A stretch of DNA of 64,000 nucleotides, taken from Bacteroidota bacterium. GTDB taxonomy: Bacteria; Bacteroidota; Bacteroidia; Flavobacteriales_E; Vicingaceae. The notes under the pieces are model-generated. The model was not told where the DNA came from, ran no database searches, and saw only the letters and a program-made list of their open reading frames with translations. The position numbers and the translations under genes are program-made. The stretch spans positions 310,001 through 374,000 of the forward strand of contig JABFGJ010000001.1 of NCBI GenBank assembly GCA_013112545.1, in the 5' to 3' direction. How positions within the stretch are numbered: position 1 is the first letter of the stretch; each line of letters opens with the position of its first letter. Below are positions 1 to 64,000 of this stretch, one piece after another.

Positions 1-3
1 TTT

Positions 4-759
4 TTAAGCTGAAACAATTTCTTCTTTAATCCAATCGTACCCTTTTTCTTCTAATTCCAAAGCCAATTCTTTAGTTCCTGTTTTTACAATTCTACCATTG
101 TATAAAACATGCACAAAGTCAGGTACAATATAATCTAACAAGCGTTGATAATGCGTAATAACAATGGATGCATTTTCAGGGGTTTTTAATTCATTAACTC
201 CATTTGCAACAATTCTTAGGGCATCAATATCCAATCCTGAATCTGTTTCATCTAACAAAGAAAGCTTAGGTTCTAACATGGCCATTTGAAAGATTTCATT
301 TCTCTTTTTTTCTCCCCCCGAAAAACCTTCATTCACAGATCGATTAGCCAATTTTCCATCCAATTCAACTAATTTAGATTTCTCTTTTACCTTAGCTAAA
401 AATTCTTTCGCTGTGATAGGCTCAAGACCTTTCTTTTCACGCATTTCATTAATCGCTGTTTTCAAGAAATTAATGTTGCTAACCCCCGGTATTTCTACAG
501 GATATTGAAACGCTAAAAAGATTCCGGCTCTAGCTCGATCTTCTGGCTCCATTTCCAATAAGTCTTCTCCTAAAAAATTAACCGAGCCTTCCGTTATTTC
601 GTATTCTTCTCTTCCTGCCAATACAGAAGCTAGAGTACTTTTGCCTGAGCCATTTGGTCCCATTATCGCATGAACTTCTCCGGCTTTAACTTCTAAGTTA
701 ATTCCTTTTAAAATCTCTGTGCCTTCAATTGAGGCGTGTAAGTTTTCTATTTTAATCAT
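4..759 (-). CDS. sufC: SufC, Fe-S cluster assembly ATPase
   Basis: ABC-type ATPase of the SUF system; it partners SufB (and SufD) to build iron-sulfur clusters in the cytoplasm. Visible motifs are Walker A GPNGSGKST (residues 34-42), the ABC signature FSGGEKKRNE (from 146), Walker B LSLLDETD with Asp170 and Glu171, and the H-loop His203. The frame is open from a GTG at 762, but I place the start at the ATG at 759, which gives 251 aa, the usual SufC length. It lies downstream of sufA and sufB on the same strand, after an unusually long gap of about 200 nt from sufB. The stop is almost at the window edge, so sufD and sufS, the usual next genes, would lie to the left. Function is very secure. 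Confidence 0.96.
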   Translation of the reverse strand: MIKIENLHASIEGTEILKGINLEVKAGEVHAIMGPNGSGKSTLASVLAGREEYEITEGSVNFLGEDLLEMEPEDRARAGIFLAFQYPVEIPGVSNINFLKTAINEMREKKGLEPITAKEFLAKVKEKSKLVELDGKLANRSVNEGFSGGEKKRNEIFQMAMLEPKLSLLDETDSGLDIDALRIVANGVNELKTPENASIVITHYQRLLDYIVPDFVHVLYNGRIVKTGTKELALELEEKGYDWIKEEIVSA

Positions 760-880
760 CACTTTATCTAATGTTGAACTTTGTCTTAGACTTCGCTTTT
801 CCTCCTTAGGGCTGATAAATTGCTATGTCTGACAAAATTTTTATTCCAATTTTTAAATTTTTTTTTGAAGAAATCTATTT

Positions 881-952
881 GCAATTCAAAAGGTCGCTGA
901 GTTTTCCGATGTAATCGGGAAGTTTCGATTGACCTTTTAAAAAATTGAATTC
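881..952 (-). other. inverted repeat between sufB and sufC
   Basis: In the gap between sufB and sufC, an 8-bp arm (888-895) pairs with its exact complement at 931-938, and the flanking AATTC/GAATT bases extend the symmetry loosely. A shorter partly matched stem lies between them around 905-920. No small ORF with a start codon is apparent here. It could be an RNA-processing or attenuation structure that sets the sufB:sufC ratio, but this is inference from symmetry alone. Confidence 0.35.
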
Positions 953-957
953 CTCTT

Positions 958-2400
958 TTAACCAACTGAGCCTTCTAAGCTTATCTCTAATAATTTTTGT
1001 GCTTCAACTGCAAACTCCATTGGCAATTGATTCAATACTTCTTTACAATATCCGTTTACAATTAAATTTATTGCGGTTTCTTCGTCCATTCCCCGTTGCT
1101 TGCAGTAGAAAATTTGATCTTCTCCAATTTTAGATGTTGTGGCTTCATGCTCAACTTTCGCCGATTTATTTTTGACTTCGATATAAGGGAAAGTATGTGC
1201 TCCACAATCATTTCCCATCAATAATGAATCACATTGTGTAAAATTTCTACTATTTGTAGCTCCTTTAGCAATACTGACCAAGCCCCGATAAGAATTATTG
1301 CTTTTACCAGCCGAAATTCCTTTTGATATAATGGTGCTCTTCGTGTTTTTTCCCAAATGCAGCATTTTGGTTCCAGTGTCTGCTTGTTGGTGGTTTGCTG
1401 TAACAGCTACAGAATAAAACTCACCGACTGAATTATCTCCTTTCAAAATACAACTTGGATATTTCCATGTAACCGCAGATCCTGTTTCTACTTGAGTCCA
1501 TGAAATTTTTGCATTTTCTAAACACAAACCTCGCTTGGTTACAAAATTATAAATCCCACCTACTCCCTCTTTATTACCTGGGTACCAGTTTTGTATCGTT
1601 GAATATTTAATTTCTGCATCGTCTTTAGCAATCAACTCAACCACAGCGGCGTGCAATTGATTTTCATCTCGCATTGGTGCAGTACAACCTTCTAAGTAAC
1701 TCACATAACTTCCAGGTTCAGCCACAACCAAGGTTCGTTCAAACTGCCCAGTGTTTGCTTCGTTTATTCTAAAATAAGTCGATAGTTCCATTGGACAGCG
1801 CACCCCTTTAGGAATATAGCAAAACGATCCGTCAGTAAAAACAGCGGCATTTAAAGCTGCATAGAAATTGTCTGTTGGCGGTACAACTGATCCCAAATAT
1901 TTTTGAACTAATTCAGGGTGTTCTTGCACTGCATCACTAAAGGAACAAAAAATAATCCCTAGCTCGCCCAACTTCTTTTTAAATGAAGTCGCAACCGAAA
2001 TACTATCAACAACTACATCTACTGCAACCCCTGTTAGTCTTTCTTGTTCTTGAATAGAAATGCCAAGCTTGTTAAAGGTTTCTAATAATTCTGGGTCAAC
2101 TTCATCTAAGCTACCTAATTTCTTTTTTTGCTTTGGCGCAGAATAATAATGAATTGCCTGAAAATCTGGTTTGGGGTATTTTAAATGAGCCCAATTTGGC
2201 TCTTTCATTTTTTTCCATGCTTCGTAGGCATTTAAGCGGTATTTTAACATCCACTCCGGTTCATTCTTCTTGGTAGATATTAATCGTATAATATCTTCGC
2301 TTAAACCTAATGGAGCCTTGTCGGACTCTATGTCCGTATAGAATCCATATTTATATTCGCTTGAGGTTATTTCCTCTAATAATTCTTCTTCGCTTGCCAT
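958..2400 (-). CDS. sufB: SufB, Fe-S cluster scaffold protein
   Basis: Scaffold subunit of the SufBC(2)D complex on which Fe-S clusters are assembled. The 480-aa length and the beta-helix core, with family motifs such as [19 protein letters not shown] and [20 protein letters not shown], are typical of full-length SufB. The C-terminal part contains [10 protein letters not shown], the segment that carries the conserved SufB cysteine. The ATG start at 2400 follows the sufA stop by only 6 nt, so the two genes are clearly co-transcribed; sufC follows about 200 nt later. Nothing looks truncated or frameshifted. The function is secure from sequence and context. Confidence 0.96.
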
Positions 2401-2406
2401 TCTTTT

Positions 2407-2733
2407 TTATATTGAAAAGCTTTCTCCGCACCCACAAGTACGAGAAGCGTTTGGGTTAATAAAACTAAAGCCTTTTCCATTAAGGCCATCAGAAAAATCT
2501 AATTCAGTTCCGATTAAATACAACATGCTTTTTTTGTCAATTACAATCTTAACCTCATTGTCTTCAATCACTTTGTCTTCGGCTTTTAATTCTGTATCAA
2601 AGTCTAAATCATACATTAAACCCGAACAGCCTCCTCCTTTTACTCCAACCCTAACAAAACTTTCAGCAGCTTTTCCACTCTCCGAAAGCAAGCTCAGAAT
2701 TTTTTCTTTTGCCTTGTCGTTAACTTTTATCAT
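2407..2733 (-). CDS. sufA: SufA/IscA-type Fe-S carrier
   Basis: A-type iron-sulfur carrier of 108 aa that would receive clusters from SufBCD and pass them to target proteins. The three invariant cysteines are present: Cys36 in GGGCSGLMY and Cys100/Cys102 in the C-terminal TCGCGESF. It is the first gene of the suf operon, 6 nt before sufB. Carriers of this family (SufA, IscA, ErpA) cannot be told apart on sequence alone; the operon position favours SufA. A TAAATTTG box at 2756-2763 on the same strand suits a promoter with a leader of about 15 nt. Confidence 0.93.
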   Translation of the reverse strand: MIKVNDKAKEKILSLLSESGKAAESFVRVGVKGGGCSGLMYDLDFDTELKAEDKVIEDNEVKIVIDKKSMLYLIGTELDFSDGLNGKGFSFINPNASRTCGCGESFSI

Positions 2734-2755
2734 TGCTTTCTATTTAATTCGCATG

Positions 2756-2763
2756 CAAATTTA
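2756..2763 (-). promoter_or_regulatory. candidate -7 box for the suf operon
   Basis: TAAATTTG on the minus strand matches the Bacteroidota sigma-A -7 consensus TAnnTTTG and lies 23 nt upstream of the sufA ATG. I see no clear -33 TTG at the expected distance. Confidence 0.4.
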
Positions 2764-2860
2764 CTTATCTTTATTTAGACTTAATATAAATAAGCAAAAA
2801 CTTAACATCTTAACAATTCCTTTTTTTTAAAGTTTTAATACTAATTGAAAATTTTAAATA

Positions 2861-2990
2861 CTTTGCGACTTTGTGGTAAAAAATTAACCACAGAGTACTA
2901 CAAGAATACACGGAGAACACCAAGAAACCTAAACAGTAACTACTCTGTGAACTTAGTGAAAAAACTTTGCGCCTTTGTGGTAAAAAAACA
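2861..2990. repeat. single copy of the ~106-bp intergenic repeat
   Basis: This non-coding stretch has the phrase CTTTGCGACTTTGTGGTAAA at 2861 and a near copy at 2965 (104 bp later), with ACCACAGAGTAC-type reverse-complement phrases between them. The same unit occurs in tandem at 7505-7890 in the same orientation, and the two sites bracket the TonB-receptor/thiL block. It resembles the ACCACAGAG-type intergenic repeats common in Bacteroidota, whose role is unknown. It fills most of the gap between sufA and the small His-rich gene; the rest of that gap is featureless. Confidence 0.8.
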
Positions 2991-3049
2991 CAACTCGTTT
3001 TTTTAAATTTATGACAGCACCAACTATTATCTCTACTTATATTTATTCC

Positions 3050-3057
3050 TACTTTTG
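3050..3057 (+). promoter_or_regulatory. candidate -7 box (TACTTTTG) for the small His-rich gene
   Basis: TACTTTTG fits TAnnTTTG and ends 4 nt before a GTG codon at 3062. Transcription would start at or very near that GTG, which argues against the upstream ATG at 3011 as the translation start and suggests a nearly leaderless mRNA. Confidence 0.45.
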
Positions 3058-3061
3058 CAAC

Positions 3062-3376
3062 GTGATATTTTTTAAGCAAATAACCTCTTGGATTTTACTA
3101 GCCGTTTTAAGCTGGTCAATTATTCCATTAGAAAGTTTTCACCATCACGAGGAACATTCAGTTGTCTGTACAGAGTCCGCTAATCATTTTGAATCTAAAA
3201 AGTTTGAATGCCAACTTGCAGACTTTGTACTTCCTGTATTTACCAACAATAACATTCGAGTTGCGTTTCGGACTAAAACCCTTTTGAATGTTTTTTTAAT
3301 CGCTAGGATTAGCCTAGAAAAAAGCACCAAAAACACTAACCTATACTCTCGTGGACCCCCAACTTTTTTAGTTTAG
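3062..3376 (+). CDS. small exported His/Cys-rich protein ahead of a TonB receptor
   Basis: A 104-aa protein with no firm family assignment. I start it at the GTG at 3062 rather than the in-frame ATG at 3011. The -7 box at 3050-3057 lies inside the longer reading, and the GTG start gives a clean signal peptide or membrane anchor (basic MIFFKQ, then a hydrophobic run to about residue 22). Next comes a cluster of potential metal ligands: His27-29, His32, Cys36, His42 and Cys50. Short proteins of this look are often found directly before TonB-dependent receptors for metals in Bacteroidota, so a role in periplasmic metal binding or sensing is plausible. That role is inference. The receptor gene follows 64 nt later on the same strand. 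Confidence 0.65.
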   Translation: MIFFKQITSWILLAVLSWSIIPLESFHHHEEHSVVCTESANHFESKKFECQLADFVLPVFTNNNIRVAFRTKTLLNVFLIARISLEKSTKNTNLYSRGPPTFLV

Positions 3377-3440
3377 GTTAATTCTCTCTAAGCACCTTTT
3401 CTGGTGCTAAATCATTATTTATTACATCTAAATTAATAAC

Positions 3441-5753
3441 ATGAAAAACCTCTTGTTTTTTGTGTTGCTTTTGTTTTTGAGTGTTCGCTTTAGTTATGCT
3501 CAAAACAATTGCAATTATCAACTTTCTGGTTATATCATCGATGAGCACGATGCATCTGCCTTGGCATTTTCTACCATCAGCCTTGTTGGTGAAAACCGTG
3601 GAGTAGTAGCTGATATTGAAGGATATTTTATTCTCACTGAACTATGTGCTAAAAAATACAAAATAGCGATAAGTCATATTGGTTGTGAACCAGATACGGT
3701 TGAAATTCAAATTAAAAAATCAGTTATGAAAAATTTCTTTTTAGAACATCATGCTGAAGCGTTGGAAGAAGTTAAAATTACAGGCAATTCGGATCCTAAA
3801 AACTTCCAACAAACTAAAGTATCAGAAGCGGTACTTTCAGAAAATACAGGAAAATCTATTGGCGAGATTTTGAGTGCGATTAATGGTGTTAACACTTTTA
3901 AAACAGGAGCAAACATATCTAAACCGGTAATTAATGGGTTTAAAAACAATCGAGTTCAATTTATAAATCAAGGAATACAGCTACAATCTCAGCAATGGGG
4001 TGATGAACACGCCCCCGAAATTGACCCATTTGCTGCCGCTAATTACACTGTCATTAAAGGATCAAGCTCGGTAAAATATACAGGTGGCGCACTCGGAGGC
4101 TTAGTATTAATAGAACCAAAGCCGCTTTTAAGATCGCCTGGCCTAAAAGGTGAATTCAACTCCATTTTTGCAATAAATAATCGACTTTACAATAACTCAT
4201 TGATGCTTGAGGGTAATTCCAAGTTTTTCCCTCGTTTCGCTTGGCGTATTCAAGGGAGCTTTAAGCGTTCAGGCAATATAAAAACTCCTAGTTATTATCA
4301 AAAAAACACTGGACTTAGCGAATTAAATGGCTCTGCAGACATGGGTTATTACGGTGAAAAATGGAATGTGCTTTTCTTTTACAGTCTTTTTAATTCTGAA
4401 GTAGGAATTTTTAGTGGGGCACATATTGGCAACCTAACCGATTTACAACAAGCCATTGATAGGAATGAACCTCGTACAGAAGATCAAGACGGGTTTTCTT
4501 ATGAGATAAGAAGACCCAAGCAAATTATAATTCATGAGTTGGCGAAAATGGAATTCAATTACTATCCAACAGAGTTGGGGAAAATCAATTTTAAATTTGC
4601 AAGACAGTTTAACATACGTGAAGAATTTGACAAAGAGCTTCCTCGGAACCCCGATTTAGCTGCATTAAATATTCCTGAATTTTCTTTAGGTTTAGAAAGC
4701 TTTTCAAGTAATTTAAACTGGACACTCCCTGATGTTAAAAAATGGAAAACGGAAATAGGTGTTGCATTTATTGAGCAAACAAACTCAATCAATAGCTTTA
4801 CTGACTTTATCCCAGATTATAAACAAAACATTTATTCTGCATTCCTATTAGAACAGTGGCAAAAAGAAAATTTTGGTGTATCAATGGGTTTAAGATTAGA
4901 TCGCAATGAACTTCAAACAAACAAATTGATTAAACGTGAATACATCAATTTTCAGAACGATTTTAATAGCTTGACAATAAACTTGGGTTTTAATTATTCT
5001 TGGGCAGAAAAAAGCACATTAAAAACAAACATTACATATACGGAAAGGCCTCCCGCAATTAATGAATTATATAGTTCAGGCTTGCATCATGGAAGCGCAA
5101 GTATAGAATTTGGAAATAGCAACATAGGAAAGGAAAAATCGAGCTCTTTTGATTTTACCTATCTATTTAAAAACAAAAAGTGGGAATATGAACTTTACAC
5201 ATATGTACGCCTCATCAGGGATTTTATATATTTAAACCCCACAGGTTTAGAACTAACCATTCGTGGTGCTTATCCAAGCTATGAGTGGACCAATACGGAT
5301 GCGTTAATCAATGGTTTTGATCAAACAATTCACTACTATGTAACCGAAAAACTAAGCATTTCAAATGCTGCAAGTTTTTTGTGGGGAAGAAACATCATGT
5401 CAGAAAACTACTTAATAAATATGCCAGCCAACCGAATTGAAATAAGTTTCGATTACCTCTTGACTTTGCCAAAGAAAAACAAAAGCTATTCAACCAAAAT
5501 TGGCAATCAATATGTTTTTATGCAAAACAGATATAATCCCGAACAAGAATTTGCAATTCCGCCAGATTCATATCATCTGTTCTTTGCGGGGTTGGGGATA
5601 AAAACCAAAGTAAAAGAAAAGCAAAACATAGAATTATCTGTGCGTGCAGAAAATATATTTAATAAAGCTTACCGAGACTACTTAAACCGATTCCGATTTT
5701 TTGCTGATGAGCAAGGAAGAAATTTCACAATTCGACTTAAATACAATTTTTAA
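3441..5753 (+). CDS. TonB-dependent outer-membrane receptor, probably metal
   Basis: A 770-aa outer-membrane transporter driven by TonB. Domains in order: a signal peptide ending in SYAQ (about residue 21), a carboxypeptidase-regulatory-like domain (about 27-105; YIIDEHDASALAFSTISL), a plug domain (about 125-230; SIGEILSAINGVNTFKTG, then QWGDEHAPEIDPFAA), and a beta-barrel that ends in the aromatic C-terminus RLKYNF. The QWGDEHAPEID plug segment, a His-rich small protein upstream and a lipoprotein 10 nt downstream suggest a metal or metal-chelate importer, perhaps zinc. The substrate is inferred, not shown. The barrel has its C-terminal TonB-receptor signature (AENIFNKAYRDYLNRFRFFA) and no breaks. 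No SusD partner is present, which argues against glycan uptake. Confidence 0.88.
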   Translation: MKNLLFFVLLLFLSVRFSYAQNNCNYQLSGYIIDEHDASALAFSTISLVGENRGVVADIEGYFILTELCAKKYKIAISHIGCEPDTVEIQIKKSVMKNFFLEHHAEALEEVKITGNSDPKNFQQTKVSEAVLSENTGKSIGEILSAINGVNTFKTGANISKPVINGFKNNRVQFINQGIQLQSQQWGDEHAPEIDPFAAANYTVIKGSSSVKYTGGALGGLVLIEPKPLLRSPGLKGEFNSIFAINNRLYNNSLMLEGNSKFFPRFAWRIQGSFKRSGNIKTPSYYQKNTGLSELNGSADMGYYGEKWNVLFFYSLFNSEVGIFSGAHIGNLTDLQQAIDRNEPRTEDQDGFSYEIRRPKQIIIHELAKMEFNYYPTELGKINFKFARQFNIREEFDKELPRNPDLAALNIPEFSLGLESFSSNLNWTLPDVKKWKTEIGVAFIEQTNSINSFTDFIPDYKQNIYSAFLLEQWQKENFGVSMGLRLDRNELQTNKLIKREYINFQNDFNSLTINLGFNYSWAEKSTLKTNITYTERPPAINELYSSGLHHGSASIEFGNSNIGKEKSSSFDFTYLFKNKKWEYELYTYVRLIRDFIYLNPTGLELTIRGAYPSYEWTNTDALINGFDQTIHYYVTEKLSISNAASFLWGRNIMSENYLINMPANRIEISFDYLLTLPKKNKSYSTKIGNQYVFMQNRYNPEQEFAIPPDSYHLFFAGLGIKTKVKEKQNIELSVRAENIFNKAYRDYLNRFRFFADEQGRNFTIRLKYNF

Positions 5754-5763
5754 AACATAAATC

Positions 5764-6333
5764 ATGAAAACTTTTCAAATCTTTAGCCTTTTAATTATCA
5801 GTACATTATTTTTTAGTTGTACTGATGAAAGTGATAATAGTGTAAAACCAGGAATTACAATTAATCCAAACACGGAAGAATTAATCACTACCGTTCAAAT
5901 CCACTTAAGCGATACTAATCATGTAATTATTGATACCGTAGCGTTTAATGATCCTGATGGAGATGGGGGAAACCCTCCAACAATCGACACCTTAATGTTG
6001 CAAGCAGGGCAAAGCTACCTTGTTAACTTGAAATTTATTGACGCGTCAAATCCTTTATCAATTAAAGACATAACAGCAGAAATAGAAATCGAAGCTGACG
6101 AACATTTGGTCTGTTTCGATCAAACAAACATTGCTGGCTTAAGTATAAATAAAACTGATTCTGATGGCAATTATGAGCTTGGATTAAAGTCTAAATGGAA
6201 ATTAAGCCCTTCAGCTAGTTCGAACAAAGGAATTCTAAAATTGACTTTAAAACATCAACCGGATGTTAAAGATGGCACTTGTACTCCTGGAGATACGGAT
6301 GTAGAAATTAATTTTCCTGTGATTATTAATTAA
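5764..6333 (+). CDS. lipoprotein partner of the TonB receptor
   Basis: A 189-aa lipoprotein with a lipobox ending in SCT (Cys19), starting 10 nt after the receptor stop and so in the same operon. The mature part has an early NTEELITTVQIHL strand, an acidic DPDGDGGNPP turn, and later EIEADEHLVCF. These features recall the small lipoproteins that NCBI names type 1 periplasmic binding fold superfamily protein and that often accompany TonB receptors of this group. It probably sits at the outer membrane or in the periplasm and helps handle the substrate. Substrate and mechanism are unknown. A strong hairpin terminator follows directly, closing the three-gene unit. Confidence 0.75.
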   Translation: MKTFQIFSLLIISTLFFSCTDESDNSVKPGITINPNTEELITTVQIHLSDTNHVIIDTVAFNDPDGDGGNPPTIDTLMLQAGQSYLVNLKFIDASNPLSIKDITAEIEIEADEHLVCFDQTNIAGLSINKTDSDGNYELGLKSKWKLSPSASSNKGILKLTLKHQPDVKDGTCTPGDTDVEINFPVIIN

Positions 6334-6338
6334 AATCC

Positions 6339-6372
6339 AACTCTCGGAGGGTTTAAAACCCTCTGAGAGTTT
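6339..6372 (+). terminator. terminator after the TonB-receptor operon
   Basis: AACTCTCGGAGGGTTT pairs with the downstream CCCTCTGAGAGTT across a short AAA loop, giving a long GC-containing stem with few mismatches, followed by TTTATAAAATT. It separates the receptor/lipoprotein genes from thiL. Confidence 0.8.
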
Positions 6373-6416
6373 ATAAAATTATCAAATTCGGTATTTTATT
6401 TCACCTGAATAAATAA

Positions 6417-6424
6417 GACCTTTG
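6417..6424 (+). promoter_or_regulatory. candidate -7 box for thiL, near-leaderless
   Basis: GACCTTTG matches the TTTG core of the Bacteroidota -7 box but not the leading TA. It ends 5 nt before the thiL ATG, so transcription would start at about the A of the ATG. The string TTTGCAACATG is almost identical to TTTGCAACGTG at the start of the small His-rich gene at 3062. Confidence 0.35.
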
Positions 6425-6428
6425 CAAC

Positions 6429-7472
6429 ATGATTGAAGAAAACAAAGAACCCACTCCATTAACCGCTATTGGCGAGTTTGGATTAATTGAAACACTTACA
6501 AAAAACATAGAGCTTAGAAATAAATCTTCTGTACTAGGTATTGGAGATGATGCTGCTATAATTGCTGCTTCTAAACTTCAGCGTGTAGTTAGTACTGATA
6601 TGTTAATTGAAGGTGTACATTTTGATTTGCTTTACACACCCTTAAAACATTTAGGATATAAGGCAGTAGTGGTTAATCTTTCGGACATCTATGCCATGAA
6701 TGCCATTCCCAAACAAATTACTGTTTCTATAGCCGTATCCAATCGAATGTCAATAGAAGCTTTGGAGGAGATTTATTCTGGTATATATTTGGCTTGTGAG
6801 ATATACAATGTCGATTTAGTTGGTGGCGACACCACATCTTCTTTAAGTGGTTTGGTAATAAGCGTGACTGCCATTGGTGAGGCAGAGGAAAAGAAAATAG
6901 TCCGCCGTTCTGGTGCTAAAGAAAATGACTTAATCTGTGTTACAGGAGATTTGGGTGCAGCTTATATGGGTTTACAAATATTAGAACGAGAAAAAGCGGT
7001 TTTTAAAGACCACAACTCGATTCAACCAGACTTTAGTGGAAAAGATTATATTTTGGAAAGGCAATTGAAGCCCGAAGCTCGAAAAGAGATTATTGAGTTT
7101 TTAGCTGAGCAAAAAATCATGCCTACTTCCATGATTGATGTTTCAGATGGATTGTCTTCCGAATTAATACATTTGGCTAAGAGTTCGGGAGTGGGTATTC
7201 AGATTTATGAAGAAAAGCTTCCAATTGATGTTTGCACGGTTACAACAGCCGACGAATTACAAATTGATGCAACAATTGCTGCCTTAAATGGTGGAGAGGA
7301 TTATGAATTGTTATTTACTATACCGTTAGAATTTCACAATCAAGTAAAACACAAATTGGGCATTACAATTATTGGCCATGTGACTGATAAAAGCGCTGGA
7401 TATCACATGGTAGCTAAGGGAAGCGAAAGCATGATTCCATTAACAGCTCAAGGCTGGAATCATGGCGCTTAA
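6429..7472 (+). CDS. thiL: ThiL, thiamine-monophosphate kinase
   Basis: ATP-dependent kinase that converts thiamine monophosphate to thiamine diphosphate, the last step of thiamine cofactor synthesis. It has the PurM/AIRS-like fold motifs of ThiL: VLGIGDDAA (residues 36-43), STDMLIEGVHFDL (55-67), VVNLSDIYAMNAIP, VGGDTTSS and the C-terminal ALNGGEDYELLFT. Length (347 aa) is normal for the family. It is monocistronic: a terminator precedes it and repeat-rich DNA follows. No TPP riboswitch-like element is evident, and the leader is essentially absent, which leaves no room for one. Confidence 0.95.
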   Translation: MIEENKEPTPLTAIGEFGLIETLTKNIELRNKSSVLGIGDDAAIIAASKLQRVVSTDMLIEGVHFDLLYTPLKHLGYKAVVVNLSDIYAMNAIPKQITVSIAVSNRMSIEALEEIYSGIYLACEIYNVDLVGGDTTSSLSGLVISVTAIGEAEEKKIVRRSGAKENDLICVTGDLGAAYMGLQILEREKAVFKDHNSIQPDFSGKDYILERQLKPEARKEIIEFLAEQKIMPTSMIDVSDGLSSELIHLAKSSGVGIQIYEEKLPIDVCTVTTADELQIDATIAALNGGEDYELLFTIPLEFHNQVKHKLGITIIGHVTDKSAGYHMVAKGSESMIPLTAQGWNHGA

Positions 7473-7504
7473 TTGAAATATATTTTCAAACCTTTGTAAA
7501 AGTC

Positions 7505-7890
7505 CTCCGTGTACTTTGTGAGAAAACTTCGTGCGCTTTGTGGTAAAAAAATTTAATCACTAAGAACACTATGAATGCACAGTGAACGCTAAAAAGAATG
7601 ACTGCATAACAACTCCGTGTACTTTGTGAGAAACTTCGTGCGCTTTGCGGTAAAAAAAATTAACCACTAAGAACACTATGAATACACAGAGGACGCTAAG
7701 AAAATAACAGCAAAACAACTCCGTGTACTTTGTGAGAAAACTTTGTGCCTTTGTGGTAAAAAAAATAATCATTAAGAAAACTATGAATGCACAGAGGACG
7801 CTAAGAAAAATAACAGCAAAACAACTCCGTGATCTTTGTGAGAAACTTTGTGCCTTTGTGGTTGAAAAATCTCCGTACGTTTTGTGGTAA
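7505..7890. repeat. tandem array of the ~106-bp intergenic repeat
   Basis: Between the convergent thiL and lepA genes, the phrase CTCCGTG(T/A)... begins at 7505, 7613, 7719, 7825 and, in partial form, 7871, giving periods of 108, 106, 106 and 46 bp. Each unit holds ACTTTGTGAGAAAACTT, (C/G)CTTTGTGGTAAAAAA and then the roughly complementary TTAACCACTAAGAACACTATGAAT and CACAGAGGACGC, so the transcript could fold back on itself. One related unit lies at 2861-2990 in the same orientation. There is no credible coding frame. The array accounts for the whole gap of about 430 bp. Confidence 0.9.
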
Positions 7891-7904
7891 AAATTATCTA
7901 GAAC

Positions 7905-9701
7905 TTAATCATCCAGCTTCAAAACAGCCATGAATGCGTTTTGTGGAACTTCTACGTTTCCAATTTGGCGCATTCTTTTCTTTCCTTTTTTCTGCTTTTC
8001 AAGTAATTTACGTTTCCGTGAGATATCTCCCCCATAACATTTGGCAGTTACATCTTTTCGCAGTGCTTTTACATTTTCACGAGCAATAATCTTAGCTCCA
8101 ATTGCTGCTTGGATTGCAATTTCAAATTGTTGCCTTGGAATTAGCTCCCTTAATTTCAAGCAAATTCGCTTTCCTAAATCATAGGCTTTATCTTTATGGA
8201 TCAATGCAGAAAGTGCATCTACTTGATCGCCATTTAATAATAAATCCATTTTCACAAGCTTAGATTCTTTATACCCTATTGGATGATAATCAAAAGAGGC
8301 GTATCCACGAGAAATAGTTTTTAATTTATCGTAAAAATCAAATACAATTTCTGCTAATGGCATATGAAAAACCAATTCCACTCGATCAGTTGTTAAATAA
8401 ATTTGGTTTAGAAGCTCTCCTCTTTTTTCAATACACAAATTCATAATCGAGCCAACATAATCCGATTTAGTGATAATTTGCGCTTTGATGTATGGTTCTT
8501 CTACCTTATTTAAAATGGTAACCTCAGGTAAATCTGAAGGATTATTAATTAAAATTGGCACATCTGGAGTTTTATTCAAATAGGCATAATATGACACGTT
8601 AGGCACTGTCGTAATCACAGTCATGTCAAATTCACGTTCCAATCGTTCTTGAATAATTTCCATGTGAAGCATCCCCAAAAATCCACAACGAAAACCAAAA
8701 CCTAAAGCGGCAGAAGATTCAGGCTCAAAAGTCAATGAAGCATCGTTTAATTGCAATTTCTCCATGGCCTCTCTAAGCTCTTCATACTCTTCAGTGTCAA
8801 CTGGGTAGATTCCTGCAAAAACCATTGGCTTTACTACTTCAAATCCTTGAATCGCTTCTTTACATGGATTCGCAACAGTAGTCAATGTATCACCCACTTT
8901 CACCTCTTTTGCAGATTTTATTCCTGAAATAATATAACCTACATCACCTGTTTTTACAGAATCTCTAGCTTCCTTTTTAAGTTTTAAAACACCAACCTCA
9001 TCGGCAAAATACTCTTTTCCGGTGTTGACAAATTTTACTTTTTCGCCTTTTTTAATTTCCCCATTTATAACTTTATAGTAGGCGAAAATTCCACGATAAG
9101 AATCAAAAACCGAATCAAAAACTAAAGCCTGAAGCGGAGCAGAAGGATCTCCAACTGGTGCAGGAATACGTTGCACTATCGCTTCTAAAATTTCAGCTAT
9201 GCCTTCTCCCGTTTTTCCACTAGCCGATAAGATATCTTCTCGATTGCATCCAATTAAATCTACAATTTGATCTTTAACTTCCTCGGGCATAGCGCTAGGC
9301 AGGTCAATTTTATTCAGCACAGGAATAATTTCTAAATCATGCTCCAAGGCTAAATACAAATTAGATATAGTTTGAGCTTGAATTCCCTGAGCTGCATCTA
9401 CAATTAATAAAGCTCCTTCACAAGCGGCAATAGACCGTGAAACCTCATAAGAAAAATCAACATGTCCAGGAGTATCAATTAGATTCAAAATGTGTGGAAT
9501 ACCCTCATGCATATATTTCATCTGAATTGCATGGCTTTTAATGGTAATGCCTCTTTCTCGCTCCAAATCCATATCATCTAAAGTTTGAGCTTGAAGCTCG
9601 CGCATTGTTATGGTAGCTGTTTTCTCTAGAAGCCTATCTGCAAGAGTACTCTTTCCGTGGTCAATGTGTGCAATGATGCAAAAGTTTCTGATGTTATCCA
9701 T
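7905..9701 (-). CDS. lepA: LepA, elongation factor 4
   Basis: Translational GTPase that acts on the ribosome (EF-4, back-translocase or initiation factor). The 598 aa contain the G1 motif AHIDHGKST near the N-terminus, the switch segment [13 protein letters not shown]3 DTPGHVDF and G4 NKIDLP. The LepA-specific C-terminal domain is present ([20 protein letters not shown]). Full length and intact. It is monocistronic, with a candidate -7 box TAATTTTG at 9721-9728 and the repeat array downstream. Function by homology is very secure. Confidence 0.96.
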
Positions 9702-9720
9702 AGGTATTTTTTGAACTCGT

Positions 9721-9728
9721 CAAAATTA
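9721..9728 (-). promoter_or_regulatory. candidate -7 box for lepA
   Basis: TAATTTTG on the minus strand matches TAnnTTTG and ends 20 nt before the lepA ATG. No clear -33 element is seen. Confidence 0.4.
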
Positions 9729-9883
9729 AGTTTTAAATTTTCATTTTAATCTAGAAAATAAATGCAACCTATGTAGAAATATGCACGTCAATGTGTTTAA
9801 AATGCAAGAATTGTATTGTACAAAAAATAAAAAAAGTGTTTCTTTACATTCTTGCTCAAAAAATAAATTAATAAAGCACACAA

Positions 9884-12586
9884 ATGAAAAAGCTTTTACT
9901 ACTTACTACCTTATTTTGCCTCCTATTTGCTTTTACAGAAAAAGCTTCTGCCTCTCACGTGGCAGCAGGCCAAATTGATGTTATACACAACGATACCGGC
10001 TGGGTTCCCTGCCAATTCCCAGATAATTATATTGTTAATGCCCGTTTTTACAGAGAATGTACGGGAATCGATGCTCCTCAATCTTTACAATTAATAGTCG
10101 AGTCTACTTGCTATGGACCAACAACTTACACCTTGGACCCTTATTCTACTATCATCAATGGCGACACCATTGGCGGTGGTAAAGCACTTGTTAGTAATTG
10201 CATAACAGGTGATGGTTTGCCTTGTACGGAAGAATATATATACCGCTATTATAACCCCGATGGTACTTTTAATGTTCCATTGCCTGGCCCTTGTAAAGAT
10301 TGGTCTTTTTCTTGGGCTGTTAATGCAAGACCTGGGAATAACGAAAATGTAAATGGAGGTACTTTCTTTGTTGAAACAAAAATTGACAACAGTCGCCCTT
10401 GCGACACAATCGTAACTGGTGCTACAGGAATACCACCAAACGATACTTGCTTTAACACAACTAGCTATAATAACTCAGCTGTTTTTAACGACGATCGCCC
10501 AGTTGTTACCTTTTGTGTAGGCAAAAAATACAAATATTTTATTGGTGCAACTGATCCTGATGGCGATTCACTAGCTTATCGAATGATTAATCCACTTAGT
10601 GCTGCAGGAACTCCAGTTGGTTTTACAGCAGGTTATTCTCTAAATGATCCGCTACCTGTAGTAAATAGACCTGTGAGTTTTGATGCTAAAAATGGTATTA
10701 TGGAATTTATACCTTCTCAAGCCTTTACTGGTGCATTTGCTTATGTAGCTGAAGAGTGGCGAGATAGCTGCTATATAGATTCTGTTTTTGTAAATGGGGA
10801 CTCTGTTGCTATGATTAAAACCAAAAAAGTTTTGGTTGGAGAAACCGCTCGAGATACAAGACTTATTTTTGGTACAGATTGTATAACCAACCTTCCTACT
10901 TTTGGAAATGATCCAAAAGACCCTAACGCACCAGTTGACCCAAATGCTCCTCCAATCTTCTCAGATGATATTGTGATTAACTGCGCAACGAGAGAATTTA
11001 ACATTCGCATGAATGTTACTCTTCAATGTAGCACTCTAGAACCCTATGGGACAGATTTTAGGATCGTTTCTGGAACTCCGGAAAATCCCACAGGTATATT
11101 TGCAATCGACTCTGCCTGGGCTACTAATTGTAAACTAAATGAATTTACTAATTTCACAATCAGACTATTTAAACCCATTGGTCCCGGGGTTTATAAAATT
11201 TTCATCAAAACTGGTGATGATTTTAACACCCTACAAACAAAGTGTGGTATTAATGTTCCTGAGTTTACGACAATAAATTTAACAGTGGTTGATAACTTTA
11301 AGTTTAGTTTAAATTTTGATAGCATTATCACTTGCCGTCCTGCTAACCCAGCACCAATAGCAAAGGTTAATTTTGATGATGCAACTTTTTATTCTTGGTA
11401 TTATAAAGGAAACCCTATAGGTGGAGACAGCGCTCAGACTCAGGTGGTTGATTCAAATGGATTATGGACAGTAAAAGTAAATGTTGCTGGCTGTGAAGAT
11501 GAAGATGATTTTATTGTTGACATTACTCAAAACAGACCAGTAGTTGTTCCAAATTACTACTTATGCCCTGAAGAAATTGACACTTTAAGAATCAGAATGG
11601 ATACTGTTCCACAAGGAAGCAATCATACTTTTTCTTGGTTTAATGATAAAACAGGAACTTTTGAAATAGTAAGTACTCAATCTATTTTAAACGCTAGTAG
11701 TTTTGGCCGAGGAGGAAGGTTTATCTCAAATATCACATTAAATAATATTTGTGTAACAGCTGACACATTTGAAATAAGAGCAAACCCCGTATTTGTTGAA
11801 TTAGGAAAAGACTCTGTAATATGTTCTGGGGATGAGTATTGGTTGTACAATAAAAAGCTACCAACCTACAAGAAGCCAGAAGAATATAAATATCAATGGT
11901 ATATTAATGGTTTCGAAGAGTTCGGAGCAACTAATGACTCTTTATATATTTCCAGACAAGGATGGTATAGATTAGATGTAACAAAAAGAGGAATTTGTTT
12001 TGCAAGCGACTCTGTTTACATTACTGTAGCTGATACACTTGCCCAACCCAAACCAGTATGTTCAAAAATCACATTTAAAAATGGACAAATACAACAATTG
12101 TTCTATTGGGATGCGATACCTGGTGCCGACGGCTATGAAGTACAAGAAATCAAACCAAATGGTGAAAGAACTGACTGGATTCCAGCTAACGATTTGTGGG
12201 GTTTACATCACCTTGCTTTTGGCGCTCAAAAAACATTAATTGTTAGAGCAGTGAATATAGAAGTGAACGATGATGCTAGCTGTAAGTATAGTAAAATAGG
12301 TGGAGCTGAGGCTTGTGAGGTTGTTGTAAAAAGCACTAACGTATTTACTCCGAATGGAGACGGTGTAAACGACTTCTTGTCTTTTGATTTAATTGAAGTA
12401 TATCCTGGAAGTAAATTGCAAGTTTTTAATAGGTGGGGTAAACTAATTTTTGAAGATGCAAATTATCATAACGATTGGAATGGAGATGATGCAAAAGAGG
12501 GCACTTATTTCTATATCTTAGACATCAACGACCCAACACAAGGAATATTAAAAGGAACGGTTACACTTATTCGAGGAGGTAAATAA
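9884..12586 (+). CDS. secreted protein with T9SS type B C-terminal domain
   Basis: A 900-aa cell-surface or secreted protein. It has a signal peptide (MKKLLLL to about residue 24, ending ASASH), a Cys-containing N-terminal region, a PDGDSLAY module (about 220-300), and several beta-rich repeats with spaced cysteines, probably Ig- or PKD-like. It ends in a classic gliding-motility-associated (CHU_C/type B) domain: VFTPNGDGVNDFLSF, then LQVFNRWGKLIFE, EGTYFYIL and the end KGTVTLIRGGK. Type B domains direct export through T9SS, usually with a PorP/SprF-family helper. Its N-terminal module resembles that of the 886-aa protein at 14238-16898, so the two are distant paralogues. The job of the mature protein is unknown; adhesion is the usual guess. 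It is a single-gene unit with a strong terminator. Confidence 0.88.
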   Translation: MKKLLLLTTLFCLLFAFTEKASASHVAAGQIDVIHNDTGWVPCQFPDNYIVNARFYRECTGIDAPQSLQLIVESTCYGPTTYTLDPYSTIINGDTIGGGKALVSNCITGDGLPCTEEYIYRYYNPDGTFNVPLPGPCKDWSFSWAVNARPGNNENVNGGTFFVETKIDNSRPCDTIVTGATGIPPNDTCFNTTSYNNSAVFNDDRPVVTFCVGKKYKYFIGATDPDGDSLAYRMINPLSAAGTPVGFTAGYSLNDPLPVVNRPVSFDAKNGIMEFIPSQAFTGAFAYVAEEWRDSCYIDSVFVNGDSVAMIKTKKVLVGETARDTRLIFGTDCITNLPTFGNDPKDPNAPVDPNAPPIFSDDIVINCATREFNIRMNVTLQCSTLEPYGTDFRIVSGTPENPTGIFAIDSAWATNCKLNEFTNFTIRLFKPIGPGVYKIFIKTGDDFNTLQTKCGINVPEFTTINLTVVDNFKFSLNFDSIITCRPANPAPIAKVNFDDATFYSWYYKGNPIGGDSAQTQVVDSNGLWTVKVNVAGCEDEDDFIVDITQNRPVVVPNYYLCPEEIDTLRIRMDTVPQGSNHTFSWFNDKTGTFEIVSTQSILNASSFGRGGRFISNITLNNICVTADTFEIRANPVFVELGKDSVICSGDEYWLYNKKLPTYKKPEEYKYQWYINGFEEFGATNDSLYISRQGWYRLDVTKRGICFASDSVYITVADTLAQPKPVCSKITFKNGQIQQLFYWDAIPGADGYEVQEIKPNGERTDWIPANDLWGLHHLAFGAQKTLIVRAVNIEVNDDASCKYSKIGGAEACEVVVKSTNVFTPNGDGVNDFLSFDLIEVYPGSKLQVFNRWGKLIFEDANYHNDWNGDDAKEGTYFYILDINDPTQGILKGTVTLIRGGK

Positions 12587-12645
12587 TATTATTTTTCAAT
12601 TTGATACTCCGTTTAATCTCTATATAAAAGAGAATTACTCCTTAT

Positions 12646-12679
12646 ACAAAAGCTTCGCTTTAAAAAGCGAAGCTTTTGT
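12646..12679 (+). terminator. terminator overlapping the metF promoter
   Basis: ACAAAAGCTTCGCTTT and AAAGCGAAGCTTTTGT form a near-perfect stem around an AA loop. It lies 60 nt after the stop of the T9SS cargo gene. Its last base is the first base of the TATATTTG -7 box of metF. Confidence 0.85.
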
Positions 12680-12686
12680 ATATTTG
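12679..12686 (+). promoter_or_regulatory. candidate -7 box for metF
   Basis: TATATTTG matches TAnnTTTG and lies 20 nt before the metF ATG. The region where a -33 element would fall is occupied by the right arm of the preceding terminator hairpin. Confidence 0.5.
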
Positions 12687-12706
12687 CCCAATTTTAAACC
12701 CACACT

Positions 12707-13657
12707 ATGGTGCTTGACAAGCTAAAGAATAATAAAAACACATTGTTTTCTTTTGAAATACTACCTCCCCTAAAGGGTAAAAGCATACAGTCTATTTATG
12801 ATGGAATAGACCCTCTAATTGAGTTTAATCCTGCTTTTGTAAATGTGACATACCATAGAGAGGAGTTTGTTTATAAGAAACGTGAAAAAGGATATCTTGA
12901 AAAAATATCTATCAAAAAAAGACCTGGTACCGTTGGAATTTGTGCAGCCATTCAAAACAAATATGATTTAGAAGCGATTCCACATTTAATATGTGGAGGT
13001 TTTACAAAAGAAGAGACAGAAAATGCTCTAATTGATCTAAATTTTTTAGGAATCAACAATGTTTTAGCTTTAAGAGGTGATCCCATAAAGACAGAACCAC
13101 ATTTTATTCCTGAGCCAGGAGGCAATAAATACGCTGTTGACTTAGTAAAGCAAATTGTTGAGCTAAATCACGGAAAATATATGGATGAAAATTTAGAGCA
13201 TGCTAGTCCAACTAATTTTTCAATTGGCGTGGCTGGTTATCCTGAAAAACATTTTGAGGCTCCAAACATGAAAGCCGACATCAAACGCTTGAAAGAAAAA
13301 ATAGATGCTGGTGCTGATTATATCGTTACCCAATTATTCTACGACAATCAGAAGTTTTTCAAATTTGTAGAGATTTGTCGTAAAGAAGGAATCAATGTCC
13401 CTATAATTCCAGGCATTAAACCAATAGAAAACTTAAGACACATCAGCTTTTTGCCAAAGTTTTTTAACATAGATTTACCAACCGACTTAACCGACGAATT
13501 AGATAAGTGTCAAACCAATGAAGCTGTGTTTGAGGTGGGAACCGCTTGGGCAAAGCAACAATCTAAAGAATTGATTGAATTTGGAGCCCCTTGTATTCAC
13601 TATTATACCATGGGGAAATCTAAAGCTGTAAAGAAGATCGCAAGCCAGATTTTTTAA
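12707..13657 (+). CDS. metF: MetF, methylenetetrahydrofolate reductase
   Basis: FAD-dependent enzyme that reduces 5,10-methylene-THF to 5-methyl-THF for methionine synthesis. It begins with the family's FSFEILPPLKGKSI, followed by NVTYHRE, GFTKEETENALIDLNFLGI, the NVLALRGDP segment, and ADYIVTQLFYDNQKFF near residue 200. The TIM-barrel length of 316 aa is normal. The TAA overlaps the stop of the convergent riboflavin synthase gene by 3 nt with no hairpin between them, so the two transcripts must run into each other. No SAM riboswitch fits in the very short leader. Confidence 0.95.
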   Translation: MVLDKLKNNKNTLFSFEILPPLKGKSIQSIYDGIDPLIEFNPAFVNVTYHREEFVYKKREKGYLEKISIKKRPGTVGICAAIQNKYDLEAIPHLICGGFTKEETENALIDLNFLGINNVLALRGDPIKTEPHFIPEPGGNKYAVDLVKQIVELNHGKYMDENLEHASPTNFSIGVAGYPEKHFEAPNMKADIKRLKEKIDAGADYIVTQLFYDNQKFFKFVEICRKEGINVPIIPGIKPIENLRHISFLPKFFNIDLPTDLTDELDKCQTNEAVFEVGTAWAKQQSKELIEFGAPCIHYYTMGKSKAVKKIASQIF

Positions 13658-14238
13658 GCACTTTGGTGTAAACGCTGAACATATTTGCCAATAATATCAA
13701 ATTCTATATTTACTGAATCATCAATTGTCATTTGATGAAATGTTGTGTGTTCGTAAGTATAAGGAATAATGGCTACTGAAAAACAAGAATCGCTTACATT
13801 AAAAGCGGTTAAACTAACCCCATTGATGCAAATAGAGCCTTTTTCAACTATCAATTTGGATGGTTCGTAAAGTTCAAAATCAAACTGCCAACTCCCATTT
13901 TGATTCTGAATATCTTTTACTTTCGCTTTGCAATCTACATGGCCTTGAACGATATGGCCATCTAGTCGAGCGTTAAGAACCATGCAACGTTCGAGATTTA
14001 CTTTGTGCCCAATCTTTACAGTTGTTAAATTTGACTTTTGCAAGGTTTCTTGTACAGCAACAACATCGTGAGTGTTTTCTATAGTTGATACTACCGTTAA
14101 ACAAACCCCGTTGTGTGCCACACTCTGATCTACTTTTAATTCTGAGCTAATTGAAGATTTTATTTTGAATCTAATATTCGATGCTTCTTCTTTTATTCCA
14201 ACTACTTCTCCGAGTGTTTCAATTATACCAGTAAACAT
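13654..14238 (-). CDS. ribE: riboflavin synthase, alpha subunit
   Basis: Catalyses the dismutation of two 6,7-dimethyl-8-ribityllumazine molecules to riboflavin. The 194 aa are two lumazine-binding domains in tandem: MFTGIIETLGEV with AHNGVCLTVV in the first half, and DGHIVQGHVDC with ICINGVSLTAF in the second. Length and start are canonical. Its ATG shares its A with the TAA stop of the upstream 886-aa T9SS cargo gene (TAATG), so translation is probably coupled. It is the last gene of a mqnC - cargo - ribE operon. The gene is called ribE or ribC depending on species convention. Confidence 0.94.
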   Translation of the reverse strand: MFTGIIETLGEVVGIKEEASNIRFKIKSSISSELKVDQSVAHNGVCLTVVSTIENTHDVVAVQETLQKSNLTTVKIGHKVNLERCMVLNARLDGHIVQGHVDCKAKVKDIQNQNGSWQFDFELYEPSKLIVEKGSICINGVSLTAFNVSDSCFSVAIIPYTYEHTTFHQMTIDDSVNIEFDIIGKYVQRLHQSA

Positions 14239-16898
14239 TATTTAAAATCATTTTCGTGACTGTCTATAACAGTCACCGTTCCTTTAATTATTCTTGGCTT
14301 TATGCCATCTAAACTCAATTCATTTACAATACAATGATAAAAATATACTCCAGATTTTACATTAACCTCTTTGTATCCAACAAGATCACGACTGTCGGAA
14401 GTTGTATTGTTTATGTATTGATGCGATCCATCCCACAAAATTTCAGGATTGTTTGTTTTAAAGACTACCTCTCCCCAGCGATTGTAAATAGTCATATCAA
14501 TAGACTTCACATACCTGTATTTTGGATTTTCAATAGGTACAAATAAGTCATTGACGTCGTCTCCGTTTGGTGTAAACACATTGGGTAGTTCATAGATCGG
14601 ACAGTAATCTAAACAGACTCTGTTGCTAGTGATGCTTTCATTGCCAGCTGAATCTATAGCAAGCACTTGATAACAACCAGCAATTGAATTTAAGTTTTTA
14701 GTTAAAGTCGTATTGTTTTCTCCAATTAATGTTTCTAGCAATTCAAAAGCACCATCTTTCGTTACGGATTTATATACCTTATACCCTATAACATCTTGAC
14801 TTTGCGAGCAAGTTAAATTTGGATTGTTCCAACTTATGGTTAAACTATTAAAATTGCAATCTCCAGTAATCTGAAATACTGGTTGGCAAGGGGGTTCTTC
14901 ATCAATTGGTATTGCACATACACGTTGCGACTTATTTACTATTGGGTTTTTAACGTGCACTAAATTATATGCTCCTATTGATTTGACATAATAACAGTAT
15001 TCAGTCCCGTTCTTTAGGTTTTTATCTGTGAATTCCGCTTCTGAAACAATAGCAATGGAATCAAATAGTCCTGTGATTTTATTTTCGCGATAAACAATAA
15101 ACGAATCGTTTTGCCATGGAAAATTATTATTCCAAGTTAGTATAACTTGATTGTCTATGCCTTCTGTTTTTAAGAACACAGATGGAGATAGGGCTGTACT
15201 ACCAGCTAATGTTCTTCCTAATCCATAACTATATAATTCTATTAAAAAAGTATGTTGTTTTTCTTTTGTATTGTAATTATTTAGAATGAGACTGGTATCG
15301 TTTATGGAATTTGTCGAATCAATAAGTCGCTTTTGTCCATTCTCTTCAATATGGTAAATCAAATATTTATAAGGACTAGGAAAAGATATAACATCTATAG
15401 TGTCTGGTGGCGACCAAGCTAAATCAATACTTCCAATTAAGTTATCCGTTGACTCAATAGAAACTTTAGTAATAATAGGAACTACTTTTTCAATAGAGGC
15501 GCATGTTTCAGCAGAAGCATAACCTTCGTAATTATCATTAAAAACAGCAGTAATCAAATAGCAATATTTTTGTCCTGGTACAATTTCTTCTTCGTCCAAA
15601 TATGAAGTACTCGATATTGGCGCTAAATGGTTTAAAAATGTATATCCTGCAAATTCTGGCACACCAATTTGACAAGCTGAAGGCACAAATCCAGAAGAAT
15701 CTTTGCGTTTATAAATGCGATATCCAATTGCATTATTACAATTTGATATATCCCAAGTTAAGGCTATGGCTTTGCCTTGTTTTGTTGCTTTAAAATTCTG
15801 AATAGCTGGCCCTACAACTTTAATCTCTGTATTTTCAAAGCTTGATAAGTTGGTTGAACCTCGATCAAGTCCATTATCAATTGCTTTTATGCTCGATTTA
15901 TAACTTTCAGGTCTAATGTTGTCACAGATAGTATTCCAAATAATACTTGCAAAGGCGGGGTTAGAAACTGAGCCATAATTTACTACAGCTGGATTGGGAA
16001 GATTATTTCCAAACAACTCACCAGTTAAATTAAGGCTAATTACATCACTCGGGTCTTGGTCAAAGCTTTGAATTGGGACAGTAATAGTTTTTCCAGCCTC
16101 GATACAGTTTTCTCGATTTACCAAAATACTTGGAGGATTATTATTACAACCTGGGTAAACAACAATTTGTAAATCTCTTAAAATCTTACCTATGAGCACC
16201 CCATTTCGATACTCTTTTATGATGATGGCTATGTTGAATATTCCGATTTCGGTAGGGTTTTCCCAAATTAAATCTCCAGTAATGGCATTAACATAAATAC
16301 GATTACTAGCAGGTGGGAAAACATAGCCAGGGGCTATATTGCCAGCTAATCCCAAGCTTTGTGAAATTTCATAAGCCAAACTATCTCCATCGGGGTCAAC
16401 TGCACCCGGATTATGAATAAAGGTTTGCCCTAAGCAGGCATCATCTATTGGGTCGTTTAATAATACAGGTGAATCATTATAAATGCCACTAAATGGAAAA
16501 ATCTTTAAAAGGCTTTCAACATAAAAAGGAACAGTAGAAGAGTTTTCAATGTTGTCAACCCCTCCATTTCTATTGGGGTCAGTAACACTTATATTATAGG
16601 TTCCAGGACCAGGAAAAGTATGCTCTGCTTTCCACTGCCTTTTTTTAATTAAACCTGGTATAACATCAACTTGATTTGAAACAACTAAAGAATCTAAACC
16701 TGTGTTATCTCCCCAATTAATTTCAATTTCTTTTCGAGCAATTGCATTACTGTTAGGATCAGCAAATATGGTTACTGTAATTTCATATCGCAGGCCAAAT
16801 AAGTGCTTATAGGTAATTTCTCCAGCTCGGTTATGCGTTGCATGAATTAGCAAAGCATTCATAAAAACAAAACCAAAAAGGAGCAGTCTTTTCACCAT
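14238..16898 (-). CDS. secreted FN3-rich protein with T9SS type B domain
   Basis: An 886-aa surface or secreted protein. A signal peptide ends near HATHNRAG (about residue 21). It is followed by a PKD-like part (about 25-130), a PDGDSLAYEIS module (about 165-250) and several fibronectin-III-like repeats (about 370-770), seen as recurring YRIYKRKD, YLIYHIEE, FIVYREN and YKVYKSV strands and YCYLI-type partners. The C-terminal gliding-motility (type B) domain has ELPNVFTPNGDDVNDLF, MTIYNRWGEVVFKT and SGVYFYHCIV. The N-terminal half resembles the 900-aa cargo at 9884-12586. It is oddly placed inside a vitamin-synthesis operon: it starts 9 nt after mqnC and its stop overlaps the ribE start. The role is unknown; adhesion or matrix is likely. 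Confidence 0.87.
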   Translation of the reverse strand: MVKRLLLFGFVFMNALLIHATHNRAGEITYKHLFGLRYEITVTIFADPNSNAIARKEIEINWGDNTGLDSLVVSNQVDVIPGLIKKRQWKAEHTFPGPGTYNISVTDPNRNGGVDNIENSSTVPFYVESLLKIFPFSGIYNDSPVLLNDPIDDACLGQTFIHNPGAVDPDGDSLAYEISQSLGLAGNIAPGYVFPPASNRIYVNAITGDLIWENPTEIGIFNIAIIIKEYRNGVLIGKILRDLQIVVYPGCNNNPPSILVNRENCIEAGKTITVPIQSFDQDPSDVISLNLTGELFGNNLPNPAVVNYGSVSNPAFASIIWNTICDNIRPESYKSSIKAIDNGLDRGSTNLSSFENTEIKVVGPAIQNFKATKQGKAIALTWDISNCNNAIGYRIYKRKDSSGFVPSACQIGVPEFAGYTFLNHLAPISSTSYLDEEEIVPGQKYCYLITAVFNDNYEGYASAETCASIEKVVPIITKVSIESTDNLIGSIDLAWSPPDTIDVISFPSPYKYLIYHIEENGQKRLIDSTNSINDTSLILNNYNTKEKQHTFLIELYSYGLGRTLAGSTALSPSVFLKTEGIDNQVILTWNNNFPWQNDSFIVYRENKITGLFDSIAIVSEAEFTDKNLKNGTEYCYYVKSIGAYNLVHVKNPIVNKSQRVCAIPIDEEPPCQPVFQITGDCNFNSLTISWNNPNLTCSQSQDVIGYKVYKSVTKDGAFELLETLIGENNTTLTKNLNSIAGCYQVLAIDSAGNESITSNRVCLDYCPIYELPNVFTPNGDDVNDLFVPIENPKYRYVKSIDMTIYNRWGEVVFKTNNPEILWDGSHQYINNTTSDSRDLVGYKEVNVKSGVYFYHCIVNELSLDGIKPRIIKGTVTVIDSHENDFK

Positions 16899-16907
16899 TA
16901 ATAGACG

Positions 16908-18032
16908 TTAATAAGTAATTACTTGTTGCTCAAGCCCCACAGGTAAAGCTCTATTTTCATATTGCTGGGTTCTTAATTGCGGTTTAAATCCAGCTTCAAT
17001 AATTGCATCTTGAATTCCATTTGCAGTAAATCGATGAGGAGCTCCAGCAACAGAAACTACATTCTCTTCGATCATGATAGAACCCATATCATTTGCCCCA
17101 GAATGCAAGCATATTTGAGCCACTTCTTTGCCAACTGTCAGCCAGCTAGCTTGTATATTTTCTACATTAGGCAACATAATTCTAGACAGTGCTATCATTC
17201 GAATGTATTCGTCGGCACTAACATTATTGCTAACTCCTTTTACCCTTTTTAGCAAAGTACCATCATCTTGAAATGGCCAAGGAATAAAAGCCAGAAAACC
17301 TTTAGACTCTTTTGGTTTTTCTGCCTGAACTTCTCTTAACCAAACTAAATGTTCGAATCGCTCTTCTATGGTTTCTATGTGACCAAACATCATGGTAGCA
17401 GAAGTGGTAATGTTTAATTGATGAGCAGCCCTCATAACATCCAACCATTCTTTTCCAGTACATTTTCCTTTAGAAATTAATCTTCTTACACGGTCGTTTA
17501 AAATTTCTGCGCCAGCGCCTGGCAAAGAATCCAATCCAGAATCTTTTAACACCGATAGGACTTCAGTATGTGATTTTCCAGCAAGCTTCGCAATGTGAGC
17601 AATTTCTGGTGGACCTAAAGCATGTAATTTCAGAGTAGGGTATAACTTTTTTAATTCTCTAAATAAATTGGCATAATAATCTAAACCTAAATCAGGATGA
17701 TGACCTCCTTGTAAGAGCAATTGCTCCCCACCAAGTTTCATCATTTCATCAATTTTTTGCTTGTATTGTTCGATGCTTGTTATATAGGCTTCGTCATGGC
17801 CTGGAATTCTGAAAAAATTACAGAACTTACAATTTGCAATGCAAACATTGGTCGTGTTAGCATTTCGATCAATAATCCAAGTGACAACCTCATCCCCTTT
17901 TTTCTCTTTTTTTAACTGATTGGCAACAAATGCTAAATCAGCAGTTGCAGCGTGATGAAATAAAAAAATCCCCTCTTCTTGACTCAAAAAGTCTTTAGCT
18001 AATGCTTTGTTTAATAATTCTTCTATCTGCAT
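16908..18032 (-). CDS. mqnC: MqnC, cyclic dehypoxanthinyl futalosine synthase
   Basis: Radical-SAM enzyme of the futalosine pathway to menaquinone; it cyclises dehypoxanthine futalosine. The 374 aa show WIIDRNANTTNVC followed by the CxxxCxxC cluster motif (Cys64, Cys68, Cys71), LLQGGHHP and DSLPGAGAEIL, as in MqnC rather than MqnE. The presence of MqnC implies that this organism makes menaquinone by the futalosine route; the other mqn genes are not in the window. It heads the three-gene operon with a T9SS cargo gene and ribE. About 140 nt separate it from the divergent pdxA. Confidence 0.92.
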   Translation of the reverse strand: MQIEELLNKALAKDFLSQEEGIFLFHHAATADLAFVANQLKKEKKGDEVVTWIIDRNANTTNVCIANCKFCNFFRIPGHDEAYITSIEQYKQKIDEMMKLGGEQLLLQGGHHPDLGLDYYANLFRELKKLYPTLKLHALGPPEIAHIAKLAGKSHTEVLSVLKDSGLDSLPGAGAEILNDRVRRLISKGKCTGKEWLDVMRAAHQLNITTSATMMFGHIETIEERFEHLVWLREVQAEKPKESKGFLAFIPWPFQDDGTLLKRVKGVSNNVSADEYIRMIALSRIMLPNVENIQASWLTVGKEVAQICLHSGANDMGSIMIEENVVSVAGAPHRFTANGIQDAIIEAGFKPQLRTQQYENRALPVGLEQQVITY

Positions 18033-18170
18033 TAATTTCTATTTTCTTGATAACTATTTAAAACCCTATTAATTGTATTAGATTTGTGACCGTTAAAATT
18101 ACGCAATATTGATGCATCAATAAGGTGTATTCTAACAAATGTATTTGAAAGAAGTTTATATTTAAAAACG

Positions 18171-19229
18171 ATGATTGCAAGAAAAAGCAGCAAAATTAGA
18201 ATTGGGATTTCACTTGGCGACCTAAATGGTATTGGACCAGAAGTTATTTTAAAAACACTTGAAGATAATCGAATCAATGATTTATGTATCCCGATTATAT
18301 ATGCCTCTACTAAAACAATTAATTATTATTTAAAAAGTTTAGGCATCCAAAATTTTAATTTTGATCTCATTAAAGATGCGACACAATTTAAAACTAAAAA
18401 CGCTTGTTTAATTAACTTGTGGGATGAAGAGGTTAATATTAACCCAGGTCAAGAAGATTTAATTTCGGGAAAATATGCTGCAATCTCATTAAAGGCTGCG
18501 GCTAAAGATTTGAAAGAAGGTCATATTGACGCCTTAGTAACAGGTCCAATCAACAAACATTCAATTCAATCTGATGAGTTTAATTTTCCGGGGCATACTG
18601 AATTTTTACAGAACCTGGATGAAGCAGAAGATTCTTTAATGCTAATGCTTAGTGAGCATGCTAGAATTGGTGTTATTACAGGACACATCCCTGTAAAAGA
18701 CATCTCAAAAAATATCAATTCTGATGTTATTCTTAAAAAAATAAGCATTCTGAATAAGTCGTTAAAAGAAGATTTTCAAATTCGAAGACCTAAAATAGCA
18801 GTTCTTGGATTAAACCCACATGCAGGAGACAATGGCTTATTGGGCGATGAGGAGAAAAACATTATAGAGCCAGCAATAAACCAAGCAAAAAGCATAGATA
18901 TATTGGCTTTTGGCCCTTATCCTGCAGATGGTTTTTTTGGTTCAGATAATTACAGAAATTATGATGGAATATTAGCCATGTATCATGACCAAGGATTAAT
19001 CCCAGCAAAATCTTTTTCTTTTGGTGCAGGAGTTAACTTTACATCGGGCTTGTCTTTTATAAGAACATCTCCTGACCATGGCACAGCTTACTCTATTGCA
19101 GGGCAAGGGATTGCAAATGAAGGTTCATTTAGAAAAGCAATTTACACTGCTATAGAAATTGCAAAAAACAGGTTGTTAAAAGCAGAATTAGAACAAGATG
19201 CTTTACCAATAAATAAAAACAGGTCTTAG
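18171..19229 (+). CDS. pdxA: PdxA, 4-hydroxythreonine-4-phosphate dehydrogenase
   Basis: NAD-dependent enzyme of the DXP-dependent pyridoxal phosphate pathway. The 352 aa contain IGISLGDLNGIGPEVILK at the start, LVTGPINKHSI, FPGHTEFL (metal-binding His), GLNPHAGDNG, YDGILAMYHDQGLIPAKS and TSPDHGTAYSIAGQGIA, all hallmarks of PdxA. Length is slightly above the usual 330 aa because of a C-terminal tail. The gene reads divergently from mqnC. No terminator is visible before the DUF177 gene 60 nt downstream, although that gene has its own -7 box. Confidence 0.94.
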   Translation: MIARKSSKIRIGISLGDLNGIGPEVILKTLEDNRINDLCIPIIYASTKTINYYLKSLGIQNFNFDLIKDATQFKTKNACLINLWDEEVNINPGQEDLISGKYAAISLKAAAKDLKEGHIDALVTGPINKHSIQSDEFNFPGHTEFLQNLDEAEDSLMLMLSEHARIGVITGHIPVKDISKNINSDVILKKISILNKSLKEDFQIRRPKIAVLGLNPHAGDNGLLGDEEKNIIEPAINQAKSIDILAFGPYPADGFFGSDNYRNYDGILAMYHDQGLIPAKSFSFGAGVNFTSGLSFIRTSPDHGTAYSIAGQGIANEGSFRKAIYTAIEIAKNRLLKAELEQDALPINKNRS

Positions 19230-19252
19230 CTATTTAAAATAAAATATTTAAT

Positions 19253-19260
19253 TAAATTTG
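19253..19260 (+). promoter_or_regulatory. candidate -7 box for the DUF177-rpmF unit
   Basis: TAAATTTG matches TAnnTTTG. Transcription would start near 19266, leaving a leader of about 24 nt to the ATG at 19290. An upstream TTG at 19272 in the same frame would be only a few bases from the 5' end and is less likely to be the start. Confidence 0.45.
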
Positions 19261-19289
19261 CCCCCTTTCTTTTGGGAAATGGAGTTGGT

Positions 19290-19802
19290 ATGAAAAAGAA
19301 AAAACAAAAATTGATTATTCCTTTTATAAGTTTAAAAGAAGGCTTGCATCAATTTGATTTTAAAATCAACGAAACGTTCTTTCAACAGTTTGATTACTCA
19401 ATTATTCAACATGCAAATTTGAATATTGACATTGATTTCGAAAAAAAGCAAACAATGCTTAAGCTTGATTTCAAGCTAGAGGGCTCAATTTTAACAGATT
19501 GTGACAGATGTGGCGACCCACTAAACATTGATGTTTCTGGAGATGAAAAGCTTATTGTAAAATTTGGCAAAGAGAAGTACGAAGATACCGATGAAATCAA
19601 AATAATAAGTGAAAACGACTACGAACTCGATTTAACTGAAATTATTTATGAATTTGCACATTTATTACTACCAAGTAAAACAATTCATGAGTCGGAAAAT
19701 CAATGCAACCAAGAAGTAATTGAGCGATTAAAAGAATTAAGCATTAAAGAACAAACAGAAAGTATAGACCCAAGATGGGAAAAACTTTCAAAACTTAAAT
19801 AG
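19290..19802 (+). CDS. DUF177/YceD family protein
   Basis: A 170-aa protein of the YceD/DUF177 family, which nearly always precedes rpmF; its relatives are linked to 23S rRNA accumulation. The CDRCGDPL segment, here TDCDRCGDPLNI, holds the paired cysteines usual in the family, and the EIIYEFAHLLLPS region matches the conserved centre. I choose the ATG at 19290 (MKKKKQKL) over an in-frame TTG at 19272 because of the -7 box at 19253-19260. The gene for L32 follows after 24 nt. The identification rests on motif plus context. Confidence 0.85.
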   Translation: MKKKKQKLIIPFISLKEGLHQFDFKINETFFQQFDYSIIQHANLNIDIDFEKKQTMLKLDFKLEGSILTDCDRCGDPLNIDVSGDEKLIVKFGKEKYEDTDEIKIISENDYELDLTEIIYEFAHLLLPSKTIHESENQCNQEVIERLKELSIKEQTESIDPRWEKLSKLK

Positions 19803-19826
19803 AAACAAAGAATAAAACTATAGATT

Positions 19827-20015
19827 ATGGCACATCCTAAACGAAAAATATCCAAAACTAGAAGAGACAAAAGAAGAACGCATTATAAAGCGACTGCGCC
19901 AACTATTGCTACTTGTCCAACAACTGGCATGCCTCATTTATACCATAGAGCACATTGGTATGAAGGCAAATTATATTACAAAGGAAAAGTAGTTATGGAA
20001 AAAGCTAACGCTTGA
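19827..20015 (+). CDS. rpmF: 50S ribosomal protein L32
   Basis: A 62-aa ribosomal protein. It begins [18 protein letters not shown], the nearly invariant L32 N-terminus, and continues with a [16 protein letters not shown] region. Only one cysteine remains in place of the zinc-ribbon pairs of some L32 proteins, so this is the C-minus type. It lies in the standard DUF177-rpmF-fabH order and is followed by a strong hairpin terminator. Confidence 0.96.
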
Positions 20016-20039
20016 TTTATTTAAAGAAATAGCTAATTG

Positions 20040-20069
20040 AAAAGGTGAAATACGTGTATTTCACCTTTT
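20040..20069 (+). terminator. terminator after rpmF
   Basis: AAAAGGTGAAATAC and GTATTTCACCTTTT form a perfect stem with a GT loop, followed by CTGTTGTTATT. It separates rpmF from fabH. Confidence 0.85.
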
Positions 20070-20176
20070 CTGTTGTTATTAAATGACTCTAAAATAGATG
20101 TTAACGAATTATGAAATTATTTGAATTAACACTACTTTAGACCCCTCAATTATACATTAATTGAAATAAATATATT

Positions 20177-21175
20177 ATGACAAAAATCCGAGCAGCAATA
20201 ACCTCTGTTGGAGGTTATGTTCCTGAATACCGGTTAACCAACAAGATACTTGAGACAATGGTTGACACTAGTGACGAGTGGATAACTTCAAGAACTGGAA
20301 TTAAAGAAAGGCGGATTTTAAAAGGAGAAGGGCTAGGTACTTCTGACATGGCAGTAGAAGCTATTAACTTACTTCTTAAAAAAAGAGGAATTTCTGCTGA
20401 TGAGATTGATCTTTTAATCTGCTGCACAGTTACCCCTGACCTGACGTTTCCTGCTACCGCTAATATAATAACCGATAAAATTGGAGCAATAAATGCCTTT
20501 GGATTTGATTTAATGGCCGCTTGTTCAGGTTTTTTATATGGTGTAACAACTGGTTCAAAATACATAGAATCGGGACTATATAAGAAAGTAGTAATCGTAG
20601 GTGGAGACAAAATGTCTTCCATTATAGATTATGAAGATCGGCAGACATGTATTATTTTTGGTGATGGCTGTGGAGCTGTTTTATTAGAACCAACCGAAGA
20701 AGATCATGGCGTAATGGACTGCATTATGAAAAGTGATGGATCTGGACGAGCTTATTTACATCAAAAAGCAGGAGGTTCTGTTAAGCCAGCAAGCTATAAG
20801 ACCATTGATGCAAAAGAACATTTTGTTTATCAAGAGGGTCAAGCAGTTTTTAAATTTGCAGTAACCAATATGGCTGATGTTTCTGTTGAAATTATGGAAA
20901 GAAACAACCTAAAAAGTGATGACATCCGTTTTTTAGTACCACATCAGGCAAACAAAAGGATTATAGATGCTACCGCTAAAAGAATGGGCGTTGGCAATGA
21001 GAAAGTAATGCTTAACATTGAAAAATACGGTAACACGACAAATGGCACTATCCCATTGTGTTTATGGGAATGGGAAAATCAACTAAAAAAAGGGGATAAT
21101 TTAATCTTATCGGCTTTTGGAGGTGGTTTTACATGGGGGTCTATTTATATAAAATGGGCTTACGATAGCAAATAG
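20177..21175 (+). CDS. fabH: FabH, beta-ketoacyl-ACP synthase III
   Basis: Initiates fatty-acid synthesis by condensing acetyl-CoA (or a branched acyl-CoA) with malonyl-ACP. The catalytic Cys116 lies in AACSGFLYG, the His in VPHQANKRI and the Asn in [11 protein letters not shown], so the Cys-His-Asn triad is complete. The [16 protein letters not shown] end is typical. The 332-aa length is normal. It begins a fabH-accB-accC series (gaps of 58 and 44 nt) that joins chain initiation to malonyl-CoA supply and ends in a terminator at 23183-23213. Confidence 0.95.
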
Positions 21176-21233
21176 GTTTTAAAAACCGAGATTTAATTTT
21201 ATTTTTATTGTTTAATACACAAAATCGAGATAT

Positions 21234-21758
21234 ATGAAATTCAGTGAAATTCAAGAACTCATCAAATTTGTATCAAAATCTGGAGTTAGCGAAGTTGAAA
21301 TAGAAGACAAAGACTTTAAAATAAACATCAAAACGCCACCATACAGAAAAGGCAAGATGAATGAGTCGCAACAAGTTGTATCAGTTATACCTCAGGGTCA
21401 ACAAATAATGGGAGCTCAAGCAATGCCAGCCCAAATTCCAGCAGCTGCACCAGCAGCTCCTGCAGCGGCAGCTCCAGTTGCTGCAAAGGTAGAGGAGAAG
21501 AATGAAGAAGCAAATTATGTTGCAATCAAATCTCCAATGATAGGTACTTTTTATAGAAAACCATCTCCCGACAAATCGGAATTTGTTAAAGTTGGAGATA
21601 ACATTAGCGTTGGCGATACCGTTTGTGTAATCGAAGCGATGAAGTTATTTAACGAAATTGAAGCAGAGGTTTCAGGTAAGATTGTAAAAGTTTTAGTTGA
21701 CGACACAAGCCCAGTAGAGTACGATCAAGTATTATTCTTGATTGACCCAGCAGGCTAA
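21234..21758 (+). CDS. accB: AccB, biotin carboxyl carrier protein
   Basis: Carrier subunit of acetyl-CoA carboxylase. The 174 aa have an N-terminal domain (about 1-50), an Ala/Pro-rich flexible linker (about 62-84) and a C-terminal biotinyl domain with the biotin-accepting Lys137 in [12 protein letters not shown]. The motif is EAMKLF rather than the common EAMKLM, a tolerated change. It is followed by accC after 44 nt, in the usual pair. Confidence 0.95.
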
Positions 21759-21802
21759 CCCATACTGTTTTTATAATTATTCATCCTTAAATCATATTAT
21801 TT

Positions 21803-23152
21803 ATGTTTAAGAAAATATTAATTGCCAATCGAGGTGAAATTGCTCTAAGAGTAATTAGAACCTGTAAGGAAATGGGTATCAAAACTGTAGCTGTATATTC
21901 CACAGCAGATGCCAATAGTTTGCATGTTAGGTTTGCTGATGAAGCTGTTTGTATTGGGCCACCACAAAGTTCTGAGTCTTATTTAAAGATTTCCAGTATT
22001 ATGGCTGCTGCAGAAATTACAAATGCAGATGCTATTCACCCTGGTTATGGGTTTCTATCTGAAAACTCTAAGTTTTCTAAAATCTGTGATGAACATGGAA
22101 TTAAATTCATAGGGGCATCACCTGAAATGATTGATGGAATGGGAGACAAATCTTCTGCAAAATCAACTATGATTAAAGCAGGAGTGCCAACTGTTCCGGG
22201 TTCTGAGGGCTTGCTAAAGGATTTAGCTCACGCTAAAAAATCTGCTAAAGAAATTGGATATCCAGTCATGATGAAAGCTACTGCTGGCGGAGGCGGTAAA
22301 GGAATGCGAGTAATTAAAGCAGAAAGCGAGCTGGAAGCGGCTTGGGAAAGTGCGAGACAAGAATCTGCCGCAGCTTTTGGAAATGATGGCATGTATATGG
22401 AAAAATTCATTGAGGAGCCAAGGCATATCGAAATTCAAATTGCTGGAGACCAATTTGGTAGTTATTGTCATTTATCAGAGAGAGATTGCTCCATTCAACG
22501 AAGACATCAAAAACTTTGCGAAGAAACTCCATCGCCATTTATGACTGACGAATTGCGTGAAGCTATGGGAACTGCTGCTATAAAAGCTGCAGCAGCTGTT
22601 AAATATGAGGGCGTAGGTACTGTTGAGTTTTTAGTTGATAAGCACAGAAACTTCTATTTTATGGAAATGAACACTCGTATTCAAGTGGAGCATACCATAA
22701 CTGAAGAAGTCATCAATTTTGATTTAATAAAAGAGCAAATTAAAATTGCAGCTGGTTATAAAATTTCTGGGAAAAACTATTATCCACAGATGCATGCGAT
22801 TCAATGTAGAATAAATGCTGAGGATCCTTTTAATGGTTTTAGACCTAGCCCAGGTACAATCACAACCTATCATTCTCCTGGAGGTCACGGCGTTAGAGTT
22901 GACACACATACCTATGCTGGCTATGTTATACCTCCTTATTATGATTCTATGATATCTAAGTTAATTACTATTGCGCAAACAAGAGAAGAGGCCATTAAAA
23001 AAATGGAGAGAGCTTTGAGCGAATATGTAATTGAAGGAATTAAAACAACTATTCCATTTCATCAGCAATTGATGCAAGACGAAACATTTAGAGCAGGAGA
23101 ATGTACAACGAAGTTTATGGAAACTTTTGTTTTGCAAAAACCAGAAGAATAG
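21803..23152 (+). CDS. accC: AccC, biotin carboxylase
   Basis: ATP-grasp enzyme that carboxylates the biotin on AccB. The 449 aa start with [20 protein letters not shown]. They hold the ATP-binding glycine loop [14 protein letters not shown] near residue 160, [23 protein letters not shown] and the catalytic [16 protein letters not shown]. Length and motifs are canonical. It is the last gene of the fabH-accBC unit; a clear terminator follows 31 nt after the stop. Confidence 0.96.
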
Positions 23153-23182
23153 TAATAAAGAATAAAATTAAACTTATACTCG

Positions 23183-23213
23183 AATGCGGAGCAATGAATC
23201 ATTGCTCCGCATT
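23183..23213 (+). terminator. terminator after accC
   Basis: AATGCGGAGCAATGA and TCATTGCTCCGCATT form a perfect 15-bp stem around a single A, followed by TTATTTTTCT. The hairpin would work in both directions, so it could also stop transcription arriving from the GIY-YIG remnant side. Confidence 0.88.
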
Positions 23214-23230
23214 TTATTTTTCTGTAGTAT

Positions 23231-23497
23231 TTACATGTTAATACATGAGTGTATCATTTTTGTAATAACTTTTTTACTCTTCATTCTTTTAATGTGCTTT
23301 TCTATTCTTAAAGCCTGTTCAAAAGAATCCGATTTGATTTCAAGAAAGACTATCCAATCTTTGGCTGCCGAAGTAAACTTGCTTTTGCCATAATATGCCA
23401 TGTTGTGTTCTTTAACACGTTGTTCAACGGTATGTTGAGTAGCACCAACATAGAACCGACTAAGCGATTGACTGTATATAATGGATCAATAAGACAT
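23231..23497 (-). pseudogene. GIY-YIG endonuclease-like pseudogene
   Basis: On the minus strand an ATG at 23497 opens a frame reading MSY, then TGA (23486-23488), then SIIYSQSLSRFYVGATQHTV, and continues without a break to a TAA at 23231. The IIYSQS...FYVGAT start, the RVKEHN centre and the LRIEKHIKRMKSKKVI end match small GIY-YIG nuclease-superfamily proteins of about 85 aa, which are common in Bacteroidota. The in-frame TGA at codon 4 and the absence of another start before the GIY-YIG core suggest it is dead. Readthrough, a non-standard start or a sequencing error cannot be excluded. It lies between the accC terminator and the tRNA gene. Confidence 0.72.
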
Positions 23498-23522
23498 AAA
23501 GGAAATGTAGCAATAATAAACA

Positions 23523-23555
23523 AAAAGCTCCTTCAATAAGATTGAAGGAGCTTTT
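23523..23555 (-). terminator. terminator after the tRNA gene
   Basis: AAAAGCTCCTTCAAT and ATTGAAGGAGCTTTT form a strong stem around AAG. Read on the minus strand it is followed by a T-run, so it ends the transcript of the tRNA gene 8 nt upstream. Confidence 0.85.
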
Positions 23556-23562
23556 CAGGATG

Positions 23563-23636
23563 TGGGCCCTGCTGGGCTCGAACCAGCGACCACCTGATTA
23601 TGAGTCAGGTGCTCTAACCAACTGAGCTAAGGGCCC
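23563..23636 (-). tRNA. tRNA with anticodon CAT (Ile2 or elongator Met)
   Basis: The 74-nt cloverleaf is complete: acceptor GGGCCCT/AGGGCCC, D-arm with AGCTCAGTTGGTTAGAGC, anticodon stem CCTGA/TCAGG with loop CTCATAA, and T-arm with GGTTCGAGC. The discriminator is A, and CCA is not encoded. The sequence around the anticodon and the GGTCGCTGG variable/T-stem region look closer to tRNA-Ile2, whose CAT is modified to lysidine-AT, than to elongator Met. I cannot settle this by eye. It is not initiator-like, since the first pair G-C is normal. Confidence 0.93.
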
Positions 23637-23655
23637 TGCTTGTTATAAGCGTAGG

Positions 23656-23687
23656 CAAGATTACGAAAATCTAATTAAATTGAACAA
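23656..23687 (-). promoter_or_regulatory. promoter of the tRNA gene
   Basis: On the minus strand, TTG (23685-23687) as a -33 element is followed after 21 nt by TAATCTTG (23656-23663), one mismatch from TAnnTTTG. It lies 20 nt before the tRNA 5' end. This is the only promoter in the window where both elements are well spaced. Confidence 0.5.
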
Positions 23688-23793
23688 AAAATTATAATAA
23701 AAGCATAACTAATAAAATCAAATCCATTTATTTTAAATGATTTCTCGAACTTTGCAGGCAAATACATTATATATTGAATGTATCGTATTGTTT

Positions 23794-25203
23794 ATGAATC
23801 AAAAAGACCTTGATCAGTTTCAACATTTAGTTCAATTGCTATTAAAAAAAGAGCAAGATGAGCCTGTTGCCTACCCCATCCCTTCTCAAGATTTATTCGA
23901 TCTAATCGACTTAAAGCTAACTGATGAAGGATTGAGTGATGAAGAACTGTATAAAAGATTAGAAATTTTAATCCAAAAAACACCTAAAACGGCCTCAAAG
24001 CTTTTTTTCAATCAATTATTTGCTGGAAGAAAAAGTAAAGCGGTACTTGGTGATTTGATTGCTGTTGTATTAAATACAAGCATGTACACCTACAAAGTGG
24101 CTGGCCCCATGGTTGGAGTTGAAAAAAGCTTAATCCAGTCGGTTTGTGATTTAATTGGCTTTCCTAAAAACGCAGAAGGTACAATCACCTCGGGTGGCTC
24201 CATGAGCAATTTTATGGCTATGGTGATGGCTAAAGATGCTTATGATGCTCAGATTAAACATAATGGTATTCAACAAAAATTGATTATTTACACCTCAAAA
24301 GAATGCCACTATTCCATAGAAAAAAATGCTGCATTGGCCGGAATTGGTCGTAAGCAAGTGCGATTTATAAAAACTAATGCAGAAGGAGAAATGGATCTTC
24401 AAGACTTGACTTTCCAAATCAAGGAAGACGAGCGAAATGGTTTTGCTCCTTTTTTCTTAAACCTAACCGCAGGCACAACAGTACTTGGAGCATTTGACCC
24501 CATAGACGCAGCTACAGAAATTTGTAGAAAACACAAACTTTGGATGCATGTTGATGGTGCTTACTGTGGTGGTATTATTTTTAGTCAGAAGTACAAGCGC
24601 TTTCTTAAAGGTATTGAAAAGGCCGATTCTTTTGTTTTAAATGGTCATAAAATGCTTGGAACACCTATGACATGTTCTATTTTAGTAACTAGAGATAAAA
24701 AGAACTTAAATGATTCATTTGCTAGTGAAGCTGACTACCTTTTCCAATCTGATGATGACAGTTTTAACTTAGGTAAAACCTCTTTTCAATGTGGTAGAAG
24801 AAACGACGCATTGAAATTGTGGACACTTTGGAAATCTATTGGAACAAAAGGGATGGAAAGCCTTGTAAACCACCAATTTGATTTAGCAAATTACGCTAGA
24901 ACTTATATCAAATCTAATGCTGATTATCAGTTATTTAGTTTTGAAAATTCGATTTCTGTTTGCTTTAATTACAAAGGGATTGACGCAAAATTGCTTTGCG
25001 AACAACTATACAGAAAAGGGAAAATACTTGTCTCCCATGGCTCGTCAAGTGGAAATAGCTTTGTGCGCTTAGTTACTATTAATTCTGATAACACATTTGA
25101 TGATATCCAACACTTTTTTGAAACCTTAGAAGATTTTGTTAAAAACAATAAAACACTTTTGGGATTAAAAAGCGAGCAATCTAAAAAACAATTGACTTCA
25201 TGA
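23794..25203 (+). CDS. PLP-dependent group II decarboxylase
   Basis: A pyridoxal-phosphate enzyme of the aromatic amino acid/glutamate decarboxylase fold. Visible features are GTITSGGSMSNFMAM (cofactor phosphate binding), LTAGTTVLGAFDPI, the Asp in MHVDGAYCGG that contacts the pyridine nitrogen, and the Schiff-base Lys286 in LNGHKMLGTP. The frame is open from an ATG at 23737, but a GAACTTTG -7-like box at 23746-23753 lies inside that extension. The ATG at 23794 (MNQKDLDQF, 469 aa) is the better start. The substrate cannot be read from sequence; aromatic amino acids, cysteine sulfinate, glutamate and diaminobutyrate are all possible. It overlaps the next gene by 4 nt (ATGA). Confidence 0.82.
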   Translation: MNQKDLDQFQHLVQLLLKKEQDEPVAYPIPSQDLFDLIDLKLTDEGLSDEELYKRLEILIQKTPKTASKLFFNQLFAGRKSKAVLGDLIAVVLNTSMYTYKVAGPMVGVEKSLIQSVCDLIGFPKNAEGTITSGGSMSNFMAMVMAKDAYDAQIKHNGIQQKLIIYTSKECHYSIEKNAALAGIGRKQVRFIKTNAEGEMDLQDLTFQIKEDERNGFAPFFLNLTAGTTVLGAFDPIDAATEICRKHKLWMHVDGAYCGGIIFSQKYKRFLKGIEKADSFVLNGHKMLGTPMTCSILVTRDKKNLNDSFASEADYLFQSDDDSFNLGKTSFQCGRRNDALKLWTLWKSIGTKGMESLVNHQFDLANYARTYIKSNADYQLFSFENSISVCFNYKGIDAKLLCEQLYRKGKILVSHGSSSGNSFVRLVTINSDNTFDDIQHFFETLEDFVKNNKTLLGLKSEQSKKQLTS

Positions 25204-25841
25204 AAGGTGATTTTAATTTAAAAGGTATTGAAACCATCATTTTTGATTTAGGAATGGTAATTATCAACCTTGATATGGAGAAAACCATTAAGGCTTTTAA
25301 ATCGATTTATGGCGATGACTACGAGCCACTTATGAATAAATTGAACGAAGAAGGATTTTTTAATGCGTATGAAACTGGAAGAATAAGTACAAAAGAATTC
25401 ACTTCAACTTTAGCTACAAAATCTAATGGAAAAGCAAGCGAGCAAGACATTGCCAATGCTTGGAATGCTATGCTACTCGACATTCCTCCTATTCGTTTTG
25501 AGATTTTAAAATGGGCAAAGGCAAACTTCAATACCTACTGTTTAAGCAATACCAATGAATTGCACATTGATTGGATTAATAAGATGCTCAAAATAGAATT
25601 TAATCTAGAAAACCTAGACCCTTATTTTCATAAGGTGTATTTATCACATGAAATGCATCAGCGAAAACCTGATGTTGAAATTTTTGAAACAGTGATCAAG
25701 AATCACAATTTAAACCCTTCTAATACCTTGTTTATAGATGACACAGCAGGTCATTTGCTAGGGGCAAAACAGGCAGGTTTAAAAACCTATCATTTAACCG
25801 GTAGTGAGAAAATTGAGGATTTGATTTCTATCTCAAAGTAA
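25200..25841 (+). CDS. HAD-family hydrolase
   Basis: A 213-aa haloacid-dehalogenase-superfamily protein, probably a sugar- or nucleotide-phosphate phosphatase. Motif I is IFDLGMVIINLD with nucleophile Asp; the position two residues later is Gly, as in YihX-like members. Motif II is CLSNTNE, followed by a Lys in HQRKPDVEIFE and the acidic motif LFIDDTAGHLLGAKQAGLKT. A helical cap lies at about residues 20-85. Its ATG overlaps the TGA of the decarboxylase gene, so the two are translationally coupled and may act on related substrates. The actual substrate is unknown. Confidence 0.85.
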   Translation: MKGDFNLKGIETIIFDLGMVIINLDMEKTIKAFKSIYGDDYEPLMNKLNEEGFFNAYETGRISTKEFTSTLATKSNGKASEQDIANAWNAMLLDIPPIRFEILKWAKANFNTYCLSNTNELHIDWINKMLKIEFNLENLDPYFHKVYLSHEMHQRKPDVEIFETVIKNHNLNPSNTLFIDDTAGHLLGAKQAGLKTYHLTGSEKIEDLISISK

Positions 25842-25967
25842 TTCACTTTCAATTCTCGTGTATTCATTTAAATTTTGGGTCGTTTTTCTCTTCTGTATCT
25901 TTTTATATATATTCTAACCTTTAGGGTTTGGAACTTCAATACAATGACTTGAAACCTTGCTATTAAT

Positions 25968-26369
25968 TCAATTTCTTTCCTGACACAATTCCACCAACAC
26001 TCCACCAGAGCTTTTGGGGTGTAAGAAAGCGATTAATTTGTTGTCTGCACCATTTTTGGGACTGTTGTGAATCATTTCAAAGCCTGCATTTTTTAGTCGC
26101 TCTATCTCTTTATAAATATCTTCTACATCATAAGCAATGTGATGGATTCCTTCGCCTCTTTTTTCTATAAACTTTGCGATTGGACTTTCAGGGTTTGTAG
26201 CTTCTAATAATTCAATTTTGCTTTCCCCAACTTTAAAAAACATTGTATTTACACCTTCGCTTTCTACCATTTCAGATTTATATGAAGGTTTTCCCAATAA
26301 GGCTTCATAAAGTTTTGCGGAAGCTTCCATGTTTTTAACTGCAATTCCGAGGTGTTCTATCTTTCGCAT
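25968..26369 (-). CDS. mce: methylmalonyl-CoA epimerase
   Basis: A 133-aa vicinal-oxygen-chelate fold enzyme that interconverts (R)- and (S)-methylmalonyl-CoA in the propionate/succinate route. The halves IEHLGIAVKNMEASAKLY and GIHHIAYDVEDIYKEIERL carry the metal-binding His residues, and the C-terminal GGVLVELCQ supplies the Glu. These match the family closely. The mutase genes usually linked to it are not in the window. It is transcribed toward the convergent HAD gene, with about 126 nt of unremarkable AT-rich DNA between them. Confidence 0.88.
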   Translation of the reverse strand: MRKIEHLGIAVKNMEASAKLYEALLGKPSYKSEMVESEGVNTMFFKVGESKIELLEATNPESPIAKFIEKRGEGIHHIAYDVEDIYKEIERLKNAGFEMIHNSPKNGADNKLIAFLHPKSSGGVLVELCQERN

Positions 26370-26388
26370 AATACTTTAGTGCATAAAA

Positions 26389-26438
26389 AAACCCTTATTC
26401 TGTATCTAGACATAGCTCGATAAGCAGAATAAGGGTTT
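26389..26438 (-). terminator. terminator after the secreted 265-aa gene
   Basis: CAGAATAAGGGTTT pairs with AAACCCTTATTCTG around a 22-nt partly paired loop. Read on the minus strand it ends in a TTTTTT run, so it terminates transcripts coming from 26455-27252 just before the mce gene. Confidence 0.8.
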
Positions 26439-26454
26439 CAATTTAATTTGTGAA

Positions 26455-27252
26455 TTATTTAAACTGTACAGTTTTAGTTGAGTTGTCGAAACTTACATAA
26501 TATGTTCCTTTTTCAAAGCCTTTAATGTCTGCTGAACTACCATATCCTTTTTTTACAATAATTCCATAACGGTCATAAATCTCAAATAAGGTTTCGCCTC
26601 CTGAGAAATTTATAATATCCTTAAACTTTTCGCCTTCTAATACTATGGCTGGAGCAGAGGAATTATAATCTGCTGTTTTAGAATACCTCGGTTTTCCACT
26701 TACATCAACTTGCTTTACTCTAGCTTTGTTTTCTCCGCTGTGTGGGGTTATTTTGAAAGAATAGTTATGTGTACCTGGAACACCATTTCCCATTACTTCG
26801 CCTACTTTCACCCACTTATTCCATCTAAATTGCTCAACAATGTAATTCAAGGCTCCAGTTTCATTTGAAGTTGTCCATCTTAAAACACCGTTTTTATCAA
26901 ATGAAATACTTTCAGTTTTAAATGTACTTTTTGGTCTAAGCACTTCTGCGTTTAATACTTCTGGCTTACAATCATCTTTATGCTTAATGTTAATAATAAC
27001 TTTATCTCCAAGTTTTAAGTCGTGGTTTGCAAAATCTATTTCAAAAGCACTTTGGTTGACTTCATCAGGAGATAGTTTTCCATTAACAGTTACTTCAAAA
27101 ACACAAAAACCAACACCTGCGCCACCAAATGGATTTTTAACGAAAATGTTTTTACCCATATAGTTGCCTTCTAATACTATCGTTCCTGCAAAACTAAATG
27201 CTGAAATGAAAGAAAGTGTAAGTAGTGTAAAAAATGATTTTAGTTTCATCAT
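26455..27252 (-). CDS. secreted protein, possible T9SS type A-like tail
   Basis: A 265-aa exported protein with a signal peptide (MMKLKSFFTLLTLSF...SFA, about 22 residues). The N-terminal domain (about 23-110) has a FCVFEVTVNG strand and paired cysteines. The middle (about 120-195) looks like one fibronectin-like domain. The last 60 residues (ETLFEIYDRYGIIVKKGYG, then FEKGTYYVSFDN) resemble the short type A sorting domain of T9SS cargo. Function is unknown. It is 136 nt downstream of the cyclase gene that ends the nine-gene fibre operon, with no obvious hairpin between, so it might be partly co-transcribed. It has its own terminator. Confidence 0.68.
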   Translation of the reverse strand: MMKLKSFFTLLTLSFISAFSFAGTIVLEGNYMGKNIFVKNPFGGAGVGFCVFEVTVNGKLSPDEVNQSAFEIDFANHDLKLGDKVIINIKHKDDCKPEVLNAEVLRPKSTFKTESISFDKNGVLRWTTSNETGALNYIVEQFRWNKWVKVGEVMGNGVPGTHNYSFKITPHSGENKARVKQVDVSGKPRYSKTADYNSSAPAIVLEGEKFKDIINFSGGETLFEIYDRYGIIVKKGYGSSADIKGFEKGTYYVSFDNSTKTVQFK

Positions 27253-27388
27253 GATATTTTTTTCTGTTACCCTAAGGTTTTAAAGGACAAATTAAAGATA
27301 TATTCTCTAAATAATTAATTTTTATCTAAAATATAGCTTACTAAATTAAGGTTTTTTTAAAGTTTCAATATAAAAATTGCTTGTTATT

Positions 27389-28936
27389 CTAATTTTTTAG
27401 CTCAAGTTTTTCTGCTTTCATCTTCAATTCTTTCAATCTTTCTTGTTTTACTGGCTCTCTTCTTTGCTTTGCAGATTTTGTAAAGTACTTATGCTGAGTC
27501 AAGAAGCCAATATTCATGTTTATCCATGTTTTTTCATCGGTTCCAATTTTTCCAAACTCGATTAATTCTTGCCTAAGTGTTTCTGCAATTGGATAAAAAT
27601 CTCCTCGTCCAAGGTAATCTAAATCAGAATCACACATAATTTCTTCCAAGTGATTCTTTGGGTTTTGGGGAATTTTTGTCGATTCTATTAATTCAATCAC
27701 CTGTTCTATTTGTGGTTCGGTATAACCAAAAGAAGGAAGCATCTCTTTAGCCAGTTTCGCTCCAATTGGTTCGTTACTTTCATAAGAATCAATAAAACCA
27801 GCATCATGATACAAAGCTGCGGTTTTTAATAAATAAAGCTCTTCCCCTTTAACTCCTTCCCAAATTGCTAATCTTTCAACAGCCTCGCAAACATCCATTG
27901 TGTGGTGAATCCCGTGATAATGCAGTCCATCAGGCAAATCACCAGCCAACCTTTTTACAATATATTTTTCAGCGTTTCTATAATTTATATTGCTGTATAA
28001 TTTAAGGTTGACATAATGCCAGAATGCTTCATTTGGAGTAACTCCGTCTTCATTTTCAGATAGCTCAGGTTTAATCGCATGTACAAAATACATGTCAATT
28101 TCTCCTTTGTTTTTAGCGTTTACCTTTCCACGATATTCTGTAATAAAAAACTCAGCTATTGCCTCATAAGTTGTTTCTGAAATGTTCACTTTTCCTACCT
28201 CTCCTGCAGCTTCCATGTGTGCAGCAACATTAACCGTATCACCCCAAATGTCGTAAGCAAACCTTTTAATACCTACTACTCCAGCAATCAAATCTCCTGA
28301 ATGAATTCCAATCCTAATTTCCCACGGAGTTTCACCCATTTCAATCTTTTTTTGCTTGATATCGCTCATTGCTCGTTGTATTTCAAGAGCTGCAAGGGTT
28401 GTGTCTATGGCATTACTTTTATTTCTAATTGGTACACCTCCTGCACACATGTAGGCATCACCAATCGTTTTTATCTTTTCTACATTGTATTTATTCACTA
28501 TTTCATCAAACTTGATAAAGTAGCTATCTAACTCAGCTACTAAATCTTGTGGAGAATAAGATTCTGCCACTTTAGTAAATCCTTTGAAGTCGGTAAACAT
28601 AACCGTCGCTTTTCGGTAGTGTCTCGCTTTAGCCTTTCCTTTGTTTTTCAATTCGTCGGCCATTTCTCTGGGAAGAATGTTTAACAGCAATTTTTCTGTT
28701 TTTTCTTTTTCTTCTTCCAAAAGCTTTTTTTGCCTTTCTACTTTTTCTTTTTGCTTTATAATTTCAATGGTTCGTTGTTTAACTTGAGATTCTAAAAGGT
28801 CTTTCTGTTTTTGAACTCGTCGAATTCTATCTCTATAAAAAAGGTAAACACCAATCAAAATAACTAATAGCAAAAACAAACTTGTCCAAAAACTAAATGA
28901 CATTGTAGTTGCCTCATGTAAATAAATAAACCCCAT
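27389..28936 (-). CDS. membrane class III cyclase fused to an HD domain
   Basis: A 515-aa signalling enzyme: one membrane helix (about 13-33), a long coiled coil ending in the cyclase-transducer-like LLLNILPREMADELK (about 83-97), a class III nucleotidyl cyclase domain (about 105-290), and an HD domain (about 330-470; HHTMDV, LYHD at 377-378, CDSDLDYLG). The metal-binding Asp116 and Asp160 and the adenine-selecting Lys156 and Asp229 point to cAMP rather than cGMP. However, the position of the transition-state Arg is His240 (NVAAHMEA). The HD half may degrade a nucleotide or act as a regulator. It is the last gene of the fibre operon, 1 nt after the PorE-like gene. Whether it is catalytically competent cannot be told by eye. 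Confidence 0.88.
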   Translation of the reverse strand: MGFIYLHEATTMSFSFWTSLFLLLVILIGVYLFYRDRIRRVQKQKDLLESQVKQRTIEIIKQKEKVERQKKLLEEEKEKTEKLLLNILPREMADELKNKGKAKARHYRKATVMFTDFKGFTKVAESYSPQDLVAELDSYFIKFDEIVNKYNVEKIKTIGDAYMCAGGVPIRNKSNAIDTTLAALEIQRAMSDIKQKKIEMGETPWEIRIGIHSGDLIAGVVGIKRFAYDIWGDTVNVAAHMEAAGEVGKVNISETTYEAIAEFFITEYRGKVNAKNKGEIDMYFVHAIKPELSENEDGVTPNEAFWHYVNLKLYSNINYRNAEKYIVKRLAGDLPDGLHYHGIHHTMDVCEAVERLAIWEGVKGEELYLLKTAALYHDAGFIDSYESNEPIGAKLAKEMLPSFGYTEPQIEQVIELIESTKIPQNPKNHLEEIMCDSDLDYLGRGDFYPIAETLRQELIEFGKIGTDEKTWINMNIGFLTQHKYFTKSAKQRREPVKQERLKELKMKAEKLELKN

Positions 28937-28937
28937 G

Positions 28938-31900
28938 TTAACGTAATGTTTTTAAAATCTTAAATTCTGTTCTACGATTTAAATAATGGTCGTCGTTATT
29001 ACATTCCTTAGATTCACAATCTACAATAGGATTTAACATGCCAGAATAATTACCTATAATCCTTTCTCTAGGAAAACCATTTCTAACCAAGTAGCGAATG
29101 ACTTGATTTGTTCGTTGTTTAGACAACCAAATGTTGTATTCTTTTGAACCCCTATTGTCTGTGTAGGAATGAACTTCAAGCATTTGGGTGGCATCTTTAT
29201 ATTCTGAAATTATTCTTTGCAAAATTGGTCTATCAACTGGTCTTACCTCAGTGCTATCAAAACGATAATGAATAGCCACATCTTTCAAATCAGTTCGATC
29301 AATATCTAAGTCTAAAACGTAATGGTCTCTTGCTTCTGCTAATAAAATTTCGTTATTATCTATTGAAAGAGAAGAGTATTTAAATTGCCCGAAGCGATTT
29401 CTAATGGTTTTATCTATCACGCGATTATTTTTATCTAAAGTAACCAACTGGAATGGATCGTCTTCATCCTCTATCTTATAAATGTAATTAACATCCTTTT
29501 TTAATTTTTCGAAGGTGAAATTTCCTTTTTTATCCGTTTCGGTAACAGCCAATAATTCGCCTTCTTCATTATAAACAAACACTTTCATTTTCGATTTAAA
29601 ATCACCTGGCAATTTTTGGTAAACAAGTCCAGTAACATCTTGGGTTAAATCCACATCTTCTACTACTACATCCTCAATTGCCAAAGGTTCAAATTGTGCT
29701 ATTTGATAAGTTAGTTTTTTATAACTGAAAGAGCCATTCTTGTTTAAAGTCGCAAGTTCTAATATTTTATTATTTTCATCTAAAAAGGCCATATTCATGG
29801 TTTCACCCTCTTCTTTCAATTTAAAAGCATAATTTTTATCTGCATCTAATTTTTCAAAATTAAACCTTCCTCGAGAATCCGTTAATACTGAATCAACAAT
29901 AGTTCCTTCATTGTCTAGTGCATAAACTGTAATTCCTTTTTCAAAATCACCAGGTAGTTTTTTATACACTTGTCCTGCAATTTTAATAATTAACGGAACA
30001 ATATTTTCTTCTCGCTCTTGTATTAACTTATACTCATCAAAGGGTAGAGAATTAAATACATATTTACCATTTTTAAGTTGAGATATCAAATATAAAGGGT
30101 CGCCTTTAGAGTCTAAAGTATAAACTAAAGACTCATATAATATATCTCCTTCCAATTCTGGAAATTCGATGTAATAGGTATCGTCAAACTCTAATTTATT
30201 AAACTGAAATTCGCCTTTGTTGTTGGTGTAAACTGTACCTATTAGCTGATTAAGTGCATTATAAATATTAACTCTTAAAGCTTTTAATGGTAAGCCTTTG
30301 TGTTCAATTCTAGCAATCATGGCAGTGATGCCATTGTTTCTAGCTTCTATCGTTTTTAAACTGGCATCTAAGGTATTTGATATCGCATAAACCCCTTCTC
30401 CATCGGGACTTATCACTTCGTAAACCCTACCAAATTTATTTTCTAAAGCAAGGTTTAATCCTGGGTCAAGTTCTTTCAGTTGAATTAAGTAATCTTCGGT
30501 ATTGCCTAGTTTTTCAAAGTTAAAATATCCGAATTGGTCGGTAAAAGCAGAATCCACAACCAATCCCTCTTTGGTAGTTAAATAAACCATGACTTGCTTA
30601 GAAAAATCGCCAGGTAGCTTTTTATAAACACGGCCCAAGAATTGAAATCCATCAACAAAGCTGGTGTCTGCCTCTTCTTCTTCTTGTAAGGCCAAAAACT
30701 CTTCTGTAGGCAAAACTTGAAAAGTAAACTTGCCAGACTTTAATTGATTTAACAGGCGTAATTTATTACCCATTTTATCGGTTATAAAAAGCCTTCCATC
30801 GTTTTTAAACTTTTCATCTTGTTCTTCTATTCTAACAAAAAATTCTTCTTTATAGGGCAATTGTTTAAAATGGAATTGCCCTATGCTATCGGTATATTTT
30901 ATATAAACAATTGAATCTTTTTGGTTTAAAAGCAACACCTTTACGTTTTCTTTGGGTAGTCCTTTGTATTCATAAACACCGTGAATATCAACATAAAGCT
31001 TAGGTGCTTGTTTGGTAAAACGATATAAATCATCGGCTCCTTTTCCACCTTCGCGGTTAGAAGCGTAAAATCCAGTGCTGTCTGTCACAAAATAAATGCT
31101 AAAATCATCTCTGTTGGAGTTGATTGGGCTTTTCATGTTTTTTGGAGATTGCCATGTTTCATTGAAAACGGCATACATGATATCCAGGCCGCCATAACCA
31201 GCAAAACCATCCGATGAAAAATAGAGGGTGTTATTCCGATAATAGGGAAACACTTCATTTTTAGGGGTGTTGATATTTTTTCCTAAATTCTGTGGTTTAG
31301 ACCATTGGTTATTTTCCCAATTGCTACGATATAAATCAAATCCACCTTGTCCTCCAGGCATATCCGAAGCAAAATAGAGTGTTTTACCACTGTCTGCTAA
31401 ATGGCCTTGGCAGACAGAATATTCATCTGAATTAAAGGGGAATGGTTTAAAATTTTTCCACTTATCATTTTCATAGTCAGCCGTGTACATTTTCATGCGG
31501 TTTAAAAAATCTTTGCCCCGCATTTGATTGTCAATTCTAGTAATAATCAATTTGGTTTCTTGCTCATTGATAGACAATGGTCCATCGTGATATTCTGTGT
31601 TTAATAGTCCAGAAACCATTTTTATTTTCAGCTTTTCGTCAGACTTTATTTCGCTGCTATCAAACTCATACATCGAATAATAAGGGCTTCCATCCCAGGA
31701 AGAAGCTTCGGGTGAGTTTTGATTTATATCTCTATTTGATGTAAAGTAAACGAGGTTTTTAAAGAGCACCAAGCCATATTCCGACAAGGGAGAATTCAAA
31801 TCAGATTCTACTCCACTTTTAAATTCTTTTGGTTCTTTTTCCCAAGTATTAATTTCGTCAATCGATTGTAGCATAATGTTGCCAAGAAATTCATTTTCGG

Positions 31901-32282
31901 ATAATTCGGCGAATTTTAAAAATTGATTTTTGGCTGCGGCCAGTTTACCATTTGCTTTTAGTGCTTGTCCATAATACAAATAGTCTTCTGCTTGAACAGA
32001 ATCTGAGTTAACTGTTAACACATAATACAATTCGGCATTTTCATAATCCCTGATTTTTCGAAAAGAATTAGCGAGGTATTTTACTGGTAAATAAGCTTTA
32101 TCGTCAATTTTTCTAGCTTTTTTAAAAAAGTCTATGGCTTCTACAAAGTTTTGCATTTCGTATAATGCGATTCCTTTTTCTAATTTTTTATTTTGCCCAT
32201 TAGTGAAGCTAAGGAGGCAAGTTAAACTAAGCAGTATGCTAAACTTTAGAATATTTAAATATGAAGGAAATAGCTTTTTCAA
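28938..32282 (-). CDS. PorE-like OmpA-family protein with five internal repeats
   Basis: An 1114-aa envelope protein. In order: signal peptide (about 1-29), TPR repeats (about 33-140), a PD40/WD40-type beta-propeller (about 165-425), five carboxypeptidase-regulatory-like modules, and a C-terminal OmpA peptidoglycan-binding domain (about 995-1114; HYRFDSTEV, SYTDNRGSKEYNIWLSKQR, NRRTEFK). TPR-propeller-CRD-OmpA is the layout of T9SS component PorE, which has one CRD; here the modules begin near residues 435, 548, 658, 771 and 888. Three contain KLPGDF and all have a GxFxFxKL-type strand. The start codon is TTG at 32282, 6 nt after the PorP/SprF stop, because a TAA lies just upstream in frame. 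It may anchor the SprF-type complex to peptidoglycan. Confidence 0.86.
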   Translation of the reverse strand: MKKLFPSYLNILKFSILLSLTCLLSFTNGQNKKLEKGIALYEMQNFVEAIDFFKKARKIDDKAYLPVKYLANSFRKIRDYENAELYYVLTVNSDSVQAEDYLYYGQALKANGKLAAAKNQFLKFAELSENEFLGNIMLQSIDEINTWEKEPKEFKSGVESDLNSPLSEYGLVLFKNLVYFTSNRDINQNSPEASSWDGSPYYSMYEFDSSEIKSDEKLKIKMVSGLLNTEYHDGPLSINEQETKLIITRIDNQMRGKDFLNRMKMYTADYENDKWKNFKPFPFNSDEYSVCQGHLADSGKTLYFASDMPGGQGGFDLYRSNWENNQWSKPQNLGKNINTPKNEVFPYYRNNTLYFSSDGFAGYGGLDIMYAVFNETWQSPKNMKSPINSNRDDFSIYFVTDSTGFYASNREGGKGADDLYRFTKQAPKLYVDIHGVYEYKGLPKENVKVLLLNQKDSIVYIKYTDSIGQFHFKQLPYKEEFFVRIEEQDEKFKNDGRLFITDKMGNKLRLLNQLKSGKFTFQVLPTEEFLALQEEEEADTSFVDGFQFLGRVYKKLPGDFSKQVMVYLTTKEGLVVDSAFTDQFGYFNFEKLGNTEDYLIQLKELDPGLNLALENKFGRVYEVISPDGEGVYAISNTLDASLKTIEARNNGITAMIARIEHKGLPLKALRVNIYNALNQLIGTVYTNNKGEFQFNKLEFDDTYYIEFPELEGDILYESLVYTLDSKGDPLYLISQLKNGKYVFNSLPFDEYKLIQEREENIVPLIIKIAGQVYKKLPGDFEKGITVYALDNEGTIVDSVLTDSRGRFNFEKLDADKNYAFKLKEEGETMNMAFLDENNKILELATLNKNGSFSYKKLTYQIAQFEPLAIEDVVVEDVDLTQDVTGLVYQKLPGDFKSKMKVFVYNEEGELLAVTETDKKGNFTFEKLKKDVNYIYKIEDEDDPFQLVTLDKNNRVIDKTIRNRFGQFKYSSLSIDNNEILLAEARDHYVLDLDIDRTDLKDVAIHYRFDSTEVRPVDRPILQRIISEYKDATQMLEVHSYTDNRGSKEYNIWLSKQRTNQVIRYLVRNGFPRERIIGNYSGMLNPIVDCESKECNNDDHYLNRRTEFKILKTLR
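29520..30985 (-). repeat. five tandem ~113-codon modules in the PorE-like gene
   Basis: Modules begin at about codons 435, 548, 658, 771 and 888, a period of 110 to 117 codons. Each has a VYxKLPGDF- or GLP-type opening, a TDxxGxFxFEKL-type strand and most end in a linker with GKFTFQVLP- or GKYVFNSLP-like text. The repeats are diverged at DNA level and so are likely old. Confidence 0.75.
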
Positions 32283-32288
32283 ACGTTG

Positions 32289-33212
32289 TTAAAAATATCG
32301 AGGTGAAACGGATCTTGATTTAAATAAATTAAAGTCATATCCAATAAAAATTTCATGTGAGCCACCGTTTTCGCGACTCAATTGAGTTAAAGAAATATCG
32401 TAAGAATAACCAATACGCAAATACTTGTCAATGTTATATTCTATAATGGCTACACCGCCATAACCTCTTCTATAGGTTAATCCTAACCATAATTTATTGT
32501 TCAGCAATACACTTGCATTTAAATCTAAAAATGCTGGTTTGTTATTTGCTGTTTTTAACAACATGGAAGGTTTAAAAACAACATAACGATTAATTTTAAA
32601 TGCTCTTCCTGCAGTTATAATGGCTTGTGCTTCTTGTCTCGATGTGCTTTCGATGTTCACATTATCTGACTGTATGCCCAATTTCCCTTGGTTTAGATGA
32701 GTAAACTCTACGCCGATATAGTTCTGTTTGTCGTAGTAATACATTCCATAGTCAAACGAGGGAACCATATAGGTTTCAGTGCCATTGTTGACAAGGCCAT
32801 TGGTTTCCTTGTATTCGATATCATCCCAATTAAATTGATAGTTATAGATGCTGGCTCTTAATCCAAAAGCCAATCGACCTCTGGCTATTCTAATGCTGTA
32901 AGCATAGTCACCAGAAACAACTACAGTACTTTTGGGGCCGATAACATCTTTAACAGCTTGAAAACCAAAGCCCATTTTCTTATCTCTAGTAGGTGCATGA
33001 ATAGCGAAGGATTGAGTTTTTGGCGCGCCTTCAAAGCCAACCCATTGTGTTCGATGTACAGCAGCCGCACTCAGCATTCCTCTTGAGCCGGCATAAGCAG
33101 GGTTTATGCCTAAGGGATTAAAGAAGTATTGATTGAACTGAGGGTCTTGTTGTCCTTTTAAAACACAAGGTAAAACCAACACGATAATCAATATGTATTT
33201 TTTAAATTTCAT
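32289..33212 (-). CDS. PorP/SprF-family T9SS outer-membrane protein
   Basis: A 307-aa outer-membrane beta-barrel of the PorP/SprF family. The signal peptide ends about residue 20 (LKGQ). It is followed directly by the family signature QDPQFNQYFFNPLGINPAYAG and HRTQWVGFEGAPKTQSF, then alternating barrel strands, ending YDFNLF near the C-terminus. In Flavobacterium johnsoniae, SprF is needed to export SprB, and related PorP/SprF proteins serve other type B cargo. The gene right before it (1 nt gap) encodes a type B cargo, and a PorE-like gene follows 6 nt later. This is therefore a dedicated accessory set, not the core T9SS, whose genes are absent here. Confidence 0.94.
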   Translation of the reverse strand: MKFKKYILIIVLVLPCVLKGQQDPQFNQYFFNPLGINPAYAGSRGMLSAAAVHRTQWVGFEGAPKTQSFAIHAPTRDKKMGFGFQAVKDVIGPKSTVVVSGDYAYSIRIARGRLAFGLRASIYNYQFNWDDIEYKETNGLVNNGTETYMVPSFDYGMYYYDKQNYIGVEFTHLNQGKLGIQSDNVNIESTSRQEAQAIITAGRAFKINRYVVFKPSMLLKTANNKPAFLDLNASVLLNNKLWLGLTYRRGYGGVAIIEYNIDKYLRIGYSYDISLTQLSRENGGSHEIFIGYDFNLFKSRSVSPRYF

Positions 33213-33213
33213 T

Positions 33214-33945
33214 TTATCTAGTTAATTCGATCCATCCTTTTTCTATAACTCCTGAAGCTTCGAAGACAAAGAAATAAGTGTCGGATGGCGAATTGCCTCC
33301 ACTTAAATTTTGGCCACTCCAAACTACGTTATTATTATTATAATTTGTTGCTTTATATATTCTATTTCCTAACCTGTTAAAAATATTTACTTCATTTTCT
33401 GGAAAAGCTTCAATGTTGTCAATTACCCATTTGTCGTTTATACCATCGGCATTGGGTGTAATTCCAGAGTAAAATTTGAGGATACAAGGTTCATTGCTAA
33501 TGGTGCCAACAGTAAAGTTATAATTCTGACTTGTACAATTATCACTTGATGTAATTTGAACGAAATATTCGCCAGCACCTAAATTTCCATTAAAGCTTCC
33601 TGTTTTACCATTGCTCCAGAGTATGGTATAAGGCCCTGAGCAGCCTGTGATGTTCTCAATTCGTGCAAAACCATTATTTTGCCCAATACAAGAGGCGGGT
33701 TCTACAGTAATGTCATAAAATATTAAGTCTTGAATTCGAACAGGTTGTTGAAATCCTTGGGTATAGAAGTAAGGCGCATTGTCCAAAGTTTGAATGACTG
33801 TTTCCCCAATGGTTGAAGTGACAATAGTATTGCCATTGCTGCCTTCGCTACCAGTAACACCAATTACGGAGCGATCTATTTCTTGGGCCAAAGCACTAAA
33901 TGAAACAAGAGTAAGAAAAATGGATATATAATTTATTACTTTCAT
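33214..33945 (-). CDS. mini-SprB-like protein with T9SS type B domain
   Basis: A 243-aa exported protein. Signal peptide (about 1-20, SALAQ). An N-terminal beta domain follows, with TSTIGETVIQTL and FYTQGFQQP, found at the start of many Bacteroidota surface proteins. Next comes one SprB-type repeat (about 82-150: CIGQNNGFARIENITGC, YTILWSNGKTG, LGAGEYFVQITSSDNCTS), and then a type B sorting domain (about 158-243: FYSGITPNADGINDKWVI, VNIFNRLGNRIYKA). It is a tiny counterpart of the giant adhesin SprB, and its stop is 1 nt before the PorP/SprF gene. It probably depends on that protein for export and might cap or anchor the fibres encoded upstream; that last point is inference. Confidence 0.85.
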   Translation of the reverse strand: MKVINYISIFLTLVSFSALAQEIDRSVIGVTGSEGSNGNTIVTSTIGETVIQTLDNAPYFYTQGFQQPVRIQDLIFYDITVEPASCIGQNNGFARIENITGCSGPYTILWSNGKTGSFNGNLGAGEYFVQITSSDNCTSQNYNFTVGTISNEPCILKFYSGITPNADGINDKWVIDNIEAFPENEVNIFNRLGNRIYKATNYNNNNVVWSGQNLSGGNSPSDTYFFVFEASGVIEKGWIELTR

Positions 33946-33947
33946 TA

Positions 33948-34400
33948 TTAGTCTATTGTAATGTTTGGAAATGTTAAACCACTTACGGAAGTAACGCCTC
34001 CTTGAATTGTTAAAAGCTTAACAGAGCCTAGATTATCAATCACATCACCGTGAATTATTAAAGTTCCATTATTTGTAAAATTCGAAAACCTACTTAGTGT
34101 TAAATCACCATAAACAGTTAAGGTAACTCCTGAGTTTATTCGTAAGGTTTGAGCAAGGATTGTATTTGTCAAATCTCTACATTCAAAATCAATATCTACT
34201 TTACTAGCTGTTAATAAACTCTGACCAACAACCGCATCCTTATTCATATCTGGAAAACCATTAGACCATCTTGCAGCATTAGACCAATTCCCATTAGTGC
34301 CTGGACTTGAATATAATGTAGATTGAGCCATTACACCAATAGAAATTTGACAAAGAGAAAGCAAAAAAAACGGCTTCAAATTTTTCATTTTTCTATTCAT
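33948..34400 (-). CDS. small secreted beta-rich protein
   Basis: A 150-aa protein I do not recognise as a named family. It has a signal peptide (about 1-25, GVMAQ), then [14 protein letters not shown], which resembles the start of Bacteroidota surface proteins with a G8- or beta-helix-like repeat. Short strands follow, such as [23 protein letters not shown] and LLTIQGG, that suggest a small parallel beta-helix. It has no sorting domain. Its start overlaps the end of the 734-aa fibre gene by 8 nt (a second ATG at 34388 is possible), and the mini-SprB gene begins 2 nt after its stop. An assembly factor or minor subunit is a guess from position. Confidence 0.7.
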
Positions 34401-36597
34401 TTATTTTCATTTTAAATACCCAAGTTCCACCTTCTCTTCTTTCAAAAGAAAGATCGTTTCCGTCTCTTATAATTCTCCATGTACCGTTTGTTGTTGGATC
34501 TCCAAAATAGAATGCATCTCCAGAGCCTGTTTCTATGTCTCCTGCAACATCAAGCTTTGAAGATATAGTTGAGTTCCCAATTCCAACGTTGCCTGATCCA
34601 TCGATTCTCATGCGTTCGGTGTAGGTTGGATTATAATCAACCGAAGTGTTTTCTGTTCTAAAGGCTAATCCATCTGCTGTACCTCCCACATCCATGTATG
34701 CCAAAGAACCAGTATGAGAGAGTTTTATGTGATCCCATTCAGCGGCATTATAAAAACCAATTCCAGCTTGGGCACGAATTTCGCCCAACACGTCTAATTT
34801 ATAAGAAGGGTCTGTTTTACCTATTCCAACATTGCCATCTGAATCTATTCTCATTCTTTCTGTGGTTGTACTTGCACCATCCGCAGTGGTGTGAAACTGA
34901 ATTCTACCAGGTAAATCTCCTGTTCCAGTAGCTGCATCCATTTCTATTGAAATTTTAGCTATTGCACCATAAGTAGTACCATCATGAGCAAAAGCGGTAA
35001 CCTGACCTACTATATCATTTTGAACAACTGCGGCTTCTGAACCCTCTGTACCTCTTGCTTTGGAAAAAGCTAGGCTTGCATTTTCCGACAAAGCACTTGC
35101 ATAGCTGTTGATTCTTGCAGCAACTTCTCCGGTTCCTGCTAGTGTTAATTTAGCTGAAGGGCTTTCTGTGCCAATGGCTACCTTACCAGATGAATCTATT
35201 AACATGTTTGGGGTGTTGAAGGTATTCTGAGTAAAAAATCGAATTTGATCTGAGTAATTATTATCATTGGTGCCATATAAGTTAATACCTGCGCCATTAT
35301 TTAAAGCTGTATCTGCTCTTATCACTAGAATATTTCTAGTTGCTAATGTTGAGTTATAAATTACTGACCTGCTTACTCCCTCAAGTGAAAGTGAACCCTT
35401 CACATGCAAGTCAGTTTCAGGAGAAGCAGTTCCGATACCGACCTTTCCTATTGTATAATTAATAGAAGACCCAGTTGTATTCCATGGACTTGCTTCTGCA
35501 TCTTCCCAAACTGTTTTTCCAGCGCCATTTGAGGTTAGCACTTGGCCATTTGTTCCTCTTAAGCCCGGGAAAGTATAACCCGAACCATCTTTGGCAGAGT
35601 CTAATGTAAGAATACCGTGGATTTTTAGACTATCGTCAGCAAAGTTTCCATAGATTAAAGGAGTGGTGGAACTAGAGTTTTCGATAAATAATTTGTTTGA
35701 TAAATTTGTTTGAGTTGCTGCTGACTGATAACCAATAAAAATATTAGAAGATCCGTAATTTATTAAACCTGACTGATGCCCGATTGCAACATTATTATTT
35801 CCCGATGTATCAGTAAAGATTGCCCCACCCCCAAGAGTAACATTTCTAGATCCTGTTTTATTGGTGTTTAAGGCTTCTTGCCCAATTGCAACATTTGAAC
35901 CTCCAGATGTATTAAAAAACATGGATTGTTGACCAACAGCTGTATTGCCACTTCCTGTCATATTACCAAACATGGCCTTATTCCCAACAGCAACATTAGA
36001 ACCAGCATAGGTACTTTGTCCCATAGCAACTGCACCAATTGCAACATTTGAACCTCCAATATTATTTCTATTCGCCTCAATACCTATCCCTACATTTGAT
36101 TCGTATATATGCGGTGTTGTATTATCTGCTGTTCCTGCATTATTTCCTATATAAACATGTTGGCTACTAAAATTGATTCTTCCAGGTGCTTGCATTCTAA
36201 AAAGTTCTGACCCTGCAATATCAAAACGAATGATATCATCATCTGTTCCTTCTTCTACTTGTATTTTAGTGTCGCCATCGGTATCAGAAATAAGACTGCT
36301 ACCATCTACTGCTGATTGTATTTTAATCCAAGAAGGGGCTGCTGGTGTGCCGGCATTAAAATAAAAGCCCGAGGTATTGTCTATTTGAAAAATCATTAAA
36401 CCAGTAGCTGGGCCAGCAATTGCATTTTTTTGAGTTTCAGTCATTCTTGGAATAAGCATCCCTTTTTGAGTAGAAACCACATCTATCATGGCGGAGCTGT
36501 CTGGTTCAGAACCATCCGTATTAATGGAAATACTTTGAGCATATGAACCAGCATATAACCCAAATAACAAAACCAATAAATTTAGTCCTTTTTTCAT
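34393..36597 (-). CDS. fibre protein D, YadA-head-like, no S74 domain
   Basis: A 734-aa exported protein. Signal peptide (about 1-20), then the N-terminal module shared with the next two fibre genes (about 21-125: [38 protein letters not shown]). After that come seven or so 22-residue YadA-head-like repeats (about 169-292: [29 protein letters not shown]) and four GNVGIG-type beta repeats ([30 protein letters not shown] and others). It ends with a short domain ([20 protein letters not shown]) and lacks the S74 chaperone of its two relatives. About 140 nt near 34620-34760 are close to 37325-37480 in the 1120-aa gene. It overlaps that gene by 4 nt (ATGA). Role inferred: fibre subunit. Confidence 0.8.
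34615..34765 (-). repeat. segment shared by fibre genes D and C (copy in D)
   Basis: This stretch encodes [37 protein letters not shown] and the flanking residues. It closely matches the segment at about 37325-37480 in the neighbouring fibre gene, with scattered, mostly third-position differences, indicating duplication of the two genes or gene conversion between them. Confidence 0.8.
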
Positions 36598-39500
36598 TTT
36601 ATCTTTTCTTTTAATTGCTTTAATTCTTCCATTAAAAAGTCAATTTGATATTGTTGTTTTTCATTGTTCTGGTTTTGTTGGTCTATTAGTAGTTGCTGTT
36701 CTTTGATGATTTTAAGCAGTTCTTGAATACCTCCGGTTAATAATGGAGTTAGTTTGCTGTAATCAACAACCATGGGTTTTTCTTCAACTGAAAGTGTTGA
36801 ATCTCCTGTTGCTGCTTGTGGAAAAACCAATTGTAACTCCTGAGCAATAAATCCAATTTCCTTAATACCAGGATTAGATATTCTTTCATATTCTCTAGGT
36901 TTCATTTTTGAAATTAAATCCAATGATGACGTGAAATCTCTTATTTCTGTTTTCAATCTTCTATCTGAGGTTGTATTGTAGCTCACTCCTCCAGACCCAT
37001 CACCAGTAACTGTTCCTCTTATTAAACCTGTTCCTCCTCTAAACTCTATAAAGTTATTAGTCGCTAAAGGAGTTGTTACACCTATTCTGATTGAAATTCC
37101 TCGAGCTGTAATACTCGAGTTTGAACTTTCTAAAGCGAGAATTCCCGTTTTAGTGCTTTGAACGATCATATCAAATGATGATGAGCCGCCGGAATTTAGT
37201 GATAGTGAAGTGCCATATATATGACCTGTAGTTAGTGCTGTACTTGTAACTGTACCATCAACGTCAAGCTCAGTAGATGGGTTAGATTTTCCAATCCCAA
37301 CATTTCCATTATTTAAAATTCGCATGTGTTCAGTATAGGTAGGGTTATAATCAACTGAAGTATTTTCTGTTCTAAAGGCTAATCCATCAGCTGTTCCTCC
37401 TACATCCATATAAGCTAATGAACCAGTATGCGAAAATTTAATGTGATCCCATTCTGCAAAATCATAGAATCCCATTCCACCTTCAGCGCGAATTATTCCT
37501 TGAACATCTAATTTATAATCTGGAGAAGAAGTTCCAATGCCTACATTGCCTGTACTTCCTTCAATAATTAGATGATCGACCATTGCAGAGCCAAAATTAT
37601 TGATTGTCTGAAATTTTAAATTAAAGTCGTCTGTAGTATTAGCCTTCTGTTCGGTAACAATTGCCGCCCTATTGATGGATCCGTGTCTAAATAGTAGTTG
37701 ACTACTATTGTTAAACCCACTTGTTTGGCTTTCTGACCAAATTGTTAGACCGATGGTTTCGTCTGAATTGCTACCAATTGTTAATTTAGAAACGGGGCTT
37801 GATGCTCCAATGGCTACATCCCCAGTAGCTTTTATTCGCATGGTTAAATTATTGCTTCCCGCAGTATCAACAGTATAAAAACTTAATCTGGTAGGTATTT
37901 TACCAGGAGTAGAAACTGCGCCATCAATATCTAATGTAAAGAAATCTCTTACGTATGAATTAGAAGGTCCATCACTTATAGAAGATTTAAATTTAACAAC
38001 ATTATCATTTAGCGCAGGTGCAGATCTTGATAATCTAGAGCCTCTTGATTTACTAAATGTTAATTCAGTTCCTGAGGTTGATCCAGAGCCATAACTATTG
38101 AATCCCATCTGAACTTGACCCGATTCACTTAAAAAGCCAACATCTAAATCAGTTGTAGAATTCCAAACGGAAAAGTTCTTAAATCCCCCATTGTGACCAA
38201 TGCTAACATCACCATCTGCATCTACATGAATTCCTTCACTATCTCCATCGCCTGAAAGGTAATTTCCATCCAGGTTTATGTTAGTTGTAGCTGTATGATT
38301 TCCAAGGTTATCGCCTGGAGCTATTCCCCACCCTACATTCCCATGGCCGTCGGTTTGAAGCACTTTTAAGCTATCTCCATCTTCAGCAGGAAAAGAATAT
38401 TTTCCATCTATTTCTAGCGTATCAACAATAGATCGACCTTGCACTTCAAATGCCGCCCTTGGATCAGCCATGTTAATTCCAACCCTACCGAGGGTGTCAA
38501 CCACAAGAGCGTCTGTTCCGCTATTGTCGCTATAGATATAAAACTTGCTATCGGTTCCCCAATTGATTAATTGGAATTCAGATTTTGCAGTTACAAAGTT
38601 GATGTAGGCATCGCTTCCCACATTTTCCGATTCGATTTGCATTGAACCATTACCTGTTTTATCTACTATATGTAGATCATATCCTGGTTCAGTAGTGCCA
38701 ATTCCTACACTTCCCCCTCCCTCTATAGTCATGCGAGGCGTGTTGTTTGTAAATAAGGTAATGTCTTCATTACTTTTCATCCCTATTAACATCGAATTAC
38801 TTGGTGTATTCGCAAACAGCTGATTGCTTGAGCCATGTAGGCCAATAAATCCCTCTATGTTGCCACCATCTTGAAAAAATCGGAGGTATGGATTATCATC
38901 GCTTCCGTTATCATCAGCATCCGCTTCTAAAATTAGCTGGGCATCTCCTGAATTGTTGGAAGAGATTTTTGTTGTTGCATTAAAGATTAAAGAATCAGAG
39001 GCAAAGTTTCCATAGATTAATGGAGTTGATGAATTGGAGTTTTCGATATATAATCGATCGCTAAATGTCGTTAGTGATGGTTGTGCACCAGCATTAGTTC
39101 CAATGAAAATATTATTACTGCCGTTTACAAACTCACCTGAAACTGCTCCTATTGCAACATTGTAATCCCCTGTTGTGTTATTATATAATGCCCCGTTTCC
39201 CATCACAGTATTGGCTGCACCTGAAATATTTTTTGTCATGGCATTGTAACCAATAGCCGTATTTTCATAACCGTCATCATTATCATTTAAGGATTGGCCA
39301 CCGACAGCAATGTTTAAAAACCCGTTGCCAGTTGCCTCCAATGCGCCATGACCAATTGCTGTGTTTTCGAAACTAGTAACATTTCTTAATGCATTGTTAC
39401 CAATAGCTAAATTGGTATTCGAAGAATTGTTTTGAAGTGCATTTAAGCCAATACCAATGTTATTTGCATCTGAAAAACTTGAGTTTTCTCCAGCTCCTTC

Positions 39501-39956
39501 ACCTAAAAACAAATTTCCTCCTGTATTCACCACTTCAAATCGACCGCTATCCATTCTAAAAAACTCAGTTCCAGCTTGGTCAAAGCGAATGATGTCATCA
39601 TCCGTTCCTTCTTCTACAAGTATTTTGGTGTCGTTGTCGGTGTCAGAAATTAGACTACTTCTATCTACTGCTGATTGTATTTTAATCCAAGAAGGCGCAG
39701 CTGGGGTTCCTGCATTAAAATAAAATCCAGTGAGATTGTCCGTTTGAAAAATCATTAAACCAGTTGCAGGCCCGGCTATTGCATTCCTTTGAGTTTCTGT
39801 CATCCTAGGAATTAGCAATCCCTTTCCAGTTGAAACCACATCCAACATAGCCGAGCTATCTGGTGCAGTACCATCTGCATTGATGGATACATTTTGGGCC
39901 AAGCTAGATAAACTAAAAGCCAACAGGCAAAGAAAGGGTAGTATTTTATTCTTCAT
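36594..39956 (-). CDS. fibre protein C with S74 self-cleaving chaperone
   Basis: A 1120-aa exported fibre protein. Signal peptide (about 1-20), the shared N-terminal module (about 21-125), YadA-head-like repeats (about 152-279: [30 protein letters not shown]), six GNVGIG-like repeats, and a C-terminal S74-type intramolecular chaperone (about 985-1120). The latter has [11 protein letters not shown] with candidate catalytic Ser997 and Lys1002, [16 protein letters not shown] and a terminal coiled coil. In phage tail spikes this domain trimerises the fibre and then cuts itself off before the Ser; that would release about 124 residues here. Unlike phage fibres it has a Sec signal. No T9SS tail is present, so the outer-membrane route is unclear. 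Confidence 0.85.
37325..37480 (-). repeat. segment shared by fibre genes D and C (copy in C)
   Basis: Partner of the 34615-34765 segment, in the same orientation about 2.7 kb upstream in the operon. Homologous recombination between the two would fuse genes C and D and swap an S74-bearing C-terminus for one without. Confidence 0.8.
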
Positions 39957-42900
39957 GCTCTTCTAACATTTTAGATTCTATTCGTTCTAATCGGCGAATT
40001 AACTGTTCATTGTCTAATTCTAATTTTTCAATAACTCTTTGTTGTTCTTGAATTGCCTTCGTTAATATTGGAGTTATAGCGCTATAGTCCACCATCATGG
40101 GATCTTCTTTTACATCACCATTTGGATCCCCTGCAACTACCTGAGGATATACTTCTTGTAATTCTTGCGCGATGAAGCCATCTTGCATTTTATCTGTAGA
40201 ATTTTTGAAATAGTATTTTCTTGGTCGCATTTTCATCACAATATCCAAGGCTCCTTCTAAGTCCTGAATATTCGTTTTTAACCTCTGATCGGAAGCATTG
40301 AAAAAATTAATTCCACCAGTACCATTGCCTCGAACCAGCCCCAAATCAGTCCCTGAACCATCTTCAAATGCAATAAATTTATTATCGTTGGTTAAATTGG
40401 CGGTTCTTCCGATAGCAATGATCATCCCGTCGGCATTTGATCCGGTGTTTTCATTTTCAATGCGAAATAAATAACCATTGCTTTTGTCTTCTACAATTTC
40501 AAGCAAATGTGTCGGACTTGTAGTCCCAATTCCAACATCACCACCATCTTCAAATACTGAATTAGTTCCAACATAAACATTACCTCCGTCTTTATTTATC
40601 CAAAACGATTTTGTGAATCCATTAAATCTAGACATAATTTCATTGTCATCGAATAAAATGTTATTTCCATTAGTTTCCCCAATAAGTAAAAACCCTCCAG
40701 AACCAACTTCAGCATCTGTTCCTCCGTCTATGTGCAAAGGAGTAATCGGATTGATTTCTCCAATACCGACATTTCCATTTTCCAAGATTGTCATATTTAC
40801 AATGCTATTGGTTGCAAACTGCATGGGGAAATTTAAATCAGTTGCCAATAGTAATGCATTGTCGAGTGAGTTGGTACTATTTGTCCCTGCAGAACCTTCA
40901 AAGCCTAGAAACCCTGTAACTAATCCCCCATCTTGAGAAAAAATGATTCTTGGGTTATCTTCTTCACCTGAATTATCGGTATCTGCTTCAATCAAAAAAT
41001 TTGCATCGCCTGTGCTACTAATATGAAGCAATTCGGTAGGTGTTGTACCAATTCCAACTTCTCCATCATCCATTATAGTCATCACATCAGTCAAACCAGT
41101 GCCAGCACTCCCATTGTTGGTTTGAAAAACCAATTTGCCAGTTTCACCAGATGTCGCAGCCATTCTTCCGATTACTCTTGCCATAGAATATTCAGTTCCA
41201 CTGCCTTCATTGTTATCGTGGTTTTTTAAGTCTAAAAACGCCACATCTACAGTTGTGTTTCCACTGCGTTTTCCAATAATTTCAATGCCCAAGTCATTGG
41301 TGGTGGTAAATTGCTCAAAACGAGCAACCACATCTCCATTAGAACCAGAACTCCCATCTTGTATAATATGTAAGGGATTAGCTGGATTCTGATTTCCGAT
41401 TCCTAGCCAACCTAAATTCGACAAGGTCATGGTTTCTGAGCCATTGGTTGTAAAACGAATGTGGTCATCATCGCTATTTTCTACCGTAATTTTAGTATCA
41501 CTATCATCATCTGTTATTTTTGTAGAATCTAGAACACTTGCCGGCAATTGATCATTTGAAACTTCTAAACTAGAAAACATCCCGTTTACCGTATTATATC
41601 CATAATCGCTTCCTTGTTTAAATGCAATAATGGAGAAGGTTTTATTTGCCGTGGCCCCAGCATCATTGGTAACATAAACGGTTACTCCATTTTGAGATAG
41701 AGCATTGTAGGCGGCAATGTGTCCACCTGTGCCACTTGCCCCAACACTTGCTATAATAGCAGGTATTTTATCAAAAACACCTGCATTAAATGTTATATCA
41801 AAAGTTCCAGCAGATGAACGATTAACAGAAGAAATCCAGTCCTCACTCTCACTTTCTATATTTCCACTTCCATCTATTCTTGCACTATAAATATTCGTCG
41901 ATAAGGTATCGCCTGATGCGTTTGACGCAGAAAGGCTAGCCCAAGCACTGCCATTATAATACATATAGGCTGTACTGTCTGTATTGTAAATAAATAATCC
42001 ACTTGCTGGTGAAGAAATACTATTCATGTTGCTGGTTGACATTCGAGGAGGCAAAAACCCTCTTGTCGTATCCAGTAATTCTAAAATAGCTGAATGTTCT
42101 GTTAAATTATTTGTTCCTAAACCAAGATAACCTGTTGAATCTAAAAACATTCGTCTGGGGTTTCCAAAATTGCTAGAACCTGTTTTAAAACTGATATCTA
42201 ATCCATTTAGATCTAAAGCTAAAGACTTATATCCGCTAGAAGATGAAAGTAAGCTTCGCCCATTGTTATTGGCTAGTAAAGCATAATTTATACCCGTAGG
42301 TAATGAACTTAATGAATGACTACTCGCAATGATTGATCCTTGCACATCAAGCTCTTTTCTTGGATTTGTTGTTCCTATCCCTACATTTCCATTTATTCCC
42401 TTAATGGTAATTACTGTAGCTGTATCATTTAAATACTTGTTAATAAAAAATTTGTTTTGTGTATCATCAGAAACTAGTTCAAACCCTACCGTTTTAGAGA
42501 AGTTTAATAGACGTATTCCTGATTTATACGCATTTCCCCCAGCAGTTTTTATGGATAAAAATTGGTCTTCAGTTTTGGAAAAATTTCCAATTTGTAAAGC
42601 ATCGGTTGGAGCTGAATTTCCTATTCCCATTTTTCCATCAGCATCAACCACCCAACGCACTCCACTTGATGCAGCTGATTTTCCACCAAATAAACCGATA
42701 GAACCAGAAGGTAGCAAACTTCCATTTGAACGATCTGAGAATATGGCATAATAAGAGGAATCGCTAGTATATAAAAGACCTACTTGACCAGTATCAGCTA
42801 CCATTCTTAAAAACAAATTTGACTGTTTCGCTTGATACAATGTAAACCTACCAAAAGAGTTGATTGTTGCTGCAGTATCTAATCGATTTGCATTACTAGG

Positions 42901-43458
42901 AGAGCCAACTGTAAAAAAAGTTCCTGTTCTTCCATGTATTTGAAGTGCATCACTATCTTGAAGAGAGTCCCATCCAGATTCACCTATAAATGTATTCCAT
43001 TGGTTTGTCGTTGAACGATAATCATCTCCAAAGACAATTCTTGACCCAGCTCCTAGAGAGCCTCTTCCATATAAATGTAAAAGTCCTTCGGGTGTATTCA
43101 ACCCTATACCAACATTGCCAGTATTAAAATATAAATTAGTGTCCTTCCTATTCCAGTTGGAAGAATCAGCATTGGTCGCAATTTTAATCCAATCTGGAGT
43201 TGAAGGAATTCCTTGATTGAAATAAAATCCAGAATCAGCATTTAATTGATAAATTAATAAACCAGTAGCAGGATTTGAAATGGCATTTCTTTGAATTAAT
43301 GTAAGCCTAGGAATTAATACTCCTTTAGTGGTATCAGAAACATCGAGTATAGCCGAAGCATCGGGCGAAGTTCCATTTTCATTTATGGAGATACTTTGCC
43401 CGATAAGGGTACCAAAGGAACCTAATAAAATAGCAAATATGAAAAGTTGTCGTTTCAT
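39946..43458 (-). CDS. fibre protein B with S74 self-cleaving chaperone
   Basis: An 1170-aa exported fibre protein. Signal peptide (about 1-20), the N-terminal module (about 21-105: GVLIPRLTLIQRNAISNPA), eight GNVGIG-type repeats (GNVGIGLNTPEGLLHLYG, GEVGIGTTPTELLHI, GDVGIGTTSPTHLLEIV and others), a second copy of the module (about 465-510: GFLPPRMSTSNMNSISSPA) and a beta-sandwich insert (about 530-620). The S74 domain (about 1040-1170) has NASDQRLKTNI with Ser1056 and Lys1061, [16 protein letters not shown] and a coiled-coil end. It has no clear YadA-type repeats. It starts 20 nt after the 2216-aa gene and overlaps the next by 11 nt. Trimeric assembly and self-cleavage are inferred from the S74 dyad. 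Confidence 0.85.
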   Translation of the reverse strand: MKRQLFIFAILLGSFGTLIGQSISINENGTSPDASAILDVSDTTKGVLIPRLTLIQRNAISNPATGLLIYQLNADSGFYFNQGIPSTPDWIKIATNADSSNWNRKDTNLYFNTGNVGIGLNTPEGLLHLYGRGSLGAGSRIVFGDDYRSTTNQWNTFIGESGWDSLQDSDALQIHGRTGTFFTVGSPSNANRLDTAATINSFGRFTLYQAKQSNLFLRMVADTGQVGLLYTSDSSYYAIFSDRSNGSLLPSGSIGLFGGKSAASSGVRWVVDADGKMGIGNSAPTDALQIGNFSKTEDQFLSIKTAGGNAYKSGIRLLNFSKTVGFELVSDDTQNKFFINKYLNDTATVITIKGINGNVGIGTTNPRKELDVQGSIIASSHSLSSLPTGINYALLANNNGRSLLSSSSGYKSLALDLNGLDISFKTGSSNFGNPRRMFLDSTGYLGLGTNNLTEHSAILELLDTTRGFLPPRMSTSNMNSISSPASGLFIYNTDSTAYMYYNGSAWASLSASNASGDTLSTNIYSARIDGSGNIESESEDWISSVNRSSAGTFDITFNAGVFDKIPAIIASVGASGTGGHIAAYNALSQNGVTVYVTNDAGATANKTFSIIAFKQGSDYGYNTVNGMFSSLEVSNDQLPASVLDSTKITDDDSDTKITVENSDDDHIRFTTNGSETMTLSNLGWLGIGNQNPANPLHIIQDGSSGSNGDVVARFEQFTTTNDLGIEIIGKRSGNTTVDVAFLDLKNHDNNEGSGTEYSMARVIGRMAATSGETGKLVFQTNNGSAGTGLTDVMTIMDDGEVGIGTTPTELLHISSTGDANFLIEADTDNSGEEDNPRIIFSQDGGLVTGFLGFEGSAGTNSTNSLDNALLLATDLNFPMQFATNSIVNMTILENGNVGIGEINPITPLHIDGGTDAEVGSGGFLLIGETNGNNILFDDNEIMSRFNGFTKSFWINKDGGNVYVGTNSVFEDGGDVGIGTTSPTHLLEIVEDKSNGYLFRIENENTGSNADGMIIAIGRTANLTNDNKFIAFEDGSGTDLGLVRGNGTGGINFFNASDQRLKTNIQDLEGALDIVMKMRPRKYYFKNSTDKMQDGFIAQELQEVYPQVVAGDPNGDVKEDPMMVDYSAITPILTKAIQEQQRVIEKLELDNEQLIRRLERIESKMLEEHEE

Positions 43459-43478
43459 GAATTATCTTTTAGACCATT

Positions 43479-46400
43479 TTATTTCAAATAATATACACAC
43501 CTAAACGCTTCTGTATTTGTAGGGTCGTCATTAGCAGTAGCCTCAGCACTTCCGTTTCCAACTTTTCTTACGGTGTTTGATGTTCCACCGTCAACCCATT
43601 CCCAATTATCAGTTGTTTTGTCAGCAGTTCCTGGAATGGTAGTTCCGCTATACCATTCGGCCCAAGTTGGTAATTTATATCCAGCTGTAGTACAAGTTGT
43701 TGCCGCAGCAAACCAAGTAGAAGCAGTTCTTTCTGTAGAATCTACACACATACTAGGGCCTGCTGCTAACATACCTGCAGGACAAGTTGCAGGAGCAATT
43801 ACATCCCATCTAGCTACACCATTTGCATCGGAAGTCAAGACTTTACCTTCTGCAGCATCTTTTGCCATTACAAAATTTGAATCTAAAACTAACTGATCAC
43901 GAATAAACACATTACCTGTATCTAAATAAGCTGACCAATTTTGGCTAATTCCACCTTTTGCTTTAGAATAGATACCATACGCTTCAGATGTTCCATTTAA
44001 GCCTGTAGCAGTTGCTCGAACACCAAAGGATTGCCCATCTTCAGATGAAGCATCGAATTTACCTCCATAGGCAATACCAGGAGGAGTTCCTGTTTGAGTG
44101 ACACTTGCTCTAACACCAACTGCATTAGGTGAAAACCCTCCACTTGAAACGGAGTTAACCGTTAAGTTTAACCCAACGTTTTCATTTGTTGCTCCAGAAA
44201 CCGTAGCAGATAAACCAGCATTATATCCAGATTGCCCTGAAACAACAGAATTAACCCCATAAGCAATACTAGTTGAAGCCGTATTGGTAAAGTATCCTGT
44301 ATAGTTGTCAGACGAGGTATGTACGTGTAGCCTACCATTTGGAGTTCCTATGCCCATTGCTATTCTTCCGCTATAGGAGTTCCCCATTAATTTCATTCGT
44401 GTAATACCATCGGTTTTAAATAGGATGCTATCGCCGTTTGTTAAATCTATTCTTTCATTGTTTGAAGCATCTTTTAGCACAGATAATGTATCTGCAGCTA
44501 TTAAATTACCGAGGTCCTCCCAAGAAGCAACTCCATTAGCATCGGAACTTAAAACTTTGCCACTTGCTTGATTGCCATCTACCATTTTTATGTTTCCAAC
44601 TACATGAAGTTTTTCGGAAGGATTATTTGTACCAATACCAACTTGTTGATTTTCATCAATAATCATGGCTAAGTTTAAATCCCCAAGAATTCCTGTTTCA
44701 AATCCTAACATGCCTTCAGATTCTCCATCATTGGTCATCCAACTTAATCGACCAAATTCAAAATTTGATCCCCCATCAGAACCATGGAAAGAAAGATGAC
44801 CACCGGTTCTATCTTTAAAATCGCCAGAGAGCGCGGCATTGAATTGAGCAACTTCATATGTGGTGTCTAACAATCCAGCTGAATTTACTTCAGTAGTTAA
44901 ATCAAAATGGCCATTTTGATCTATGACTAGTCGATCAGTGCCATTGGTTTTGAAAATAATATCGTCTCCAGTATTAATATCAATACTTGTGTTTCTATCT
45001 GCATCTGCTATGATATCTAAAGTATCCGAAGAAGTTAGAGATGAAATATCCACAAAACTCAATTGACCAGAACCGTCTGTTTTTAGGATTTGGTTGGCTG
45101 TTCCGTCAGTATTTGGGAAAGTCAATGAATCTCCTCCTGGTCCAGTTGATAAAGTCAATTGACCATTTAATATTGCATCGCCAGATTTGTAAACAATAAG
45201 GGCATCGCTTTCGCTACCATTAGCTGTTCCATTACCTAAAACAAATAATCTATCTAAAGCATTAAAAGAGGTAGTACTATTAGGACTTACTACTGTATTA
45301 TAACTACCAGCTACAAATTCTCCATAAGAATCGGCATTCGTACTATCTCCAAATGCTACTGATCCATCTCCTGATGCATTATTATTTCTACCTGCTACAA
45401 AAGAGCCAAAGCCACTACTAAAGTTATCAATACCAAATACAGCCGAATTATCACCATTGGCTCTATTTCCATTTCCTGCTACAAAAGAAGAATGACCCTG
45501 AGCAAAACTTAAAAAGCCAAAGGCTGCTCCATAATCTCCACTAGCATACCCTCTACTAGCGGCGAATCCATATGTCCCAGAAGCAATACTTCCAAAACCA
45601 AATGCAGTAGAATAAGAACCTGATGCCGTTGTACTGCGACCTCCTGCAAATGAACTAAACCCACTAGCTTTTGTGTTTTCTCCAAACGCCGTTGAAGCTA
45701 TTCCTATATTTGCATCATTCCATTCGCTTCCTTGTGCATACCCTGCCCTCAAAGCTCCTTTTGATTTATCAAAAAAGAATCTATTGTCGTGGTTTATATT
45801 CCCATCATCCGCTAGTTGAGGTGAGCCAAATACAAAATCATCAGCATAATTTCCTGGACTTGTTCTAATAAGGTTTGCTGTGGAATCATTGAATATTGGA
45901 GTTAACTTATTTAATATTGGAGTTAAGTCAATTGTATTTCCACCTGTTCCTGAAATGGTTAATTCATCATTTGATGTGTTTAATGAAAGTGTCTGAATTT
46001 CATTGGTTGCACTTGAATCGTTTAATACTATACTTCCTCCATCTTCCAAATAAATTTTTCCTTTCCCCCCACTAATCGTCAATGCTTGGTCATCTGTTCC
46101 TGTATTTGGGTTTGTCCATGTAATTGTACCATCAGCATTGGCTTGCATAATTTGACCCGGTGTTCCATTTGTATTTGGAAAGGTTATTGGATTAGCTCCA
46201 TCTGATAATGTTAATTTACCGTTTAATGTAGTGTTCCCATTTTTAAGCATGACTAAGGCATTGCTTCTAGTACTGTTATTAGTCCCATTTCCAATAACAA
46301 ACAGTCGATTTGTTGCAACAAAAGAGCTCGCGTTAAAAACTGTTGCGGTGTCATTGAACTGCCCAATTACTACTTCACTTAACGACTGAGCAAAATTACT

Positions 46401-49400
46401 TCGTCCCCCAATAACCGCTGACTGGTCTCCAAATGCCTTATTGCTAACTCCACCACCAACAGTTGACATAGCCCCGTTTGCAGCATTGCTCCAACCTCCT
46501 CCAATAGTTGCTCGATCGCCTGATACGACATTACCAAAACCACCACCAACTGTTGAAATATACCCGCTAGCTTTATTCTGCTGACCTCCGCCAATTGTAG
46601 ATGAATAATTACTAGAAATATTAAAAACTCCACCTGAAACTGTTGAGTATTGATTACTTGCCGTATTTCGGTTTCCAAAGGCAACAGAATTAAGTCCAAT
46701 ACTCGCATCATCCCATTCTCCCCCAGTAACCGTTCCTGCTCTAAATGCTCCTTTCGATTTATCAAAAAACATTCTAGCGTCATGGTTGGCATTTCCATCA
46801 TCATCCAATTGAGGTGAACCTATAACGAAATCGCTAGAATAATCAGAAGTAGTATCTCTGATTACTCCTCCCACTTTTTCGAAAACTCCTTCAGCACTTT
46901 TGATATAACCATCAGCTGCAACAAAACTTAAAACTTTTGCTGCTGTTAAGGTATCATCTGTATAGCTTCCACCACCTACTCCATTGGCTTGGCTTAAGGT
47001 AACTGTAGAACCGACTTTAGAAATAGTTTGTGCTTCGTTTGTATTGCTTAAATCATTATCGGCAGAGGTATGAATAACTAATGCTAAACTATCTGAAAAA
47101 ATTCTAGAAGAATTATTCGTTATTGAATCTCGGATGTCACCAATGTATGCGCCTGTACCACCTTCTATCTTTATCGAATCACCAACTACACTTAAGTTTT
47201 GATCGTCAGCTATCCCGGATGTAATATCACTTAATTTCACTCCATCACCATTGCTCAATAATAATGAGTCATTCGCTCCATTGATGCTTAAATCTTGCAA
47301 CTCATTCGTATTGCTTGCATCACCATCAGCCACATTAATCGTTGTGGATGTTCCTCCTGAAATGGTTATCGTTCTATTGTCTCCGCTTACTGAGTTTCCT
47401 AAGTTTTGAATTTCATTGGTTGAACTTGTATCATTATCCAATGCTATATGACTTAGTAAACTGTCGCTCAAAAACTGTACACTGTCTCTTACCGTTTTGA
47501 TGTCGGTTGTATTCGTAGCTATTCTACCTTCAAAATTGGTTATTGTATCTCGAATGTCACCAATGTATGCGCCTGTACCACCTTCTATCTTTATCGAATC
47601 ACCTACTACACTTAAGTTTTGATCGTCAGCTATCCCGGATGTAATATCACTTAATTTCACTCCATTACCGCTACTTAATAATAATGAGTCATTCGCTCCA
47701 TTGATAAGTAAGTTTTGAAGTTCGTTCGTTGAACTTAAATCCCCATCATTTGTGATATGTGTTCTTAAACTCGTTGAATCATTTGTGATACGTGTTGACA
47801 AATTACCATCAGTTGATTTGCGTGCTATGGTTTCATTACCAATTGCCGTCGCATTTGTTATTATCGCTGATACATTAGTATTGATTCTTGTATTGTAATT
47901 CACAATACTATCTCGAATATCGCCAATGTAAATTCTTCCTCCGTTTTCTAAGACGATGCTGTCTTTGGCGGCATTGAATGTTAATTGCTGGTCATCGCTG
48001 CCTGAGTTTGTAATCAAACTTCTTAATACCGAAGAAGTATCGGATAAGTTGGAAATTACTGCATTAATCGAATCTCGGTTCTGAACTGTTAAACTTGAAT
48101 CATTTACGATTCTTGCTGCTAAGTTTCCTATTGCTGTTTTACGATTTAGAACCTCTGTTGCTAGATCTGTTTTGTTGGTGTTGATTCTTGTATTGTAATT
48201 CGATATTGAATCTGCATTGATTGCGATTCTTGTATTGTAATTCACAATACTATCTCGAATATCGCCAATGTAAACTCTTCCTCCGTTTTCTAATACAATG
48301 CTGTCTTTGGCGGCATTGAATGTTAATTGTTGATCATCGCTACTTGAGTTAATAATCAAACTTCTTAATACCGAAGAAGTATCGGATAAGTTGGAGATTA
48401 CTTTATTAATCGAATCTCGGTTCTGAACTGTTAAACTTGAATCATTTACGATTCTTACTGCTAAGTTTCCTATTGCTGTTTTACGATCGGCTACTTCTGT
48501 TGCAATGTTTGTTTTGTTGGTGTTGATTCTTGTGTTGTAATTCGATATTGAATCTGCATTGATTGCGATTCTTGTATTGTAATTCACAATGCTATCTCGA
48601 ATATCGCCAATGTAAATTCTTCCTCCGTTTTCTAATACAATGCTGTCTTTGGCGGCATTGAATGTTAATTGTTGGTCATCGCTACCTGAGTTAATAATCA
48701 GACTTCTTAATACCGAAGAAGTATCGGATAAGTTGGAAATTACTTTATTAATCGAATCTCGGTTCTGAACTGTTAAACTTGAATCATTTACGATTCTTGC
48801 TGCTAAGTTTCCGGCAATGATATTTAATCGTGTAGAATCATTTGCAATTCTTGTATCTAGATTATTATCAGCGGTTTTTCTTGCGGAGGTTTCCGTTGCG
48901 ATGTTTGTTTTGTTGGTGTTGATTCTTGTGTTGTAATTTGTTATTGAATCTGCATTGATTGCGATTCTTGTATTGTAATTCACAATGCTATCTCGAATAT
49001 CGCCAATGTAAATTCTTCCTCCGTTTTCTAATACAATGCTGTCTTTGGCGGCATTGAATGTTAATTGTTGATCATCGCTACCTGAGTTTATTATCAAGCT
49101 TCTAAGAATAGCAGAAGTATCTCGTAACTGATCAATAGAAACATTATCCCCTCCAAAAACCAAGGTATCATTCACCCCAACTGCATTCACAACAACCAAA
49201 GCAGAATCTCCAAATTTGTATAAAGAGTCCACACCTAAAATATTGGCGAGATCAACTGAGCTTGGATTGTCGCCTGAAAGATTTAAAATTGTATTATTTA
49301 ATGTTAATTGCTGATTGTCAGTGTGACCTAAATCCACTAAAGCGATTTTCCCTCCTCCATTTGAAAGAACTAATGTATCAGAAGTAGTGTTTAATGTTAG

Positions 49401-50129
49401 TGTTTGAATCTCATTTAGGGCATCATTATCATCATCAGCATAGGAGAATTGAATTTGTTGTCCACCTAATATGGATAAAAAATAGGTGTCATTTGGTCCA
49501 GGGGCAAGTACCAATTCATTATTCAACAGCTTAGACAAATTTAAAGTGTCTTTTCTTGCACCTTCATTTAAAATTAAAGTTGTGTCGTTTATTAATTCAA
49601 AACGTGAGATCAATTCATTTGTTTCCGACAAATCACCACGATTAAAAATGGTATCATTGCGAATCTCTAGTCCAGAATTCCCCACTACCAATGAGTCTCC
49701 TGAAGATTTTGCATATAATGCATAAGGCACCGATAATAATTTTGTTGTACTAATTTCAGTTAGAGTGCCAGTACCATCATCTAATCTTATGGTTAAATAA
49801 TGTTCTCCAGCTCCCCAATCAATGTCTGCAAAATTAGTTTGAACTCCTCCTGCAATCGCAGCGCCATCGCCAATTTCAAGATTCACTAAGCCAAAATCAT
49901 TGGTCGTTGCAAGGTGGCTTTCTTCGTAAACTATTGTTCCGCTTGCGCTAGATAGTCGAATAGCAAATTGCAACTCAACCAATTGATTGTCGAGTGTGTT
50001 TCCGTTTGCTGATCTAACAACAGCTTGATAATTAATTCCTTGAGGGGTTTGTGCTAGTATTTCAGAAAAGCTAAAAATTAAAAAAACAAATAGCAATAGC
50101 TTTGGAAGCGGTAGTATTTTTCCTGTCAT
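43479..50129 (-). CDS. fibre protein A, giant repeat protein with lectin-like C-terminus
   Basis: A 2216-aa exported protein, the first gene of the operon. Signal peptide (about 1-26), then the GINYQAVVRSANGNTL/SVPYALYAKS domain (about 28-140) seen at the start of many Bacteroidota surface proteins. Short NEIQxLxL hairpin repeats and 3.3 near-identical 114-residue repeats (about 340-800) follow; the repeats contain stalk-like NYNTRIxxNxxxI text. Two YadA-head-like blocks (about 1140-1250 and 1467-1610: STVGGG, ASGDYGAAFG) come next, then a few GIGTNNPSEKLHV repeats. The C-terminal 100 residues (CPAGML, YKLPTWAEWYSG, NWEWVDGG, EAFRCVYYLK) resemble a DUF1566/Lcl or FGE-type lectin-like fold. 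It has no S74 and no T9SS tail. Likely the exposed adhesive fibre. Confidence 0.84.
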   Translation of the reverse strand: MTGKILPLPKLLLFVFLIFSFSEILAQTPQGINYQAVVRSANGNTLDNQLVELQFAIRLSSASGTIVYEESHLATTNDFGLVNLEIGDGAAIAGGVQTNFADIDWGAGEHYLTIRLDDGTGTLTEISTTKLLSVPYALYAKSSGDSLVVGNSGLEIRNDTIFNRGDLSETNELISRFELINDTTLILNEGARKDTLNLSKLLNNELVLAPGPNDTYFLSILGGQQIQFSYADDDNDALNEIQTLTLNTTSDTLVLSNGGGKIALVDLGHTDNQQLTLNNTILNLSGDNPSSVDLANILGVDSLYKFGDSALVVVNAVGVNDTLVFGGDNVSIDQLRDTSAILRSLIINSGSDDQQLTFNAAKDSIVLENGGRIYIGDIRDSIVNYNTRIAINADSITNYNTRINTNKTNIATETSARKTADNNLDTRIANDSTRLNIIAGNLAARIVNDSSLTVQNRDSINKVISNLSDTSSVLRSLIINSGSDDQQLTFNAAKDSIVLENGGRIYIGDIRDSIVNYNTRIAINADSISNYNTRINTNKTNIATEVADRKTAIGNLAVRIVNDSSLTVQNRDSINKVISNLSDTSSVLRSLIINSSSDDQQLTFNAAKDSIVLENGGRVYIGDIRDSIVNYNTRIAINADSISNYNTRINTNKTDLATEVLNRKTAIGNLAARIVNDSSLTVQNRDSINAVISNLSDTSSVLRSLITNSGSDDQQLTFNAAKDSIVLENGGRIYIGDIRDSIVNYNTRINTNVSAIITNATAIGNETIARKSTDGNLSTRITNDSTSLRTHITNDGDLSSTNELQNLLINGANDSLLLSSGNGVKLSDITSGIADDQNLSVVGDSIKIEGGTGAYIGDIRDTITNFEGRIATNTTDIKTVRDSVQFLSDSLLSHIALDNDTSSTNEIQNLGNSVSGDNRTITISGGTSTTINVADGDASNTNELQDLSINGANDSLLLSNGDGVKLSDITSGIADDQNLSVVGDSIKIEGGTGAYIGDIRDSITNNSSRIFSDSLALVIHTSADNDLSNTNEAQTISKVGSTVTLSQANGVGGGSYTDDTLTAAKVLSFVAADGYIKSAEGVFEKVGGVIRDTTSDYSSDFVIGSPQLDDDGNANHDARMFFDKSKGAFRAGTVTGGEWDDASIGLNSVAFGNRNTASNQYSTVSGGVFNISSNYSSTIGGGQQNKASGYISTVGGGFGNVVSGDRATIGGGWSNAANGAMSTVGGGVSNKAFGDQSAVIGGRSNFAQSLSEVVIGQFNDTATVFNASSFVATNRLFVIGNGTNNSTRSNALVMLKNGNTTLNGKLTLSDGANPITFPNTNGTPGQIMQANADGTITWTNPNTGTDDQALTISGGKGKIYLEDGGSIVLNDSSATNEIQTLSLNTSNDELTISGTGGNTIDLTPILNKLTPIFNDSTANLIRTSPGNYADDFVFGSPQLADDGNINHDNRFFFDKSKGALRAGYAQGSEWNDANIGIASTAFGENTKASGFSSFAGGRSTTASGSYSTAFGFGSIASGTYGFAASRGYASGDYGAAFGFLSFAQGHSSFVAGNGNRANGDNSAVFGIDNFSSGFGSFVAGRNNNASGDGSVAFGDSTNADSYGEFVAGSYNTVVSPNSTTSFNALDRLFVLGNGTANGSESDALIVYKSGDAILNGQLTLSTGPGGDSLTFPNTDGTANQILKTDGSGQLSFVDISSLTSSDTLDIIADADRNTSIDINTGDDIIFKTNGTDRLVIDQNGHFDLTTEVNSAGLLDTTYEVAQFNAALSGDFKDRTGGHLSFHGSDGGSNFEFGRLSWMTNDGESEGMLGFETGILGDLNLAMIIDENQQVGIGTNNPSEKLHVVGNIKMVDGNQASGKVLSSDANGVASWEDLGNLIAADTLSVLKDASNNERIDLTNGDSILFKTDGITRMKLMGNSYSGRIAMGIGTPNGRLHVHTSSDNYTGYFTNTASTSIAYGVNSVVSGQSGYNAGLSATVSGATNENVGLNLTVNSVSSGGFSPNAVGVRASVTQTGTPPGIAYGGKFDASSEDGQSFGVRATATGLNGTSEAYGIYSKAKGGISQNWSAYLDTGNVFIRDQLVLDSNFVMAKDAAEGKVLTSDANGVARWDVIAPATCPAGMLAAGPSMCVDSTERTASTWFAAATTCTTAGYKLPTWAEWYSGTTIPGTADKTTDNWEWVDGGTSNTVRKVGNGSAEATANDDPTNTEAFRCVYYLK
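47120..47731 (-). repeat. 420-bp-spaced direct duplication in fibre gene A
   Basis: Two segments of about 192 nt (47120-47311 and 47540-47731) are almost identical and exactly 420 nt apart. They encode NGANDSLLLS, GVKLSDITSGIADDQNLSVV and IKIEGGTGAYIGDIRD. The near identity indicates a recent duplication or ongoing homogenisation. Confidence 0.9.
47880..49125 (-). repeat. 342-bp tandem repeats in fibre gene A
   Basis: The phrase CGCCAATGTAAA(T/C)TCTTCC begins at 47921, 48263, 48605 and 49001, giving spacings of 342, 342 and 396 nt. The longest spacing (N-terminal-most unit) carries 54 extra nt, 18 codons. Each unit encodes DSIVLENGGRIYIGDIRDSI followed by a heptad-like NYNTRIAINADSI stretch. 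Identity is very high at DNA level, so unit number may vary between strains. Confidence 0.93.
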
Positions 50130-50189
50130 GATGTTAGTAATTGTTAGAACTAGGGGTGTTTTTACGTAAACAAACCACCTTAGTTACGA

Positions 50190-50197
50190 CAAATCTA
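50190..50197 (-). promoter_or_regulatory. candidate -7 box of the fibre operon
   Basis: TAGATTTG on the minus strand matches TAnnTTTG and would give a leader of about 55 nt before the ATG at 50129. No clear -33 element is visible. Confidence 0.45.
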
Positions 50198-50236
50198 AGA
50201 TTTTTATCGATGAATATCTAATAGGATTATACCAAT

Positions 50237-50260
50237 ATAATCATTGATTCCAATGATTAT
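50237..50260. promoter_or_regulatory. perfect palindrome upstream of the fibre operon
   Basis: ATAATCATTG and CAATGATTAT are perfect complements separated by ATTC. The palindrome ends 40 nt upstream of the -7 box of the fibre operon and 136 nt downstream of the EnvC-like gene. There is no T-run on either side, so a protein-binding operator is more likely than a terminator. The rest of the 266-bp gap shows nothing else. Confidence 0.45.
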
Positions 50261-50395
50261 AAATCTGTTGTGTTTTTTATAAAACGAAGGGTTTAAATTG
50301 AGTTATATCAACTGTGCTTCAATTTTCCAATTAAATTAACTCTTGGTATATGCCGATTAATAGAATTTAGTCTCTTTTATTAATCACATTGAGTA

Positions 50396-51622
50396 TTATT
50401 TCCTAAAAATCCATGTCTCAGGATTAAGCTTGGTCATGCCTTTCCAGATTTCCAAATGCATGCTCGAACTCGCTTCCCCTTTTTCAGTAATTAATATACC
50501 TAAGTCTTGTTTCGTTTCTATCTTATCTCCAGCCCCAACATAAACTTCTTGAAAATAAGAATACAAAGTAAAGTATTCTCCATGCCTTACTAAGACAGCC
50601 TTTCCTTCTCCAGGAATAATGATAATTTTACTAACTGTTCCCTCAAAAACACTTCTTCCTAAGTTTCCTTTTTTAGTAGAAATGTCAATTCCATTGTTCT
50701 GCACTTTCACATCTTTAAGGGTCGGGTGTGGATGCTCTCCAAATTGGGATGTAATAACTCCTTCACCAACTGGCCATGGAAGTTTACCTTTGTTAGCTGC
50801 AAAATTATTAGAAAGTTCTAGGGCCTCTGGTGTCATTGGAAAGCCAGTGCTTGCATTTCCTGCTTTTTTAGCAGCTTCTCTAGCTTTACGAATTTCCTCT
50901 TCAATGATTTTTGCAATGGCTTTATCTATCTTTTTAGCTGCATCCTGTTTCGATTTTAAATCTTTCTTTAATTCTTTTTCTTTGCCCTTTAGCGAATTAA
51001 AAACCTCTTGCTTTTTATCTTTTTCCTGAGCCAAAACATTTCGTTCGTTAAGTTTAGCTTGCAATAGACCTTGTTTGCTCAGTTTTATTGCTTCTAGAAG
51101 CTTTATTTCTTGATCTAACTTTGTTTTTATTAAATCAATTTCTTCTGCTTGGGCTTGTCTAAATTGTGCATATTGTTGAAAATATTTTAATCGCTTAAAA
51201 GCCTGATTGAAATTATCTGATGAAAAAATAAACATCATCTTATTATACGAACTCTTGTTTTTATATGCATTTCGTATCATCTCTGCATACTCTTCTTTTA
51301 GCTTTGTTAAGTTCTTTTGTAAACTGTCGAGTTTTTGTTCTTGCTTGCTTATGCTATCGGCATAAAACTGAATTTCTTGCTCCATGGCCACTATCAAATT
51401 CTCTCTTGAAGATATTTTTTTATTGATTTGTCTTAGTTGACCTAATGAAGTGTTCTTAGTTTTTTCTGTCTCTTCAAGCAGTTTATTGGTATAGTTAATT
51501 TCGTTAAGCAATTTCTTTTTGCGTTGCTCTAATTCTGTTTTAGACTGAGCGTTCAAATTAGAACTTAAAACTAGTAATAACAATACAAACAGGCTGTATA
51601 TTCTAATAAAAGACTTGCTCAT
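50396..51622 (-). CDS. EnvC-like degenerate M23 (LytM) protein
   Basis: A 408-aa periplasmic protein. Signal peptide (about 1-25, NLNAQ), long coiled coils (about 26-130 and 150-250; rich in Lys/Glu with LEQRKKKLLNEI and SKQEQKLDSLQ), then an M23/LytM domain (about 285-408). The peptidase metal ligands appear lost: the usual HxGxD is NNGIDI and the usual HL of YxHL is YSYF, although MHLEIW remains. That pattern fits EnvC/NlpD-type activators of cell-wall amidases rather than active peptidases. The start overlaps the DUF4292 gene by 20 nt. It is the last gene of the envelope operon. Role: control of septal or general peptidoglycan cleavage, inferred. Confidence 0.85.
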   Translation of the reverse strand: MSKSFIRIYSLFVLLLLVLSSNLNAQSKTELEQRKKKLLNEINYTNKLLEETEKTKNTSLGQLRQINKKISSRENLIVAMEQEIQFYADSISKQEQKLDSLQKNLTKLKEEYAEMIRNAYKNKSSYNKMMFIFSSDNFNQAFKRLKYFQQYAQFRQAQAEEIDLIKTKLDQEIKLLEAIKLSKQGLLQAKLNERNVLAQEKDKKQEVFNSLKGKEKELKKDLKSKQDAAKKIDKAIAKIIEEEIRKAREAAKKAGNASTGFPMTPEALELSNNFAANKGKLPWPVGEGVITSQFGEHPHPTLKDVKVQNNGIDISTKKGNLGRSVFEGTVSKIIIIPGEGKAVLVRHGEYFTLYSYFQEVYVGAGDKIETKQDLGILITEKGEASSSMHLEIWKGMTKLNPETWIFRK

Positions 51623-52421
51623 ATTTTGAAGAAATATTGAATGAAAAACTAATTGGTTTATTCAAAGATACACGGGAATATTCTATTTCTAACTCTGTTG
51701 GTTGTATAGATTGTATATAAAATTTTAACAAATGCGGCAATAGTTGTTCTTCTACATTCTGATGATCAGAATAAACACCTCTAATAAATCGATCGGCAGT
51801 TAAATCAGAAAGTAAAAATTTATTGATTTTGAAAGTCGAGTCGTTTAACCAAAGACTTACTACTTCATCCTTCTTACGTTCGATTTTCTGTGGTTTATTG
51901 TCCGCTTTCTTTGCTCTTCGCTTAGCCATATTGCCTAAATAATACATGTCATTATCAATAGCAAATTTCAATTTTTCATCTTTTTCAAAAGCTATGGAGT
52001 TGCCAAGTAAAACCGATTGTAAGTCATCATACACTAATTCTAAGTTAAACTTATTATTAATGTATTCATAGTCTCCTATAAAATACTCTTTTTGTAAACG
52101 ATTAATGACTTTTACACTATCTTGTGTGATTAATACCCTTGCGAGTTCTATCCCTAAAGCTGGTGTGATTGACATCCAAATAGCACTGTCTTTTCTAATT
52201 CTAAGTGTTGCCTTAAACCCTGTACTTTTCCCTTCGCTAGAGACATTAAATCCAGCTTTCACAGATAGGGTATTGAATTGAAACTCATTAATTGTCAATT
52301 GATTCAAAAGGTAGTCAACATTTTTTCCGTCCAACGGTTTTCTACTTGCTTTCTCCTTGCCTTTACAAGAAAATAATAATAGCGCTAAAACAAGGCTTAA
52401 AAATAAGAGCTGTTTATTCAT
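51603..52421 (-). CDS. DUF4292 lipoprotein
   Basis: A 272-aa lipoprotein with a lipobox LLFSC (Cys19). The body has the TLSVKAGFNVSSEGK, FKATLRIRKDSAIWMSI and IELARVLITQDSVKVINRL strands typical of DUF4292, which recalls the LolA/LolB-like half-barrel fold for carrying lipids or lipoproteins. This gene is regularly found between a TPR gene and an M23 gene in Bacteroidota. It overlaps the TPR gene by 8 nt and the EnvC-like gene by 20 nt. A transport or outer-membrane biogenesis role is inferred from fold likeness; the biochemistry is unknown. Confidence 0.82.
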   Translation of the reverse strand: MNKQLLFLSLVLALLLFSCKGKEKASRKPLDGKNVDYLLNQLTINEFQFNTLSVKAGFNVSSEGKSTGFKATLRIRKDSAIWMSITPALGIELARVLITQDSVKVINRLQKEYFIGDYEYINNKFNLELVYDDLQSVLLGNSIAFEKDEKLKFAIDNDMYYLGNMAKRRAKKADNKPQKIERKKDEVVSLWLNDSTFKINKFLLSDLTADRFIRGVYSDHQNVEEQLLPHLLKFYIQSIQPTELEIEYSRVSLNKPISFSFNISSKYEQVFY

Positions 52422-54135
52422 ACCACTTTTTATCTCTTATTTTCTTTTCTAAAAGTTCTGAAGTATCTCCCTTTTCTTTTGCTTTTATCCAAAACTCTAG
52501 TGCCTCATTAACTTTCCCTAATTTGTATAATATATCTCCTTTATGTTCAAGTAAAACTCCACTTGCTCCATCATTCGAAAGTGCCTTATCTATCCAAAGA
52601 TTTGCAGCCTCATAATCTCCTAATTGAAATAAAACCCATGCATAAGTATCTTGAAAAGAGGATTGCCCCGGCGATAGGTTATTCGACTTTAAAGACATTT
52701 CCTTCGCTTTTTCTAAATTTTCTTTTCTTAAAGATAAGTAATAACTAAAATTATTTAAAACATAAACATTATTTGGCTCTTGTTCAAGTGCTTTCATATA
52801 GTTTTCATCCGATAATTCATGTTTTTTTAAGGCATGATAAGCATCTCCGATGGATGCATAAAATTGCCCTTTTAGCCCTCTGTTGTCTATCACCAAATCT
52901 TTGCCTAAAGAATAATAAGTTATGGCCTCTTCATCTTTTTTTTGTTGTGCCAATCCTATTCCAACTAATAAGTATGGTGTTGGTTGATTGGGAAATAATT
53001 CTACAGCCCGTTTACCATAGCTTACTAATTTTTCTACATCATTCGTTTCTGACAAAATCACCAGCAATTGATTCCAAACTGGAAAACGACTACTATCCAA
53101 GGCTACCGTTCTTAAATAGGCTTGTTTTGCATTTTCTACTTGATTGTCGAAGTATAAAAAATCTGCATATAAAGCATGTGATTTTGCATTTTCTGGATGC
53201 CCTTTAGTTATGCTTTCGCATAAACTTATGCCTTCTTTTTTTTGAGCTTCATCTCTGCTATCCACTTGATAATAAGTAAGCACATATTTTACTTTATCAT
53301 CAATATTCATTTCTGGATTTTCAAATGCTAATTTTAGTTCTTTTAAATAATTGACTTGATCTCCTTTTTTACGATGATATTCTGCTAAAGAAAAATGAAC
53401 AAAATAACTATTCGAGTCAAGTGCTTTCATTTGTTGAAAAACTTCATAGGCTTTTTCATCCATATCATTTGACATGTATATGTCAGATAGCACTCCATAA
53501 TAGCGAATCTCACTTGGATATGCATCAATTAAGTGTTTGACTTCTTTGGCAGCACCTCCCACATCATTTTGATATAAATAAATTCGTTGCTTTAAAAATG
53601 AAATTTCTTCATTTACTCCAATTTTCTCTTCAATTTGATTGAGCACTTCTATCCCTTCCTGATACCTTTGTTGGCCGACTAATAGTTTTGATAATTCATA
53701 TCTTAGTTCTATCTGTGAAGGGCTTTCTTCGGCTAACTCTTTAAACATCTTAATGGCTTTTTCTATATGGCCATTACTTTCTAAAAAAGTGGCATAAGAC
53801 AATTTATACCAATAATTTGAAGGGTCTATTTGATTCGCTTTTTCAAAAGACTCGTAAGCTCCTTTAAAATTTTTCTGATAGTTATAAATTAAGCCCAATT
53901 CATAATGCGCTGCCGCACTTTCTGGGTCTATAGCAATCGCTTTTTGAATTAATTTTTCGGCAGCTTCATAATTCCCTAGAATTTTTTCTTTCGTACCATC
54001 TATAAAAGATTCGCCAAATTCAATTTTTTGCTTTTCGCTTAAATTACTTGAATCCGTTTTTGATGCAATTTCTTTTGTACCTTGACAAGAAGTCAAAATA
54101 ATAAGTAAAGAAACAAGGTACAAAAGTCTTGTCAT
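52414..54135 (-). CDS. TPR-repeat lipoprotein
   Basis: A lipoprotein of about 573 aa consisting of tetratricopeptide repeats almost throughout (for example AIAIDPESAAAHYELGLIY, ANQIDPSNYWYKLSYATFL and ALEQEPNNVYVLNNFSYYLS), used for protein-protein contacts. The frame opens at 54165, but I start at the ATG at 54135 (MTRLLYLVSLLIILTSC, lipobox Cys17), which leaves 1 nt after the nucleotidyltransferase stop. Part of the envelope operon; such TPR lipoproteins may scaffold outer-membrane assembly. The partner is unknown. Confidence 0.85.
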   Translation of the reverse strand: MTRLLYLVSLLIILTSCQGTKEIASKTDSSNLSEKQKIEFGESFIDGTKEKILGNYEAAEKLIQKAIAIDPESAAAHYELGLIYNYQKNFKGAYESFEKANQIDPSNYWYKLSYATFLESNGHIEKAIKMFKELAEESPSQIELRYELSKLLVGQQRYQEGIEVLNQIEEKIGVNEEISFLKQRIYLYQNDVGGAAKEVKHLIDAYPSEIRYYGVLSDIYMSNDMDEKAYEVFQQMKALDSNSYFVHFSLAEYHRKKGDQVNYLKELKLAFENPEMNIDDKVKYVLTYYQVDSRDEAQKKEGISLCESITKGHPENAKSHALYADFLYFDNQVENAKQAYLRTVALDSSRFPVWNQLLVILSETNDVEKLVSYGKRAVELFPNQPTPYLLVGIGLAQQKKDEEAITYYSLGKDLVIDNRGLKGQFYASIGDAYHALKKHELSDENYMKALEQEPNNVYVLNNFSYYLSLRKENLEKAKEMSLKSNNLSPGQSSFQDTYAWVLFQLGDYEAANLWIDKALSNDGASGVLLEHKGDILYKLGKVNEALEFWIKAKEKGDTSELLEKKIRDKKWYE

Positions 54136-54136
54136 A

Positions 54137-55141
54137 CTAGAGTTGAAATTCATTATAATCGCCAATGCTTAAACTATGTGCCTTACTTTCTAGTTTCGCC
54201 TTATTTCCTATCATTGATCCCTCTATGTTTAGTCCTTTTAGTTCGGAATCCATTTGAATAATTGAATTCTTAATAATCGAATTTGAAATTTTAGTGTTTG
54301 CACCAACAGATACATGCGGCCCAACAACTGAGTTTTCTATACTTGCATTTTCTCCAATAAAACAAGGCTGAATAATAGTGCTATTGTTAATCTTAGCAGA
54401 AGCTGCCGTATTGTTTTTGTCTTTAATAAATTCTAAAACTCGTTGATTGGTGTTTACCGTGGCAGCTCGATTCCCACAATCCAACCATTCAATTACTTGG
54501 CCAGGAGCAAACTTAGTGCCTGCGGTTTTCATGCGCTCCAATGCATCGGTGATTTGATATTCGCCTTTGTCTCTTATATCATTATCAATTAAATACTGTA
54601 GGTTTTTTCTTAAATAGTCGCCATCTTTAAAGTAATAAATACCAATGATTGCAAGGTCTGAAACAAATTCACTTGGCTTTTCTATAAAGTCAGTTATGTT
54701 GCCATTTGCATCCAGTTTTACGACACCAAAAGCAGATGGGTCTTCCACTTGCTGTACCCAAATAATTCCGTCTTTAGAGTCATCTAATTTAAAATCAGCT
54801 CTAAATAAAGTATCGGCAAAAGCAACTATGGTTTTTCCTTCCATGATTTCTTGAGCACATAAAATAGCGTGTGCAGTTCCCAATGCTTCTTCTTGATAAT
54901 ATATATGCCCTTTAGCTCCTAGATTTTCTGCAACTTCTAATAAATGCTTCTCAACCTCAGCTCCAAAATCGCCAATGATAAACCCAATTTCTTCAATTGA
55001 CTCGTTGCACACTGATGCAATATCTTCTACTAATCGCTGAACAATCGGTTTTCCTGCAACAGGCACTAATGGTTTTGGTACTGTTAAAGTATGTGGTCTT
55101 AAACGGCTGCCTCGTCCAGCCATTGGAACAATAATTTTCAT
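54137..55141 (-). CDS. sugar-phosphate nucleotidyltransferase
   Basis: A 334-aa enzyme that activates a sugar phosphate with an NTP. The N-terminal half is a Rossmann-like transferase (IVPMAGRGSRLRPHTL, then VPKPLVPVAGKPI, residues 4-34; IVAFADTLF around 105; GVVKLDANGNITDFIEKP). The C-terminal part (about 245-330) is a left-handed beta-helix of hexapeptides (NNSTIIQPCFIG, ASIENSVVGPHVSVG), as in glucose-1-phosphate thymidylyl/uridylyl or mannose-1-phosphate guanylyl enzymes. Substrate is not decided by sequence. Next to a flippase, it probably serves envelope glycan synthesis. Confidence 0.86.
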   Translation of the reverse strand: MKIIVPMAGRGSRLRPHTLTVPKPLVPVAGKPIVQRLVEDIASVCNESIEEIGFIIGDFGAEVEKHLLEVAENLGAKGHIYYQEEALGTAHAILCAQEIMEGKTIVAFADTLFRADFKLDDSKDGIIWVQQVEDPSAFGVVKLDANGNITDFIEKPSEFVSDLAIIGIYYFKDGDYLRKNLQYLIDNDIRDKGEYQITDALERMKTAGTKFAPGQVIEWLDCGNRAATVNTNQRVLEFIKDKNNTAASAKINNSTIIQPCFIGENASIENSVVGPHVSVGANTKISNSIIKNSIIQMDSELKGLNIEGSMIGNKAKLESKAHSLSIGDYNEFQL

Positions 55142-55156
55142 AGTTTTTGTGGTAGT

Positions 55157-55591
55157 TTATTTTTTTCCTGTACTGCCAAATCCGCCAGCACCTCTATCAG
55201 TTTCATTTAATGCATTTACTTCTATCCATTCTGCTTGCTCATGCGCCGCAATTACCATTTGGGCAATTCGTTCTCCGTTTTGTATTACGAAGTCTTCCTT
55301 AGAAAGATTCACTAAAATAACTTTTATTTCTCCTCTATAGTCAGCATCAATTGTGCCTGGCGAATTTAAAACGGTAATTCCATGTTTGAAAGCTAAGCCA
55401 CTTCTCGGTCTAATTTGAGCTTCATAACCTACTGGCAGTTCTATAAATAAACCTGTTGACACAACAGCCTTTTCCAAAGAGCCTACTTTTATAGGCTCGT
55501 CAATGTTGGCTCTTAAATCTAGACCTGCCGAAGCAATAGTTGCATATTCTGGTAATGGATGTTGTGATTTATTAACGACGTTAATTTTCAT
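55157..55591 (-). CDS. dut: dUTPase
   Basis: A 144-aa trimeric enzyme that hydrolyses dUTP to dUMP and keeps uracil out of DNA. All five motifs are present in order: AGLDLRA (I), RPRSGLA (II), [13 protein letters not shown] with catalytic Asp (III), RIAQMVI (IV) and [10 protein letters not shown] (V). The last includes the C-terminal Phe arm. It is embedded between the flippase and nucleotidyltransferase genes, a regular position for dut in this phylum. Confidence 0.96.
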
Positions 55592-55613
55592 TTAAAAGAC
55601 ATTTATTTGAAGA

Positions 55614-57107
55614 CTACGAAATTATCTCTTTTTTAGGTTTTTCTAAAACGTAAATTACACTAATAAATGCGAGCAGCAAAGCTGTATTTAATGTCAGTTT
55701 TAATCCTAAAGCAAAATTTCCAAATAAGAAATCTGAAACAAAGTAAAGTCCCGCAGACAGTAACAGATAACCCAATACCCTTTTCACTGGGTAGTTAATA
55801 GGATAATACTTTTGGCCAAAATAATAAGAAAGCACAACCATGCTGCCATAACAAATAAAAGTAGCCCAAGCTGAGCCCATATATTGTATCGATGGAATTA
55901 ATATAAGGTTCAAGGAAATAGTGATTATTGCCCCAACTACCGAAATCATAGCTCCATATCTTGTTTTCTCGCTAAGCTTATACCAAATAGAAAGGTTATA
56001 AAATATTCCCAAAAAGATGTTGGCAAACAACAAAATGGGCACGACTTTTAATCCTACCCAATAGGCTTCACTTGGTATAAAATACTTTAAAATGTCTAGG
56101 TAAAAAGTAACTCCTAAAAAGATAATCGAGCACACAATTACAAAGTATTTCATGATTACAGCATAAGTCTCTTTTGCATCGATGTTTTTTTCTTGCGAAA
56201 AGAAAAAAGGCTCAGCGGCATACCTAAACGCTTGTATAAACAAAGTGATGATAATCGATAATTTATAACAGGCTCCGTAAATACCAACAACTTCGTTAGC
56301 ACCATCTTTTCCTAAATCATCTAAAAGCATCCATTTTAACATAATTTTATCGGCGCTTTCGTTCACTATGATTGCTAAACTAGCAATTAAAAGCGGGCTA
56401 CCATATATTAGCATTTGCTTTAAAAGCTTAAAATCAATCTTAATTTGTATTTTAAAATAGGAAGGAAATAGGTAAATAAACTTGGCTATGCTTGCAAATA
56501 AATTGGCTAAGAAGACATATCCAATTCCGATATGAGGAGAATAAAACGTGGAAACAATCCAGTTTCTATTACCTACTTCATATTCTGGCAAACAATATTT
56601 CAACCAAAAGAAATTAAGCCCTATAAAAACTAAGATGGAGAGAATGTTAGCAATAGCAAACTTTGTGGCTTTGCTTTCTATTCTCAGTTTTGCAAGTGGA
56701 ATAGATGATATGGCATCTAAGCCGACAATAAATGCAAACCAAACAACGTATTCTGAATTGTCTGGGTAATTGATAAAATCAGCTACTTCTTGCGAAAAGA
56801 TAGAAATGGCAGCAATAAATAATGTGGTGGTTGAAATTAACGATATCATTACAGTACTAAAAACCAAAGTGGAATTGTTTCCAGAATCATTTTTAGTTTG
56901 ATACCTAAAATAGGCTGTTTCCATGCCGTAGGTTAAAAAAACAACCAAGAAAGCGACATAAGAATACATTTCGGTAATTACACCAAACCTTTCGGGAACA
57001 AAAGTGCTTGTGTGCAATGGTACAAGTGTGTAGTTTAACAACCTACCAACAATACTTGGCAGACCATAAACGGCTGTTTGCCCCGCTAGTTTTTTTAAGG
57101 CTTTCAA
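55614..57107 (-). CDS. polysaccharide flippase (MOP superfamily)
   Basis: A 497-aa integral membrane protein with about 14 hydrophobic helices, of the oligosaccharide flippase (Wzx/MATE-like) type; it would flip lipid-linked sugars across the inner membrane. The N-terminus LKKLAGQTAVYGLPSIVGRL is the common one in Bacteroidota members. The start is a TTG at 57107, because a TAA stop lies directly upstream in frame. That TAA ends a six-codon ORF (MQIEKP, 57111-57128) that begins 2 nt after the enoyl-CoA hydratase stop and may feed ribosomes into this gene. It is linked to the nucleotidyltransferase and dut genes. Confidence 0.86.
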   Translation of the reverse strand: MKALKKLAGQTAVYGLPSIVGRLLNYTLVPLHTSTFVPERFGVITEMYSYVAFLVVFLTYGMETAYFRYQTKNDSGNNSTLVFSTVMISLISTTTLFIAAISIFSQEVADFINYPDNSEYVVWFAFIVGLDAISSIPLAKLRIESKATKFAIANILSILVFIGLNFFWLKYCLPEYEVGNRNWIVSTFYSPHIGIGYVFLANLFASIAKFIYLFPSYFKIQIKIDFKLLKQMLIYGSPLLIASLAIIVNESADKIMLKWMLLDDLGKDGANEVVGIYGACYKLSIIITLFIQAFRYAAEPFFFSQEKNIDAKETYAVIMKYFVIVCSIIFLGVTFYLDILKYFIPSEAYWVGLKVVPILLFANIFLGIFYNLSIWYKLSEKTRYGAMISVVGAIITISLNLILIPSIQYMGSAWATFICYGSMVVLSYYFGQKYYPINYPVKRVLGYLLLSAGLYFVSDFLFGNFALGLKLTLNTALLLAFISVIYVLEKPKKEIIS

Positions 57108-57110
57108 TTA

Positions 57111-57128
57111 GGGCTTTTCTATTTGCAT
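57111..57128 (-). other. six-codon ORF before the flippase gene
   Basis: ATG at 57128 reads MQIEKP and stops with TAA immediately before the TTG start of the flippase. It may be a coupling or leader ORF, or a sign that the true flippase start is ATG at 57128 with a frame error in between. The evidence is only the spacing. Confidence 0.3.
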
Positions 57129-57129
57129 G

Positions 57130-57906
57130 TTATTTACCCGGAAAATTAGCTTTCCTTTTTTCCAAAAATGCGCTTGTTCCTTCTTTAAAATCTTCGCTTC
57201 CAAAGCAATTTGCAAACGCTTCAATTTCTTTCTCATATCCATTTACTCCGTCGGTATAACCAGCGTTTACCGCACTTATTGCAGAAGCGATTGCAACACT
57301 TGAGTTTTTAACAATTTTTGTGGCTATTTCATTGCACTTTGTTAAAAGTTCTTCTTGTGAAACCACGTAATTTACTAAACCAACCTGTAGAGCTTCACCA
57401 GCATTAATCATCCCTGCAGTGAAAATTAATTCCATTGCTTTCCCTTTGCCTGCTAACTGTGCCAAACGCTGAGTTCCACCATAGCCTGGTATTACGCCTA
57501 AACTAACTTCTGGCAGTCCCATTCTTGCATTTTCTGAAGCCACACGAATATGACAAGACATTGCCAACTCTAATCCACCGCCTAAAGCAAATCCATTTAT
57601 AGCAGCAATCACAGGCGTTTTGCAATTTTCTACTACATCAAACAATTGATCCTGACCTCCTTTGGCTAATGCTTTTGCTTCTTCTTTCGAGAATTGATAA
57701 AACTCAGAAATATCAGCTCCAGCAACAAATGCTTTATCGCCTGAACCTGTTATAATAATTACTTTCACTGAGCTGTCTGCCTCTGCTGCTTTTACACAAG
57801 CCCCAAGTTCTTGAATGGTTGCTTTATTTAAGGCATTTAACTTATCTGGTCTGTTAATGGTCAATTTTTCAATTGCTCCATTTCTTTCAACTACTATATT
57901 TGACAT
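57130..57906 (-). CDS. enoyl-CoA hydratase/isomerase family (crotonase)
   Basis: A 258-aa crotonase-fold enzyme that likely hydrates enoyl-CoA thioesters (short-chain, by likeness). The oxyanion-hole segments GDKAFVAGADISEF and GFALGGGLELAMSCHI are intact, and both catalytic Glu residues are there, one in GGLELAM and one in GLPEVSLGVIPGYGG. Length matches bacterial crotonase. It heads the envelope operon and lies 22 nt upstream of the flippase start, though it has no evident metabolic link to that operon. A TATTTTTG -7 box precedes it. Substrate unknown; 3-hydroxybutyryl-CoA is the default guess. Confidence 0.88.
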   Translation of the reverse strand: MSNIVVERNGAIEKLTINRPDKLNALNKATIQELGACVKAAEADSSVKVIIITGSGDKAFVAGADISEFYQFSKEEAKALAKGGQDQLFDVVENCKTPVIAAINGFALGGGLELAMSCHIRVASENARMGLPEVSLGVIPGYGGTQRLAQLAGKGKAMELIFTAGMINAGEALQVGLVNYVVSQEELLTKCNEIATKIVKNSSVAIASAISAVNAGYTDGVNGYEKEIEAFANCFGSEDFKEGTSAFLEKRKANFPGK

Positions 57907-57931
57907 GAATTGTTTGCTTTTAATATAAAAA

Positions 57932-57939
57932 CAAAAATA
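57932..57939 (-). promoter_or_regulatory. candidate -7 box of the envelope operon
   Basis: TATTTTTG on the minus strand matches TAnnTTTG and lies 26 nt before the ATG at 57906. Confidence 0.4.
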
Positions 57940-58140
57940 GCTTATTTGTTATGGTTTTGGAATTCTTATTTTAAATTCAATATCAAATAGAGGTTATTGA
58001 GTTTCACTTCATTCATTTCGATACCATTTTCAATAATTGAATGAAACGATACTCGAGGCTTAACTTCATGTTAATTTTAAAAAGTTTATTGAACAAATTT
58101 AGCACAAGTATTTTAGCTCTCTATATTGTATTGGTCTTTA

Positions 58141-58148
58141 TACCTTTG
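58141..58148 (+). promoter_or_regulatory. candidate -7 box for the macroglobulin gene
   Basis: TACCTTTG matches TAnnTTTG and lies 64 nt before the ATG at 58212. The 305-bp gap between the divergent genes holds this box and the one at 57932; I see no RNA gene or repeat in it. Confidence 0.4.
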
Positions 58149-58211
58149 CTTGCTAGTTAAAAAATCAATTCGTGGTATTAAGTTTGATTAAGCTGCAAAA
58201 ATAAATTAGGT

Positions 58212-61200
58212 ATGAATTTAAAACATCTCCCGCTTATTACTTTACTAATAAGCCTCTTTCTAGTTGCCTGTTCGAAACAAGATAAGTTATCTAAAGCTAC
58301 AAAAAAAAGCACGCATTTTACCGAAAGTTATGAAGCTGATTGGAAAGAAATTGAAGGCTTAGAAAAAAAGGGAGCGGGTAAATCCATTATAGTTAAAGCA
58401 GATGACATTTTAAAAAAGAGTAAAGAGACTGGCAATTATCCTCAATTGTTTAAGGCGCTTGCTTACAGGTCTAAATACATAAATCAAATTGAAGAAGAAG
58501 CAACGCTTAAAATTTTAAACCAATACACTAAGGAATTAAACGATGCCGGCTTTCCGTTAAAATCTATTTTACATTCAGCTTTAGGTGAGTTGTATTTTCA
58601 ATATTACAATCAAAACAGATGGCGTTTTCAAAATAGAACCAACACCAGCAATTTTGAACCTACAGATTTAAGAACTTGGAGTTTAGATCAAATTATAGAT
58701 ACTGTAAATTATCATTATCTGGCTGCTTTAAAGGAGAAAGAAAACTTAATTCAAACACCAATCTCTCATTTAAATCAGATTCTTTTAAAATCTGAAATTC
58801 AAGCTAAAAATAATTTTGATGGCTCACTTATTCGAAGTAATTTGTTTGACTTATTAGCTTTTAGAGCACTTGAGTATTTTAAACTAGGAGAGAATAGAAA
58901 GAATGTTCCATCCAATTCCTTTCAGCAAAATCAATATCCGTTATTTTCTGATGTTTCTACTTTTGTAAAAATTACACCAGATAGCAATGATTTAAAATCA
59001 ACAGACCGCATTACTTTGTTGCTATACCAAGACCTTCTAAAAACTGCCAATGAAACTCAACTTATTCCTTATAATCTTGAAAGATTACTTCATTATTATA
59101 ATGAGTCAACCCTTGAAAATAAAGATAGTTTATACTTAATCGCTTTAAAAAAAATTAAAAAAGAATACCCTAGTAGTTCCGAAATAACTTTCGCAATTGC
59201 AGACTTGTATAATCGTTGGGGCAGTAGATACAATGCAAATCAAGTTAATACCGAACACAACAGGTGGTATTTAGATAAAGCACATCAACTTATTTCTACG
59301 ATTTCTGAAACTGATACAAGCTATGGCTATTTACTTGCAGCACAATTGAAAAAACAAATCGAAAGCAAGCACCTGAGTTTTGAATTAGAGCGAGTTTATT
59401 TAAACAACGAAAAAATACTTTTTAAGCTCAATTATAAAAACATCAAGCAGGTTTTCTTTCGAGTAATTCAAAGTGAATCAATAGGATTTGACGAAAATAA
59501 AAACTATTCGCTTGAAGAAAGAGTAAATTTAATTACGCAAGCCAAAACGATTCAAGAGTTTGACATAACCTTAAACACCCCTGCTGACTTTCAAAATCAT
59601 AGTGCCGAAATCATGACAAAGGAAAACTTAACAAGTGGCACTTATTTTCTAGTTGTTTCAACGGATAAATCATTCAGCGCTGGTGAAAATGAAATTGCAT
59701 TCCAAGAGTTTAGTGTCAGCAAGCTTGCTTTTATTAGCCGCTTTAATCCTGATAAAAACGGAACCGATTTATTTGTAATTGATCGAGAAACTGGAGCTAA
59801 AATTTCCGCTGCAATAGTAGAAAGCTTTGCCTATCATTATAATTATACCGATAGAAAGGATAGTTATGTGTTAAGTCAAACCTTCACTAGCAACTCAGAA
59901 GGTTATGTTTTTATACCAGGTTTGAAAGAGTCGAGAAACATTAAACTTAAAATCACAAAAGGAGAGGATGTATTGGAAAGCGAGCCAAGATATTTTGGTT
60001 TTCAGCATCCAAGAGTAGAAAACACCAGCATTAGAACACACCTTTTTACCGATAGAGCAATTTACAGACCAGGGCAAACCGTCTATTATAAAGGAATCGT
60101 TATCGCTAGCAAAAAATATGATCATCTGCTAAAAACGGAATACACCCAAAAAATAAGCCTACTGGATGTCAACTACCAAGAAGTGGAAAGCATTAGCAAA
60201 CGAACAAACGATTATGGTTCTTTTGAGGGTTCATTTACTTTGCCCAACAGCACATTGAATGGTCGTTTTCAGCTACAAACACCTCATGGTTCTATTTCCA
60301 TACAAGTGGAAGAATACAAGCGGCCAAGTTTTAAAATAAACATAGATACACTTGCTGGAGAACCTCAACTGGGGAAAACAATTAAAGTAGCTGGTTCAAT
60401 TGAAGCTTTTGCAGGAAACAACATTAACGATGCGCAAATCAACTATAGGGTTACACGAAAAACTTCATTTCCTTCTTGGCCTTGGTTTAGAGGGTATTTT
60501 CCTAGCCCAACTACTTACGAAATAAAACAGGGTTCTATTATAAGTGATAATCAAGGAAAATTTTCCATAGACTTTATAGCAATTAAAGATAATAGCATAG
60601 ACCCCTCAATGGATTGCTTTTATAATTACGAGGTAGCGATAACAGCAATAAGTCCATCAGGGGAAACGCAATCATTCATACATCATATAAATCTGTCGAA
60701 TAAAGCATTCTCAATTGAAACTAATTTAAAAGAGATTAACACCCTTTCTGACATCGAAAACTTAGCAATCGCTTGTAAAAATGCTAATGGTAAACCATTA
60801 AACTTAAATGGAGAGCTTACATTAATTGCTCTTGAGACCCCAACTAATTATAGCAAGCCAAGCTATTGGGAACAAGCAGACCAACAAGTTTATACAAAAA
60901 AAGAGTTAGATAAAACGTTTCCTTTTCTCCATAAAGAAGAAAATTCATTGCAGAACTTAAAGGAAAGTTATCAAGTGAGCAAGTCTGGTTTTCTGACAAA
61001 TTCAAAACTAGAGCTGTTTAATCAATTAAAAGCTGGAGCCTATCTAATACAGATTGAAATTCCAAACAAGGATGGTAAGCTTGTAAAGTTTGAACAGCGA
61101 TTTCGAGTAGTCAGTTTGCATGAATCCAAACCGTCTTTTCCTGAATTTGAAGGCTTATATGCAATTGTAAATAGCGGAGAACCAGGGGATACTGCAGTCT

Positions 61201-64000
61201 TTTTAATTAGTTCTAGTTTAGAAAACGTTAAGCTCCTTTACGAAATTGAACATGAAGGGAAAATCGTTCAAAAGAAATGGATACTAGTCAACAACAAGCA
61301 AAAGGTTTTAAGAATTCCTATTGAAGAAAAGCATCGTGGAGGATTTAGTCTTCATCTTGTCGGTGTTCATTCAAATAGATACATAAGACACACAGAACAC
61401 ATTTCAGTACCTTATAGCAATAAAAAGCTTAACCTGAAACTCAGTAGTTATCGGAATAAAACGAAACCTGGCGCTAAGGAAAAATGGACAATCGAAGTTT
61501 TAAACAATGAGCAAAATCCTGAAAAGACGGAAATTCTTGCTAGTATGTACGACCAGTCTTTAGACCAGTTTACAAAAGTAGATTGGGGTTTAGATCCTTA
61601 TCAGGCCATGTATTCACGCTATTTTTGGGATTCAAACCATCAGTTTAGTTCCCTGTATTCTCAAACTTTTGGGTCTAATAACACTTACAATGCTCAACCT
61701 TATCGGATTTATCCTCAGCTCAATTGGTTTGGCTTTAGCTTAGATTATTCTAATTATTCAACCTATTATTCTCGAGTGGGTTATCAAAAGAACATGCCCA
61801 TCATGATGAATGCAGTGGCAATGGATGACATTGCAGAAGCAGCAGACTCTGAGGGAGAAGCATCTTTTCAAAAACCCGAAGAAGCTGAAATTGTAAAGCA
61901 AACAAACTTTCAGAATCCAATTCGCAAAAATTTTGCAGAAACGGTTTTCTTTTACCCCAAACTAATATCTGACGAAAATGGAAGTGTAAGTTTTGAATTT
62001 ACCATGCCTGATGCTTTAACTGAATGGAAGTTTAGGGCTTTAGCACATAGCAAATCACTTCAAATTGGGTTACTAGAACAAAGCATAAAAACACAAAAAG
62101 AATTGATGGTTTTTCCAAATGCTCCTCGTTTTTTTCGAGAAGAAGATCAATTAAACTTTAGTGTACTTGTGAGTAACTTATCAGATTCTGCCATCGACGG
62201 AAATGTAAGGCTTGAATTTTTCAATGGATTAACAAATGCCAAAATTGACATCATTGAAACCCTAAGAAACGAACAAGCTTTTTTTATCAAATCAAAAGAA
62301 AACAAGACTTATACTTGGAGCATAAAAATTCCGAAGAACATATCAGTAATAACTTATAGAGTAACTGCAGAAACCGAAAAATATAGTGATGGTGAAGAAA
62401 AAATGATTCCAGTACTGCTAAATAGAATGTTAGTGACAGAAACATTGCCTTTAACCATAAGGGGAGGGAAATCAAAAAGTTATTTATTTGACAATTTGCT
62501 TCATTCCTCTAAATCTACTAGTCTTGATCACAAATCATTAACGCTTGAGCTAAGTCCAAATCCTGTTTGGTACGCAATACAAGCTTTACCTTATTTAACT
62601 GAAAGTAAGTCAGAATGTTCAGAGCAGTTATTTACTCGATTTTATGCCAATGCAATAGCTGAAAAAGTGGCAAATAGCAATCCTAAAATCAAACAAGTTT
62701 TTGACCTTTGGAAATTGAATAATTCAACTGAACTGCTTTCTAAGTTAGAGCAAAATCAAGAGCTAAAAGGTGTATTGTTGGAAGAAACACCTTGGTTGAG
62801 AAGTGCCAAAAACGAAACGGAGCAAAAAAGCCGAATTGCCCTTTTGTTTGACTATAATCGAATGGCTAACGAACTTAGCTATACGTTAGATAAACTTACA
62901 GAATTGCAATCACCAAACGGTGGTTGGCCATGGTATAAAGGTATGCGTGACAATCGTTACATGACTCAATATATTGTATCGGGTTTAGGTCATTTAAGAA
63001 AGCTAAACATCGATTTTAAAAATGAGGGGTTTTTAGAAAAAGCCATTGCATATCTTGATCAAAGAATTATTGAAGATTACGCTAAATTATTAAAGGAGAA
63101 AAGAGATTTAAGCCAAAACAACATCACACATTTTCAAATACAATATTTGTATGCAAGAAGTTTTTTCAAAGAAATTCCTCTTCCAGAAAACAAAACGGCG
63201 TTTCTATATTATTTCAATCAAGCAAAAGAGTTTTCAATGAGTCAATCTATCTACATGAAAGGAATGATAGCACTTGCACTTCATAGATACAAACCAGATA
63301 ATGAAACATCAATCCAATTGTTAAAGTCTTTAGAAGAATATGCTATACTCGATGAAGAATTGGGAATGTATTGGAAAAATAATTCAGGCGGTTATTATTG
63401 GTATGAATCTAAAATTGAAACACAGGCTCTGCTAATTGAAGCATTTGATGAAATTACAAACAATGTAGAATTAGTAGAAGAGCTTAAACTATGGTTGCTC
63501 AAGCAAAAGCAAACACAAGCATGGCCAAGCTCAAAGTCAAGCGCTGAGGCTTGTTATGCTCTACTTATGCGTGGCAGCGATTTGTTGAATCAAGAAAGTG
63601 AAGTCATATTGCAAGTTGGGGATGAAATCATTCATTCTAAAACAGAAAAAGCCGAGGCTGGCACAGGATATTTCAAAAAACAATGGACAAAAACGGAAGT
63701 TAAATCCAACATGGGAAAAATTGAATTAGAAAATTTGAATAAGCAAGCTGTTTGGGGTGCAATTTATTGGCAATACTACCAAGATTTGAATCAGATAAAA
63801 CAATCAAATGATGATCAATTACAGCTTTCAAAAACTTTATTTAAAGCAACTATTTCAGCATCTGGAGAAACATTAATCCCTATTCAAGAAAATAATATCC
63901 AAATTGGAGACAAAATAGTCAGTCGAATTAGACTTGAAGCGTCTCGAGATTTCGAATTCGTTCATTTAAAAGATATGAGGGCTTCAGGTCTTGAACCTAT
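58212..64000 (+). CDS. alpha-2-macroglobulin-like lipoprotein (runs off the window)
   Basis: An open frame from the ATG at 58212 to the right edge (over 1925 codons), with no stop in the window. The lipobox is LFLVAC (Cys20), so the protein is anchored in the envelope. An N-terminal helical region (about 30-370) is followed by MG domains, including an MG2-type segment (TDRAIYRPGQTVYYKG, about residue 610) and FTMPDALTEWKFRALAHS near 1265. The thioester motif CSEQ has Cys1469. A helical thioester domain follows (SPNGGWPWYKGMRD), then the start of the complement-like C-terminal parts. Bacterial macroglobulins trap foreign proteases and often pair with PBP1c (pbpC), so the gene beyond the window should be looked at. 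The end is missing. Confidence 0.88.
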   Translation, partial: MNLKHLPLITLLISLFLVACSKQDKLSKATKKSTHFTESYEADWKEIEGLEKKGAGKSIIVKADDILKKSKETGNYPQLFKALAYRSKYINQIEEEATLKILNQYTKELNDAGFPLKSILHSALGELYFQYYNQNRWRFQNRTNTSNFEPTDLRTWSLDQIIDTVNYHYLAALKEKENLIQTPISHLNQILLKSEIQAKNNFDGSLIRSNLFDLLAFRALEYFKLGENRKNVPSNSFQQNQYPLFSDVSTFVKITPDSNDLKSTDRITLLLYQDLLKTANETQLIPYNLERLLHYYNESTLENKDSLYLIALKKIKKEYPSSSEITFAIADLYNRWGSRYNANQVNTEHNRWYLDKAHQLISTISETDTSYGYLLAAQLKKQIESKHLSFELERVYLNNEKILFKLNYKNIKQVFFRVIQSESIGFDENKNYSLEERVNLITQAKTIQEFDITLNTPADFQNHSAEIMTKENLTSGTYFLVVSTDKSFSAGENEIAFQEFSVSKLAFISRFNPDKNGTDLFVIDRETGAKISAAIVESFAYHYNYTDRKDSYVLSQTFTSNSEGYVFIPGLKESRNIKLKITKGEDVLESEPRYFGFQHPRVENTSIRTHLFTDRAIYRPGQTVYYKGIVIASKKYDHLLKTEYTQKISLLDVNYQEVESISKRTNDYGSFEGSFTLPNSTLNGRFQLQTPHGSISIQVEEYKRPSFKINIDTLAGEPQLGKTIKVAGSIEAFAGNNINDAQINYRVTRKTSFPSWPWFRGYFPSPTTYEIKQGSIISDNQGKFSIDFIAIKDNSIDPSMDCFYNYEVAITAISPSGETQSFIHHINLSNKAFSIETNLKEINTLSDIENLAIACKNANGKPLNLNGELTLIALETPTNYSKPSYWEQADQQVYTKKELDKTFPFLHKEENSLQNLKESYQVSKSGFLTNSKLELFNQLKAGAYLIQIEIPNKDGKLVKFEQRFRVVSLHESKPSFPEFEGLYAIVNSGEPGDTAVFLISSSLENVKLLYEIEHEGKIVQKKWILVNNKQKVLRIPIEEKHRGGFSLHLVGVHSNRYIRHTEHISVPYSNKKLNLKLSSYRNKTKPGAKEKWTIEVLNNEQNPEKTEILASMYDQSLDQFTKVDWGLDPYQAMYSRYFWDSNHQFSSLYSQTFGSNNTYNAQPYRIYPQLNWFGFSLDYSNYSTYYSRVGYQKNMPIMMNAVAMDDIAEAADSEGEASFQKPEEAEIVKQTNFQNPIRKNFAETVFFYPKLISDENGSVSFEFTMPDALTEWKFRALAHSKSLQIGLLEQSIKTQKELMVFPNAPRFFREEDQLNFSVLVSNLSDSAIDGNVRLEFFNGLTNAKIDIIETLRNEQAFFIKSKENKTYTWSIKIPKNISVITYRVTAETEKYSDGEEKMIPVLLNRMLVTETLPLTIRGGKSKSYLFDNLLHSSKSTSLDHKSLTLELSPNPVWYAIQALPYLTESKSECSEQLFTRFYANAIAEKVANSNPKIKQVFDLWKLNNSTELLSKLEQNQELKGVLLEETPWLRSAKNETEQKSRIALLFDYNRMANELSYTLDKLTELQSPNGGWPWYKGMRDNRYMTQYIVSGLGHLRKLNIDFKNEGFLEKAIAYLDQRIIEDYAKLLKEKRDLSQNNITHFQIQYLYARSFFKEIPLPENKTAFLYYFNQAKEFSMSQSIYMKGMIALALHRYKPDNETSIQLLKSLEEYAILDEELGMYWKNNSGGYYWYESKIETQALLIEAFDEITNNVELVEELKLWLLKQKQTQAWPSSKSSAEACYALLMRGSDLLNQESEVILQVGDEIIHSKTEKAEAGTGYFKKQWTKTEVKSNMGKIELENLNKQAVWGAIYWQYYQDLNQIKQSNDDQLQLSKTLFKATISASGETLIPIQENNIQIGDKIVSRIRLEASRDFEFVHLKDMRASGLEP

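Follow-up and report, generated by a model that had tools for sequence, protein, structure and literature searches.

In one branch of the order studied here (named relatives: Vicingaceae, Flavobacteriales), which belongs to the marine flavobacteria, a conserved membrane-bound class III cyclase fused to an HD domain, predicted to synthesise and probably also to degrade cyclic nucleotides, has lost its extracellular sensor at the same locus. In this branch, the transition-state Arg of the cyclase domain has given way in most members to His, Ala or Thr; the metal-binding Asp residues, the adenine-selecting Lys and Asp, the ribose-orienting Asn and the phosphate-binding Lys275 have stayed fixed. 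A Gln of the HD domain, residue 475, was replaced by Asn on the stem branch of the clade, the same branch as the sensor loss. The sensor loss and the freeing of the catalytic Arg coincide with a change that became fixed in the HD domain, and close relatives keep each of the ancestral states. A few purified proteins would allow a direct test of whether nucleotide binding on its own is enough to maintain a cyclase fold.

Domain architecture and catalytic residues

The protein is encoded in a window of 64,000 nucleotides, which is the whole stretch of DNA that was analysed (Table 1). A class III cyclase fused to an HD domain had been proposed in the first-pass annotation, and the matches to Pfam PF00211 and PF01966 confirmed it. 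PF01966 matches residues 343-438 with 21.8 bits in the whole protein and 23.7 bits in the domain alone, the cut-off being 22 bits. The top fold match of the cyclase domain is a bacterial adenylyl cyclase, 5o5l/5o5k (5o5l E 2.2e-17). The domain has the fold and profile of class III cyclases, both metal Asp residues, the adenine-selecting Lys and Asp, and the ribose Asn. The transition-state Arg of class III cyclases (Arg1029 of AC2) is missing, and His240 is found instead. Judged by its sequence, the domain is a class III homologue by descent with a putative cyclase activity.

The replacement of the catalytic Arg by His240, noted in the same annotation, is borne out by the DNA. The codons at 28214-28231 translate to NVAAHM, and in a phmmer alignment H240 falls on the Arg of the NIASRM motif of adenylyl cyclase 9 (second cyclase domain), i.e., at the position of AC2 Arg1029. 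The other residues that it had listed (metal Asp116 and Asp160, Lys156 and Asp229, and the HD pair 377-378) are present, correctly numbered and all invariant among orthologs. Indeed, D116, K156, D160, R208, D229, D233 and N236 of the cyclase domain and H341, H345, D348, H377, D378, D436, D438 and D440 of the HD domain do not vary among 42 orthologs. Lys275, at the position of the phosphate-binding Lys1065 of AC2, is also invariant. The profile match and the invariant H345, H377, D378 and D438 place the C-terminal domain in the HD superfamily.

Table 1. Features of the cyclase-HD gene and its upstream neighbours in the window
Feature	Position	Strand	Evidence
Short-form TM-coiled-coil-cyclase-HD protein, 515 aa	27389..28936	-	ORF and Pfam; relatives in 46/46 genomes searched in the order
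Predicted single transmembrane segment, ~residues 17-34	28835..28888	-	Hydrophobic run in sequence
Long helix/coiled-coil linker, ~residues 35-103	28628..28834	-	AlphaFold2 model: helix 5-87 and helix 90-99
Class III cyclase domain, residues 104-286	28079..28627	-	PF00211 E 7.6e-50
Asp116, metal-binding	28589..28591	-	Invariant, 44/44 cyclase rows of order alignment
Lys156, adenine-selecting	28469..28471	-	Invariant in order alignment
Asp160, metal-binding	28457..28459	-	Invariant in order alignment
Asp229, adenine-selecting	28250..28252	-	Invariant in order alignment
Asn236, ribose-orienting transition-state Asn	28229..28231	-	Invariant in order alignment
His240 codon (CAC), transition-state Arg position	28217..28219	-	phmmer alignment, order alignment, codons
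HD domain, residues 301-515, class I PDE-like fold	27392..28036	-	Model pLDDT 93.5; VIA-align Z ~17
His377-Asp378, HD metal motif	27803..27808	-	Invariant in 42/42 fused orthologs, 40/40 HD relatives
Asn475 codon	27512..27514	-	All relatives outside the short clade have Gln
OmpA/PorE-like outer-membrane protein, directly upstream of cyclase	28938..32282	-	Neighbour in short and many long forms
PorP/SprF type IX secretion protein, next upstream	32289..33212	-	PF11751 E 1.8e-67; synteny

Loss of the sensor at the locus

Relatives of the protein occur in all 46 genomes examined from the order, and 42 comparable fused orthologs were obtained, i.e., 29 long and 13 short forms, the window protein included. 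Where complete, the long forms measure about 1270-1320 aa and run from a Reg_prop/Y_Y_Y sensor through the TM segment to the cyclase and HD domains; the Reg_prop repeats and Y_Y_Y before the TM segment were seen by Pfam in two of them. Their equivalent TM segment follows the Y_Y_Y domain. In contrast, the ORF in the window begins at the TM segment, its open frame being 520 aa long where the sister group has about 1267 aa, and the extracellular sensor is absent. The open frames of the short forms span 510-534 aa.

Orthology between the window protein and the long receptor forms is indicated by 55-82% identity, conserved neighbours and the tree. The tree, which was built without column 240, places all 13 short forms in one fully supported group, and three Arg-bearing long forms are their sister. 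Short and sister long forms have common neighbours as far as the loci reach, namely the OmpA/PorE-like and PorP/SprF genes upstream and, downstream, the genes for a 265-aa protein and for an epimerase-like one of 133 aa. Therefore, the sensor was lost in place. Within the window, the OmpA/PorE-like gene ends in TAA, and a single base separates this stop from the ATG of the cyclase gene. A sensor split off as its own gene was also considered. It was rejected on size, since none of the three other Y_Y_Y ORFs of the genome (980-1334 aa) comes near the length of the lost sensor.

State of the catalytic Arg site among relatives

Site 240 is Arg in 29/29 long forms. In the 13 short forms it is His in six, Arg in four, Ala in two and Thr in one. 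The codons differ as well: His is written CAC in three genomes and CAT in three, Ala GCC or GCG, Thr ACC, and Arg CGT, CGC, CGG or AGA. Sequencing noise or a lone mutation is an unlikely source of His240, judging from the codons, because separate genomes of the clade carry His (by different codons), Ala or Thr. Parsimony gives five state changes in the clade, and the tree at least four between Arg and non-Arg, numbers that are uncertain as the branching within the clade is partly unresolved. The codons (CAT to CGT/CGC) suggest that Arg may have been regained at least once. The long forms have 128 invariant sites; 121 of them stay unchanged in the short clade, where site 240 changes most often.

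Outside the clade, Arg was found in 49/49 aligned cyclase domains of a Bacteroidia-wide sample that favours high-scoring domains. A search of the genome collection covered Flavobacteriales, Vicingaceae and more distant relatives; among the readable motifs, the only ones that lack Arg come from the short clade. A dedicated catalytic role of His was rejected because the clade shows four different residues at the site (His, Ala, Thr or Arg); the site is freed and not re-used. Compensation by another basic residue was also rejected, as the alignment of the 13 short forms shows no Arg or Lys gained clade-wide. Asn276 (28109-28111, minus strand), which adjoins the phosphate-binding Lys275, is invariant in the long forms and is His in 6/13 and Asp in 1/13 short forms. 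Its state is not linked to that of site 240.

Constraint on the cyclase domain

The pairwise dN ratio (0.98 vs 0.76) hinted at a faster change of the cyclase domain in the short clade, i.e., at its decay. This signal vanishes on the tree, where the ratio of cyclase to HD rates in the short clade compared with a long clade is 1.02 (95% 0.73-1.49). For the closest short pair, dN/dS is about 0.016 in the cyclase domain (0.0235/1.47) and 0.006 in the HD domain, whereas saturation affects the majority of pairwise dS values. This pair carries Arg, so that the estimate speaks for the clade and not, taken by itself, for an Arg-less lineage. Because of the rate ratio and the low dN/dS, the cyclase domain is not regarded as decaying. 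Moreover, the short form is an intact single gene across seven genera, and no internal stop occurs in the 13 sequences, many of which come from metagenome assemblies.

The HD domain and the change at residue 475

The model of the HD domain is confident (pLDDT 93.5). Foldseek gave bacterial HD hydrolases and PDE5 as best matches with weak E-values (best 0.002). In VIA-align, which only re-ranks Foldseek candidates, the top rows are all class I PDEs (PDE10, PDE7, RhoPDE and PDE9), with Z ~17, an rmsd of 2.6-3.8 and about 200 aligned residues. The model thus has the class I PDE fold, and the H...H, HD and D metal positions are shared with these enzymes. The domain differs from them in being much shorter, in having Asn at the likely position of their conserved Gln, and in lacking the third metal-pocket His of HDxxHPG, residues 377-381 reading HDAGF. 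PF00233 has no match in the protein and none in its genome.

Residue 475 is Gln in 29/29 long forms and in 34/34 other HD relatives, including separate HD genes adjoining cyclase genes, and Asn in 13/13 short forms. Class I PDEs read the purine with such a Gln (PMC5617230), and residue 475 is likely its equivalent, as far as fold and alignment indicate. At a low threshold, hhalign places residue 475 on the Gln of KSQVGF and D438 on the Asp of CADLS in PDE4D (a sequence identical to PDB 5wh5) with a score that is not significant, and the C-terminal HD profile did not rise above shuffles against PDE4D (468/3000). The short clade has also lost D472, which does not vary among the long forms. Both D472 and Q475 lie in the W-x-x-x-Q motif of the HD domain.

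Cyclases in the genomes and the cyclase-HD pair

A profile search of the window's genome (3.27 Mb in 24 contigs, listed as 100% complete) returned a single PF00211 match and a single HD domain of this family; a class I adenylate cyclase was not found. The Arg loss therefore hits the only known cyclase of the genome. Complementation by a second cyclase subunit was ruled out, as the genome holds no other PF00211 domain. The other Arg-less genomes mostly have one PF00211 match each, and PF01295, the class I cyclase profile, found none in 7 Arg-less genomes.

In other Bacteroidota (loci L172-L182, L184, L206 and L208), cyclase and HD (~190-215 aa) are separate neighbouring genes and form a conserved cyclase/HD gene pair. 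Several of these loci have a second cyclase gene upstream. As the separate genes lie side by side, this arrangement suggests that the two domains work together.

Possible function of the short forms

The ancestor was presumably a membrane receptor in which a periplasmic Reg_prop propeller with Y_Y_Y acted through one TM helix and a signalling helix that would drive the cyclase. The latter is presumed to have been a class III homodimer with the PDE-like HD domain on the same chain. Loss of the sensor at the locus in one branch left the short TM-coiled-coil-cyclase-HD protein, with Gln475 turning to Asn on the same stem branch and the transition-state Arg changing repeatedly to His, Ala or Thr afterwards. 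Fast cyclisation would then no longer be selected, while Mg-ATP binding and domain assembly would be preserved. The Mg-ATP-bound cyclase domain could govern, at the membrane, either the activity of the HD domain or its binding to partners; such control is inferred because the domains stay fused or neighbouring across Bacteroidota. The putative shift of selection, from fast cyclisation to Mg-ATP binding and assembly after the sensor loss, has about an even chance of being correct. It fits the retention, in several lineages, of all binding residues but not of Arg at an unchanged rate, a pattern that would be expected if nucleotide binding or the dimer state were selected over turnover. A sensor that binds without turnover, which the first-pass annotation had offered as one option, is hence the favoured reading; His itself has no special role, given the variable site. 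The broader proposal is more tentative and somewhat less probable than that shift: the clade may have turned a receptor cyclase with a fused PDE-like HD domain into a membrane-bound ATP-binding regulator, forming a natural series of pseudo-cyclases. Arg is still present in 4/13 short forms, which goes against the favoured reading. Together with its possible regain, this is compatible with some remaining benefit of Arg.

The main rival reading is that the short forms are slow constitutive cyclases. After the sensor loss, a low, unregulated basal output would have been favoured by selection. The Arg loss would throttle the cyclase and Q475N would tune the matching HD phosphodiesterase, with cAMP still being made and broken down at a slow pace. 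This Arg was named critical for the phosphoryl-transfer step in a mammalian cyclase (PMC10553838), and any cAMP from Arg-less forms should therefore be formed slowly. Mutants of Asn1025 in the mammalian cyclase nevertheless retain part of their kcat, which drops 30-100-fold and not to zero (PMC10553838), so turnover may survive the loss of a single residue of this kind. The short forms retain every other catalytic residue, Asn236 and Lys275 among them, the constraint on the domain is unchanged, and the codons leave room for a regained Arg. However, the switching between Ala, Thr, His and Arg at site 240 looks indifferent to rate. The CRP-like (PF00027) proteins of the window's genome also have no recognisable cAMP-type phosphate-binding cassette, a weak counterargument because most proteins of the long-form genomes read alike, few of them having such a cassette. 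Slow cAMP turnover is considered less likely than the favoured reading, though clearly more probable than the other alternatives.

Two other readings are much less probable. Both domains could be drifting towards loss after the sensor deletion, which would make the protein an early-stage remnant; the losses of the sensor, the Arg and the HD Gln do fall in one clade. Such drift is improbable in view of the intact gene in seven genera, the stop-free frames of all 13 short forms, the 121/128 unchanged family-invariant sites and the rate ratio of 1.02. Equally improbable is a change of substrate to a different nucleotide, or of reaction to a different cyclic or phosphorylated product, for which the Arg site and Gln475 would have been remodelled. 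A key position did change in each domain in the same clade, and D472 (lost) and Q475 (now Asn) share one HD motif. Yet the adenine-selecting Lys156 and Asp229 are invariant, and with a new substrate one would expect a single new residue to be fixed at site 240, where the state varies.

Comparison with known systems

Class III adenylyl cyclases (PF00211; mycobacterial Rv1625c/Cya, 5o5k; mammalian C1/C2) have in common with the window protein the fold, the metal Asp residues, the adenine Lys/Asp, the ribose Asn, the phosphate Lys, and the TM segment with its signalling helix. The window protein differs from them by the clade-variable residue (here His) in place of Arg, by its C-terminal HD domain and by the absence of a sensor. 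The long-form Flavobacteriales orthologs have the same locus (OmpA/PorE-like, PorP/SprF) and the same domain order after the TM segment, with 55-72% identity. They differ in about 750 or more additional N-terminal sensor residues and in keeping Arg240 and Gln475.

In the DUF2652 cyclase-like proteins of Bacteroidetes, the same Arg is naturally Q, H, Y or C and the metal Asp residues are kept (PMC4886424). DUF2652 is a distinct family, predicted to be cytosolic and of GC-type specificity (Glu-Lys), and it has no HD domain (PMC4886424). As in the window protein, CAPE of basal plants carries a class III cyclase and a PDE on one chain (PMC5159850). The likeness is one of architecture, since CAPE has its PDE, a eukaryotic class I enzyme, at the N terminus, and both of its activities have been shown by assay (PMC5159850).

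The literature search found no paper on Y_Y_Y-cyclase fusions and none describing a bacterial class III pseudo-cyclase that evolved within one orthologous gene. Pseudo-enzymes are well known for kinases and for GGDEF/EAL proteins. If the proposed reading were true, the Arg-bearing and Arg-less members would let the stepwise loss of second-messenger synthesis be followed. A PF00211 annotation is no proof of cAMP synthesis in these bacteria.

Other genes of the locus

The 265-aa protein downstream of the cyclase gene (26455-27252, minus strand) has no Pfam or NCBIfam match and starts with a hydrophobic, signal-like stretch. Its gene holds this downstream place in the majority of short forms and likewise in the sister long forms. 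A 2216-aa ORF without a Pfam match (43479-50129, minus strand) belongs to the same gene run as the PorP/SprF and OmpA-like genes. Two adjacent large proteins of 1120 and 1170 aa (36594-43458, minus strand), which end in Peptidase_S74 endosialidase chaperone domains, lie within this minus-strand run as well.
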